From positions 15,568,907-15,632,906 of the forward strand of contig NC_068351.1 in NCBI RefSeq assembly GCF_014633365.1: a stretch of 64,000 bases of DNA, in the 5' to 3' direction. A model generated the notes under the pieces. It did no database searches. It saw only the letters and a list, made by a program, of their open reading frames with translations, and was not told the origin of the DNA. This document shows, piece after piece, positions 1-64,000 of the stretch. A program made the translations under genes and the position numbers. The DNA comes from Diospyros lotus. Lineage: Eukaryota; Streptophyta; Magnoliopsida; Ericales; Ebenaceae. The stretch's first letter is position 1; each line of letters opens with the position of its first letter.

Positions 1-29
1 CGGCAGACCGAGGTAACTCGAGGTCCGTC

Positions 30-1110
30 GGGGCTTGTTTGATACAAAGTTTTGTTGTAGATAGGCCGAGGTAACTCGAGGCCAAACCTGGTCAAGGGTC
101 TTCCTGAGAGTTTAGCTAAGTGGTAAGCTCTTGCACCAAGGTTATTGGTGACTCGGTAAGGGCCTTCCCAGTTGGCACCCAGCTTCCCTTACGAGGGTTG
201 TTTTCTTGGGCCTTCGATCTTCCTTAGGACTGAGTCTCCCTCTTGAAATCATCTAGGCCGAACTCCTTTGTTATATTTTCGAGCTGCTTTTTGCTTTGCG
301 GCCTGTTCACGAATTTGGGCCTGGTCTCGAATTTCCTGGACGAGGTCGAGGTCGGCCCGCTGCCCTTCACTATTAGTATCCTCCCGGAAGTACTGTAACC
401 TAGGACTGGGTTCCTCAATCTCGATAGGGATCATCGCTTCTGACCTGTAAGTAAGTCGAAAATGAGTTTCCTTGGTCGAGGTTTGAGCGGTAGTGTGGTA
501 TGACCACAAGATTATGGGGAGTTCGTCCGGTCAGGCTTCTTTCGCTCTATCAAGCAGTTTCTTCAATCCTGCCAATACGACCTTGTTGGCGGCCTCAGCC
601 TGGCCGTTGGTCTGAGGGTGCTGGACTGAGGTGAAGACCTAACAGATATCGAGTTCTTGGTAGAAGTCTTGGAGTCTGCGGTTGGTGAATTGAGTGTCGT
701 TGTCCCAGCTTAGCACCCCAGGGAGGCCATATCGACAAACGATATTCTTTTAGATGAATCTGCGGATCCTTTAAGCAGTGATTGTGGCCAGGGGTTCGGC
801 CTTGATCCATTTTGTGAAGTAGTCAATTGCTACTACCATAAACTTAAGTTGTCATATTGCTGTTGGAAAGGGTCTGAGAATGTCTATCCCTCACTTGTAA
901 AACAGCCAAGGGCTGCCAAGATTGTGGAGCTCTTCCAGGGGGGAGTGATGCGTGTTCACAAATTTTTGGCATTTATCACAACGTTTCACATAGGCCAGAT
1001 AGTCATTCCGCATTGTTGGCCAATAGTAACTGGCTTTGAGTATTTTTGCCGCTAGGGATTATCTGCCGAGGTGGCTTCCACATACTCCCTCGTGTATCTC
1101 AGTCATGATG
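30..1110 (-). pseudogene. gypsy integrase, broken
   Basis: Minus-strand translation, broken by several stops, shows the integrase core in order. First is a WGIDIL-type segment near 880-920, followed by a DYFTKW segment near 830. A DNDTQF segment near 690-705 carries the second catalytic Asp, and an NGQAEAANK segment near 580-600 carries the Glu. The conserved 'W.Y.TT.QTSTKET' and 'EAMIPIEI' blocks follow at about 420-500. The C-terminal tail continues to about position 60 as 'LGANWEGPYRV'. Internal stops occur near 637 and 526, among others. It would have joined cDNA to host DNA; this copy cannot make an intact enzyme. Confidence 0.85.
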
Positions 1111-1280
1111 CTAGTGAACTGGTCAGAGTTGACACATTTGAGGAGTGGGAGGGAGTAACCTCTTCAGTACAGCTGGTTCTTGAGCAGGGTGAAGTAGCAA
1201 GCTGTTCTTTTGAGCTTCCTGGCTTTCTCGATATCTGGGGCAAGTGTCTCGTGCCGCAAGTATTGGATGATGGGGGTTCC

Positions 1281-1860
1281 CTAAAATTCGGGCGTTGTTC
1301 CTACCGTTTGCACTTCGGGAAGGTCGACGCTTGGCACACCCAGGGCCTCTTGTATGACTGATTGGTTGTTTCCAAGTTTCTTGGTGCTAGCAAGCTTTGA
1401 GAGTAAATCTGCTCGTGTGTTTTTCTCCCTGGGGATATATTCAATTTTGAAATAGTCGAAAGATTCAGTTAGGGTTCTGACCTTATGGAGGTATCGACCA
1501 AGCTGTGGCTCTTTTGTCTGAAATTCGCCCTTGACCTGGTTGGCTACCAACTGGGAATCACTTTTAGCGATTAAGCCGGATGCCCCGATTTCTTTTGCTA
1601 AGCTTATACCGGCTATGAGAGCTTCATATTCCGCTTGGTTGTTGGTTACCTTGAAGTTGAAACGGAGTGACTGTTCAAGAATAAAACCGTTGGGTCCTTC
1701 TAAGATGATCCTGGCCCCGCTTCCTTTTATGTTAGAGGCTCCATCGACAAATAGTACCCAGGGGCTGGGTTCTGGATTGCGCCTGGGAGGGGAGAGTTCG
1801 GCACAGAAATCAGAGAGTACCTAGGATTTGATGTCTTTTCACGACTGGTATTGTATGTCG
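1281..1860 (-). pseudogene. gypsy additional RNase H domain (Tat-type)
   Basis: The minus-strand reading begins with WVLFVDGAS near 1750-1780 and runs through NNQAEYEALIAG (about 1615-1650), SDSQLVANQV (about 1535-1565) and ends in REKNTRADLLSKLAST. These give the four acidic positions expected of a type I RNase H (D, E, D, D). A second RNase H placed between RT-RNase H and integrase is typical of plant Tat/Retand gypsy elements. The domain itself reads almost clean, better preserved than the integrase next to it. It would degrade RNA in RNA-DNA hybrids during reverse transcription. Confidence 0.85.
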
Positions 1861-3110
1861 AATTCCAAAAGCTCGACTAACCATGCGATCATTCTCCCCG
1901 ATAGTTCCGGCTTCTGGAGTATTTACCGAATCAGTTGATCAGTCTGGACCGTGATCTGGTGGATTTGGAAATACAGCCTGAGTTTTCAAGCTTTCGTTAC
2001 CAACGCTAGCGCTAGTTTTTCGATCTTTTGGTATCATAGTTCAGCTCCTTAAAAAGTTTTGCTGATGAAGTATATTGGTCGTTGTGTTTTGGTCTCCTCC
2101 CTGACTAGCACCGCACTAAGAGCACTAGCAGTGACGGAGAAGCAAAGTGAGAGTTCCTCCCCAGGCTCCGGTCTTGAAAGGATGGGTGGGGTTTCCAAGA
2201 AGGCTTTCAGTTCCTGAAAAGAAGTTTCACATTCTTCTATCTACTAGAACTCGATTGACTTTTTTAGATAATGGAAGAAGGGCCTCTCCATGTCAGCCGA
2301 CTTTGGAAGGAAACAGGATAGAGCTATTATTCGGCATGTCAGCTGTTGGACCACCTTTAAGTTGGTACGGCTACGCATTGCGAGGATGGCTTCAGTTCCT
2401 CGACTGGTTAGCATAAATCCCATAAACTTACTGGCTTGTACCCTGAAGGCGCATTTGTTAGGGTTGAGCCTTATACTGTGCTGCCGGAGCTGTGCGAAGA
2501 TTTCAACTAGGTCAAAACAGTGGTCCTGCTCTGTTGAAGTTTTTGCCACCATGTCATCTACATATACTTCGATATTCCGGCCGATCTGCTTGGCTAATAC
2601 CTTGTTCATCAGTCGCTGGTACGTTGCACCAGCATTTTTTAGCCCGAAAGGCATGACTTGATAACAAAAGTTGGCACTCTCCATGATGAACGTTGTTTTT
2701 TCCTCATCTTCGGGGCGCATCCGGATCTGATTGTGACCAGAATAGACGTCCATGAAGCTTAAGTACCTGTATCCAGAGTCCGCATCCACAAGGCAATCGA
2801 TGTTAGGCAGCGAGTATGAATCCTTCGACAACGCCTTATTTTGGTCGATGAAGTTGACGCACATTCTCCATTTCTCCGAGGACTTTTTCACCATGACCAC
2901 GTTGGCGAGCTATGTTGTGTATGGGACCTTCCTGATGAATCCAACCTTCAGGAGTTTGGTCGTTTCCTCGGCGGCCGCACATCGTCTTTCTTCTCCTAGT
3001 CTATTTTTTCTCTAAGCGACCGGTCTGGCCTCTAGATCCATTGCCAGTTTGTGGTAGATGACAAGCGGATCTATCTCGAGCATGTCAGCGGGGGTCCAGG
3101 CGAAGAGGTC
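1861..3110 (-). pseudogene. gypsy reverse transcriptase and RNase H, broken
   Basis: An open stretch of 218 residues at 2244-2900 carries most of the RT palm: 'SFMDVYSGHNQI', 'VMPFGLKNAGATYQRLMN' and the catalytic YVDDM box near residues 113-117. Upstream, at about 2900-3000, the finger region is recognisable (KLLKVGFIRKV, then LANVVMVKK) but has an in-frame stop just before LANVV. The region 1861-2240, which should hold the connection and first RNase H, is present only as degenerate sequence with stops. The copy is not functional. Confidence 0.85.
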
Positions 3111-3119
3111 GGCGTTCTG

Positions 3120-4030
3120 TCAAAGTAGGCCGATGAGCTGCTCCTTCAGTTCATTTGGCAACGTAAAACTTATACGGACGACTTGTTCAGGGCGAGGACC
3201 TAGGCTCACAGGGTGGAGCTCCTCTATAGGTTGGGGTCGTCTATCTAAAAACTCGATCTGAGGGTCTAGCTCGACCATGTGCAAATGGTGCCGCGGATGC
3301 TGGCTGTCGATGTCTGTTCCCTGGCTGCTGCCCAAGGCATCGGTCTTTCTTTCGTCCTTGGCAGGCTCGGGATTTCGGGTTCCGAGGCTTTTGTGGTAAC
3401 ATTGTTGGGCTTCCTTTTGGTCAGAGCGGATGACCCCAACCTCGGTGTTAGATACCGGGAACTTTATGGATAAGTGGAATGTGGATACTACTGCGCCCAA
3501 AGCGTTAAGAGATGGTCGGCCCAAAAGCGCGTTGTACAGCGCCCGACAATCCACCACTAGGAACTGGATAGTGATGGTCCTAACTAACGGGGTCATCATA
3601 AATGAGGTTGGCAGATCTATGTAACCCATAACCTCCACTTGTTCTCCTGAGAAGGTGATCAAGCTTTCATTGAAGGGTCTCAACTTTCGTTCCAGAATGT
3701 CCATTCGTCTCAAGGTAGATAGATATAACAGGTCGGCTGAACTGCCCTGGTCCACCAAAACCTTTTTTACGAAAAAGTTCATAGCGACAACCGAAATTAC
3801 CATGGGGTCATCAGGGTGAGGATTTATTCCTCCGAGATCTTCATCCGTGAAGCAGATCGCAGGGTGTCGCGCCATTCTTCCTGGTGTCATTTATGGTCAT
3901 GATTGCGTGAGGGTATTGACTTTCTGCCAAGCTCGGCACTCCATCAGTAAAACCTCCAGCAATGGTGTCAATGCCCTTAGTTATCCGACTGGCTGGGGGT
4001 GGGCTAATGCAGGAAGGGGTGGGGGTGCTT
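3120..4030 (-). pseudogene. gypsy protease with residual gag C-terminus
   Basis: The minus-strand frame at 3120-3890 gives 256 residues. They include the retropepsin region with VLVDQGSSADLLY, where plant elements have D-(S/T/Q)-G, and LLGRPSLNALGAVVS further on. Just upstream the motif GIDTIAGGFTDG, normal at the gag-protease junction in these elements, is readable at about 3940-3975, but in another frame. A frameshift therefore lies near 3880-3900. Between this motif and the primer site at 4152 only about 130 bases remain, so nearly all of gag has been deleted. Confidence 0.82.
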
Positions 4031-4151
4031 AGGTGGCTGTGGTCGTCGTCTGACCTCTAGGTATAGGTATCTCCAGCTCTTGCTATGGTGTGGCTGCTGA
4101 AAGAGTGGTTTGAAAGGATTTTTGTGAGCTTATGGGGTAGGTAAGTTTTAC

Positions 4152-4174
4152 CAGGCCCCACGGTGGGCACTAAA
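4152..4174 (-). other. Primer binding site region of left gypsy element
   Basis: The minus strand reads TTTAGTGCCCACCGTGGGG directly inside the LTR end. This is the form seen at primer sites of plant Tat-type elements (a 'GGCGCC..CCGT..GGGG' pattern). It fixes the orientation of the element and the inner edge of the 5' LTR. Confidence 0.6.
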
Positions 4175-4760
4175 TGTTCCTTCCTAACCAAAAGAGGAAC
4201 GATCGGAGGCGGGGTGCGGGCTCTTGCGACGGATTTGTCCGGGAGGCTGCTAGCACCTACAAGCACTCCAACGGTTGAGTGAGTAAGAGAGTAAGATGGA
4301 ACGGTGTATCAGTAGGTCAGAGGTGAGAACATACCTTGGCTCTGAAAAGAGCTGGTTGATATATGAGGAGGAAATGTCCTCCTGCATGCATGAGACGTGT
4401 GCTTGCAGGTGATGTGACTGGCTATCCAACGCCAGTGGAGATTTTCAAGTGGTAGCATGGTGGCAACGAGACCCTCATTAATGTGGATGAGATCCGCCAT
4501 TAATGAGGATGAGATCTAAGACGGCTGCGCAGATATCTAGTGGGTTTCCAATGATGTCATGGCAGGCTAGCGTTGGGCCAAAGATGGATCCAGAACAGAG
4601 ATCAGGTTAGACCAAGATTGAGTCTAAGGAGAAAGCCGAAATTGGGCCTGGACAATCCAATTATTTTTACTTAAAAATAACAGTTGCATCTTGTCCTTCT
4701 AATTAATGATGATCTAACAAAATACCTCATGAGTAGACATATCAAACAGGTGGAACTGTC
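4175..4760 (-). repeat. 5' LTR of left gypsy element (outer end uncertain)
   Basis: The inner edge is set by TGTTCC on the plus strand next to the primer site. No second copy is in the window to define the outer edge. The minus strand contains a TATA-like CATATATC near 4355-4365. Coding potential is absent. Confidence 0.5.
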
Positions 4761-7014
4761 AAGGTCGACCAGGCCCACTATACCCTTGGGTTGTGCTAAG
4801 CCTCGGAGTTTGTGGCCTGGGGCCTAATGTACTGGCTTGGTGGCATGAATAGACTCGGTCCAGACCTCCCACGCCCCAAACTTCCGTTTCCAAAATTCAA
4901 CACTAGCTGCATATTTTTGCCAATGCAGCCAGCCTTAGTTGAACAAAATGAAACGAAAAAATAAAAAAATACAAAAAAGAAAGGCTTATGGGCCAATGGG
5001 TGGTCATGTTGGGCCAGTCTCAACCGAGATTAGCTTAGCCTAACTAGCTCGGCACCAATAGTATTTGTGATCCGGTTAAATGGGCTTTGTTGACATAACT
5101 GACCATTAGAAATTATTGACATCTCTATTCTTTAATAAAGGGCAAAAAATTATAACAAAGGGTTGGCTTTTTACAGCAAGCCATGAAAGGCCTCAGCCTA
5201 CTGCTTCAAGACCTCAAACCACACAAAAGACAAGAAATTAGAGATGCAAAGTTAAAACAAATAAAAAATGATGCCATTTTCTTTCTTTTTACGGACAACT
5301 TGCAGTAAGAAAGATCAAAATGGGTAGACAAGTGCTATCATGCCATTTCTGTCATTCGACTGATGGTTGTTTAAATTGTGTACACAGTTGTGCCAGATCT
5401 AGTTTCACACCACAAACTTTTGAGGCAAAACAATTAAATGAACTGTGGTTACCAAATAAGTAAATAAAGTGACAATAGACACAAGCTTTCTTTTGGGTAC
5501 AACAAATATGCCTCTTTGACAGCTCAAAAGAAAGTGAGATTTCATGTAAGCAAGTAGCGATTCTTAATTTCCTAATTCGGTAGGACATAAAGCCACAAAA
5601 TTTAACTCATGGCAGAAATCAGTGATTTGATAGTAAATGGTACCCTGGAGAATTTTTATATAAAAAATATTGTCAAAATATAAAATATGTTCAATCCATA
5701 TTTCTAATTTCCTTTTTTTTTTTCCTGTTGAGTAAAGATATTAGCAAAAGGGAATTTGTCTAATCGAGATAAGCGAAACTGAATAGAGACCCTAAACACG
5801 CGAGGATGGACTATCAAACCATGTAAACACAAGTTTCAAACCTCTTGGACTTTGCTTTGTATTGGGCAGTTGCTATTGTTTACGTTAGGTCATGTATCCA
5901 CTTTTTGGATTCTCAGTTTGAGCTCGAGCAAGTCACGGTGCACATCTGTTGTGCATGGTTGAATGCCTTTGTTCGTTTGTTCTCTTGATTACTACCTACG
6001 TGACTACGACGTAGCAAAAGAATTGCAATTGTTATTAGCATATCATTATGATAAAGGTTACCTGCAAAAAACCAAAATAATATCATTTTTTTCCAAAATG
6101 TTAGAAAATTTGATAGGAAAGAAATATATATATATATGTAAGCCTCAATGCCCCACACGACCTTTCTTTCCATGGAAAACGATGGAGATGGGTAAAAGGT
6201 GCTGCTATTATTCACTAACGATCCGTTGAAGAAATTGCACAAGATATGTAGGGTTTATCTTCTCTTACCTTTCACCTTCAAAATCCCATCAATTTGATAT
6301 GCTACGGCAACTTTACAGCTTTTGGATGCATGTCATGTTGATTCACGTGTTGCCAAAATAAGCGCATGGAGATTCCATCCATGTCATCTCTTTATAATTA
6401 ATCATGTAGCCGATGCCGCAGATGCAAGTCAAATTCATTTATCTATAGTTGTCTAATCATCCCTCAATTTCAACTTATCTCACCATTTTATTTGTTGGAT
6501 GAGATTTTGGATGACGCATGAGATTTTGGATGACGCTTGTTTCGTAGTCTGATATCACTTCATATGGTGAAGTTGTTTCTGATATCACTTCATATAGTGA
6601 TGTTGATGTTAGCCCTATAATTGAAATCGTATAAAAAAATTATTGAGTTTGTTCTTAAATATTTTGATGATGATTATTGTATACAAAACTTTAAGGTAAA
6701 GCAAGTTAAGGAGGCTTTGAGAATATACTCAAGAAATCCTGTTATGTTATGTTATCATAGGATTATTAATATATTTTGTATTTGTAGAAATTATTTTATC
6801 CTTTTTTAGAATATTGCTTAAGGATATGTTAAGTCTATCTTGATAGAATATGTTGAGCTTACCTTAAAAATATATAAGATCAAGGACCTGGGAAGGTTTA
6901 TCTTTTAATATGATTTATCTATTAATGATCTCCTATATCATGATGAGCTTGTTTTGATAGATTTGGTATCCATGAAGGAAGTTATTTTACCCTCTAGCTA
7001 GGAGATTGTTAAAA
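4761..7014. other. AT-rich intergenic sequence, no gene seen
   Basis: Short open frames occur on both strands, the longest about 110 codons, but none has a recognisable domain, a supporting start context or exon-like composition. A short direct repeat with the core GATATCACTTCATAT lies at 6549-6600, and a TA-repeat at 6125-6137. No RNA gene was recognised. Confidence 0.5.
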
Positions 7015-7023
7015 TCTCTTAAG

Positions 7024-8196
7024 CTGTATTCTCTTTATTATTTTCAATCCGTTTTGAGTTTTAGTTTTTCAAAACACTGAAAATGCATTTACTTTATTAT
7101 TTTCAAAAATACGTTTTTGAAAACAAGAAAAAAAATTTGTAAAGAAAATCTAAAACAACTTTTGTTTTGAGTGTTTTCAACCAAAATACACTCAAAACAC
7201 ACAAAACGCGAAAAACAACCCCTCCCAAACCTCGCACACCCAGCTTCTCTCTTCTCTTTCTCTCTTTTTTTTCTCTCATTTCTCTTCTCTTCTTTCCCTT
7301 GGCCATCGACTGCGCTCATGCTCGCACCTGCGCCCGCCATCGCTATCACTGCCGTCAATCGCATCTGCCACCGCCATCAAGTTTTTGGGCCTTGGGTTTT
7401 TGGGTTAGTTTCTCTATCTCTTCTCTTTTGGGTATGTTAGTCAATGGGCTCTTGGGTGCCGCGTGGTTGTTTTTGATCGATGGAAACCACCGGCCATGGT
7501 GGTTGGTGGCGATGGGCAGTGCATTTTGAGTTTTGTGGCTGAAAATTTTAGATCTACGAGAATTCAACCGTTAAATTTGACTTATTTTTGTGTATGTTAA
7601 CCCCCTTAATTTGGAGTTTTTAATGGTAGACTCTGATTGTGTGAATCTCCGGCCGGTGGTGGTCCCTGGTGACGGAGAAGATGCAAGGCGCTAGAGAATA
7701 GGAGAAGAAAAGAAAAAAAAAAGAAAAAGAAGAAAAGAAGAGAAAAAATATTTTTAAATTTTAAAAATAAAATTATATATTTATTTAAAATTTAAAAAAT
7801 ATAGTATATCTATATCTATATTATAATTAAAAATATAAGATAATATATAGTATATTATTAAGTGTATTACACATATTATGTATAATAATATTTAATATAA
7901 ATTATTGCTAATAGCAATTCATTAATTAAATTTATTATTTTATTTTAATAGTAGGATTTTATTAAAAATGATTAATTTTATTATTTAGCAATTAAATTTA
8001 TTAAATAAAATATTATAATTCTTTTTTTCAAAATAGAAAAGCAAACGCATTTTCTAATTTTTTGTTTTAAGAAACCGTTTTTCAGAATGACAAAAAAAAA
8101 ATGCATTTTCAAAAATTTCAAAACAGACACTTAAAACATAAAATTGAAAATGAATTCAAAATTAAAAATTGAAACACGAAAAATAAAGCAGCCTTA
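7024..8196. mobile_element. Candidate Mutator-like element with possible captured gene segment
   Basis: The two ends are imperfect inverted repeats: left CTGTATTCTCTTTATTATTT, right (reverse complement) beginning TAAGGCTGCTTTATTTTTC. Further inside, 'GTTTTGA..TTT' and 'GAAAATGCATTT' motifs match between the ends. The flanks TCTCTTAAG (7015-7023) and TTTCTTAAG (8197-8205) match at 8 of 9 positions, which is the target-duplication size of Mutator-like elements. The core at 7200-7520 is unlike its AT-rich surroundings. A pyrimidine tract resembling a 5' UTR is followed by GC-richer sequence open on the plus strand for about 90-120 codons. No transposase is present. The captured-segment idea is inference. 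Confidence 0.42.
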
Positions 8197-8437
8197 TTTC
8201 TTAAGGAGATATTAAGATTGTGTTAATAACCTTAATATGACTTATTTATGATTAAGCTTATTTTGTTCCTTATCCATCAATATGCTAAAGTTGCTCTAGG
8301 AATTCAAGAGATATCTTAAGTACCCATAATACATGAGTGTCATGTGGACCTCATGATGTTTAGAGTAAGCTTAAAGTTGAAAAATATCTTAGGTACTCAT
8401 AATGTGTGCAAGCATTTCTCAAATCTAAGAGCAATGT

Positions 8438-11212
8438 TGTAAGCACCCCCGTCCGAATATCCCAACCACCCGAACTACCCAAACGGGAGCACCTATGGAA
8501 GGAGAAAGAATGAGATAGAAGACAGAAACTACCCTGACATACATACATAATAATGAAAAGAGTAGAACCTAAGCTATACACATGCATGCACTACGGGTAC
8601 CCTGCTAGCACAGCAATCACATGATAACTAAATAATTATAAACTCTTGTGCCGAAATACATGAAACACGAGAAATGACCTGGCACAGTCAAAGATAATAG
8701 AGGGACTCCCTCTCAAACATTAAACTTGACAAGGACTGACAGGACTGCCTGTACACTAAACTGACTCTATCGCTAAAAGCTATCTCCCTTGCTCTTGACC
8801 TGCGCTACCACTACTTAAAATGATGGAAAGCAAAGTGAGTCGAGAGACTCAGCAAGCGTAAGGAAAGAAAGACAGAAGACTGAACATATCCAATAAACTC
8901 TCCCCAGAACACCAACCCCCAAGCACACACAAGCCATAAGACACCCAACATAGTACAAAAGCGTAAATAAAAACACGTATCGGTCCTTGGGGCCCACACA
9001 AGACACACGGCACCCAAGTCCCATATCAACCTGCCGTTGTCCTGAAAGGCAACATATATCTCCAACAAACCTGTACGCGCCATCCTAGGTCGGTGCTCCC
9101 GTCACTCGTGTGCTCGTGTCGGTCTTCCCGACACCCGAGCTGTAGAATAGTAGAGCCATAGGCTCCCTCGAAACGGTCCTCTCGTCCGAGACTGCTGAAC
9201 ATATAGTAACCATGCAAATGCACATAAAAATGCAATGGCGTAGTGAGCATCAACATGATACACTGGTGCTTATACATTCAGGCATCAGGCCCTGCTCCGC
9301 CCACATAGTAAACCACACGCAATTCATATGCCTGTGCTGGATGCAACCTAACCAAGCTAGAATGTCCGTGTCCAAGCATACTCAATAAATGAATATCCTA
9401 ACATGCATCTTGTACCCATGTGGATACCAAACCATGAATGGTAATATATCACATCGAATCATACAATAAACCACATAAATCGCATATTGGCAGAGCTAGT
9501 CAGCAGTGTTCGGCACCGGTCAATAGTTAGTGACTAGGAGTGTCCACCCGACGATCTACTTTAGGGCCGTACAATAGTCTACCCCAATGTCACCAAACAA
9601 CCGACCCATGCCCCACTGCTCGATAACTCTAACCGAATCATAAATAAACTCAAAAAAATCATAAATAAAACCTCTCATCTAGGAACCTAGTCTCCAAGCT
9701 AGGTTCCACATCATTCCGAAAGGAATGGGGGCGATACAAACTCCTGTAGGCTCATAACAAATAAAATTCTAGAAGTCCCAGATTTAATTTAAATTATACC
9801 ATATGGATAATAACACAATAAGTAATGCTAGGCACCGAATTGGAGAAAGAGAAGGGAAAAAATACAAGAAATCACGGAATCTCTCACGGGAATTAAAGAA
9901 CATGAGGAGAGGGTGAGGGGCTTGCCTTTACACAGTCGTTTCTTTTTTTTCTTGCACTCCCGCTATGAAGTAAAACGTTTAATAATGATTAATAAAACTG
10001 TGGCTTACATTAATTAAATCTAATCGTGTAACACGAATAATTTAGCCATATAAAATTCTTGAACATATAGCACTACTAATAATTTTTACCCACATAGGCA
10101 CATCACAAATAAAATCCCAAAGAGTCTCATATTTAATTTAAATTAAATCATGCCAATAACATCCTCAATTTATATAATTAATACGCGACACCAAAACGAG
10201 TTAAAGGAAGGCGAGGGGTTCACAAAATGGAAATAGATCATAAGGGTAGAAAGGAGCTTGCATTGTTTAAGCTGATTATAATGTTTTTACGCTTGAATGC
10301 CACCAAATTAATACACGCTGTAATTTAACATAAACTTCCAAAATTAATAAAATCGGGCCCAAAATAAAATTCCAACCGTAGAGAATGATTAATACATATT
10401 ACTCTACTTACTTTACTATTTAAACCGTGATTAAACCACGTTTAATCTTCAATTTTTTCTCAAATTTTCCTTTCCTGCGCGCTGCTTCATCTTCTTCAAT
10501 TTCCTTGATGTTTCTGCTTTGAAAATGGCCGAAATCGGCCTTAAAAACGAAGGAGAATTGAGGCTTCTCGTGCAAGAAATAGGTAGCTGAGAACGCGCCA
10601 CGTGGCGCACCTAGTTGCTGTTGCATCGCCCCCCACCTACCCAAAACGGTGTCGTTTTGGGCACCTTATGGATGATAAAAATCAGCCAATTGCTTCAGCG
10701 CCCCCCCCCCCGGATTGAACCTACGACCCCAGGTCCCTCCTCGCACACGCATGCCGCCTGAGCTGCTGCCTCTTTATATATCCATACGTGCACTATTATA
10801 TTTAACATGTAATTAGCCCATTCCCTGGAAATTGCCAAAGTGTCCGAACACTTCCAGAAATCTCATATACACCCCAAACTCTCATTTCCCTTTATTACAC
10901 TTATACCCCAAATTTTCAAAAAATCTATTGAATTAATTTATTTTCCTATTTTCATAAATACTCCCAAATAAGATTATTAATTGCCTTAATTTCTTTTTAA
11001 TACAACTAATTTTATATTTTCTTTAAACCCATCAATACAATAATTAATAATAATTAACCATTCCCAAATAATTTAATTAATTACCTTTAATTCCCTATTT
11101 CCACAAAACAACATAAATTATTATTTTTTTCTTAAATCTCTAAATACCCAATAATGACCTCAAACACCGATTTTAATAATTATTATTTATCTCCAAGTTT
11201 TGGGGTGTTATA
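8438..11212 (-). repeat. 3' LTR of old Tekay/Del-type gypsy element
   Basis: It starts TGTAAGCACCCCCG and ends GGGGTGTTATA, the inverted termini usual for plant Tekay-type chromoviruses. A second copy begins at 14889, and the two align for over 1 kb with many differences, so the insertion is old. The element lies on the minus strand because a purine tract adjoins this LTR and a tRNA-type primer site adjoins the other. No coding potential. Confidence 0.85.
10705..10775 (-). other. tRNA-like segment with A-box/B-box pattern inside LTR
   Basis: On the minus strand AGCAGCTCAGGCGG (A-box-like) is followed about 35 bases later by GGTTCAATCC, a perfect match to the B-box consensus GGTTCRANYCC. A run of Cs on the plus strand (10701-10711) abuts it. 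This is not a foldable complete tRNA gene by eye. It resembles the tRNA-related promoters of Pol III genes and SINEs. Confidence 0.4.
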
Positions 11213-11213
11213 G

Positions 11214-11226
11214 TTCTCCCCTCCTT
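11214..11226 (-). other. Polypurine tract of Tekay-type element
   Basis: The minus strand reads AAGGAGGGGAGAA immediately before the 3' LTR, preceded by 'TTCGAGGACGAAATTC'. That is the familiar end of the Tekay-type polyprotein and its plus-strand priming site. Confidence 0.7.
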
Positions 11227-14200
11227 AATAGAATTTCGTCCTCGAAATTCGCGTTCAGTCCCTGTCCTCAAGATACATTCACAACTCCCATGATATTACC
11301 CAACATCTCTTCTAGGATATTCCATATCATCATTTTTCAGTATTCCACCAGTCCAAGTCTACTACGTATCCTTTTTGACTTAATTGACTAGTACATCTCC
11401 CCAATCCATCACCTCAATTGGACCACGTTATGACCACTAATACCTTAACCAACTTAAGGAACATCATCAATCATATTACATAAAACAACAAGGTTCGCCT
11501 ATTACAATATCATAATCCAACCGTTCCCCAAAGCTATCTCGCAATCTCATCGCACTTTCGTTTAGGACTATCTCGACCACATATCAACCTAAAGACAACT
11601 CAAAATTCAGAAGTATTCAATCCCAATGATAAACAGATTCGTAGCACTAAGCTTAATGCAAAGGCAGCTAACTTCAAATACAACCGGTAACGCGACCGGA
11701 ACATGGAAACGATACTACATAATCAAGAATTCAACGGCAATATCCTTTAGTCTGACTTTTTCCCAACTGATTCTTAACCAGGTACACAACATTTCCTCGG
11801 CAGTACTTTCTCCCACAATTTGCCGAGTATACTCAAGATCCCATCAATAAATATGGGTAGTCATTTAATCAAGACTATCAAAGAATATATGTTCTCCACT
11901 CAATACATCTCGAGATCTAAAATGTCGTCAGATCTCCCCTTTAAATGAATCGACATACCCAATTGTGGGTTCCTACTATGACTTATTCGATGATCACCAA
12001 CCCTCAGTCTTGTCATGCTGCTGATCTTAAATCCAAATAGCTAAATGTCCATACCTCATCTAGATCGCTAAATACTAACCCCGACCTTCTCAAAGACTCT
12101 ATAAGTTAGCTGAAACACGATCTTTAGAATCGATATTATCAGCTCTATAGTCTGCTCGACTAAAAGCACCTCAGTGTATCAGTAACTGTTATAATCCCCA
12201 AGGCATCTCATAAGTCTTGCTTTTGGGGAGAAATAACTTAAAGATGTTAGTTAAACATTCTTCTGGTTGGCATAACCGGCCATCCCATATTTTCGTTGAT
12301 GTACCACTTAACCAGCACCCAGAGGAGTCTCATCCTCTTACTCGGTCAATAACCGACCCTAGGGCATGTGGTTCGCGATTAGTACCGAGCGTACTCATAG
12401 CAACCACTATCCTTAAAACAGAACCCAACAGTTACTTAAACATACAACTAACTTCGGTCTTGGTTATACACCCGGGTATCTACCACAACAACAATCCTAG
12501 AGGGGTTTTCTTATTTCTAATTCACTTTATCACGGATCCCAAAACGTCTACTATCACCTTTGCCTTACCCTATTTATTACAGAATCTCACAGTCTTAGTC
12601 CTTCGTTAGGCCAACCGCGGCGTTGCCTATACTCTGCTCCACCTGTGAGAACTAAACACCTATACCCTACCTAGGTAGTGATGCCAAATCTCCAAACAAC
12701 ATAATTGTTGTAAACTCCAAGTCCACAATCTCGTAATAGTCCTTCAGTGAATTCCCATCACAGATCTCTCTTGGGATAAGCTTGACCCCAAGCTTATCAT
12801 AAATACATTTGGTTCAGTGCTCCATTTGTTAAGCTCCATCTAAAACTTGAGAATTCGTGTTAGTGTTCCAATTTATCCATCTAGATTCGATTAAACTTAA
12901 GGTTAATGCCCTAAACCTCCAAGGAATGCAAACCCCATAGAACCTCAATTTGCCTTCACACCCCATCACATTATGTATCTCTCGTCCGAATATGTACAGA
13001 CAGTTTAACTGTCAACATCACATAAGCTACCGCATTACTCAACCTTCAGTTTTTCGTCTCAGTACGCCATGTACACATCTCGGTACCTACGTATCTGTCA
13101 TTTACCATCGGACTCCTATAGCACATTCCCACCATGTCGAATCTCTCCATGCCACTCCTGGCAAAATCCAATCATGGACCTCCAACTCACATTCTACCAT
13201 GACCTCATCTCCCATGAAATTGACGCAAGCATTTTGTAGGATGTCGGTAATGCCTGGAGAGACTAAGGAAACTCTAGACCTCTATCTCTGTCGTCAGTCT
13301 TGACCAATCCATAAATACTACAAAGGCGTCAGTCAGCCCGAATGGCATGGCCATGAACTTATAGCGATCAAACAAGTACGACAAGCAATCGTTAGAAAAC
13401 ACCTCGGAGTTACCTCGACAAATAATTTTCTCGGGAGAAATGACATCTTTGCTTGAAGGCTGCCCGGTTCAATTGTAGGGTCAATCTCTTACTAAGGCAA
13501 CCTCCCTGGTAAATCTCTAAGAAAGTCAAGAGTATCCCACACTCATTCATAATCAGGGAAGGAAATCAGCCATACATGACCTTATCATGAACAACGTGTG
13601 CCCTAAATGCAACTTTAAAAGTTCCCTTAATCACTTCCTTTAATCGATGTACGTGGTATCTCTAATCTGCATCACTAATAGACAATGGTTAGGGACACAA
13701 CAACTCCACCGCAAGTCAGGTGTCCGGTCTACTCAGTCTTAGTGAAAACAATCTGCAACCCAAATGTCCATCACAGGTCAACCCTGTGACTTCCTAGGTT
13801 CATACTATTCATCACATCAAGTCACTAGGATACTCTTTTCTAATAGCAATAACTACTTGATTCCTAAGGATCCCAAGGCTCATAACTTTATTAAATACAT
13901 CTCATTCCATAATACCTACAAACATTATACCTGATGTTTCTCACACAATTCCTATCCTTACAAAATTCATAATTCACACCACACATTTGCATTACAACCC
14001 CCTTACTAATCATACTAACTAGAACTCCCCTCATCACCCCTGGCAACTGAGGTAGCTTCATCTACCAGGTAAGCTAAGTCCTCATTACTAGCTACGCTGG
14101 AGCTGGGTCCAACAGGTCCCTCTGGTGGCTGTGACGGTTCCCTCACAGTGGCTTGGACTGACTAGGTGCCAGGTAGTGCTCCAATCCTAAGCATGTCCTG

Positions 14201-14872
14201 TACTGACCCTTGGTAGGACTCCCAAATGGCAGTGTTGTCTCACAACCTTGGTAAAGGTATCATAATGGGAATGAAGGCTCACATCATTCATCATTACTCC
14301 AGTCAACCGCCTCCACACGTCATTCATGGGCTCACAGGCGAACATGACTTATCTCTTTGACAATCCCCAAAAGGTCTCGTGGATCGTCTCTTGTAACAAC
14401 TCATCAAGCCGATACATATAACTCACTAAGTACTCCCCTTCATCTCGCTTGCCTCCCCATCTAGAAATGAACTCATGTTCCCACCGACACCATAAATGAT
14501 CTAATGCTAGGAGGTCATCCAGATTGGGTAGGGGTACACCGGGACATGGTCCACCGGGTTCCATTGGGAATATTCAAATCTGCATACAGCACCAAATATC
14601 AAGCAAATATATTATGGCAAAACCAACCTCTTACCCAAACACCTAGGGCAGACCCCAGTCCTAAATAAATCCCATTCATACCACCTCACGGTCCAATCCT
14701 AACGTGCACTTATTACCCTTGCACGAATATAAATTGGGACACGGTCTCTCACATGGATCAGCAGAACTCAACTTGACCCAACCTGACCCTTTTCGATTCT
14801 CACAGACCTTCCTAATTCTACTCGACAACCTTGGTGTACAAGAACTCGTCCCCCAAAATTGACTCAAACTAC
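11227..14872 (-). pseudogene. Ruined gag-pol interior of Tekay-type gypsy element
   Basis: Most of this 3.6 kb is too decayed to translate. Two landmarks support the call. At about 13325-13365 the minus strand reads YKFMAMPFGLTDAF, the RT 'MPFGLTNAPATF' block. At 14349-14564 a gag-like stretch contains 'FISRWGG....EYLVSYMYRLDELL', in the place expected of gag next to the primer site. The interior is shorter than a full Tekay element, so internal deletions are likely. Plus-strand frames in this region are shadows. Confidence 0.6.
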
Positions 14873-14884
14873 GCTCTGATACCA
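14873..14884 (-). other. Primer binding site matching initiator tRNA-Met
   Basis: The minus strand reads TGGTATCAGAGC, the standard complement to the 3' end of initiator methionyl tRNA used by many plant gypsy and copia elements. It lies four bases inside the LTR edge at 14889. Confidence 0.85.
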
Positions 14885-14888
14885 ACAA

Positions 14889-15893
14889 TGTAAGCACCCC
14901 CACCCGGATATCCCAACCACCCAGACTACCCAAACGGGAGCGCCTACGGAAGGAGAAAGAATGAGACAGAAGACAGAAACTACCCTGACATACATACACA
15001 AGAATGAAAACAACAGAAGCTAAGCTATACACATGCATGCACTACGGGTACTCTGCTAGCACAGCGGTCATATGATAAATAAATAAATACAGACTCTTGT
15101 ACCGAAATACATGAAACACGAGAAATGACCTGGCACAATCAAAGATAATAGAGGGACTCCCTCTCAAACATCAGACTTGACGAGGACTGACAGGACTGCC
15201 TGTACACCATACTGACTCTGCCGCTAAAAGCTATCTCTCTTGCCCTTGACCCGCGCTACCACTACCTAGAATGATGGAAAGCAAAGTAAGTCGAGAGACT
15301 TAGTAAGCATAAGGAAAGAAAGACAGAAAGTTGAACATATCCAATAAACTCTCCCCAGAACACTAACCCCCAAGCACAAACAAGCCATTAGACGCCCAAC
15401 ACAGTACAAAAGCATAAATAAAAGCACGTATAGGTCCTTGGGGCCCACACAAGACACACGGCACCCAAGTCCCATACCAACTTGCCACTGTCTTGAAAGG
15501 TAACATATATCTCCAACAAACCTGTGCGCGCCATCCCGGGTCGGTGCTCCCATCACCTGTGTGCTCGCGTCGATCCTCTTAACACTCGAGCTGTAGAATA
15601 ACCTAGCTATAGGCTCCCTCGGAGCGGTCCTCCCGTCCGAGACTGCTGAATATATAGTAACCATGCAAATGCACATAAAAATGCAATAGCGTAGTGAGCA
15701 TCAACATGATACACTGGAACCCATATATCCAGGCATCAAGCCCTGCTCCGCGCACATAGTAAACCACACGCGATGCATATGCCCGTGTTAGATGCAACAT
15801 AACCAAGCTAGAATGTCCATGTCCAAGCATACTCAATAAATGAATATCCCAACATGCATCCCATACCCATGTGCATACCAAACCATGAATGGT
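14889..15893 (-). repeat. 5' LTR of Tekay-type element, first part
   Basis: This matches 8438-9430 of the other LTR throughout. It stops in the middle of shared sequence at ...CCATGAATGGT, where the young LOG-carrying element is inserted. The match resumes at 27236. Confidence 0.88.
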
Positions 15894-17671
15894 TGACTGC
15901 TACGCTACCCTGCACATTTATTTATCAAAACTACAACCAAATTCATCAGACATCAATCCTTTTATTAAAGCAGGTGTAGGGCGATTATACTCACCAGTGT
16001 ACGAGTGTGCGTGTAGTACAATTTTAAATTTATATTTCGGTAAGTCCGAGTCGGTTCATAGGGAGATTATTTATGGTTGAAAGTAAAAATCATAAAATAT
16101 TTGAGTTTAGGAGGTGATTAAGATGATTTAAAGGTAAGAATTAAAACTAAACTAATACTGAATTTAAGTAGCTTGGGTCAAGACAATTTCAGTGCCAAAA
16201 CCAATTAATTCCCGATTTAATAAAAAAGATCAGTAATATTCATCTGAATTAAGTTTTGCAGCTCTGTCAGTAATTTTAAGTTCAAGATAATGATAATTCT
16301 TGTTTAAGCAATCTCCATACATGGCATGAAAATTCTAAGTTAAGTAATTACCATAAATTGAATTATATTCCAGACAGAAGTTATAGATATAGATTAATCA
16401 TTTGGGTTTGGGTATGAAAACATTTTCAGGTCTAGCAATCTCCATACGTGGCATGAAAATTCTAAGTTAGGCTTATACTTCAATCCAAACTTAAAGATAC
16501 ACTATACCCACGCTGCTCAAATTAAATCAGATTAATATTACATACTTGAAGCGTAACTTTCTTTGGGAATCATTGGAGTTAGACACTGTCTTTGCCTTAA
16601 TCCAAGATTGGTTTTAGCTACTTATCTTCATTTTTAAATAAATTGGCAGGAATTTAAATGACGAAAATTAAAAGACAGTATTTAAAAGACTATTTTTTAA
16701 CCGACCATATAGGCGGTATATAATGAAAAGACAAGAATTGAAAGACTATTTTTTAACCGACCATATAGGCGGTATATAATGAAAAGACAATAACTGAAAG
16801 ACAATTTTTTAACCGACCATATAGGCGGTATATAATGAAAAGACAATATTTAAAGACAATATTCAACCGACCATATAGGCGGTATATAATAAAAAGACAA
16901 TCTGAATAACATAATACAACTATATGGAAACAAAAGTTGAAGATTTAAGAGAGAAATTCTAAGAACGAAACTATATTGAAACTAAAGTGAAAATTTGAGA
17001 GAGAAATCCTAAGAACGAAACTATACTTTCATTATAGAAAAATTGAATTCTTACAAATGAACCCCAAGTGCTCTATTTATAGGCTTTAGGATGCAATGGA
17101 GACCATTTAATTATATAATTTAATAATACAAAATATCTAAAGAAAAACAAAATAACTAATTTAAAAATACAAAGATAAATAAAATATCTAATAATGATGT
17201 AAGCGATGATGTCATTCCAACCCATGATGTAAGCGATGATGTCATTCCAACCCATGATGTAAGCGATGATGTCATCCCAATCCATGATGTAAGCGATGAT
17301 GTCATTCCAACCCATGATGTAAGCGATGATGTCATCAATTTGTGAGACTTGGGCTTTTCATATTTTTGGGCTTGGGCCTTGCTTGTGTTGGGCTTGGGCT
17401 TGAACCTTCCTTGTGTTGGGCTTGGGCTTGAGCCTTCCTTGTGTTGGGCTTGGGCTTGGGCCTTACTTGTGTTGGGCTTAGGCCTGGGCTTTCCATATTT
17501 TTATATTATATTTATTTTTTTATATTTTATATATTTTATATATATTTTTATATTAATATTTTAAACATGCACAAAATCACAAAATGCATAATAATATTCA
17601 ATTTAAACTATTTTAAAATCAAAATAAGGGTGAAATTATAACAAATTTTTTACAAAATTGATCACTAATCA
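15894..17671 (-). repeat. 3' LTR of LOG-carrying element
   Basis: This 1778-bp LTR differs from the other copy at about 8 of the first 360 bases, nearly all transitions. It contains four units of a roughly 62-bp repeat with the core ACCGACCATATAGGCGGTAT (16685-16890) and five 30-bp as-1-like units (17194-17335). A minisatellite of 'TTGGGCTTGGGCC' type follows at 17345-17500. Confidence 0.93.
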
Positions 17672-17684
17672 CACCCCCCAACTT
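17672..17684 (-). other. Polypurine tract of LOG-carrying element
   Basis: The minus strand reads AAGTTGGGGGGTG immediately upstream of the 3' LTR start TGATTAGTG. This is a typical plus-strand priming site and confirms the minus orientation. Confidence 0.75.
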
Positions 17685-18100
17685 AAACATTGCTAGTCCC
17701 ATAGCAATTAAACTTTACACTGGCCAGATTTATTCACAATAATCACATGAATATAAAAATTTCAAATTCAAAACGGAAATACATAGAACAGAACAAGCCA
17801 TCTGTCATACAGTCGAATATTCTAAATTAGATTTCGGTCAAAGGTTATACAATCTTAGGAATGGCAATTAGGATGATCATTATTCTACCTTATTCCCTCG
17901 AAGTTTCGACTTCAAACCTTACTATGGATTTTCCCTCAAATAAAAAAAATGATTCCTCGGGTGTACACACAAGGGAGCCACCGTTTTAAGAGTAAATGTA
18001 AAACAAGTTCAAACTCGGTGTCGTCCCAAATACAAAGAACGTATTTTCATGAAAGAATAGGGAATTTAACATAGCTTCATGACTAGAATAATGCCATAGA
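17685..18100 (-). other. Non-coding interior of LOG-carrying element, 3' side
   Basis: These 416 bases lie between the purine tract and the nested solo LTR and continue at 20774. No open frame or recognised motif is present. Confidence 0.5.
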
Positions 18101-20768
18101 TGTAACACCCCGTCTCGCCAGGCGTGTCACTATAAGGGTATTCTCGAGATTTCTTTTTTTTTTTTCTTTTTAGTTCAACACATGCAGTGTATCAAGAACT
18201 ATCTTCACATGCAGATACAAACCCCGAGAACCCCAGCCTTGCCCGTTTAACTATCAAGATCAATAATCTTAAACTAAACGAGACATAATACAATGCAGCG
18301 GATATATTAACATCAAATATTGTCGTTCTTACATGGTATTCCCTTAACAACATACGTAATACAGATCAGATGACAACTTTGCTACTATACAACTGTTCAT
18401 TTACAACCTGAAATACATTCTGAAGCCTCCAAATGTTACAACGACTATCAAACTAAGCACCATTGGCCCCTAACCGGCCACATCCTAGCCCTCGCAGCAG
18501 TCCCTGGCTGGAACATTAAACGTTCCAGGGGCATAGCCCAGGTTAGATGATAAAACATCTAAGTGACGGTATGAAACAGTTTATGCAATGCATGAGAGAC
18601 ACACGAGCATGGCATACTCAGACAAGTGACAACATGCAAGACACGTCTAACTTGAGAAGTTTCCCTGACATATTTAATCCCTCGAATGCCCCACTGTGAC
18701 ACCCGTTCACCTGGTCTAACGTTAATCCCTCGAGTGCACCGTCGTGACACTCGTTCACCTGGTTTAACATTATTCCCTCGAGTGCCCCAGTGTGACACCC
18801 GTTCACTTGGATTATCATTGTCCCACCCTCAAGTAGACCTCATCCCGACCCACACGGACACAGCACCGACACGAAATATCAATACCCCGATGATATGAAA
18901 ATCACAAGCCATGCACCGACTCTTTTATAAGTAAAAACAGTTGATGCAATATACCACATGTTCAATATGCAAATGATGCCACAGATACATAAGTAAAATG
19001 TTTTTGCAGAACAATCCAAGTTCCGGAGGGTAAAACCGCTCACTAGAACTGGTCCCAATTGCGTGTAACCTAAGTTCGGGAGGGTAACACCGCCCACCAG
19101 AACTCACTACACACCTTCCAACATATTTTCAAGATAAGGTAAAGATAGAATCAGACCACTCACCTCGAACATATTCAGAACACCTCGAATCTTGTGCCCA
19201 ACCTCAATTTTCGTGCAACTCCTCAAGTCTTTTAACCAAACCACCTCCTTACACGTCCTCACGCACTGCCCAGGTGCTCTGCGCGTGTGATGCTTCGCGT
19301 ATGCTTAAAAAGTCCTCTATCCACTAAACCCGAAGCACTCTTGTTTAACACGAACTTCTCATAATTTCGAATGAGAGAATTCTTAGCCATGAACCCCTAT
19401 TTATAGTTTTTGGAAACTTAGCCACCAAGAAACATATATTCTGCAATCATTTCAAATCTTCCAAAATCTTTTACAATCATTTCAAATCTTCTAAAGATCT
19501 TCTGCAATCATTGTAAATCTTCTAAGATTTTCTATAATCATTTCAAATCTTCTAATATCTTTTGCAATCATTTCAAAATCTTCTTATATCTTTTGCAATC
19601 ATTGTAAATCTTCAAAGATATTATATAATCATTACCAAATCTTCTAAGAGATTCTGCAATCATTCTAAATCTTCTAATATTTTTTGCAATCATTGTAAAT
19701 CTTCAAAAATATTATATAATCATTACCAAATCTTCTAAGATATTTTGCAATCATTCTAAATCTTCTAAGATTTTATATAATCATTGTTATCCAAATCAAA
19801 TCTTATTCAAATCATATCCAACAAAATCTTATCCAATTAAATCTTATCCAAATCTTATCTTATCCAATCAAATCTTATCCAAATCTTATCTTATCCAATC
19901 AAATCTTATCCTTAAAGTCATCATGAGCCTTCATCTTATCTCTAACGTCATCATAAGGCTTCATCTTATCTCTAATATCATCATGAAACTTCATCTTTAT
20001 CACTAAAGTCATTTATGAGGTTTTTTTCCTGAATTTTCCAAATGCCCCTAGTAAAAAGGTTTCAATAATTACACTTTGACCCGAACTTTTGGGTAATTGC
20101 ACTTTAACCCTTTTCAACATGGTCCTTGGACTAATTTTTAATTGCATTTTAGTCCCTAAAAAAAGACTAATTACGCTAATGCCCCTAATTTTTAGATAAA
20201 TTACACTTTTACCCCAACCTAAAAAATTATGATTTTGCCCCTGGCTCAAAAACTGAACTTCTCTTTAAAGACCTTTATAACTCTTTGAAATATCCTAAAA
20301 CATTCTCTTTAAAATTTCGAAAAAATATCGTTTCGACCTCCCTCTATCAATTTCAAAAAACTGCACTTAGGCCCGAATCTTCGTTTTGGCTAAAAACCCT
20401 TTTGTTTCTTCCAAAAACTACTGAAGGGTTACTTTACATACCAAATATGAACTTCCTCGGGGTTCCATTGACTTCCCAATTGCCCCTACATTAATTCGGT
20501 ATTTCAGCCTAAATCACAACTGCCTTTTTAGCTGTACCGAGAACCGTTCCTGATCCAATTTCTTTCGGGGCCATAAATCATATCTTGTATTACTTGTCGA
20601 TACTATACCATTTTCCTTGACTATCTAGGGTCCAGTGTACTCCCTCTGACTAATTCGGTCGTCCAAAGTTGCGTCAGTGTACCTTATATAGTCTCATTTT
20701 TTCACAAATTCCATTTATGCCCTTCATCAAATATTATTTATACCCTTAATAATTTCTCGGGTATTATA
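18101..20768 (+). repeat. Solo LTR of a gypsy family (copy 1), nested
   Basis: It starts TGTAACACCCCG and ends CGGGTATTATA, the near-inverted ends of chromovirus LTRs, and is flanked by perfect ATAGA duplications (18096-18100 and 20769-20773). No internal domain or second LTR is present, so this is a recombination-derived solo LTR. It contains three roughly 50-bp units around 'CCCTCGAGTGCC' (18676-18815). A long degenerate array of 'CAATCATT..AAATCTTCTAA' units lies at 19440-19800. The same family recurs at 33424-40398 (inverted) and 34324-36025. Confidence 0.88.
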
Positions 20769-20773
20769 ATAGA

Positions 20774-22006
20774 TAAATAACTTCTGAATTTAAACAGAAT
20801 TCTTTACTCTGAACTCGAATCCTAAGATCACATGATTTATAGTATCAAGAGGGACCAGACCGGGTTGTAATGGGGCTATGAGGTTAATACGGGTTGTCAA
20901 AGAAAAGGGTAAAGTGTGCAAATGGTGTGTCGGGATTTTTTTCTCTCTTTTTTTTTTTTTTGACACTAATATCAAATTGGACGTATTGTTTTCTTCAGCA
21001 TTTATTTTGAAACACTCGTGCTGAAAAGCTAAGAGAACTTCCATTTTTTCTTTTTTTCTTTTTCTTTTTTTTTTTTTGTTTCTTTTTAATATGAAAGTAC
21101 CGAGATAGACTGATTCCTAAAAACACACCAGGTTGGATAAACTTCATATGGTTCTAGGTTAGACGAGGGTAATGAAAGGAATTATGCTAAGAACAGTTCA
21201 AATGGGCTAGCAAGGGGGTTAATGTAAAGAAAGAAAAAGGTTAATAGGCCCAAATTGAAAGAAATTGATCCCCTATCATGCTTCTATAAAACGATGTTAC
21301 TCAGTCAACTAATTCAGAGTTTGAAATCAGCCAAATTCATCAGCCATCATACTAGACATTCAAAGCAAATTGATGTTTTGAAGCTATTGAAAATATGAGA
21401 TCAACAATAAAGCGCATTTAGAATAAGTGTTATTTCACTCAAAATTAATGATCATTAGGCTCAAACACTCACTCGGGTAATAGTCTCCACTTCTGTTAAG
21501 GGATCATGCAGTGTGCTAATTACCATTGCCTTTGACTTTATGATCGATAAACCAATTTCTAATTATTAAACTTTCGATGCATGCAAATCACTTATTCTAA
21601 TCCCATACATGTATGTTTTCAAATAAGAAATTAATGCATTCATGATTCATACTGCAAATTCAACTATCTATCAGTTTATAACTCCAAAGCTTTAGGGATA
21701 GCATTATTTAAAGCACACACAATTTTTTTTAATTTTTAATAGGAGTAGATAAAAGTAAATAATTCACATAAAACTACAAGCATGCAGTTATAAATTCACA
21801 ATTAAACATGGACTAGATAATTCATAAATATACCTTACTCCCCCAACTTGAATTGCAGTAATAAAATAGGGTTGTTAGGAATACCTGTAACTCCACGAGT
21901 CTGTAAATTTATTGTGAACTGCTAAATCTTCAACAAACAAGTGAGAATACTCTACATATATTTTTTTTTATTTTTTTTTATTTTTTTTTCACACTGAAAT
22001 AAGAAA
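20774..22006 (-). other. Non-coding interior of LOG-carrying element
   Basis: This is AT-rich sequence with poly-T/pyrimidine tracts at 20940-20962 and 21046-21080 and a purine-tract-like site at 21840-21855. No domain is recognisable in any frame. It is probably the 3' non-coding part of the element. Confidence 0.5.
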
Positions 22007-22215
22007 AATTCATGCAAGTCATATAATAAAGAAATGCGTCTCAAGAGTACAAAAAGTACTCCTTACTCAGCCATCTTATTATAGACTTGCCTAACAACAT
22101 TCCATAATTTTTTAAAACAAAACATAAAATAAATTCATGCAAGTCAAAATAAACAGATGCGTCTCAAGAGTACAGAAAAGTACTCCTTACTCAGCCATAT
22201 TATCATAGACTTGCT
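22007..22215 (-). repeat. Two tandem copies related to the 3' end of the Cys-rich ORF
   Basis: Two segments at about 22007-22090 and 22130-22215 share 'GCGTCTCAAGAGTAC..AAAGTACTCCTTACTCAGCCAT' with few differences, about 120 bases apart. A third related copy is the C-terminal coding part of the ORF at 23215-23270. The LOG ORF lies between the coding copy and the two downstream copies, which suggests duplication of element sequence when LOG was acquired. That last point is inference. Confidence 0.6.
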
Positions 22216-22219
22216 CTCC

Positions 22220-22879
22220 TTAGAGGGATAAATCTAAATTAATCAGGCCCCTTTTGCGCTTGCTTCTAATTACCTTAGACCAGTCTATCCGAGGCTCGTA
22301 AGGATCATGCTGTGGAACATAAGTGTGTAATTTCTCTAGTAGCTTCTCAATGGTGGATGCGGAAATGAGAATATTTCTTGCAGAAAGAGAAATAAACTTT
22401 TGTTCCACAGCCTGATCAAGAAAAGAGAGCAACCCATCAAAAAAATGGTTAATATTTAAAAGTCCAATGGGTTTGGTATGGAGATTGCTCTTGGCCCAGG
22501 AGATTATACAAAAGATTTCTTCAAGTGTACCAAAACCTCCTGGCAAAGCAATGAAGGCGTCTGACTGATAAATCTTACAAGCCATGCGCTCAGACATAGA
22601 AGTCGTTCTTATAAGTTGACCTCGTGTGTACCCGGAAATCTGTGGATCAACCAAAGGGATTGGCATAATACCTACCACATATGATTGCCCAAGATGTGCA
22701 GCCTGTGAAATACATCCATTCAATCCACGACTTCCCCCTCCATAGACCAAATTAATTTTTCTCTCTCCCAATTTTATGCCAAGTTCGCTTGCTGCAAGTG
22801 TGTAACAAATATCGCTCCCAGGTTGAGAGCCACATAGTACACATATGGTATTGATTCGACGAACTGGCTGGCCTTCCAT
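22220..22879 (-). CDS. LOG: LOG-family cytokinin riboside 5'-monophosphate phosphoribohydrolase, intronless
   Basis: The 219-residue protein starts at ATG 22879 and is uninterrupted. Enzymes of this family release active cytokinin bases from their nucleotides, usually in the cytosol. The nucleotide-binding start ICVLCGS is at residues 12-18 and GGGSRGLNG at 47-55. MSERM at 95-99 keeps the conserved Arg, and PGGFGTLEE at 113-121 is the family signature. The C-terminal 'KPIGLLNI' and 'YVPQHDP' blocks are also present, so length and order fit a full plant LOG. Oddities are Arg for the usual Val in GGGS(V)GL(M)G and Met for Lys after the conserved Arg. Plant LOG genes normally have several introns and this one has none, so it looks like a copied mRNA. 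A strong acceptor-like site (CTACTTTCAG, exon from 22903) lies just upstream. Activity is unproven. Confidence 0.9.
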   Translation of the reverse strand: MEGQPVRRINTICVLCGSQPGSDICYTLAASELGIKLGERKINLVYGGGSRGLNGCISQAAHLGQSYVVGIMPIPLVDPQISGYTRGQLIRTTSMSERMACKIYQSDAFIALPGGFGTLEEIFCIISWAKSNLHTKPIGLLNINHFFDGLLSFLDQAVEQKFISLSARNILISASTIEKLLEKLHTYVPQHDPYEPRIDWSKVIRSKRKRGLINLDLSL

Positions 22880-23196
22880 TTATGTTAGTTCTTTATGTAT
22901 GCCCTGAAAGTAGAACTGGTTAAAGAGGTTTGGCAATCAAAAGTAACTACATAGAAATTCAACAATAAATAAACATAAACAAAAATCATGCGTATATACA
23001 AGTAGTTGTGATTGTGACTCACATCTTCCTCTGGTTTTACGTCCAGAAACGGCTTATACACCTTCTATGAAGCGGGGATAGGCTTCTCATCCAATTTTCT
23101 TATAGATTGGCAAACAGGGTCAATTATAGTCAGATTCCCAAGACTATAGCGTTGGTGGTCACTTCTAAATTGGGTCCATAAAACAAGAATTTCTTG

Positions 23197-23598
23197 CTAC
23201 ACTATTCCACACGGATACGTCTCAAGAGTCAATCGGATATCATCCAAAGACTCCTTACTCAGCCCATCCTTTATGAAACAAATTTTATCATCTCGATTTA
23301 TGGAAGTAAACCCCACAGATTTGCATCGTGTGTTACAAGTCCATCGAGCACATTTGTGACAACCATTTAATCTTTTCGCTCTTCTTTTTTTCGAAAAACT
23401 ACTCTTTCCCAATCCTGGAAAATGCTTAAAACTAGGTGAGGTTTCGCCAAGAAATCGAACTTTTGCTTCAATTAACCAGCGAATATCCTCAGGGATATTT
23501 TTATACATCAACATCCGAAGTCTTTCACACCTAGTGGCATAAATCTTTTTTAAATCATTTTGTGGGAGAGATGGATAGTACTTGTGAATTTTCAAGAG
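23197..23598 (-). CDS. Unrecognised Cys-rich ORF of the LOG-carrying element
   Basis: Open for about 134 residues after a likely splice acceptor (ATCTTCAG, exon from 23598). It has no ATG of its own near the start, so the true start may lie in an upstream exon. The protein is basic in the middle (KKRRAKR) and has a compact motif CHKCARWTCNTRC, spaced C-x2-C-x4-C-x3-C, that could bind zinc. After this come FTSINRDDKICFI and an amphipathic end. I do not recognise the family. It lies about 320 bases upstream of the LOG start on the same strand, and its 3' coding end is related to the repeats downstream of LOG. It may be an element-specific nucleic-acid-binding protein. Confidence 0.5.
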   Translation of the reverse strand, partial: LLKIHKYYPSLPQNDLKKIYATRCERLRMLMYKNIPEDIRWLIEAKVRFLGETSPSFKHFPGLGKSSFSKKRRAKRLNGCHKCARWTCNTRCKSVGFTSINRDDKICFIKDGLSKESLDDIRLTLETYPCGIV

Positions 23599-23960
23599 CT
23601 GAAGATCTATTTTTTTAAAACAGAACTATAGTAAAAGAGAAATAAAACAAAATTATAACTCTTACAAAAGGAACGAGAGTACCTGATCGGAGAACAACAC
23701 AAAGGAGAGAAGACTGAGCTCAAAGAAGTGTGGCTTGCCTGATGCAGATACAGGTCTCTTATAGGGCTGTGGAAGTCACCATTCTCTTATAGGCGTGCCA
23801 CAAGTGCAGGGTCACGTCTGGCGTCTCCTTTTTTCAACGTTCGGCATCTCCTTTTACAACTTTCGGCGTCTCCTTTTTCAACTTTCGGCGTTTATTTTTC
23901 AACGCTTGATGTTTCTTTTTCTTTATAGGGTATTGTGTCCTTTTTCTTTATAGGGCAGTG
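23599..23960 (-). promoter_or_regulatory. Candidate internal promoter, 5' exon and 84-bp intron
   Basis: Reading on the minus strand, two CCTATAAAG TATA-like sites lie at about 23915-23950. They are followed by a tandem array (23818-23905) of roughly 22-base units containing GGCGTCTCC on the plus strand. Next comes a CT-rich exon-like stretch ending CCGATCAG, then GTACTCTC, with TCTTCAG 84 bases later (intron 23599-23682, T-rich). That is a plausible short plant intron leading into the Cys-rich ORF. The layout resembles a separate transcription unit inside the element; this is inference. Confidence 0.4.
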
Positions 23961-24165
23961 TGATTGCACTACCCCAGAAAAGTGGTTGCCGTCAGCGATA
24001 TGTCTGTCTCCCTCTTTTCTCTATCTTTTTTTTTTTTGTGTGTATATATATATATATATTTATATTTATTTATTACAAAAACAAATTTTATTTTATTATA
24101 TATTTTTAAATATTTTTTAAGAGTTTTTTTCTTTTCTTCCAGTTAAGAATCAAATAAGTGGTTGC

Positions 24166-25134
24166 TCACCTATTCGTATAATAACTCCCATTCATTACAC
24201 CACTTTTAAAATTATTTTCAAAATTATGTAAATTGATTTTTCTCATAAATGCACATACATATTTTGAAAATATGTCATCCGGAGGTGTTGGCTTTATTAC
24301 ATCAGAGTACGACACAACAATTCGCACAAACACTTCACATATGTCTGGTTTAATTTGATTCCCAATAATATAGACTAGCCTAAAAGACATAAATTTAGGC
24401 TCAAGTTTGGCTAGGCCCATGGTATCTTCACATTTGGGCTCTTGGGTTTTATCCTTTTCTTTCTCCCATGCTTCTTCTTTTCTCACATCATTTTGGTCCA
24501 ATTTTTCTTCTATGATTGCTCGTACCATCCTAGGGTCATCAGATTTCTCAATTGGTTCATCATTCATAAGGAGGGGTGTAAATTGGAACGGCTCTTGACC
24601 TATGGGTGAATTGAATGACGATTCCTCCCCAAGACATTGACCTATGAAATTTTGACTGGGTTGGTTTGGAAACTCGCCAGGTTCACTCACGCTCAAGGTC
24701 TGTGTAAACTCGGTCAATTGTTCTAAAATGTCACCTATGGCCTTAGTGGTTTGTTCTTGAAGTTCAACCACTTGTGCGTTAAAACTCATTTAACCTTGCA
24801 TAAACTCCTGAAGGGTGTCCTCTAAAAATTTTTCATCCTGAGGTTGATAAGCATTAGATCTAACCCCTTGTTCTAACTCAAATTGGTGAGGTGGTGGAGG
24901 AAAAGGCTCATGAGATTGGAACACAGAGTCATTGTTCCAAGGATAATTCCAATGATCATAGGAATTGGGGTAATCAGTGTAAAGATCTGGGTTGTAGCCC
25001 GACATATAAGAATTCTCCCTCTGACTCTGGTCAAAAGAAAACCTCCCCTCATTAGGATCGGGATGGCCAAATGCATTAGAAGTCACAGACATGCTAAAAT
25101 ATTGAGACATAGAGAATATGGAATGACAATTCAA
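24166..25134 (-). pseudogene. gag-like ORF of LOG-carrying element, one internal stop
   Basis: One frame runs about 322 codons with a single TAA at 24790-24792. The first part is rich in Asn, Tyr, Ser and Pro (NYPWNNDS, PFPPPPHQFELEQ) and ends FLEDTLQEFMQ. The second part continues as a likely coiled coil (VVELQEQTTKAIGDILEQL) followed by an acidic Lys/Glu-rich stretch and a hydrophobic C-terminus. The position just after the primer site and the coiled-coil character suit a gag or gag-remnant, but there is no zinc knuckle and no clear family match. Whether the stop is tolerated or is decay is unknown. Confidence 0.55.
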
Positions 25135-25428
25135 CGGCAGATAATTATGCTAATGAATCAATTAATGTTTCAATAATCATACCTGACCGTAATCTCTTGC
25201 ACTGTTTAATAACTAAAAGTTATCTAAATTTTTTTTAAATTTAATTTTTTTAATTATTTTTAATTTATATTTTTTTATTATTTTTTATTTTATATTTTTT
25301 TATTATTTTATTATTTTTTTAGTTTTTTTTCCAAATATATATTTTATATATATATTTTCTTGAAAATAATTTTTTTAATTATTTTTTTTAATATTTTTTT
25401 AAACAACAAAATTCAACCAAATTTAATC

Positions 25429-25446
25429 TCCCTGGCAACGGCGCCA
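25429..25446 (-). other. Primer binding site of LOG-carrying element
   Basis: The minus strand reads TGGCGCCGTTGCCAGGGA five bases inside the 5' LTR end. This is close to the tRNA-Asp-type site (TGGCGCCGTTGCCGGGGA) used by several plant LTR elements. Confidence 0.82.
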
Positions 25447-26630
25447 AAAACTGACTGCTACGCTACCCTGCACATTTATTTATCAAAACTATAACCAAAT
25501 TTATCAGACATCAATCCTTTTATTAAAGCAGGTGTAGGGCGATTATACTCGCCAGTGTACGAGTGTGCGTGTAGTACAATTTTAAATTTATATTTCGATA
25601 AGTCCGAGTCGGTTCACAAGGAGATTATTTATGGTTGAAAGTAAAAATCATAAAATATTTGAGTTTATGAGGTGATTAAGATGATTTAAAGGTAAGAATT
25701 AAAACTAAACTAATACTGAATTTAAGTAGCTTGGGTCAAGACAATTTCAGTGCCAAAACCAATTAATTCCCGATTTAATAAAAAAGATCAGTAATATTCA
25801 TTTGAATTAAGTTTTGCAGCTCTGTCAGTAATTTTAAGTTCAAGATAATGATAATTCTTGTTTAAGCAATCTCCATACATGGCATGAAAATTCTAAGTTA
25901 AGTAATTACCATAAATTGAATTATATTCCAGACAGAAGTTATAGATATAGATTAATCATTTGGGTTTGGGTATGAAAACATTTCCAGGTCTAGCAATCTT
26001 CATACGTGGCATGAAAATTCTAAGTTAGGCTTATACTTCAATCCAAACTTAAAGATACACTATACCCACGCTGCTCAAATTAAATCAGATTAATATTACA
26101 TACTTGAAGCGTAACTTTCTTTGGGAATCATTAGTGTTAGACACTGTCTTTGCCTTAACCCAAGATTGGTTTTAGCTACTTATCTTCATTTTTAAATAAA
26201 TTGGCAGGAATTTAAATGACGAAAATTAAAAGACAGTATTTAAAAGACTATTTTTTAACCGACCATATAGGCGGTATATAATGAAAAGACAAGAATTGAA
26301 AGACTATTTTTTAACCGACCATATAGGCGGTATATAATGAAAAGACAATAATTGAAAGACTATTTTTTAACCGACCATATAGGCGGTATATAATGAAAAG
26401 ACAATATTTAAAGACAATATTCAACCGACCATATAGGCGGTATATAATAAAAAGACAATCTGATTAACATAATACAACTATATGGAAACAAAAGTTGAAG
26501 ATTTAAGAGAGAAATTCTAAGAACGAAACTATATTGAAACTAAAGTGAAAATTTGAGAGAGAAATCCTAAGAACGAAACTATACTTTCATTATAGAAAAA
26601 TTGAATTCTTACAAATGAACCCCAAGTGCT

Positions 26631-26640
26631 CTATTTATAG
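26631..26640 (-). promoter_or_regulatory. TATA box of LOG-carrying element
   Basis: The minus strand reads CTATAAATAG, a canonical plant TATA box, about 110 bases downstream of the as-1-like array. The same site occurs at 17073-17082 in the other LTR. Transcription would run towards lower coordinates through the gag-like ORF to LOG. Confidence 0.7.
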
Positions 26641-26751
26641 GCTTTAGGATGCAATGGAGACCATTTAATTATATAATTTAATAATACAAAATATCTAAAG
26701 AAAAATAAAATAACTAATTTAAAAATACAAAGATAAATAAAATATCTAATA

Positions 26752-26894
26752 CATGATGTAAGCGATGATGTCATTCCAACCCATGATGTAAGCGATGATG
26801 TCATTCCAACCCATGATGTAAGCGATGATGTCATCCCAATCCATGATGTAAGCGATGATGTCATTTCAACCCATGATGTAAGCGATGATGTCAT
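26752..26894 (-). promoter_or_regulatory. Five tandem as-1-like enhancer units
   Basis: Five near-identical 30-bp units each contain TGATGTAAGCGATGATGTCA. The spacing of the two TGATG halves (seven bases between them) equals that of the as-1/ocs element bound by TGA-type bZIP factors, TGACG-N7-TGACG, with C changed to T in each half. A relative of the array at 29640-29695 retains TGACATCA forms. Position upstream of the TATA box fits an enhancer. The other LTR has the same array at 17194-17335. Binding is inferred. Confidence 0.55.
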
Positions 26895-27235
26895 CAATTT
26901 GTGAGACTTGGGCTTTTCATATTTTTGGGCTTGGGCCTTGCTTGTGTTCGGCTTGGGCTTGAACCTTCCTTGTGTTAGGCTTGGGCTTGGGCCTTCCTTG
27001 TGTTGCGCTTGGGCTTGGGCCTTACTTGTGTTGGGCTTGGGCCTGGGCTTTCTATATTTTTATATTATATTTATTTTTTTATATTTTATATATTTTATAT
27101 ATATTTTTATATTAATATTTTAAACATGCACAAAATCACAAAATGCATAATAATATTCAATTTAAACTATTTTAAGATCAAAATAAGGGTGAAATTATAA
27201 CAAAATTTTTACAAAATTGATCACTAATCAATGGT

Positions 27236-27665
27236 AATACATCATATCGAATCATGCAATAAACCACATAAATTGCATAACGGCAGAGCTAGTCAGTAGT
27301 GTCCGGCACCGGTGAACGGTCAGTGACTAGGAGTGTCCGCCCGACGATCCACTTTAGGGTCGTACAATAGTCTACCCCAATGTCACCAAATAACCGACCC
27401 CTGCCCCACTGCTCGATAACTCTAACCGAACCATAAATAAATCCGAGAAAACCATAAATAAACTCGCACATCTAGGAACCTAGTCTCCAAGATGGGTTTG
27501 GCATCATTCTGAAAGGAATGGGGGCGGTACAAACCCCCATAAGCTCACAACAAATAAAATTCTAGAAGTCCCAGATTTAATTTAAATTATACCAAATGGA
27601 TAATAACACAATAAGTAATGCTAGGCACCGAATTGGAGTGAGGGAGGGGATAAAATACGAGAAAC
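27236..27665 (-). repeat. 5' LTR of Tekay-type element, second part, truncated
   Basis: It resumes the match to the LTR at 9430-9880 exactly after the ATGGT duplication and ends abruptly near 27665. The remaining roughly 1.3 kb of this LTR and its terminal duplication are absent. Confidence 0.85.
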
Positions 27666-27764
27666 CACTAAAAAAATCCATCTAAAATTCGTTTCAAATT
27701 TTTACCACAAGCATTTTTTTTTATGGTTCGAAATCTATCTCAAATCAACTGTTTTCTTGTAGCG
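27666..27764. mobile_element. Possible short CACTA-type MITE
   Basis: The left end is CACTAAAAAAATC. The right end, reverse-complemented, reads CGCTACAAGAAAAC. Both resemble the CACTACAAGAAAA termini of plant CACTA elements. No clear 3-bp duplication is visible. Confidence 0.3.
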
Positions 27765-27781
27765 TGTGGAATAGAAGACTC

Positions 27782-28204
27782 CTATTCTATCAAATCTATT
27801 TTCTTACCCATACCACCCTCTTGTATGAACTCTTTTTCCATGAAGATGACATGCCTAGCGACCACAACTCTTGGGTCAGCTGGAAAAAAGACATAATACC
27901 CTAAACTATCTTTAGAATACCCCACAAAACGACCCTTCTCAAATATAGGATCCAAATTTCTTATTCTCAACCTTTTTACACGAATAGGACAACCCCAAAT
28001 CCCAATATGCTTAATACTCGAAAGTTTACCAACCCATATCTCATATGGTGTGGTTGATACAACTTTAGTTAGAGCACGATTTAACAAGTAAATCACAGAA
28101 AGAATGGCATAACCCCATAGTGAAATTGACAAATTCATGTAGCTTAGCAAAAACCGAACCATGTCCAATAGAGTCCAATTTCTATGTTCAACCACACTAT
28201 TCAA
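27782..28204 (-). pseudogene. Ty1/copia integrase fragment
   Basis: The 140-residue minus-strand frame begins NSVVEHRNWTLLDMVR, the copia integrase block around the catalytic Glu (usually NGVAERRNRTLL). It continues through YLLNRALTKVV, TPYEIWVGKLSS, LRIWGCP-like (HIGIWGCPI) and GRFVGYSKDSLGYYVF to the linker before RT. Nothing else of this element is attached on either side, so it is an isolated fragment. It is on the opposite strand to the copia element starting at 29955 and so belongs to a different insertion. Confidence 0.85.
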
Positions 28205-29101
28205 GTATGGAGTATAAGGAAGTAACGACTCGTTGGTGGGTCTATGACCTTTATTATGATTTTATCATTTATGTTATATCTTGGCATTATTTAAATTAAA
28301 TGTGGAAAAATATTTTATGAGTTGTCAAGGGGGAAAATTTAATGAAGGTGTTAATAAGTTGAATAGTCAAAGCATGGGTTTGCATAAGTGTGAAAAAGTC
28401 AACAACCTAGCAAATGGTTGAAAAGTAAACATGTTGGGCTTAATTGAATTGGGGCTACTGAGATGTGTGCATATATATATATATGTATATCTTTATATTA
28501 TGATAAAGTATATTCATTAACAAGAAAATAGAAAAAAATTATGAAAAGTCAAAAAAGGGCTCATTGGATGGTTGGGGAAATAAAGGAGACAAGGGCAAAA
28601 GGGGAAAGATGGAAGAAGCGTTGGTGAGGAATGGGTGGGGGCGGACATGCAGGCCATGCCACCCCATTTATTTATTTCTTCTTCTTTCTTTTCTTCGTCT
28701 TTCTCTCCTAACAGCTTCCTCTCTTCTTCTTCTTCTTTCTCTTCTTCTTCTCCTTCATTTCGGTTGAAGCTCAAGTAGGGGATTTCCAGATTTTCAAGAG
28801 GTGTGGATTCTTGGCTTTTGGCAAGCTTCTTCTTTGAATTTCAATCATCAAAAGAAAGTTCTTCTTCCATCTTCTTTTGAAATGCAAGTTCTAATGCCTT
28901 CTTTCCCTTCTAAACCCCTGGATCATGTTGTATTCTAAGGATTTAAGCATGAAAACCCTCTATTTTTTGAAAAGGATGTTCTTACATATGAGTATGGAGA
29001 AAGGTTTGTAAATCTCCCTCAATTATTGATTATTCTTGTTTGGGTCTTTTGAATTTCAAAATTTGTAAATCTCCCTCAAATATTCTTGTTTCACCCTTGG
29101 C
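28205..29101. other. Unassigned, LTR-like sequence
   Basis: The segment opens near GTAACGACTCG, resembling a gypsy LTR start, and includes a TA repeat (28468-28485) and a long pyrimidine tract (28675-28760). The leader-like sequence GAAGCTCAAGTAGGGG follows. No second copy is in the window. Frames over the pyrimidine tract are low-complexity and not credible genes. Confidence 0.35.
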
Positions 29102-29954
29102 GTTGGACATTGTCCCTACCTTAACCCAAGATTGGATTTAGCTACTCATCTTCATTTGAAAATAAATTGACAGGAATTTAAATGACGGGAATTAAAAGAC
29201 AATATTTAACCGACCATATAGGCGGTGGATAATTAAAGAGACAGTAATTGAAAGACAATATTTAACCGACCATATAGGTGGTGTATAATAAAGAGATAGT
29301 ATTTAAAAGACAATATTTAACCGACCATATAGGCGGTGGATAATAAAGAGACAAAAAGAATAACATAACACAACTATATGGAAACTAAAGTTTGAAGATT
29401 TGATAGAGAAATTCTAACAACACAACTATTACTTTCATAATATAAAAAATTGGATGGTTACAAATGCAACTAAGTGAGCTATTTATAGCCCACAAGATGT
29501 AATGGAAACCGCACAATTATCTAATTTAATAATAAAAAAGATAAATAAATATTTAATTTAATAATACAAAGATAATCAAAATATCTAATTACTCAAAAAG
29601 TTCGGGCCAAAGTGTAGTTCTTGGAACTTCGTGACTGGATGTAAGCGATGACATCATATCAACCCATGATGTAAGCGATGATGTAAGTGATGACATCATA
29701 CTAACTTGTGGGACTTCAATTTTTCTTGTTTTTGGGCTTGGGCCTTCCTTGTTTTGGGATTGGGCCTTCCTTGTGTTGGGTTGCAATTCATATATTATAT
29801 ATATTATATTTATTTTTCTATTTTATATATTTTTGTATTAATATTTTTAACCTGCACGCACACAAAATGCATAATAATATTCAATTTAAACCATTTTAAG
29901 ATCAAAATAAGGGTGAAATTGTAACAAAATTTTTACAAAATTGACCACTAATCA
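29102..29954 (-). repeat. Truncated, diverged LTR of the LOG-carrying family
   Basis: It aligns with the right half of the LTRs ending at 17671 and 27230, from 'TTAACCCAAGATTGG' to the terminal ACTAATCA. It has three instead of four CCGACCATATAGGCGG units and fewer as-1-like units (29637-29700). Divergence is clearly higher than between the two LTRs of the complete element, so the family has been active over a long period. Confidence 0.8.
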
Positions 29955-31066
29955 CAAGGTAAGAAAAATAACAGGAACATGGGTCCCAATAATAAGACCT
30001 TCACTAAGCGCATCCAATGGAGCTGTTGGGTGTGTGGCAAGACGAGTCATAGAGCTATTGACTACCGTCACAGGAAGGGATAAAGGTCTGGCAACAACCA
30101 ACGCAAGAACAGTCAGGCCAACACGATGGTGGAAGATGTCAACCTGATTGCAGTTGTCACAGATGTTTGCATGGTGTCGAATGCCAAGGGCTAGTGGGTA
30201 GACACTGAGGCTATGAAGCACATCTGCGATGATAAGGCTCTCTTCACCACTTATGAGAAGACTGACGACTCTGAAAAGCTATACATGGGGAATGCTTCTG
30301 CATGTCCTATGGTTGGAAAAGGCAAGGTCTTGCTGAAGTGGACCTCTAGGAAGATATTTACCCTCAATGATGTGTACCACATGCCGGAAATCCAGAAGAA
30401 GTTGGTGTCTGGAACCCTATTGAATGAGAATAGGTTCAAGCTTGTATTTGAGTCGAACAAATTTACTTTGACTAAGGGAGGTATGTATGTGGGACGGGGC
30501 TATTTACTTGATGGCATGTTTAAACTTAATGTACTAGCCCAGGTTCCCAAAAATAATGATAATAAGAACAAGGCTTCTGCTTATACTGTTGAGTTGTGTG
30601 ATGTGTGGCACTCTCAGTTAAGGCACATCAATTATCCTTCGCCCCATAGAATGGTAAATTTAGAACAATTTCTTAATTTCATTATTGACAAAGGGCATAA
30701 ATATGAAGTTTGTGTCGAGTCAAAGTTCACTAGGAACTCGTTTCCATCTGTGGAAAGAAATAGTGAACTACTTGATCTTGTTCACAACAATGTATGTGAC
30801 AAGGAGAGTACTCCTTCTAGATGTGGGAAAAAATACTTTGTCACATTCATATATGATTGTAGCAAATATTGTTATGTGTATCTACTACACAGTAAAGACG
30901 AGACCTTAGATGTCTTCAAGGCATATAAGGCAGAAGTTGAAAATTAACTTGGGAAGAAGGTAAAGGTTTTGAGATCAGATAGAAGTGGTGAGTATGAGTC
31001 ATCGTCTCTCTCTGAGTTCTGTGAGGTTAATGGTATAATCCATCAAACCATAACACCTTATACACT
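29955..31066 (+). pseudogene. Ty1/copia gag end, protease and integrase N-terminal half
   Basis: The reading starts in the gag zinc knuckle (CWVCGKTSHRAIDY). It runs into the protease, where the active site reads WVDTEAMKHIC, so the essential D-T-G has become D-T-E. GAG-pre-integrase follows (DVWHSQLRHINYPSPHRM), then the integrase core. The first catalytic region reads LDLVHNNVCD, where Asp is expected at the second Asn; the second, LRSDRSGEY, is kept. Stops occur near 30079, 30200 and 30945. The frame ends in TITPYT, where a solo LTR interrupts it. Confidence 0.88.
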
Positions 31067-31071
31067 ACAAT

Positions 31072-32108
31072 TGTTGTTGCCAAAAATACAATAATTAAAA
31101 TTTATGGTGTGGGGTCCACCCGAGCTCGGTGTCAGGTGAAGTGAGGTTGTCGTAGGAGAAGTTGCCTCAAGGGAGTTCGTAGCTAGGATGCTCGCTACAA
31201 GGATTTCGCCACAAGCTCCTTTGCCACAAGGTCTTCGTCACAAGGTTTTTACCAAAAAGCCTTTACCACTAGCTCTCTCGCCACAAGGTCTTCGCCACTA
31301 ATTCTTTTGCCACAAGGTCTTTCCTACTAACTCTTTTGCCACAAGGTTTTTGCAACAAGGTCTTTGCCATTAGCTCTTTCGCCACTAGCTCTTTTACCAC
31401 AAGGTTTTCGCCACTAGCTCTTTTACCATAAGACTTTGCCACTAGCTCTTTCCCCACAAGGCTTAACCACTAGCCACAAGGCTTTGCCTCCACCATAAGG
31501 TTTCGTGGCAAGGTTTTTTCCTTTACCGCTAGGTCTCACCACAAGGATTCAGTTTCGCCACAACATCTCACCGCAAGGATTTGACCCTGTTGATGCTCAG
31601 GAAAAGGGTTAGAAAGCTCACGGGAATCTTTCCCCATGAAGACCCTCCAATGCCTAAGTCAGTATTGGATCTAGATAACTATCCTCGAAATTAGTAAAGA
31701 TGCAATCAATATGTCAAAATTTTATCGCAATTGGGAACCCTCATTAATGTCCCATAGCTAGGTATTTATAGGGCACGATTCTCAAGGATGGCTAGTGCTG
31801 ACACATGTCGATTATTGAAAGGGGTCAAATTCATCAAAAAAAAAATGAGGAGATTGCCAGGAAAATGTCGCGAGCTCCTTCGCGGTAGGCTGCAGTGGAA
31901 CTGGCTGCGAGGGTAGCCCTCGCGGAGAGCCTTTCCTCGCAGCAGGCTTTCGCAAGGCTAACACTTGCGGCCAGCTCACGACCAGCTTCGCCGCAAGGCT
32001 GGCACTCGAGGCCAGCCATGCTGCGAGGCTTGCCCTCGAGGCTAAACTTTTTATTTTTTGGAAAAATTTCTCATTTCCCCCCCCCCCCCATTTTTTCCTG
32101 GCACAACA
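31072..32108. repeat. Solo LTR inserted in copia integrase
   Basis: It starts TGTTGTTGCCA and ends TGGCACAACA (near-inverted termini), and is 1037 bp long. The flanks ACAAT (31067-31071) and ATAAC (32109-32113) each differ by one base from ACAAC. ACAAC is what the interrupted copia integrase codons require at this spot, so both target-duplication copies have mutated once. Inside, 31200-31570 is a degenerate tandem array of 'GCCACAAGGTCTT/GCCACTAGCTCTT' units. A GC-rich relative with 'CGCGAGGCT..CTCGCGG' units lies at 31870-32040. Confidence 0.8.
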
Positions 32109-32113
32109 ATAAC

Positions 32114-33423
32114 AAAATGGTGTAGCCGAAAGAAAATCGAACTTTGAAAGACATGGTAAACTGCATGCTCAATAATTTCGATTTACCCTATAACTTGTGG
32201 GGGGAAGCATTGCTTACAGTAAACTTAATATTGAATAGAATTCCACATAAGCAGACTCACAAGTCTCCTTATGAAGTGTGGAATAGGAAGCAACCCTCGA
32301 AAGAAATTCTGAAAGTGTGGGGCTGTTGGCAAGGTGCAAGTTCCTTTACCGAAAAGGATCAAACTTGGACCAAAGACGATAGATTGTGTCTTTATTGGCT
32401 ATGGACTGCATAGTACGGCCTATAGGTTCCTGGTGGTAAAATCAGAAATTCTTGATATTAACAATAACACCATAATGGAATCTATAGAGGTTGAGTTCTT
32501 TGAGAACATATTCCCTTTTAAGGAAGAGAGACATAATGACGGTGGTTCCAAGATGAAGTATGAGGCAAGTTCTTCGAAAGGTCAAGTCAGTCAAGATACC
32601 GAGGTTGAACCTAGGAGAAGCAAAAGAACTAAGAAAGCTACTTCCTTTGGACCAGATTTCCTAACCTATATTGTAGAAGATGAGCCTCAAACTTTTAATG
32701 AGGCTATGACATCTTCTGATGCTCCGTATTAGAAGGAGGCTATCAATAGTGAGATGGAGTCCATTATGCAAAACCAAACATAGGTATTGGTTAACTTAGC
32801 TCCAGGAAGTAAGTCAATCGAGTGTAAATGGATATTTAAGAAGAAACTGAAGGCCGATGGCACTATTGATAAATACAAGGTTTGGCTAGTAGCTAAAGGC
32901 TATTGCCAAAAGGAAGGGCAAGACTTCTTCGATACCTATTCTCCAGTTACGAGAATCACACCTATAAGGGTGTTGATCGCGATTACAGCATTACATAATT
33001 TGGAAATCCACCAAATGAATGTAAAGACTACATTTTTTAATGGAGATTTGGAGGAAAAAATTTATATGGAACAGCCTGAAGGATTTGTCGTAAAGGGACA
33101 TGAAAAGAAAGTGTACAAGCTTATAAAGTCTCTTTATGGACTAAAACAAGCACCAAAGCAATGGCATGAGAAGTTTGATCACACTATGCTTGCTAATGGG
33201 TACAAGATAAATGAGTGTGATAAATGTGTTTATGTTAAAACCATAAATCATGAGTGTGTCATTGTGTGCTTGTATGTGGATAATATGCTGATAATGGGCA
33301 TTGATAGAAGTGTCATAAAGTCTACAAAAATGATGTTGAATTCAAATTTTGATATGAAATACCTTGGTCTTGCTTATGTCATTCTTGGAATTCGAATAAC
33401 AAAGAATGTCGAAGGGTATGTAC
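32114..33423 (+). pseudogene. Ty1/copia integrase C-terminal half and reverse transcriptase
   Basis: The integrase resumes with NGVAERKNRTLKDM, keeping the catalytic Glu, then LNRIPHKQTHKSPYEVW. A frameshift falls near 32335. RT begins at about 32787 with ECKWIFKKKLKADGTIDKYK and WLVAKGYCQKEG. The first catalytic region reads MNVKTTFFNGDL (usual MDVKTAFLNG) and the second YVDNM (usual YVDDM), so two catalytic Asp residues have become Asn. The frame then stops at GYVL, where the inverted LTR is inserted; RT continues at 40404. Confidence 0.88.
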
Positions 33424-34323
33424 TGTAATACCCAGTATTTAATATCAAAGGTATTTTTAAAAATTACGAGGTCAAAATGGAATTTATCAAAGTTTCAGGC
33501 TAACGTGTAATATCTAAAACATGAACGAAAGGCAATAGTCCATGTCAAAGCAATTCAATGAAGGTAAAATTTCCCAAATAAGTGATATTTGACAGAACCA
33601 AGAGATTCGTGAAGGTTTGAGGTCAAAAACACGCGATTAGAGGCATCTGGCAAAAGTGCAGATTGTGTAAACTGCTCGAGAGAGGTCGAATTCGATGAGT
33701 TTTTTAGAAATTCTTAAGGGAAATGAATTACTTGGAACTTGTGGGCAGTAGTGGAATTTTTAGAAAGTCTAGGGGTATCAAGGATAGGGTAGAAATGTAA
33801 TTGGAAAATACTTGGGGGGCGAAAGTGAAAAACTTGGAAAAAGTAATGGGAAATCGACTGGCCACTGGTCCACCATCCTAAGGCGTCGAGAAGGTAGCCT
33901 GGAGGCTCAGGGATAGCCTTCGGGTGATGATGAAGCATCTGGAGGTGGCCATTGGGCAAGCACGGAGACAAAGTGACCGGTTTTAATGGCGGATGTGATC
34001 GGTGGCTTGATTGGATTTTTTTAGGCAATTTTCTCATGATTTAGGTCTAGTTGATGGGTTTAAAGGCTAGATTTGGGGCTTAAGGGATAAGAACAACCGA
34101 GATTTGATGGAAATTGACGTTGAAAATGGGTATAAATAGGGGTTGAAGGCCGAGGGTTTCAAAAGCAAATCGGGTCAAATTCTTCTCATTTTTGCTTGAA
34201 TTGAGCCTTAGGGATAAGGGGATTTTGTTCTTTGAGTTGTGGGGATCATTTTTTGAGAGTTTCGAGGAGTTTAGTATGGGTTTCATAGGGTTTTAGAAGT
34301 TGGCTAGAAAATCGGGGGCTGCC

Positions 34324-36025
34324 TGTAACACCCCGCTTTTTCTCTTACCGAGCGTGTCACTATGCTGAGGCCCAAAATTTACATAATTTATTTTTTTCTT
34401 TCTTTCTCGGTCATAACTTAAACTTTAAGTACCGAATTCCAAACAAAACCCCAGCAAAACATTAAAGATGCGGAAGCAATAATCAAAACCTGATATGGTA
34501 CATAATCAATTTACTTTATTTAACATGAGAATCTGTACCATAGTTAACATCATATTCTCAATATTGAAATACATAAATACATGGAGATTCCATAATGTTC
34601 TAACAAGGTTAATCATTAATAAAGTATCAGTTAAAACTTATCCGAGTCAGCTTGCTGAATCCATCGGCCACGCCATCACGTGCGGTCTCATCTCAACCTG
34701 CTCCTTGCCTAAGCTGTAAGTCTAAACTGGAAAGTTGAATGTTCCAGGGGTATAACCCATTAGAAGATAAAATTCTAGTGAGGGTCCAAAAACATATATA
34801 TACGAATGCATGATATAATAACATGAACAACATTTGCCCTTAATATAACTTCCCAGGCCTACCAGCCCGGCACAGAATTTTAGGCAAATCCCGAACCTCT
34901 ACAGGATAAGCCTAACGTTATTCCATCATTGCCTTAGGGAATTACGGCTACACTCTGAGGGTGGCATCCCATTCCCATGCACAAATATCAATGTGATAAT
35001 CATGTCATGCAAATATCACAATTTTTCATGCAATATGACAAAATGAATCATATCTTTTATAATTATCGTGCATGTACAAGCAATCATATCTTTCATAAAT
35101 ATCATGCATAATTATATCGTATAGGATAGAACAACTCACATTTGCCCAAAGATCAAGACACCTCGAAAAGTGCGCATCACCTCGATATGCGTGCCCAACC
35201 TCGATTCTCATGCCAATTCTCAAAAGTTGCACCAATTACATCATCTCAATCATGAAAATGATATTTAATCACTAAATATCCTCAATATTTCATGTATTTC
35301 ATATTTTTCTTCATTTTTCCTTCTAAAAATCCCAATAAATATCTCGAGACCATTTCCTCAAATCTATCTTCACAACAATTCATTATAGACTATAAACTTC
35401 CAAGAAAAAATACTAGACTTACCCGGGTGTTGCGTTTTCACACAAAACGAGACTTTTTGGTGCAAAAACTAAGACATCGGGAATCTCAAATTTCAATCTT
35501 TTTGCACAAACTTCCATAAAGCATTTTTCTTGATTTTCCCAAGATTTTTCCAGAATTTTTGGCCTATGCACGTGCCCCCACGCACTGGTGTGTGGCTCTA
35601 CGCGTATAGGCAACGCGTGAAGGCCACACACCGACCTTCTTCTCCGGCGCCGGCGATGCTGGATTTCGATGCCATTCTCTTTCTCTCATCAAGTCGATCA
35701 GGATGGCCAAGTTTGAGCCTCAAAGGACCACCAGAAGACATCCAATTGGCCGGCCAATCTCTCAGCCAAACCGGCCACCTCCAAACTTCGGCGAGCTTTG
35801 AATCACTATGAAACCTTGATCAAAATGGCCCAAATTTTCCAGAAACGATCCTCAGGCCATGGGCAACAAAAGCCCTCTATTTTGGAGGCTCAATTCGTTC
35901 GTTAAAGCCCTCGATTTGAAGATCCATTTCTCCCTATTTTCGGCCTTCATGAAACCCTATTTATAGGCATCTTCGATGCTTCAAATGCCTGAGATCGGCC
36001 AACCCATGAGCCTTGGAGCATCTAC
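34324..36025 (+). repeat. LTR copy 3 of the same gypsy family, right end missing
   Basis: It starts TGTAACACCCCGC and shares with copy 1 the CGTGTCACTAT block and the 'GTTCCAGGGGTATAACCC' block (34742-34760). It lies head-to-head inside copy 2. The expected GGGTGTTACA terminus is not found before the CACTA-like element begins at 36026. No coding frame is credible. Confidence 0.65.
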
Positions 36026-36394
36026 CACTACAAAAAAACTGGCATTTAGCAGCAGTTTTGAAAACCGCCACTAAATCAGTCGTCGCGGAGCACTTAATGG
36101 CGATTTTGACCAACCGCTGGAATAACCGCCGTAAATCATATTTTTTGCGGCGGTTTTAAAATCGCCGCAAAATTAGTGATTTAGTGGCAATTTATAAAAT
36201 ATATAGCGGCGGTTTTTCAACCGTTGTGAAAATTATAAAAAAAATTAAAATTTTTAATTTTAGCAGCGGTTTTTAAAACCGCCGCTAAAATTAAAACAAA
36301 ATTAAAAATTTTAATTTCTCCCACCCGCCCGCACCCCCACCTGCTTGGACCCACCCGCGCTAACTCGCTTGGACCAGCCTGTGCCCGCACAGCC

Positions 36395-36480
36395 AAGTGG
36401 CACCTTCCCCAGTTTCGAACCCGCGACCTCCACTGTGCACGTGCATGCGCATGACCGTCTGATCTGCCAAGCCCCCTTGT
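36395..36480 (-). other. tRNA-like segment inside CACTA-like element
   Basis: The minus strand reads TTGGCAGATCAGACGG (A-box-like), then GCGGGTTCGAAACTGGGG, containing the B-box core GGTTCGAA, about 35 bases on. The layout is like 10705-10775 and 54665-54750. It is not a complete tRNA. Confidence 0.4.
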
Positions 36481-36742
36481 TATATAACTGCATATATAAA
36501 TTATATACCAAAACAACCACTACTTTCCAGAATTATATTTTATATTTTTTAATATAAATTAAAAAATATTAATTAATTTATTATTTTTTAAAAGAGTAAA
36601 GGAATAAATTAAAAATAAATTAATTGAATTAAATTAACTAAATTAATTGATTAAAAATAAAAAAAATTATATATTTTTTAAAATTATTAAAATTTTGTTA
36701 AATTTATTTTTATTTTAATTTTTTAAATTAAATTTTTAATTA

Positions 36743-39125
36743 ACTAGTGGTGAACCCGTGTGATATATGGGAGAGTTTAATTTAAAAATACAAAAATAAA
36801 TTTATTATTTTAAATAATTTTGACAGAATTGATAATTATAATTTTTTTTAATCTTTAATCATGTTGAAAAAATTTAAGTTTACTTAATTATTCACTATTC
36901 AATATGCTAATGGAGAACACTTTTAATTCAATATACTGTTCTTCAATGTATTAAAAAATAATTAACATATTAAATAGATCACTTGAGAAAATACTTATTA
37001 ATTTTTTTTATTATATTATATTTATTTATAAATAAATATTATAAAATCTATAATATTTCCACTTAACAATGTTGGTTATTTTCTATTTATTATATTATAA
37101 TTATAAATATCAATTAAAACTCTTAAATATGAGTAAGAATAAGTTTTTCAATAATAACAAAATTTTAAAAAAATTAATTTTGATTTCTTCCATAGTCTTA
37201 AAAATGTGATACTTAAATATTAATTAGCATTGAAAAACCGTAGCATTTGACAAGCTTAAATAATTTTTTATGAATTTGTTAAGACATCACATTTTTAAGA
37301 CTATAATATAATTATTAAAGTAATTAATAATTAATTAATCACTACCTTGGATTTAATGCAAGTTTTTGAGGAAAAAAATTCACCATTGATTGACACTTGG
37401 CAAAATATTTTATTTGATTATCACATTTTAATATTATATAAATATACATAGAATAAAGATATAAAAATAATATTTTAAATAAATGGATAATTTTCTATGA
37501 CTTAATTAATAGTTTAAGTTGTCTATTAATATTTCTCATAAAACTCATGCAAATTTAATACAAAACAATTAGCATTAAAAAACTCGTATATTTAAAATTT
37601 ATTATTAATTTTACAATAATTAGTACATATTATTTCAAAACAATTGAAAGATTTAAAGTATTACTACAAATTACAAAATGTAAATTATTAATGCAATAAG
37701 TATTAAACACAAATCATTAATGCAAGTTTTGAGAAAAATTTTATTACTACTTATTATTTCAAAGCAATTGAAAGATTTAAATTATTAATGCAAATTACAA
37801 AATGCAAATTATTAATGCAATAAGTATTAATTGTAAATCATTAATGCAAGTTTTGAAGAAAAATTTCTTTTTTCAAGACTATCCTACTTTTATATATATA
37901 CAGATGCAAATTACAAAATATAAATTATTAATGCAATAAGTACTAAATGCAAATCATTAATGCAAGTTTTGGCGGAAAATTTTATTACTACTTATTATTT
38001 CAAAGCAATTGAAAATTTTAAATTATTAATGCAAATTACAAAATGTAAGTTATTAATACAATAAGTATTAATTACAAATCATTAATGCAAGTTTTGGGGG
38101 GAAATTTTTTTTTCAAGACTATCTTACTTTTATATATATAAAGATGCAAATTACAAAATGTAAATTATTAATGCAATAAGTACTAAATATAAATCATCAA
38201 TGCAAGTTTTAGGGGAAAATTTTATTACTACTTATTATTTCAAAGCAATTGAAAATTTTAAATTATTAATACGAATTACAAAATGTAAATTATTAATACA
38301 ATAAGAATTAATTACAAATCATTAATGCAAGTTTTGGGAGAAAAATTCTTTTTTCAAGACTATCATACTTTTATATATATACAGATGCAAATTACAAAAT
38401 ATAAATTATTAATGCAATAAGTACTAAATGCAAATCATTAATGCAAGTTTTGGCGGAAAATTTTATTACTACTTATTATTTCAAAGCAATTGAAAATTTT
38501 AAATTATTAATGCAAATTACAAAATGTAAGTTATTAATACAATAAGTATTAATTACAAATCATTAATGCAAGTTTTGGGGGGAAATTTTGTTTTTCAAGA
38601 CTATCTTACTTTTATATATATAAAGATGCAAATTACAAAATGTAAATTATTAATGCAATAAGTACTAAATATAAATCATCAATGCAAGTTTTAGGGGAAA
38701 ATTTTATTACTACTTATTATTTCAAAGCAATTGAAAATTTTAAATTATTAATACGAATTACAAAATGTAAATTATTAATACAATAAGAATTAATTACAAA
38801 TCATTAATGCAAGTTTTGGGAGAAAAATTCTTTTTTCAAGACTATCATACTTTTATATATATAAAGATGCAAATTACAAAATGTAAATTATTAATGCAAT
38901 AAGTATTAAATGTAAATCATTAATGCAAGTTTTGGGAGTTTTGGGGGGAAATTTTATTACTACTTATTACTTCAAAGCAATTGAAAATTTTAAATTATTA
39001 ATGTAAATTACAAAATATAAATTATTAATACAATAAGTATTAATTGCAAATCATTAATTAATGCAAGTTTTGGGAAGAAATTTCTTTTTTCAAGACTATC
39101 CTACTTTGATATATATATATAAAGA
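36743..39125 (-). mobile_element. Non-autonomous Helitron
   Basis: On the minus strand the element begins TCTTTATATATATA followed by GTAGGATAGTCTTG. It ends with a hairpin-like CCCATATATCACACGGG, ten bases, then CTAGT. It sits between A and T with no target duplication. TC start, 3' hairpin, CTRR-type end and A-T insertion site are the structural marks of Helitrons. No Rep/helicase gene is present. Much of the element is a tandem array built from copies of its own 5' end. Confidence 0.72.
37660..39120 (-). repeat. 241-bp tandem array with 482-bp higher-order repeat
   Basis: The marker CAAGACTATC recurs at 37874, 38114, 38355, 38596, 38837 and 39091, spacings of 240, 241, 241, 241 and 254. 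Units alternate between two types, so 37902-38383 and 38384-38865 form a nearly perfect 482-bp higher-order repeat. Each unit ends in TATATATATA(C/A)AGATGC, the reverse complement of the Helitron 5' terminus. Confidence 0.88.
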
Positions 39126-40403
39126 TTTTGCAATTAATTTAAATTAAAATTTTAATTTCTTTTTTAAGATTTTATATTTCTTTTTATTAATTTAATTAAA
39201 TTTAATTTTAATTTTGAATTATTTAATTATTTTTAAATTTAGCGGCGGTTAAAAACTGCCGCTAAATTAAAATTTTTAATGAATTTTGCGACGATTTTTA
39301 AAAATCGTTGCAAATGTTAATTTAATTTTAATTATAAATTATTTAATTTGTTTTTAATTTAGCGATGGTTTTGAAAAATCGCCGCTAAATTAAATTTTTT
39401 AATGAATTTTGTGACGATTTTTAAAAATCGCCGCAAATGTAAATTTAATTTTAATTATAAATTATTTAATTATTTTTTTAATTTAAAGACGATTTTGAAA
39501 AACTGCCGCTAAATTAAATTTTTTAATGAATTTTGCGACAGTTTTCAAAAATCGCCGCAAATGTTAATTTAATTTTAATTTTAAATTATTTAATTAGTTT
39601 TTTAATTTAGCGATGGTTTTTTAAAACCGCTGCTAAATTAAATTTTTCATGAATTTTGCGACAATTTTTCAAAACCGCCACAAATGTATTTTAATTTTAA
39701 CTTTGATTTATTTAATTATTTTTAATTTAGCGGCGGTTTCTCAAAAACCGCCATATTATTGTCTATATATGCCATGCTCATACGTGTCGCATGTTATCAT
39801 TGTTTGTATATGCCATGCTCATACGTTTTTCATGCATTCAGTAAGTTGTATCTTACCATCACTTAGATATTTTATCATCTAACATGGGTTATGCCACTGG
39901 AACATTCAACGTTCCAGCTAGGGACTGTTGTGAAGGTAAGGACGTGGCCAGTTGAGGGCCAACAGTATTTAGTATGATAGTTGTTGTACCATTTTGAGGC
40001 GATAGTATTTACCTTGATATATGTATGAACTGTTGTATGATAATGTTGTTATCATTTGGAAACTTTGTACTATGTATTTTGGTGTGGAAACACTATGTAT
40101 GAAACTCGTGGTAGGCCACGGTATTTTGATGTTATTTAATCCATTGCTTTAATCTGTGACTCGTTTAGTTTAAGATTATTGATCTTATTAGATAAACGGA
40201 CAAGACTGAGGTTTCTGAGATCTCATCTGCATGTGAAGATTGTTCTTGAAATCACTGCAAATGTCGGTCATCGTATGTGTCGGGCATGTTAAAGCATGTG
40301 ACGATTATTCTTGAAGCACCGGGCATGATAAACTTGGAAAAAAAAGATTCCCAGGGATTCCCTTATAGTGACGTGCCCGTGTAAGGCGGGGTGTTACATA
40401 TAC

Positions 40404-40682
40404 TTTCTCAATCACACTATATCGAGAAAGTGTTACAAAGGTTTGGTCATTTCGAGAGTAAGCCCGCGGTTGCTATGTTTAATCCAAATTCTAAACTAAA
40501 GAAAAATAATGATGAAGGTGTATCTCCTTTGAAGTATGCTAGGGTCATTGAGAGTTTGATGTACGTCATGAACTGTACAAAACCCGATATTGCCTACTCG
40601 ATAGGTAGATTAGCGAGATACATGAGCAATCTTGGGCGTGACCGTTGGAATGCCTTAGTCAAGGTACTCAGGTATCTAAGGT
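40404..40682 (+). pseudogene. Ty1/copia reverse transcriptase, C-terminal part
   Basis: It resumes the copia frame after the inverted [24 protein letters not shown], then [26 protein letters not shown] and VLRYLR, which are the usual blocks just before copia RNase H. The frame is cut at VLRYLRS by a CACTA-like terminus at 40683. The expected RNase H and 3' LTR were not found to the right (after 53782 or 55076), so that part has been lost. Confidence 0.88.
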
Positions 40683-40871
40683 CACTACAAAAAAATTGAT
40701 TTTTAGCGGCGATTTTTTTGCAGCGGTTTTTAAAACCGCAGCAAAAAATGAAATTTTGCAACGGTTTGTAAACTGCTGCAAAATACTCTTTTAGCGGCTG
40801 TTTTTTTAACATTTTGCGAACGATTTTGAAAAATCGTCGCAAAATTCATTAAAACATTCAATTTTACAGCT

Positions 40872-41923
40872 TGATGTACCCGAGAAGGAGAAATGGATAT
40901 ATGATCAAGTGTGGGCCCCAATATCAAGGAGATAAAGCAAGGTCAGGGAGCCAAGGAAGACCCACCCGGCCGGGCCGGGTGGGAGCCCACTTGGCATAGC
41001 CGAGTGGCTAAGCCCCCCACTCGGCATTTGCCGAGTGGTTCCCCCCACTTGGCCCAACCGAGTGGGGGTCCACTCGGCAGGACCGAGTGGGGGGTCACTC
41101 GGCATGACCGAGTGACCCCTCCCCCAAATTGCCCGAACCGAGTGGGGGTCACTCGGCCATGCCGAGTGACCTTTTGGGATTGACGATCCAGCCGAATGCC
41201 CCCCGTCTCGCCAGCCAAATGAGCCTCGAAATTCCCGGAATGGGCCACAAAAATCTCGTCGAGAATACCGCAAGGCCTCTCTCTCTCCTCCACTATAAAT
41301 ATGAGACCCCACATTCATGTCAAGGTACGCAATTTTGAGTAATTAAAGCACACTTTTCTCATTTTCTCTCGAGATCTGACTCAAGCATCGGAGGGTTTGC
41401 ACGGGGACCCCCACCCGCGTCCTAATGGTGCTCTCGTTTTGTAGGCCACTCGTCACCAAGGCCACTCGTCATCTTCAGGCCACTCGGTCACTAAGGCCAC
41501 TCGTCATCAAGGCCACTCGTCACCAAGGCCACTCGTCACCAAGGCCACTCGTCATCTTCAGGCCACTCGGTCACTAAGGCCACTCGTCATCTTCAGGCCA
41601 TTCGGTCACCAAGGCTACTCGTCATCTTCAGGCCATTCGGTCACTAAGGCCACTTGTCATCTTTAGGTCACTCGTCATCCCAAGGCCACTCGTCACCAAG
41701 GCCACTCGGTCATTTTAGGCCACCAGATCATTTTGGGCTACCAAATCATTTTAGGCCACCAGATCATTTTGGGCCACCAGATCATCAGCTCTATCAGATT
41801 ACCAGATCTGGACCTTTACCAGATCCAATTGCTTGTCAAGATCATCTTCAGCAAAGACACGACTACCAAGACTCTTGCGTCTATCCGCAATTAAAAATAG
41901 ATTGTTGTATTTTGGCAACAACA
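40872..41923 (+). repeat. 5' LTR of Tat-type gypsy element
   Basis: Several imperfect inverted repeats of the form CACTCGGC..GCCGAGTG occupy 40990-41170, a TATA-like CTATAAATAT lies at 41292-41301, and a 'GGCCACTCGTCATC' tandem array lies at 41450-41720. The inner end GGCAACAACA meets the primer site. Confidence 0.9.
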
Positions 41924-41924
41924 A

Positions 41925-41941
41925 TTGACGCCGTCTGTGGG
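41925..41941 (+). other. Primer binding site of Tat-type gypsy element
   Basis: TTGACGCCGTCTGTGGG directly follows the LTR, close to the TGGCGCCGTCTGTGGG form common in plant Tat elements. Confidence 0.65.
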
Positions 41942-41969
41942 AAACGCAAGACAAAAAGTCAACTTAAGA

Positions 41970-43650
41970 ATGGAAAACACTCGTGGACACCGACGAACTC
42001 TCTCTCAAGGCGTAGAGACACGCCTGCCACCACGAAACTCTCAGCAACAGGGAGCGCCTCCCACTATTCACGATTCTCAACAACAAGGAGCTTCTCTTCC
42101 CCTTCATAATGCTCAAACGCAAGGAGGTGATCGCTCCGTTTCTCCAAATCGACAGATGGGGAATCAACCAATCCCACCTCCACCTAATATCGGCTCAGGA
42201 TCACTCCCTACTGATCAAGCTGGGACCTCACGATAGCCACCACGTACGGTCCTGTGGGAAGAGTATAAAGCATTGAGACAACAACACGTTGAAGGCATGC
42301 AAGCACTACGAGACATGGCTGGTGTACTCCAAAGTATGATGCCTGGAGGGACGTTGCTGGATACTCTGAAAAAGTTTATGCCACCTCTTGAACCTCAGCC
42401 CGAGGCGGGAGCTGATTCCTATCAAGAGGCTACTCCCGATTCACATTCCCGATCTACGCCTCCACGGGAGGATAGGCCCAGATTGCCACCACCAAGAAGG
42501 AACCCTCATTCCGTGCCTCGAAAAAATGAAAACCCAAGAGTGGAAAACAAGACCAGAAGCCCTCAACGGCGGAGATATCATGAAACCGTGGCCAGTACAC
42601 TAACAAGACATGACAACCAGACAACAGCTAGTATGCGTGATGACATGAAAAGAGTAGTAGAAGAGGTGCTTGAGAAGAAAAAATTAATCCCTGCAATAGA
42701 AGAGCACCAACGTAGAAAATGTCCTTTTACTGCAGATATATTGGAAAGACCTCTGCCTCGAAAATTCAAAATGCCGCAAATCACCCTCTATTCAGGAAAG
42801 GACAACCCATACGATTATGTTTAGAATTACGAGTCACTGATGATATTGCACGGATGGGACGACGACATAATGTGCCGAGCATTTTCCTTAACACTATCAG
42901 GACATGCTCGAACATGGTTTAACAGCCTTCCAAAAGCCTCTATTTCATCATTTGGGCAGCTTAGAACAGAATTTATCAAGGCTTTTGTGATTAACAGTCG
43001 AAGAAAAAAGGATGCCACATATTTGCTCAGCATAAGACAAGGGAATAAGGAATCTTTGCATCAATTTGTGGATAGATTTCGCAATGCTACTCTTGAAGTC
43101 CCCGACTTGCCGATTCAAGTGGCAGTATCTGCTATGCTCCAAGGAACACGTCTCGCCTCTCTTCAAGAATCCCTTTCTTTAGACCCTCCTACGTCCTTGG
43201 CCGATCTATTTGTCAAAGCAAACCGATATATCCTTCACACTGAAATTATGAGGAATGTGGTGGGGAATGAAGACAAAGAAAGGAAGAGAAAGGAATGTGA
43301 AGGGAAAGAAGAGTCTATTCGGCGATAGGAAAGGATTAGAAGACTGGATATACCTAAACCTCATTTTAATCATTATACTCAGCTTTTACAACACCAATCA
43401 ACTATATTAGCTGCAGTAGAGGGAGAAGGACTCCTTAAACTACCCCGTAGAGTTGACCGACCTATGGGAAAAAATCAGGAAGAGTACTACAGATACCATC
43501 GAACCCGGGGACATTCCACTGATCACTGCAGAGAATTGAAGAATCAGATTGAGATGCTCATTCGTGAGGGGCACTTGCAAAGATATGTGAGAAACGAGGA
43601 AGAAGAAAACATGGAACCCCGGCAAAGGGAAGACAGGCGTGATGAGCATG
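41970..43650 (+). pseudogene. gypsy gag with nonsense codons
   Basis: ATG at 41970 (MENTRGHRR) opens the frame. A Gln/Pro-rich N-terminus is followed by a Pro/Arg-rich basic linker. The retrotransposon gag domain lies at about 42770-43200, with ARTWFNSLP, FGQLRTEFIKAF and ESLHQFVDRF. Further on is the knuckle-like YYRYHRTRGHSTDHC, where the first residue is Tyr in place of Cys, then LKNQIEMLIREGHL. In-frame stops fall at 42234, 42822 and 43326. There is no frameshift, so all pieces stay in the frame of the pol domains. It would form the virus-like particle. Confidence 0.88.
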
Positions 43651-44411
43651 AAAGGCTAAACCAGAGGCAACAAGAGAGAGGAAGAGACCGTCGGCAAAAT
43701 ACTCATGTAGACAATGAGCCGATTCAACAGGCCATTCACGTTATTTCAGGTGGGGAAACCCTAGGTGGAGACACATCAGCCTCCCGAAAGGCATACGCTC
43801 GTCAAGCCTACCAAATTAACTCAGTAATGGAGGTAAGAAATGACGAAGAGCCAATCACCTTCGCCCCAACCGATCGAGGTGATATAAAACTCCCGCATGA
43901 TGATCCCATGGTTATTTCAGCAGTCATGGCCAAGCACCCTATCAGCAGAATTTTGGTAGATAGTGGTAGTTCTGTCAACTTGATCTACTTGAACTGTTTT
44001 GAACAAATGCATTTATCTCACGATCGATTGAAGAAAGTGTCCTTACCCTTGTATAGCTTCACTGGAGAAGCGGTTCCAGTTATAGGATCTATTCAATTAC
44101 CTATCACGCTAGGTGTAGACCCCCAACTCGTAACCCGACAAGCGAACTTTATGGTGGTTAAAACCTCCTCGGCGGCATATAATATGATCTTGGGACGCCC
44201 GTTACTCAATGACTTAAGGGCCGTGGTATCCTCATGCTATTTATTGATGAAATTCCCTACACCCGTCGGAGTAGGACAAGTTCGAGGAGATCAGAAGAAA
44301 GCTCGAACTTGCTATGTGTCATCTACAAAAGGGAAAAAAGCTGAAGAAACCTTATCCATAGCCGAGAAAGCCATACATAAATCCTTGGAAGAAGGAGCCG
44401 CACGTAAACCT
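43651..44411 (+). pseudogene. gypsy protease
   Basis: This continues the gag frame. HDDPMVISAVMAKHPIS leads into the active site ILVDSGSSVNLIYL (D-S-G intact), a flap-like region SFTGEAVPVIGSI and the C-terminal MILGRPLLNDLRAVVS. The part from 43464 to the TAA at 44412-44414 is open without stops, so the protease itself looks intact while its neighbours are broken. The enzyme would cleave the gag-pol polyprotein. Confidence 0.88.
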
Positions 44412-44414
44412 TAA

Positions 44415-45818
44415 CCTGTTGAAAAATTGGAAGCAGTACATCTGAGTGAATCAGATCCTAAGAAAGTAGCATATGTGGGGTCCCAGCTTTCGGAGCATAT
44501 GAAAGAAGAAATTGTGAGATACCTGCGAGAAAATTCAGACGTATTTGCTTGGAAACCAAAAGATATGCCAAGAATCAGTCCAGAAGTAATATGCCACCAC
44601 TTGAATGTGGATCCCCAGTTCAAGCCGATCTGACAAAAGAAGCAAAACATAGCCCCTGATAAGCTACACGCATTAGAAGATGAAGTTGACAACTTGCTAA
44701 AGGCGGGCTTCATTCGAGAAGTATTATATCCAGAATGGTTGGCCAATGTTGTTATGGTCCCGAAACCTAATGGAAAATAGCGTGTCTGTGTGGATTTCAC
44801 CAATCTCAACAAGGCATGCCCCAAAGATTCATACCCGTTTCCACGAATTGACCGCCTTGTGGACGAAACGTCTGGATACCAGTTTCTGAGCTTTTTGGAT
44901 GCTTTCTCAGGGTACCACCAAATAATGATGTACCCTCCAGACCAGGAGAAGACGTCATTCATCACTGAAAAAGGGACATACTGCTACCAAGTCATGCCTT
45001 TTGGACTCAAGAACGCTGGAGCCACTTATCAACGCATAGTGAATAAAGTCTTTAAAAGACTGCTAGGCGACACAATGGAAGCATATGTTGACGACATGAT
45101 CGTGAAGAGTCGAGAGAAGGAGTCCCATGTAGAAAAGCTAGCGCAGGTGCTTGGAGTCTTTAAACAGTACAAGATGCGGTTGAATCCAGCGAAGTATGCC
45201 TTTGGTGTGCAATCTGGAAAATTCTTGGGATACATGATCACACAAAGAGGAATCGAGGCAAACCCTGAGAAAATTCAAGCAATATTGGATATGGAACCAC
45301 CAGCATCAACTAAGGAAGTACAGCGATTGACAGGGCGAATGGCAGCTCTCGGATGTTTTCTCTCCAAGTCAGCTGAAAGAGAGCTACCATTCTTGTGAAC
45401 ATTAAGAGCAGGAAAAAAGTTTGAATGGACAGAACAATGCCAAAAGTCATTCGAAGCATTAAAGGAGTATTTGAAAGAAGTTTCCCTATTAACACGACCA
45501 GAAACTGGAGAGACATTGTACTTATACTTGGGGATAAGCGATGAAGTTATAAGTGCTGTATTAATCAGGAAAGAGGGACAGGTAGATCGACCAATATATT
45601 ATGTCAGTAAGGTATTACAAGGCCCCGAGACACGTTATCCCGTGGTAGAAAAAATGACATTAGCGCTATTAAACACATCTACAAAGTTGAGGCCATACTT
45701 TCAGGCTCATTCGATCGTCGTACTTACAGATCAGGCCTTACGAAGTATTTTGCAAAAGCCCGAATGTTCTGGTCGCCTTACCAAATGGTCCATTGAATTA
45801 AGTGAATATGATATCTAG
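44415..45818 (+). pseudogene. gypsy reverse transcriptase and RNase H with nonsense codons
   Basis: The N-terminal part (YLRENSDVFAWKPKDMP) is followed by stops at 44631 and 44778. RT then reads VCVDFTNLNKACPKDSYP, SFLDAFSGYHQI, QVMPFGLKNAGATYQR and the catalytic YVDDM at about 45088. The stop at 45396 separates it from the RNase H-like part (FEWTEQCQKSFEALK, RPIYYVSKVLQGPETRY), which ends at the TAG at 45816. All stops are in frame with the rest of gag-pol. Confidence 0.9.
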
Positions 45819-46329
45819 TATCAACCTCGACAAGCTATAAAAGGACAGGCACTGGCTGACTTTATTATGGAATGCACATACTCCGGTAAGGTAACTGAAA
45901 ATAAGCAGGAAGAATGGTTGTTGTTTGTCGATGGAGCATCTGGTTCACAGGAAAGTGGTGCTGGGATAGTACTCGTATCCCCTGAGAGAGAAACGTTAGA
46001 GTATTCACTGCAATTTGCTTTTCCAAGTACCAACAACGTAGCTGAATATGAAGCATTAATTGCTGGAATGAGGATAGTAAGAAAATTGGAAGTAACACGA
46101 TTGGCTGCTCATTCTCAGTTGATTATGCAGCAGTTTCAAGGACAATATGAAACAAGAGAGCAAATGATGGCCCAATACTTGCGCAAAGTAAAAGACCTAG
46201 CACAGACATTTCAGAGTTTCCAATTAACACAAGTAAACAGATCGCTTAATGGACACGCTGATGCTTTGTCTAAACTAGCATCCACAAGAGAAACAACAGG
46301 AAGAGTAGTATTTGTGGAGATGCTGCATC
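45819..46329 (+). pseudogene. gypsy additional RNase H (Tat-type)
   Basis: It begins YQPRQAIKGQALADF and enters the second RNase H with WLLFVDGASGSQESGAG, NNVAEYEALIAGM, and LNGHADALSKLAST. In the third acidic block AHSQLIMQ stands where SDSQL is usual, so an expected Asp is replaced by His. The frame runs into a hAT insertion at 46330. Confidence 0.88.
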
Positions 46330-47464
46330 TAAGGATGGCAATTGCAACCGAAACCGTGGGGAAGTGAACCAAAACCGAATCGGTCAAGGGTATGGTTTGG
46401 TTATGGTTTTCACTAAAACCAAACCAAAACCTGAACCGAAACCGAACCGAATATATATATAATATATTATATATAATATAATATGTATAATATGTATATA
46501 TAATATATATTATATACAACCCCGCCCACCTGAGGCTAGCCCATCCCAGCCTAATTGCCTTGCTTGCAAACCCTTCTCCCCTTCTCTTCTCCTTCCTCTC
46601 TCAACCTCACTCTCACTCTCTCTCACCCTCGCTGCCTCTCGCTCGTTCACCCGCCCTCACCCTTGCTCTCTGCATGTCTCTTGCTCTCGCTCGCCCTCGC
46701 TGGATCTCTCTTGCTCTTGCTAGGGCTCGGCCCCTGCTCTCACTTGCCCTCAATCTCTCTAACCTTTTCTGCCTTATTTCTCTTGCTCCTCTGCGAGAGC
46801 TCGCCAATCGCCCTCGCTCTCTGCATCTCTCTTACTCTCACTCGCCGTCGCTAGATCTCTCTTGCTCTCGCTAGGGCTCGGCCCCTCTTGCTCTCGCTCG
46901 CCCTCGATCTCTCTCACCCTCGCTGCCTCTTGCTCTCTGCCTCATCTCTCTTCATGTTAATTTATTTTTTATATTTATAATTTTGTTAGATGGAGTTGGC
47001 TCATTCATTTTAGATGGATATGCATCAATTTACGAAAAATATATTAATGTTGTTGATGAAGGTATTAACTTTCGTAACTAATTTTTTTTAGCTTAAATTA
47101 CAATTTAATTATGCACATATTAATTTATTGATCTTAACAATTGTAGGTTTGGAAATGTGATTTTATATCCAATAAGTTTTGTAACTTTATGCAAGAATAA
47201 GGTAACTTTATTAGAATTTATCTTTGTTTGTTGTGAAATTATCAAAAAAATTTATGAATGCTATTTGTCTTTGTTTGTTGATATGGATTAAACTAAAAAA
47301 ACCATGGTTAAACCGAAACCAAACCGAAACCGAATGGTTTGGTTATGGTTTTAAATTTTTAAAACCAAATGGGTAATGGTTTGGTTTTGGTTTTAGTAAT
47401 TTAAGTTTGGTTTGGTTATGGTTTTGGCAAAAACCGAAACCAAACCGAACCATTGCCAACCCCA
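46330..47464. mobile_element. hAT-type DNA transposon, non-autonomous
   Basis: It is flanked by a perfect 8-bp duplication GCTGCATC (46322-46329 and 47465-47472), the hAT size. The left end is TAAGGATGGCAAT and the right end (reverse complement) TGGGGTTGGCAAT, matching at 10 of 13 positions and resembling hAT termini. Subterminal repeats of 'AACCGAAACC/GGTTTGGTTATGG' fill both ends. The centre (46560-46950) is CT-rich low-complexity sequence with no transposase. Confidence 0.88.
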
Positions 47465-47472
47465 GCTGCATC

Positions 47473-48734
47473 GACCAAGCATTGAAGAAAAAGAGGTATC
47501 ATACGTTGAGGCAAAAGTAAATTGGAGATTGCCCTTCTATCGTTATCTCACTAGCAATGAATTACCAGATGATCCACAAGAAGCAAAAAAACTTAAGATG
47601 CGGGCTTCAAGGTTTACCATCATAGACGGGATATTATATAAGCGAGCTTACACTACACCTCTTCTCAAATGTTTAGGCCCTCAAGAGGCCGAATATGTCT
47701 TGGCAAAAACTCATAGCGGAATATGTGGAGAACACTTGGGAGCAAGAGCCCTAGCAATCAAAATTTTGAGAGCCGATTTCTTTTGGCCCACATTAAGATC
47801 AGACGCGTTAAAGAAAGTCAAATCACGTGACAAATGTCAACGGCATGCTCCAGTCCAATCTACCCCGATATCTCAGCTGCAGCCTGCATTCCAGCCTATA
47901 CCATTCGCTCAGTGGGGTTTGGATATTTTGGGACCCTTCCCTCAAGCACCCGAGCAGAGAAAATTTTTAATAGTGGCTACTGACTATTTCACCAAATGGA
48001 TTGAAACTAAGCCATTGGCCACCATTACAGCACGAAAAGTAGAGGCAATGGTATGGAAAGACATTGTGTGCCGGTTTGGAATACCAAGAATTATTGTCAC
48101 GGATCATGGGAAACAATTTGATTGCGATTCCTTTAGGAAATTTTGTGACACCCTAGGGATCCAGCTAAGGTTCGCTTTAGTGGCATACCCCCAAGCTAAC
48201 GGACAAGCTGAGGTTAGCAACCGAACCATATTACATGGCCTAAAAACTCGACTTAAAGGAGCTAAGGGCACATGGGCCGACGAGCTACCCACCATTTTAT
48301 GGGCTTACCGAACGACTAGTTGGGTCACTACTGGAGAAACTCCGTTCAATCTTGTATACGGAACAGAGGCCCTAATTCCCATTGAAATTTCAGCTAAGTC
48401 CCCAAGACTGATGGCATATGAGGAAGAAAACGGCACGAGAAATTCTGAAGCATTGCGAGAAAATTTGGATCTGATTGAAGAGCAGAGGGATAATACTGCC
48501 ATGAAGATAGCTGTGTATTAGAGAAAAGTCACCAGTTATTTCAATTCTCTAGTAAAGAGCAGACCCATGAAAGAAGGAGATCTAGTACTTCGAAGATCTG
48601 TTGTAACCAACGCGCTAAGGGATGATGGAAACTTAGGAGCAAATTGGGAAGGACCATACCGCATTCTAAAGCTAATTGGTCCCAACACTTGCATTCTACA
48701 ATCTCTTTCGGGAGACACCATGGGGAAAACATGA
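47473..48734 (+). pseudogene. gypsy integrase, nearly intact
   Basis: After the hAT element the polyprotein frame is restored. The zinc-binding region has H-x3-4-H (HSGICGEHLG), but the first Cys of the CxxC pair reads Arg (SRDKCQRH). The core keeps all three catalytic acids: WGLDILGP, IVTDHGKQF and NGQAEVSNR. WAYRTTSWVTTGETPF and EALIPIEI follow. A TAG at 48519 splits the C-terminus. The GPY/F-type tail (LGANWEGPYRIL) runs to about 48690, and a further stop lies at 48732. Confidence 0.9.
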
Positions 48735-48904
48735 AATTTGAACTACCTAAAGTTGTATACGAACAATGTACCCGAGAAAATATCTGCAATAACATAAGTC
48801 CTAAATGGGACCGTGGACGTAGGCACATTTGGCCGAACCACGTAAAAATGCTTGTGTGCGCATGGTTGTCATTTTATTTACATTTTCGGAAAGGAAACTT
48901 GCAT

Positions 48905-49230
48905 GCGATCGAGCCCGTTGACCCGTTTATGGCCCGGCAACAAGGTGAAATGCGATCGAGCCCGTTGCCCCGCCTATGGCCAAGCAACGAGGTGAAATGC
49001 GATCGAGCCTGTTGCCCCGCCTATAGCCCGGCAACGAGGTGAAATGCGATCGGGCCCGTTGCCCCGCCAATGGCCCGGCAACGAGGTAAGATGCGATCGA
49101 GCCCGTTGCCTTGCCAATGGCCCGGCAACGAGGTAAAATACGATCGATGTTGCCCCGCCTACGACCTGGTAATGAGATGAAATGCAATCACACCCGTTGC
49201 CCCCCTCACAGCCTGGTAACGAGGAAAAAT
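48905..49230. repeat. 47-bp tandem repeat between pol and antisense gene
   Basis: About seven units contain GCGATCGAGCCCGTTGCCCC and GGCCCGGCAACGAGGT, with starts at 48905, 48952 and 48999. They are GC-rich and include CCGTTGCC/GGCAACG inverted halves. The array lies between the 3' ends of sense pol and the antisense ORF. Confidence 0.85.
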
Positions 49231-49445
49231 ACGCTCAAGCTCGCCACATCGTGCATGATTCAATAGCGAAAGAAAAGTCTTGGCCTTGTATCACTAAAGT
49301 CAGCAATAAAAGAATAAACCAAGCAATAAAGAGTGGAGCACATTGGGTAGGACAAAAAAAAAAATATTTATTGATAAAACAAACAAACTACAATGAGCGA
49401 AGCACATTGGCCCGGCAACAGCGGAAAGCAAACTACAATGAGGGT

Positions 49446-51849
49446 CTACTCGCAGGAGTGAGACTTGAGAGAGGAACGCTTAGTAGATCCCAACGACACA
49501 ACAGGAATCTTAGGAGGCCCCGTGGGAAATTCCCCTTCTTCAACCTCGACCGTGTGAGGGATATCTTCAACGGCCTCGCCAGGATCTTCTCCAATGGCTC
49601 CGGGATCGACCGCCATGCCTTCTTTCCCATGATTGAAAGGAAACGGATTCCAAGGGCCCGTCAAATTTTCCAAATCATCCACTAAGTAAGAGTCCAAGTA
49701 AGAAGAAGGACTCATAGGCTGATCTGGCTCATACTGGCGCCAATCTACTTGATGAGACTCCTCGACCTCGGGAGTAAGGAAAAGTTCAAGAAAAGTCTCT
49801 CCCGAACGCTGAGATTCTAGATGTGCACGGGCCAGATAAAATCCATATTTCAGAAAGCCGGAAGCATACTTTCCCTTCCTATCTTGACAATCGGTTGAGA
49901 GACGATATTCCTTCACTACTTCAGCCCGAATAGCCCGAGCATCCTTCCGACTTATCTTCAGTTCTGACAGGCGTAGAGAGTGTTCCTGCAAAAGTGCCTC
50001 ATGTTGTGCCATCAACCCAACATTCTTATGCTCTTCAGCTTCTAGCTTGGAGCGTAAATCTTTAATTTTCCCATGAAGACCCGAGGTACCAATAGAAGCC
50101 TCGGACAGTCGATCATGCATACGCCCAATCTTTGCCTCTGCCTTCTTCTTCCCGAGCTCCGCCCGACGAGCACGACCCTTTAACTCTTGACGCTCATCAT
50201 TCCAGGAAGATTGGCATTTCCTCTAGTCTGACATTTAGACCTCTACTTGTTCACGATAGGCCCTGTCCCTAGCGTTGGAAGCAACGATTCCTTGGATCCC
50301 TTGCACCAGGAGCTGCTCTACTTCGTCCCTAGTCTGGGCATAGTTACCACCAATAAATCGTTGTTCCTCTCGAGGGAGAATGGTGGAATAAATGAGACGA
50401 GCACCAATCCCTGGTTCGGTAATCGAGTCTGTCTCTAATACCCCTGGGGAAACTTCAAAGTCCCAACCACTAAGTCTCGTACCGTCTGCAAGAATCATGG
50501 TATGTCTCACATCGCATGGAATGGGAAGTATAGGAGGGGGCCTCAATGCTTTCTCGCCTTCAAGACAGCGACAATTCTTCCTATTAGGAATTACAGGATG
50601 GCGACATTCTTCTTCCACCCGGGCCATGTCACCAACAAACCGAGAAGACGAAATTCGCCCCCTCGAGAATTGGGAGCAGGAGAGGGGATGTCGACAGCCT
50701 CTTCATGAGAGAGAGGAATTGATGATGGACTTTCCGTATGAGTAGGAGCTTCAGCACTAGAGTGGTCGCTTCTTGGACGACGTCGCCTTTCCACCCTAGT
50801 GGCAGAAATGCCGGCAGGTCTACGCGACCGAGGAGGGCGGGAGCTTGTAGATCCCTCAGCTCCATGTGTGGAAACCCCGGCTGCTGTCGCAACACGTGCC
50901 TCCTCCTCGCGGTGGCGTCTACGCAACTCCATTAGCCAACCCAATCCAAGCATTTTTGCAAAAATCAATACAAAGCATTTAGTGTGGAGAAATAATGCAA
51001 TAATGGAAAAAGGAAAACAATGGCGAAAGATATTCTACCCCCATGAGTGTTTTCCTCCTGAGGAATGAAAGAAGGATATGAAGATGATTCAAGCACTTCC
51101 ATCTCTTCCTCTCTGACTCCTTCCATTTCTTGATTGGATAATGAAGAAGACTGAGGAGGAACAGTTGGCGTCATGACCCCCCAACCCGTGATTCTGAAAT
51201 TTTCTAAAGTCAGGAGGCTCATCAACTCGACAGGACTTGGCGCCGTCAATATTCCAACTAAACGACTATATATGCCTTGAACTTCCTTGTATGGGGGAAA
51301 TCCTTGGCTAGCATCCTGATAGTTCCAGTATAGAGGAGCATCCCAACGAGGCGGAGGTTCTATCACCACCCATCGCTCTTCAAACCGATTGATCTTGTTA
51401 GGAAGAGCGTTGAACAACTCGAAACCCGACACCTTCTAGAGTGTATAAAGGGCGCGGTCTTTGCTAGCTCTTCGTAAACGGTAGAAGTAACTAAAGAGCA
51501 TCAAGGAAGGTACTACATCCCTCTGATGGCAAAGGACGGAGAAACCGACCATCTGGGCCCAACCATTAGGATGAAGTTGAGCGGGAACGATCTTGTAGTG
51601 ATGCAACCACGCCATTGCAAAGGGCGGAAGAGGAAAGCAGAGTCCCACCTTAAATGAAGCAAAGTGAACACCAAGGGAGCCTTCGTCTACCCGAGAAGAG
51701 TCCGGCTCATTGAGGTGAGGGTACCTCACCATAAATCCAAAAGTGGTGGCATCATAAACCTGCTCAAAAGCCTCGTATCGAAGCCGAGAGCTCGAAGTGG
51801 CAGGAATGTGCGCAGGGCTGAGGGGTGATGCCGGTTTTCTCCTCGACAT
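49446..51849 (-). pseudogene. Antisense multi-exon gene of the Tat-type element
   Basis: It runs against gag-pol from ATG 51849 (MSRRKPASP). The first part has FPLPPFAMAWLHHYKIVPAQLHPNGWAQMVGF and LMLFSYFYRL, the pattern of the plant 'putative gypsy-type transposon' domain. It continues past a TAG (51436) in the same frame as GFELFNALPNKINRFEERW. A frame change near 50965-51050 suggests an intron, followed by a Ser/Arg-rich stretch. Frame 50627-49446 gives a coiled-coil-rich part (LRSKLEAEEHKN..LLQEHS), broken only at 50235 and just after, and an acidic Pro-rich C-terminus. Antisense genes in this place are known from Grande-like Tat elements. Exon borders are not resolved. Confidence 0.68.
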
Positions 51850-52014
51850 ATTAAAAAGGATCAAAGCCGTTACTTTGTTACGTTAGGAAAGGCGGACGAT
51901 CACAGCAAGCAAAATACCTGCACGAGAATGCAAAGAATATCAATACAAAGCAAAAAAAGGAGCAATCGAAGGCTGAGTTAAGAGTTTCAAGGCATTTAAA
52001 GGCATCAAGAGACC

Positions 52015-52152
52015 GAGACCACTCGGTCATGGCCGAGTGGGGGGCCACTCGGTAATGACCGAGTGGCCTCGGCCAAAAATAAGGCCACTCAGTCATGACC
52101 GAGTGGCCCCCAGTCGCATATCATGGCCACTCGGTCATGACCGAGTGGCCCA
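52015..52152. repeat. Cluster of palindromes upstream of 3' LTR
   Basis: At least four inverted repeats of the form CACTCGGT-CATG-ACCGAGTG occur in 140 bases. The one at 52125-52150 is a perfect 26-bp palindrome. The same half-site is reiterated in both LTRs. On the minus strand they lie 170-310 bases upstream of the antisense ATG, so they could be in its promoter or leader. Confidence 0.8.
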
Positions 52153-52458
52153 GTGAGAGCTCGTCCAATGGTGAAAATGAAGACATGGCCCAAAAAATGC
52201 GCTGAGACCTGAGAGAATTTGAGTTTTGAAGTACCGCGGCTGATCTTTGTGAGAATTAAATGAAGAATTGAAGCCCTATTTATAGGGGCTCAAAAGGCAA
52301 AAAAGTCGAAAGTTATGGAACGAATACAGAAAATGAAGAACAAATGCACAAAAATGATCTCCCGAAAGATAAGCAAAATGCGGCAAAAGTGGCACCAATA
52401 TTTCCCGGGATCGTATGCTCTTTTACCCGACCCCTAGGCTAAAAACGCAGGAAGCAAT

Positions 52459-53317
52459 TGATGTACCCGGGAAGGCGAAATGGATATATGATCAAGTGTG
52501 GGCCCCAATATCAAGGAGATAAAGCAAGGTCGGGGAGCCAAGGAAGACCCACCCGGCCGGGCCGGGTGGGAGCCCACTCAGTTGGGCCAAGTGGGCAACA
52601 CCACTCGGCATAGCCGAGTGGCTAAGCCCCCCACTTGGCATAACCGAGTGGGGGTCCACTCGGCCCAACCGAGTGGGGGGTCACTCGGCCATGCCGAGTA
52701 ACCTTTTGGGATTGACGATCCACCCAAATGCCCCTCGTCTCGCCAGCCAAATGGGTCCCGAAATTCCCGGAATGGGCCACGAAAATCTCGCTGAGAATAC
52801 CGCGAGGCCTCTCTCTTTCCTCCATTATAAATATGAGACCCCACCTTCATGTCAAGGTACGCAATTTTGAGTAATTGAAGCACATTTTTCTCATTTTCTC
52901 TCGAGATCTGACTCAAGCATCGGAGGGTTTGCGTGGGGACCCCCACCCGCGTCCTAACGGTGCTCTCATTTTGTAGGCCACTCGTCACCAAGGCCACTCG
53001 TCATCTTCAGGCCACTCGGTCACTAAGGCCACTCGTCATCTTCAGGCCATTTGGTCACCAAGGCCACTCGTCATCTTAAGGTCACTCGTCATCCCAAGGC
53101 CACTCGTCACCAAGGCCACTCGGTCATTTTAGGCCACCAGATCATTTTGGGCCACTAGATTATCAGCCCATCAGATCATCAGCTCTATCAGATTACCAGA
53201 TCTAGACCTTTACCAGATCCAATTGCTTGTCAAGATCTTCATCAGCAAAGACACGACTACCAAGACTCTTGCATCTATCCGCAATTAAAAATAGATTGTT
53301 GTATTTTGGCAACAACA
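52459..53317 (+). repeat. 3' LTR of Tat-type gypsy element
   Basis: This 859-bp LTR matches 40872-41923 except for fewer palindromes and fewer 'GGCCACTCGTCATC' units. It ends GGCAACAACA. Confidence 0.9.
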
Positions 53318-53789
53318 TAGCAATTTTCAAAAAAACGCCGCTAAATTCAGAAAATAATTAAATAATTAAAAAATTAAATTAAATTTAGCAGTGGTTTTTG
53401 AGAAACCGCCGCTAAAATAAAAAATAATTAAATAATTCAAAATTAAAATTAAAATACATTTGCGGCGGCTTTTCAAAACTGTCACAAAATTGATTAAAAA
53501 TTGAATTTAGTGACAGTTTTTGAGAAATTGTCGCTAAATTAAAAAATAATTAAATAACTTAAAATTAAAATTAAATTAACATTTATGGTGGTTTTTTCAA
53601 AACCGCTATAAAATTCATTAAAAAATTTAATTTAACGGCGATTTATGAAAACCGCTGGAAAGCTTTTTCGACGGAGGTATTTCCGGCGGATGTAATTACC
53701 GCCGGTAAAAATTTTACTGGCAGTTTTTTTACTTTTTCCGACAATTTTTTCATCGCCGGAAAAAATCGAACCTCTTGTAGTGGTATAGT

Positions 53790-55076
53790 CACTACTAAAA
53801 AATTAATTTTTTGTAGTAATTTCTTTGCGATGATATTTTTAACATTTTGCTATGGTGGTTTTGAAAAATCGCTCCAAAATTCATTCAAAAATTTAATTTT
53901 GGGTTGGTTTTTAAAAAATCGTCATTAAATTTAGAAAATAATTTAATAATTTAAAATTAGAATTAAATTTTACATTAAATAATTAAAAAATTAAATTAAA
54001 TTAACATTTGCTACAGCTTTTCCAAACTGCAGTAAAATTTATTAAACAATTTATTTTTATGGTGATTTTCAAAAAATCGTCGCTAAATTCAAAATATAAT
54101 TAAAAAATAAAATTATATTAACATTTGCGGCAATTTTTTAAAATCGCAACAAAATTCATTAAAAATTTACTTTTGCAGTAGTTTTTAAAAAATCACACTA
54201 AATTTAGAAACTAATTAAAAAAATAAAAAATTAAATGAAATTAACTTTTGCATCGATTTTTTAAAACCATCGCAAAATTCATTAAAAAATTTACTTTTGT
54301 GACAAGTTTCAAAAAATTGCCACTAAATTTAAAAAATAATTAAATAATTAAAAAAATAACATTTGTGGCAGTTTTTCAAAATCACCATAAAATTCATTAA
54401 AAATTTTAATTTAAAAAAATGAAAATAAATTTAACAAAATTTTAATATATAAAATTTTAATAATTTTAAAAAGAAATTTTAAAAATATATATAAAATCTT
54501 CTTTTTATTTTTAATCAATTAATTTATTTAATTTAATTTAATTTATTTATTTCATTATTCTTTTAAAAAATAATCAATTAATTTATGTTTTTAAATTTAT
54601 ATTAAAAAATATAAAATATAATTCTAGAAAATAATGGTTGGATTAGTATATAATTTATATGTGCAGATATATAATAAGGAGATTTCGCAGATCAGATGGT
54701 TTCGCGCCGGTACACGCACAGGGAAGTTCTTGGGTTCAAAATTGGGGAAGGAAAATTTCCAGTATCACCACGTGGCGCGTAAGGGCTAGGCACAATCACG
54801 AGCGGGGTTGGGTCAGGCGCATTGCATGGCCGCCCGCGCGTGCAGTGGCCGAAAACAGTGGCGGTTCCTAAACAGGGGCAAAAATTCCATTAAAATTCAA
54901 TATTTCAGAATTTTTTGCGACGATTACTCCAGCGATTACTGAAAATTGTCATTAAATGCTCCGCAACGCCTAATTTAGCGACAGTTTTCAAAACTGCCAT
55001 TAAATTACTTTGCAACGGTTAAAATCATGGCAAAATACAAAAAAAAAATTACCAATAAATGTCGATTTTTTTGTAG
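53790..55076. mobile_element. Third CACTA-like element, decayed
   Basis: It begins CACTACTAAAAAATTAAT just seven bases after the end of the second CACTA-like element. It ends near GATTTTTTTGTAG at 55076, so the terminal TG is altered. Decayed 'TTTGC.GC..TTTT' subterminal repeats occur throughout. A GC-richer core at 54660-54870 contains the tRNA-like segment. No transposase. Confidence 0.55.
54665..54750 (+). other. tRNA-like segment inside third CACTA-like element
   Basis: GCAGATCAGATGG is followed about 40 bases later by GGGTTCAAAATTGGGG. It is a degenerate version of the segment at 36395-36480, on the other strand. Confidence 0.3.
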
Positions 55077-56341
55077 GGAGTAGCTAACATTAGCATGCTT
55101 TATCTCGGAGCCAATAAACTGTAGCAACCCACAATGTTCTTTTTTGCGCAAGGACTAACTTGGTATTGCCATGAGGATGCAAGGTGTGAGGTCGAGTATT
55201 GCATCAATATATGATTTAAAACATAGTTAATATTAATTATTTGTAATATAATTAAACATTGCAATGAAATATTACAAACATTATAGTTACAGAAGTCAAA
55301 TATATTTGAGGTCAAACCCATATTTTTTCCACTAACTTTACATAAAAGGTCGATCACCTCCTAAACTTCAAATTTGGCCTATTAAATACTTAACCTTCAC
55401 AACAAATGGATTAAAACCAGAACTGATTCATTCCCCCCACTAGGTTGCACACTTGAACTAGCCATAATGCTAGAAAATAATAAATACCAAGTACACAATC
55501 AAAATATCGTAAGAAATAAATAGAAATCTATCTTAAGAAAATTTGCTTCAGTATACATCATTTCAATCCAATTCTATGTTCTTTTTTCAAATCTCCTTTC
55601 ATGATACAATTACATTTCTATTTTATTGTTAATGTACACATTTTCTTAATCAAATTCAGATTTTTTACAACAATTATACCTACTGACTACTTGATTTGGT
55701 TTAAAAAATGTATGAGTTACACGCGAGTAAGGCAGAAGATGGGAACAAAGATGACATTTGACGGCAAAAGGGGAGGCAAAAGGAAGGATCTATTTAGTTG
55801 GTTCTGAAAGATCATGTAGGAGCGTTTACCAAGAGGGGGTGAATTGGATATATTAAAAATTTTACCATTTTAGAAAAGAGAAATTCTATTCGCAGCAAGC
55901 TTTTTACTCTTCACAATCATTTTTTAATATACCTAAAATATCCTTAAACAAAAATTCAATTTTATCCTTATCTTCAATACTCAACCACCACCTGACATGC
56001 CGTCTTTCGCCGGCGAAATTCTGTAATTTCTTCTTGATACAGTAGCTCATATCTCAAGTAAACCTATTTTCTCCTCAAATCTCTCATCCCTTTTATTTCA
56101 GACTCACACCCATATTAATCCATTTTCTCTCAAATCTTTCTCGTCGACGCAGCAAGACGCTCTTGAGACGAAGAAAGCTAGCAAGATGGAGAAGCTTAAC
56201 TTCTTCTACCACGTACCATACCTATAAAATAACACAAAAATATTAACAAAAATTATGAACATTACAATAAAAAAAAATTATTAACATTACAATAAAAAAA
56301 ATTATTAAACAAAAATTATAAAGAAGCTATCGAACCATCGC

Positions 56342-56600
56342 GCCTCCGAACTCTAGAGTTCGGAGGCAACCAATGCCTCCGAACCTTGGAGTTCGGAGGC
56401 AGCGCATGCCTCCGAACTCTGGGTTTCGGAGGCACTGGCCGCCTCCGAACTCTAGAGTTCGAAGGCAACCAATGCCTCCGAACCCTAGAGTTCGGAGGCA
56501 GTGCATGCCTTCAAACTCTGGGTTTCGGAGGCATGGGATGCCTCCGAACTCTAGAGTTCGGAGGCGGCCAGTGCCTCCGAATCCTAGAATTCGGAGGGTT
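56342..56600. repeat. Left array of 33-bp palindromic units
   Basis: About eight units have the core CCTCCGAACTCTAGAGTTCGGAGG type. The first (56342-56367) is a perfect 26-bp palindrome, and the spacers are 7 bases. Because 33 is a multiple of three, every frame is open over part of it; the resulting Pro-Asn-Arg repeats are not a credible protein. Confidence 0.9.
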
Positions 56601-57537
56601 TATTTCTTTTTTTTTTTTTTTAATTTTATGTATTATACAAATACACACACAGACATCATCACTTACAACTTCCACAAGTGGTTCTCCTACACACCATTCC
56701 TACGGCCACATCACTTCTATTGCACTCTCCCACTAGAATTCCTGATAACCTTCAAGGAAAAGAAATACTTTTCCACCATTATCTTCTGTGATGCCATTCT
56801 TGACAATCTTTCACAAGTAATTACTTAGTCAAGAATGAATCTAAACTCCTTGACCTTAGACTCAAATATTCAAATAATGTATGGACATTGTAAGCCCAAT
56901 TAAGCAGTTGATCTTGTGTACCCATCTTATTAGTTCAACTACATATTTATATATTTACATATATATTAATATTGATCGAGATCTCTTTTAAGTAAAGACT
57001 CTTTTGATAGTATTTATTTATTATAATTTAAGTATGATAAAAAATCATATAAATTTAAAACTTTATATATAGTTTTTATCTGATTAATGTCTCTTGCTAT
57101 TCAAATTCATGCCTGTGACATCACTCAATCATCATTTTTATGAATAAGCTTTTTGTAAATATATTAATTTTCTTTCATTACTTAAGAGAGTGAGGTATAA
57201 AAAAAAACTAATATACTTACTAAACAAATGGATGAAATGAATAAAATTTATAAAAACTAAAAATAAAAAGACCACAGAAAACTTAACATGAGATATGATT
57301 ATCTTCGAAAGAAAACAAAATTATAAATAAAAATAATTAAAAATCTAAAATTTATATGTAATTGATTGTATGCAGTGAAACTAAAATTAATGAATGTGGT
57401 GGTAGCCATGAGAGTGACGGAAACTGGACTTGTGTATTGGTTGTTGCCACTTAAAGTTTTGAAGTTGAGGTTAAAGTTGATGGTTGAATTATTTTAATAT
57501 TGTGTTTGGATGGATTTATATAATTCAGTGGCCCAAC

Positions 57538-57870
57538 CCTCCGAACTCTAGAGTTCGGAGGTGCTGGGTGCCTCCGAAACCCAGGTTTCAGAGGCACGGG
57601 CCGTTTCTGAAACCTAGAGTTCGAAGATGTTGGGTGCCTCTGAAACCCAGGTTTCGGAGGTACAGGCCATTTCCGAAACCTAGAGTTCGGAGGTGCTGGG
57701 CGCTTCCGAAACCCAAGTTTCGGAGGCACGGGCCGCTTCCGAAACCTAGAGTTCAGAACTGCTGGGCGCCTCCGAAACCCAGGTTTCGGAAGTAGCCCAA
57801 GCCTCTGAAACCTAGGTTTCGGAGGCGTTGGGGGCCTCTGAACCCAGTTCGGAGACGCAGGCTGCCTCCC
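57538..57870. repeat. Right array of 33-bp palindromic units
   Basis: Nine or ten units share the core with the left array, here mostly CCTCCGAAACCCAGGTTTCGGAGG or CCGAAACCTAGAGTTCGGAGG. The same 33-bp period is kept. The array lies near the opposite end of the element. Confidence 0.9.
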
Positions 57871-60520
57871 ATTGCCTCCCTTCGATGGTGGTGATCGATC
57901 CGAACCCAGGGTTCGAAGGCCGCTGCCACCACATTCGAACTCAGGCGGCCATCACCTTCGCCCATCCAACCTCTCCCAAGTTAAAATCTTCTAACCCAAA
58001 AATGTAAGTAAAAATTACCTCACCAAGTACACAACAGAGAGACGCAGCTGTAGGAAAGGCGACGGCGCCAAATTGCGATAGAGAAGGGGACAACGCAATG
58101 TATGGATATATGAGGGTAATTTTGGAATATAGGTGGCTGCAACAAATAATAATTATGGGTGTGAAGAGTAATTATTAAATTTATTTTAATTATGGTTGTG
58201 AAGAGTAAAAAGCTCGGTACTAATAGAATTTCCCTTTAGAAAATTATGCATCAAAACAGTTTTAAAGATATTATCTTATTTCAAAGAAAGATGGTATACA
58301 ATCAAACAATGTTTATAAAGAACACCTTTAGATGATTTTAAACTACAAAGTTCATTTCAAGATATAAATTGTGAGCACAGAATAGTATTTCTATCAATAA
58401 TTCTTTATGCATTTAAATTTCAAGTTTCATAAGAAACTTTTGCACTTAGAATGTAAAACCGGAAACGGTTTTTCTTGGAATGAAAATGCTAAGATTGAGT
58501 TATGAGTAAACAATGCAAAGCAAGAGAAAATAAAAATCCATGAAACACAAGAAGCAAACTGAAAAGCATGGTTAGCTTATGAGAAAGGGGGTGAATTAAG
58601 CCTCACCCTTAAAAATTTTCTTAATTTAACGGAAGGAAAATATAAACAAAAACTTAAATAATGCAACACACAAAGATTTTATAGTGGTTCGACTAGTAGC
58701 CTAGTCCACTACCTTGACTCTTCATCAAGGATTTAATTAACCAATTTTCTTGGGTAACTTTTGTAAGAGGATCGGGTATAAATTTTCTTACAAATCAGCC
58801 ATAACCATTTCCTTTTACAAGCATAAGACATAACCTTTTTACAAATGACTTTTAAAAAGATTAATCACAATCACTACCTTTTGCAAGGATAAGGCGTAAC
58901 ATTCACAATCTCACAAATGAATATAGATAAAAGATATACAAGATAAGTTTTGAAAGTGCGATTACTGAATACAATCACTTCTCTTGAATAACAAATAGAT
59001 GAAAATGATAGAAAAAAGTAAGCTCAATCTCTCTCTCTCTATCTTTTTCTAATTAAGGATGTGTATGTATAAAGCGCACTTGAAGTAACCAATTTGAGAA
59101 TGTAGATATCTTTCTATTTTCTGCTCTATCTCTATTTTTATTCAATTCTTGTATATATTTCTCTTCTTCAAACTCCAACTCTTTATACAGTATTTCCATC
59201 TTAAATGCTCAGCTAGATTTTCTTGAATAAAAGATATCTTCTTTGTAATTATCATATTTTCTCTCTAAACAAGCTCACAAAGAAATTAGAAATTGATATT
59301 TAATGTGTAAATTTTCTGAAAATGATCAATCAACATTTAATGAATCAATCATGAACTGAAAAGTAGAAACTACATGCATTAAATGTTCTATAATAGTTAT
59401 AAATTCAAAAACAACGAGAATTTACTCAAATACAATTTGCAGTTTACTCTATTAATTTTGACAAATACTCAAGTGCATATATAGTTTGTAATTGACTATT
59501 TTTTTTTATTTTAATTGATTACACAATATTTTTATTTGATTACAATTCTAAGATAGAGACTTGTAATGATTACTCAATTGCATTGATGAATTTAATTGAT
59601 TACACTTTAACATTCACTCCATTTTAAATTTGAACAGTCATTATACCAAAGGTTCAAGGACTTTGATAATTTACTGGAGAATAACTACTTAATTACAATT
59701 TGAATTTACTCAAGTATATTTAGACATTCACATGATTACAGTTTAGGGTATTTGATTACTCTTGCTACGTACCCTAGAGATTTGTTATAAATATTCGATT
59801 ATAAAAATATAGTTAGCCATATACAATTTCATACTTAAATATAATTTAACTTATAATCAATTATCTACTATGCAGAAGTGACTTATTCGAATACAATATA
59901 ATTTTACTCGATTGTCTAATAAGCATACTTGACTAAAATCGATTTAGCTCACTTGTTTACTTCAAATGAGATTATTATTCAAGTAAAAAAATATTTTACT
60001 AGATTACATGATAGAGTATAGAGATGTACTCGATTACAATTAATTTTATACTCAATTAAGATAATGAGTACAAATACTCAATTCCCTAAATCAATATTTT
60101 AATAAAATAATATAGAATTTGTACTCGATTAATATTCTAATATACTTGATTAAAAGGCAATCTATATTCAAGGGATATGATGACATACTCAAATGTTACT
60201 GTGTCTTCCTCGATTATATCTTTATCAACTTTAATCTCTAATATATTGTTTTACATATCATTATCAAAACTATTTTCTCATCAACATCAAAATCTAATAT
60301 ATATAACTTAACAAATTCATTTTCTATTATTCCTTTCTTCTATTTTTCTTCTTTCAAACTCACCTTGCAACTCACATATTATTTTAAATTAGGTTAGGTA
60401 GTTAATAGGTGTAAATTATAAAGGTAAAGTATTCATAACTCAAATTTGAAGTTCAGGGGGTGATAGATTTTTGATGTAAAATTCAGGAGTAAAAATATGA
60501 ATTTGACCTCAAATATATTT

Positions 60521-62068
60521 CTAATGACACTTAGGTGATGGCATTTTAAAATTTTTTATTATTGTGATTTAAAATATATGTGATATATTTGTTCCAATAT
60601 ATCAATACAATAAAACGTATATTTATAACTTTATAATTGTACTGTTTGTTTATGTCTTTTACAATATATTTTCTTACAACATAATTATAAAAATAGTTAA
60701 AGGATGATTTATAAATAAATTATTTAACACCAACCCCATGCATGGCAATTGGCACATTCTAGAATAATTATATGCGGAAGACAATTTAATTGTAAGAAGA
60801 GATTTTCATAGCTGGAAGATTTTCTCTAACTAATAATTGAATCAGAACACAAATTCTACATTTTCTAATATATTATAAATTTATTAAATTAATAGCATCT
60901 ATAACAATAGAATATACAGTACATTAAAAATAAGAGTACAATAAAATGTACAAACTATATCCAAATAGTAAGTCAAAAAGTATATACATACATATATTGT
61001 TAGGATTAAAGTCGTAATCTTAAATAGCAGAAGAAAATTAATCAAAACAAGTATGAAAAACACATGAAATTTATAATAGTTCACTGTCAATATGAGTGCT
61101 ACGTCCATTATCGTCACTACGAGTTTTTCATTATAACTAAATTGAAAATTACAAGAATGCACACAAATGCTCTTTAATAACCATCATAATATAAACAAAA
61201 TTAGAGCAACAAAAATATATGTGGAAACCCAAAACTACCCTTGTTATAAAATTACATATAGTATTTTGCTGGGGGGGCTCCGCCATTCTACAACCCTCGG
61301 GAAGGGGGTTTAGCACCCCCCTTCCAACCCTCACATCAACTTCACCGTGAATGTCGATTCGCGTACTGATATGCCAAGGTGATAATTAGACTTCAAACAC
61401 TAACATATATATCATCCTACTACATTATTTTCTTGTTTGATTTTGTTTGAAATGGAATTACACCATAACGGTTGGAATTTGATACAAAGCAACGAAACAT
61501 TCTAAAATGTAATAAAAATTACACAATATTCAAAACAAGGTATTGTAATTATATGCAGGTAATGCAACATATAGTGCCAAGTATTCAATCTCACTACTTG
61601 GATGACTTTCCTTTTTTTTTCTTTTTCTTTTTTTCTTGAGATATCCACCAGTATAACTAGGAAGAAAAATATATATTGGCCAAAAGATAAATTATTTCTT
61701 GCAAATCCTATCTTTTTCATGAAACAGAAATATCAAAATCTTGTGTTTAACTACAAAATCAATGATTCTAAAATTTCTTGCAAATCCTATCTTTTTCATT
61801 ACTGTGTTTGGACTAAACAAACAAATACACAAATTATTTCAACGTAAATTCAAGAAACCAAATTCGACATATAAATGATTAACGACGCTAAAACAAAGTG
61901 TAATAACAATTTCATATACTCTACTACTTAATTTACACAAAGCAAGCAACCAGAAAAACATGTTGGAAAAAAGGAACGAAATCCCGAGATCCACAAGCAT
62001 CGAGAGTAATTAAATAAGGAGAGAAAATCAGGGGATCGGCGATCGAGTTGTTGCTTGGAACAAAGGTT
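60521..62068. other. Intergenic, mostly AT-rich, no gene seen
   Basis: A 'TTTATAATAGTTCACTGTCAATATG' type segment near 61069 resembles the repeat fragment at 58678. A GC-rich patch with GGGGGGGCTCCGCC and GGAAGGGGGTTTAGCACCCCCC lies at 61271-61324 and looks like a retroelement relic. A 25-base segment around TTGCAAATCCTATCTTTTTC is duplicated at 61699 and 61780. Region 61970-62068 is probably EPFL 3' UTR. Confidence 0.45.
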
Positions 62069-62775
62069 TTATGGAGTATAAATGGAGTGGCCACACTTGC
62101 ATTTCCAACCCTCCGGCTCATAATTTGCGTACTGCACGCCCCACCCGGTGGCGGTGGCAGGCACTTGGATGGCTTCACATGGCGTGCATCCAAAGCACTT
62201 GTCCTCGCAGTTTGGTGGGCTTGAACCCATCATCCTCTTCCCAACTAATTCATAAGAAAATGATGGTGACGACGACGACGATGTTGATCCACTCCTTTCT
62301 GTCACTCTTTCCGGCCTTTTGGAACCCTTCAACTCAAGACAAGTTTGACAAATAAGCACTTAGAAATGAAATTCTTGCCTTTGAACTCACCAAATGTATC
62401 TAAACACAAATCATTTACAATTTTAAATTTGGACAAATGATAGGCTCAAGTCACACTTAATTAATGTGAAAGAGAGAGACCTGATGTTTTGGGCTGGTGA
62501 AAATTGCTTTGGAAGACCCTGGACTTGTCTGGCCTGCACCTGATCAAGCATTCAAGAACATTGATTAATTGTCAATAGCTGCAGAAGAAAGATGGGAGTG
62601 AAGACAGGCTGAGGGATAAAAAGCTAGCTGTCTAGCTAAACATGCTAAAGAAAGAGAGGAGCTTTTTACTTGGTAATAATGGTTCAAGAGGTCTACTGCT
62701 ACTTGTGACACAAACCCAACTCAATATCTGCACCACCATTACCAAACAAAGCAACCTAACAATAATTCCTTCCAT
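62069..62775 (-). CDS. EPFL: EPIDERMAL PATTERNING FACTOR-like (EPFL) secreted peptide precursor, three exons
   Basis: Proposed exons are 62775-62670 (ATG at 62775), 62539-62481 and 62332-62069, giving 142 residues. Exon 1 encodes a signal peptide, MEGIIVRLLCLVMVVQIL, up to about Ser25-Ser27. Donors GTAAAAAG and GTCTCTCT and acceptors TTGATCAG and CTTGAG keep the frame; exon 2 could also begin six bases later. The last exon carries the conserved KRMMGSSPPNC, then CEDKCFGCTPC, YANYEPEGWKCKCG and a C-terminal SIYTP. That is six cysteines in the EPFL pattern, as opposed to the eight of EPF1/EPF2/STOMAGEN. Such peptides are secreted ligands of ERECTA-family receptor kinases and control stomata or organ growth. 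The 'ANY.P..WKCKCG' form suggests the EPFL1/2/3 side of the family, but I cannot assign a number. It is the only clear host gene here. Confidence 0.92.
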
Positions 62776-62930
62776 TTCTCAAGTCCAAATGATGACCCGG
62801 CCCTGTACGTGGCTGCTGATCGTGAATTTGTTGTGATTGCAATCTCTCAAAGAGAGAGAAGCAATATATGAATTTGTTGTGCTAGCCATGCATGCATGAT
62901 TGCTGGAATATATATGTAAGGACGGGGGTG
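62776..62930 (-). promoter_or_regulatory. Probable EPFL core promoter and 5' UTR
   Basis: On the minus strand a TATA-like ATATATATTCC lies at about 62904-62914, roughly 135 bases upstream of the ATG. CATGCATGCATG (RY-type motif) at 62887-62898 and a CT-rich patch (CTTCTCTCTCTTTGAGAG, about 62845-62862) lie between. The arrangement is typical of a plant Pol II promoter; the start site is not proven. Confidence 0.45.
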
Positions 62931-64000
62931 ATATATATCAATGGCAAAATCCAACGGCCCTAAGTCCCATTTTCCAACAAAAAGAGAGAAAGGAAAAGAA
63001 AAGAAAAGAAAAGAAAAGGCAATGAGCGTGAATCTCTAGGAAATTTCTTGGGTTCCTCGTCGTGGGCAGTAGCCCCTCTTAATTGGCATTTGTGTCGTAG
63101 ATAGACGTTGCTTCGCAAACAAGTAATTATACCCTACTTTTCATACGTAGTCGCACATAAACTTCTTTTCTCGTTAATTATCCCCTTTGACGACACGCAC
63201 TCAAAATCTTATCATTGTCCAGCTAATTTTCTCTCTCTCTCTCTCTATCTGTGATCACGCCATCTAGAAAATATAAACCAGCGGAGAATAGAAAAGATCT
63301 TTGGGTTCGTAGCTAGGAGGCCGCAGAGAGCGTCTGCTTATCCAGTGGTTTCATTACTGCCAGTGGAAGAAAAGACAAAAAGACAAGTCCAATTGCAGGA
63401 GGCTGGCGACATCTGTTCGGAGTTAATCCCAAGAATGAATTAATTAATGTCTGAAAAAAATATCAGTACTACTGAGAGCTAGCTGCAGATTATTGATTTG
63501 ACTAAGGGATTAATTCAAGCCCAATGTTCTTCTTTCTTGGCACTGCAACTTTTAGCACCAGTCTAGGCAGTAGCTAGGGCTTGCTGCAACAGTAGCAATA
63601 GTATATATTAGTATATATTCGTAGCCCAATTTGGAATACGTGTTATCTTGGAGACCTTTTCCCGGATTAAAGAATTTTTTGTTTGTTGGGTGTTGATTCT
63701 AAAACAACGGGTTTAATTAATATCATCATCAAACTATAATCAAACATGTTGTATTTAGTGTTTGTGACTGTTTTTGATTTGATCATTCACTGAAGGGCTA
63801 AATGGCCAGCCAGTCTGCAACACTGTTAATCTGCCCAGCTGAGGGACGTGGACATTGCTCCATTCCTGCGATATATATATATATATATATATAATTTTTT
63901 CAATTTTATGCCCAATTATTATTAAAATCCTTTTGAGAAACCTTTGTCTGCAAAAGGTAAAGTCCCTCACTTTAAAGGCCCCCACACACTGCTTCGCATA
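62931..64000. other. Intergenic, upstream of EPFL
   Basis: Simple repeats are (AAAAG)n at 62993-63018, (CT)n at 63231-63247 and (TA)n at 63871-63892. No credible open frame is present and no transposon ends were recognised. It probably includes further EPFL regulatory sequence. Confidence 0.5.

What the first reader, a model, noticed from the sequence alone, without database searches (positions are those of the whole stretch)
15894..27230. A young LTR retrotransposon has captured an intact, intronless LOG cytokinin-activation gene
The element is defined to the base by near-identical LTRs, a primer site, a purine tract and a perfect ATGGT duplication. Inside, on the element's coding strand, lies a full-length 219-codon LOG ORF with the PGGFGTLEE signature and no introns, although plant LOG genes are normally intron-rich. 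That points to capture of an mRNA during reverse transcription. The element lacks its own polymerase, so every transposition would spread a hormone-activating gene under LTR control. The ORF is still open, which may mean selection or simply youth.
Basis: partly seen in the sequence, partly recalled or inferred. Interest (0 to 1): 0.88.

Follow-up and report, generated by a model that had tools for sequence, protein, structure and literature searches.

The report
Retrotransposon carrying cytokinin and virus-like genes
A jumping gene in a plant genome (probably date-plum persimmon) carries a cytokinin-activating-type enzyme gene next to a gene resembling a plant-virus silencing-suppressor protein; both recur across many copies and show signs of selection, so they look like established element genes and not a recent accidental pick-up.

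Summary
In detail: an LTR element lies at 15894-27230 (LTRs 98.5% identical, ATGGT duplication, tRNA-Asp-type primer site, no polymerase domain found) with an intact, intronless 219-codon LOG ORF on its coding strand. The "recent capture" reading does not hold. LOG is in 9 of 9 other copies first examined and in 40 of 40 scored genome hits (this copy included). A second subfamily in the same genome gives 150 more scored hits. Between subfamilies LOG dN/dS is 0.31, so the gene has been under selection; only this insertion is young. The protein falls in a clade with Populus, Reevesia and Rehmannia proteins, apart from ordinary LOGs, and its members mostly end in a basic patch plus LxLxL (EAR-like). 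It is broken here, intact in 24 of 33 distinct copies, and more constrained (dN/dS 0.19). LOG-type domains in Ty3/gypsy elements are already in print (PMC9289625 and the 2011 report it cites). I found no report of the virus-like partner, the pairing or the tail. Best reading: a non-autonomous, probably Athila-lineage family with a maintained two-gene accessory cassette; its function is inferred.

The parts
15889..15893 (.). target site duplication ATGGT (left)
   Evidence: read
15894..17671 (-). 3' LTR (element reads on the - strand), 1778 bp, with internal 56-bp tandem repeats
17672..17684 (-). polypurine tract AAGTTGGGGGGTG
   Evidence: last printed line
18101..20768 (.). nested insertion, not part of the original element (TG...TA ends, probably a solo LTR or other LTR-type insertion) with ATAGA duplication at 18096-18100 and 20769-20773
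   Evidence: the three other copies read lack it; junctions; subfamily B copy lacks it
22220..22879 (-). LOG-type ORF, 219 aa, intact
22223..22237 (-). C-terminal LDLSL (LxLxL, EAR-like) after a basic patch SKRKR
   Evidence: sequence; pattern survey
23065..23610 (-). NABP/CRP-like gene, homologous to a 181-aa protein; in this copy the start codon position is not ATG and the frame stops at codon 138 (open part listed as ORF 23197-23595)
24166..25149 (-). gag-like remnant, two adjoining open stretches (24166-24789 and 24790-25149) that resemble by eye the 316-aa ORF of subfamily B copy L052
   Evidence: no Pfam match at or above cut-off
25428..25446 (-). primer binding site TGGCGCCGTTGCCAGGGAG, tRNA-Asp type
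   Evidence: subfamily B has TGGCGCCGTTGCCGGGGA; the tRNA match is recalled
25452..27230 (-). 5' LTR, 1779 bp
27231..27235 (.). target site duplication ATGGT (right)
   Evidence: read

Best explanation
This is one young copy of a high-copy, polymerase-lacking LTR retrotransposon family, probably of the Athila lineage, that carries two accessory genes side by side as a cassette: a carlavirus-type cysteine-rich nucleic-acid-binding protein (NABP) and a LOG-type protein with a basic, LxLxL-ending tail. Shown: the anatomy, the recurrence of both genes across copies and across two subfamilies, and purifying selection on both between subfamilies. Inferred: the genes are expressed from the LTR; gag, reverse transcriptase and integrase come in trans from an autonomous relative; NABP dampens host silencing or regulates transcription, as its viral relatives do; LOG either releases active cytokinin and favours dividing cells, where new copies can enter the germ line, or acts in the nucleus through its EAR-like tail.
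For: LOG is in 9 of 9 other copies first examined, as is NABP, and in 40 of 40 scored hits covering 659-660 of 660 bases at 98% or more (894 candidates; one hit is this copy). A second subfamily gives 150 scored LOG hits (1058 candidates), 148 of 150 without a stop in the matched stretch, none within 3 kb of the 40 hits. 43 of those 150 have an NABP hit within 3 kb although both lists are capped. Of 33 distinct copies of this subfamily, 29 keep an intact LOG frame and 24 an intact NABP frame. Between subfamilies: LOG dS 0.238, dN 0.073, ratio 0.31 (312 pairs); NABP dS 0.327, dN 0.063, ratio 0.19 (38 pairs, one B copy); Fisher p 1.9e-6 for LOG, this copy against L057. NABP passes the curated cut-offs of PF05515 and PF01623. 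Viral CRPs as silencing suppressors, and one as a transcription factor causing hyperplasia: PMC12172455, passages.
Against: Within the subfamily, LOG singleton variants are near neutral (57 non-synonymous including 2 stops, 20 synonymous; about 0.85 per site), and shared ones are few (11 and 6). Copies were taken from the top of score-ranked lists, which favours intact ones. This copy's own NABP is broken. No RNA or enzyme data. A scan of viral contigs with the NABP alignment found no relative, and its predicted structure is unusable (mean pLDDT 54.4). Athila lineage rests on a primer site and my reading of gag; the gag-like ORFs reach no Pfam cut-off.
Confidence: 0.62

Rival explanations
1. 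Passenger: LOG and NABP are chance transduplicated cargo, carried along neutrally and still open because the copies are young.
For: LTRs differ by only 1.5%; within-subfamily LOG singletons are near neutral; plant elements often pick up gene pieces (recalled).
Against: Between subfamilies dN is about a third (LOG) and a fifth (NABP) of dS; Fisher p 1.9e-6; relatives of both proteins stay full length in other plant families.
Confidence: 0.1
2. Repeated capture: the LxLxL LOG clade is a host gene family of eudicots from which different elements captured LOG independently, so element and host copies are intermixed.
For: Some proteins of the clade are annotated as plant genes, e.g. Populus and Diospyros LOGL10, Primulina LOG3-like; I could check genomic context only in this genome.
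Against: The best D. lotus annotated gene (P0121) differs by six residues by eye from an element copy; a published screen found the LOG-type domain in LTR-element consensuses of Citrus and Populus (PMC9289625, section 12); one NABP and one LOG protein of another species come from contigs of the same length, 8723.
Confidence: 0.2
3. NABP is not kin to the viral proteins: a basic stretch followed by four cysteines arose independently, perhaps from a nucleocapsid-like part of gag.
For: The match covers only about 80 residues of the Pfam model with modest scores (31-34 bits); no viral relative in the viral-contig scan; 0 of 14 control genomes match PF05515, so the model gives no measure of chance kinship in other plants.
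Against: Two separate curated viral families match above cut-off in each of four proteins scanned; the four cysteines and much of the flanking basic block are invariant or nearly so in 12 aligned proteins; the gag-like ORF lies separately upstream.
Confidence: 0.2

Closest known systems
LOG/YgdH-domain extra ORFs in plant Ty3/gypsy elements (Steinbauerova et al. 2011; PMC9289625)
   Same: A LOG-type gene as an extra ORF inside a Ty3/gypsy element. PMC9289625 section 12 (read) names Citrus sinensis, C. clementina and Populus trichocarpa. I recall the 2011 abstract (not seen) as two Athila-like elements with LOGL4 similarity.
   Different: Here the elements lack pol, exist in two subfamilies with at least 190 scored copies, show purifying selection on LOG, and pair LOG with a virus-like NABP gene. 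None of these points is in the passages I read.
Athila lineage (OTA clade) of Ty3/gypsy
   Same: tRNA-Asp-type primer site, 5-bp duplication, 3'-side extra ORFs, gag-like stretch (partly recalled; passages of PMC6317226).
   Different: No reverse transcriptase to place it; gag-like ORFs do not reach a Pfam cut-off.
Plant LONELY GUY enzymes (At2g37210, PDB 2a33)
   Same: Fold family PF03641, PGGxGTxxE kept, the arginine of the MHQRK stretch kept.
   Different: Separate clade; the lysine after that arginine is replaced; basic LxLxL tail added.
Carlavirus cysteine-rich / nucleic-acid-binding proteins (PF01623, PF05515)
   Same: Basic block followed by four cysteines; above curated cut-off in both Pfam families.
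   Different: Encoded inside an LTR element; 181-182 aa with an alpha-helical extra part on both sides (low-confidence model).
Orchid Gypsy elements with an AlkB-type m6A demethylase (PMC9289625)
   Same: A maintained accessory gene of presumed anti-surveillance use in Ty3/gypsy elements.
   Different: Different gene; there the enzyme activity was shown in vitro, here nothing was tested at the bench.

Membership tests
LTR retrotransposon | paired LTRs, target site duplication, PBS, PPT | tested here: met
LTR retrotransposon (autonomous) | gag-pol with reverse transcriptase and integrase | tested here: not met
   no such domain among the ORFs scanned; three other copies read have no longer internal region apart from this copy's nested insertion
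Athila lineage | primer site complementary to tRNA-Asp | tested here: inconclusive
   TGGCGCCGTTGCC shared by both subfamilies; the tRNA sequence is recalled, one mismatch in this subfamily
Athila lineage | placement by reverse transcriptase phylogeny | not testable with these tools
   the element has no reverse transcriptase
LOG (cytokinin riboside 5'-monophosphate phosphoribohydrolase) | PF03641 domain and PGGxGTxxE motif | tested here: met
LOG | release of free cytokinin from the ribotide | not testable with these tools
   needs an enzyme assay
Carlavirus-type NABP/CRP | match above curated cut-off to PF05515 and PF01623 | tested here: met
   150 of 150 scored genome hits above the PF05515 cut-off, 0 of 14 control genomes
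Carlavirus-type NABP/CRP | close relative in a virus genome | tested here: not met
   Viral-contig scan: 229 stretches matched a pattern, none confirmed; the coverage of plant RNA viruses in that collection is unknown to me
EAR-motif repressor | LxLxL motif | tested here: met
   91 of 120 LOG hits; 49 of 67 tree rows, all on one side of a 98/96 branch
EAR-motif repressor | binding of TOPLESS-type corepressors | not testable with these tools
   none

The most novel reading that the evidence does not exclude
An old lineage of plant LTR elements carries a two-gene host-manipulation cassette, much as viruses do: an RNA-virus-type silencing suppressor to escape host RNA silencing, and a LOG relative, made nuclear and TOPLESS-binding by a new tail or still making cytokinin, that keeps the host cell in a dividing, transmissible state. 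The cassette has been under selection across eudicots, and the suppressor gene moved between RNA viruses and retrotransposons.
Probability: 0.3. Interest if true: 0.88.

Novelty: new variant of a known kind. Interest (0 to 1): 0.66.

Why it matters
If true, retrotransposons carry hormone and anti-silencing genes under selection, not just by accident. That makes testable whether a transposable element manipulates host development for its own spread. It also warns that many plant gene models named LOG or LOGL10 may be transposon genes: the annotated D. lotus LOGL10 protein is nearly identical to element copies here. And it points to gene exchange between plant RNA viruses and retrotransposons, in a direction still unknown.

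Tried and rejected
Recent single capture: rejected. Nested LOG retrocopy with its own duplication: not seen; in the copies examined LOG lies in the same place between the same flanks. The extra 2.7 kb as element content: rejected, it is a nested insertion. NABP structure for a fold search: model too poor (mean pLDDT 54.4), so no fold search was made. NABP relatives in viral contigs: none confirmed. Gag-like ORF for lineage: 3 relatives only, one a D. lotus uncharacterized protein; no Pfam match above cut-off. Contig-length coincidences as linkage evidence: NABP and LOG hits share lengths 8723, 2128 and 1389; I use only 8723, because among short contigs a match by chance is likely (my estimate, not computed). 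Papers: ten searches. Seen: PMC9289625 outline, abstract, section 12 and passages; passages only of PMC7264820, PMC6317226, PMC11728184, PMC3136472, PMC12172455. Steinbauerova 2011 and the EAR-motif literature are recalled. One search listed 8 of 18 papers; none was opened.
Full report
Element. The two LTRs (15894-17671, 25452-27230) agree at 1752 of 1779 aligned positions and are flanked by ATGGT. The coding strand is minus. The primer site TGGCGCCGTTGCCAGGGAG and the tract AAGTTGGGGGGTG sit where they should. With recalled plant rates of 0.7-1.3e-8 per site per year, 1.5% divergence means roughly 0.6-1.1 million years. Other copies match this one in two blocks, element positions 1-6462 and 9130-11337 (L049, and in part L050 and L051). 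The stretch between them, window 18101-20768, is therefore a nested insertion with an ATAGA duplication. A subfamily B copy lacks it too. No polymerase domain was found in the ORFs scanned.

Host. The genome has 630 Mb in 43 contigs. The best protein relatives are from Diospyros lotus: LOGL10 P0121, on a contig of 38,824,857 bases against C12 at 38,810,242, and P0241 at 99% identity over 72% of the query, on a contig of 45,053,450 against C4 at 45,045,435. I infer D. lotus or a very near relative.

LOG in other copies. LOG and NABP are in 9 of 9 other loci first cut out (L010-L018; LOG 97.1-98.5% identical). The DNA search scored 40 of 894 candidates. All 40, this copy included, cover 659-660 of 660 bases at 98% or more. 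A search with an ordinary LOG (Nyssa, P0233) scored 150 of 1058 candidates, at 50-52% identity, 148 of 150 without a stop in the matched stretch. None of the 150 lies within 3 kb of the 40. Eight of the 150 were read, and all eight are 219-aa LxLxL-type LOGs like P0121. I call this subfamily B. Its copy L052 also holds a 181-aa NABP and a 316-aa gag-like ORF, and it has the primer site TGGCGCCGTTGCCGGGGA. So at least 190 scored LOG places exist. These lists are ranked by score and so favour intact copies.

Second gene. The ORF at 23197-23595 matches PF05515 (Viral_NABP, 2.6e-7) and PF01623 (Carla_C4, 2.4e-4), both above cut-off. Three database relatives also match both above cut-off. The protein search gave 234 relatives; the 120 listed are 56-91% identical, and those with species names are from Orobanche, Striga, Populus, Acer and Xanthoceras. 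Four cysteines after a basic block are invariant in 12 aligned. In this genome 150 of 795 candidates were scored, all above the PF05515 cut-off, and 0 of 14 control genomes match. 43 of the 150 LOG places have one of these NABP hits within 3 kb; both lists are capped, so this is a lower bound. In this copy NABP is broken: no ATG at the start position, and a stop at codon 138. Among 33 copies with distinct sequence, this one included, NABP is intact in 24 and LOG in 29. Seven rows were dropped before that count as duplicates: four the same place fetched twice, three different places with the same sequence. One NABP row whose start was not aligned counts as not intact.

Selection. Within this subfamily, LOG singletons are 57 non-synonymous (2 stops) to 20 synonymous at 506 to 151 sites, near neutral; shared variants are 11 to 6. 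NABP: 29 (4 stops) to 17, and 7 to 6, at 313 to 83 sites. Between subfamilies LOG has dS 0.238, dN 0.073, ratio 0.31 (39 A rows, some of them duplicates and one gapped row left out, against 8 B copies). NABP has dS 0.327, dN 0.063, ratio 0.19 (38 A rows, two gapped rows left out, against one B copy). Fisher's test for LOG, this copy against L057, gives p 1.9e-6. This is the pattern of a gene selected while elements are active, then drifting in each dead copy.

LOG lineage and tail. Of 120 listed LOG relatives, 91 have LxLxL within the last 22 residues. In a tree of 67 rows (length 205-235, near-duplicates thinned), all 49 LxLxL rows fall with 9 others on one side of a 98/96 branch. The other side holds eight ordinary LOGs and one Xanthoceras protein (midpoint root, so this is a split and not a proven clade). 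The 58-row side includes Diospyros, Populus, Reevesia, Diplodiscus, Pterospermum, Rehmannia and Primulina proteins. PGGxGTxxE is kept with few exceptions, and the arginine of the MHQRK stretch is nearly invariant. LxLxL as a TOPLESS-recruiting EAR motif is recalled knowledge; here it is a pattern match only.

Known or new. PMC9289625 (section 12 read) reports the YgdH/LOG-type domain in LTR-element consensuses of Citrus and, without its filter, Populus, 'in line with' Steinbauerova 2011 (not seen). That section names no viral NABP. My ten searches listed no paper reporting a carlavirus-type NABP in an LTR element, but I opened only six papers and the library misses most subscription journals. 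Passages of PMC12172455 state that carlavirus CRPs commonly suppress silencing and that the CVB CRP also acts as a transcription factor inducing hyperplasia. Passages of PMC3136472 describe only a betaflexivirus replicase-like sequence in cucumber.

Mechanism. Most likely the LTR drives an RNA carrying NABP and LOG, packaging and reverse transcription are supplied in trans, NABP weakens host silencing, and LOG acts on cell division or, through its tail, in the nucleus. Only anatomy, recurrence and selection are shown; the rest is inference.

Noticed in passing
window 18101-20768: Nested insertion with ATAGA duplication, TG...TA ends and a 30-bp tandem array at about 19434-19828; 484 bases of it resemble window 39782-40259 at 74% in the opposite orientation.
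   Followed up: partly
window 27782-28204 (-): 140-aa ORF that by eye looks like a Ty1/copia integrase fragment; no family scan made.
   Followed up: no
window 16610-16910 and 26168-26468: 56-bp tandem repeats inside both LTRs.
   Followed up: no
window 36001-40000: Very A+T-rich stretch, 22-23% G+C against 27-49% in the other 2-kb blocks.
   Followed up: no
P0121 and P0241 (public Diospyros lotus proteins): Public gene models, one named LOGL10, that are nearly identical to proteins of these elements.
   Followed up: partly
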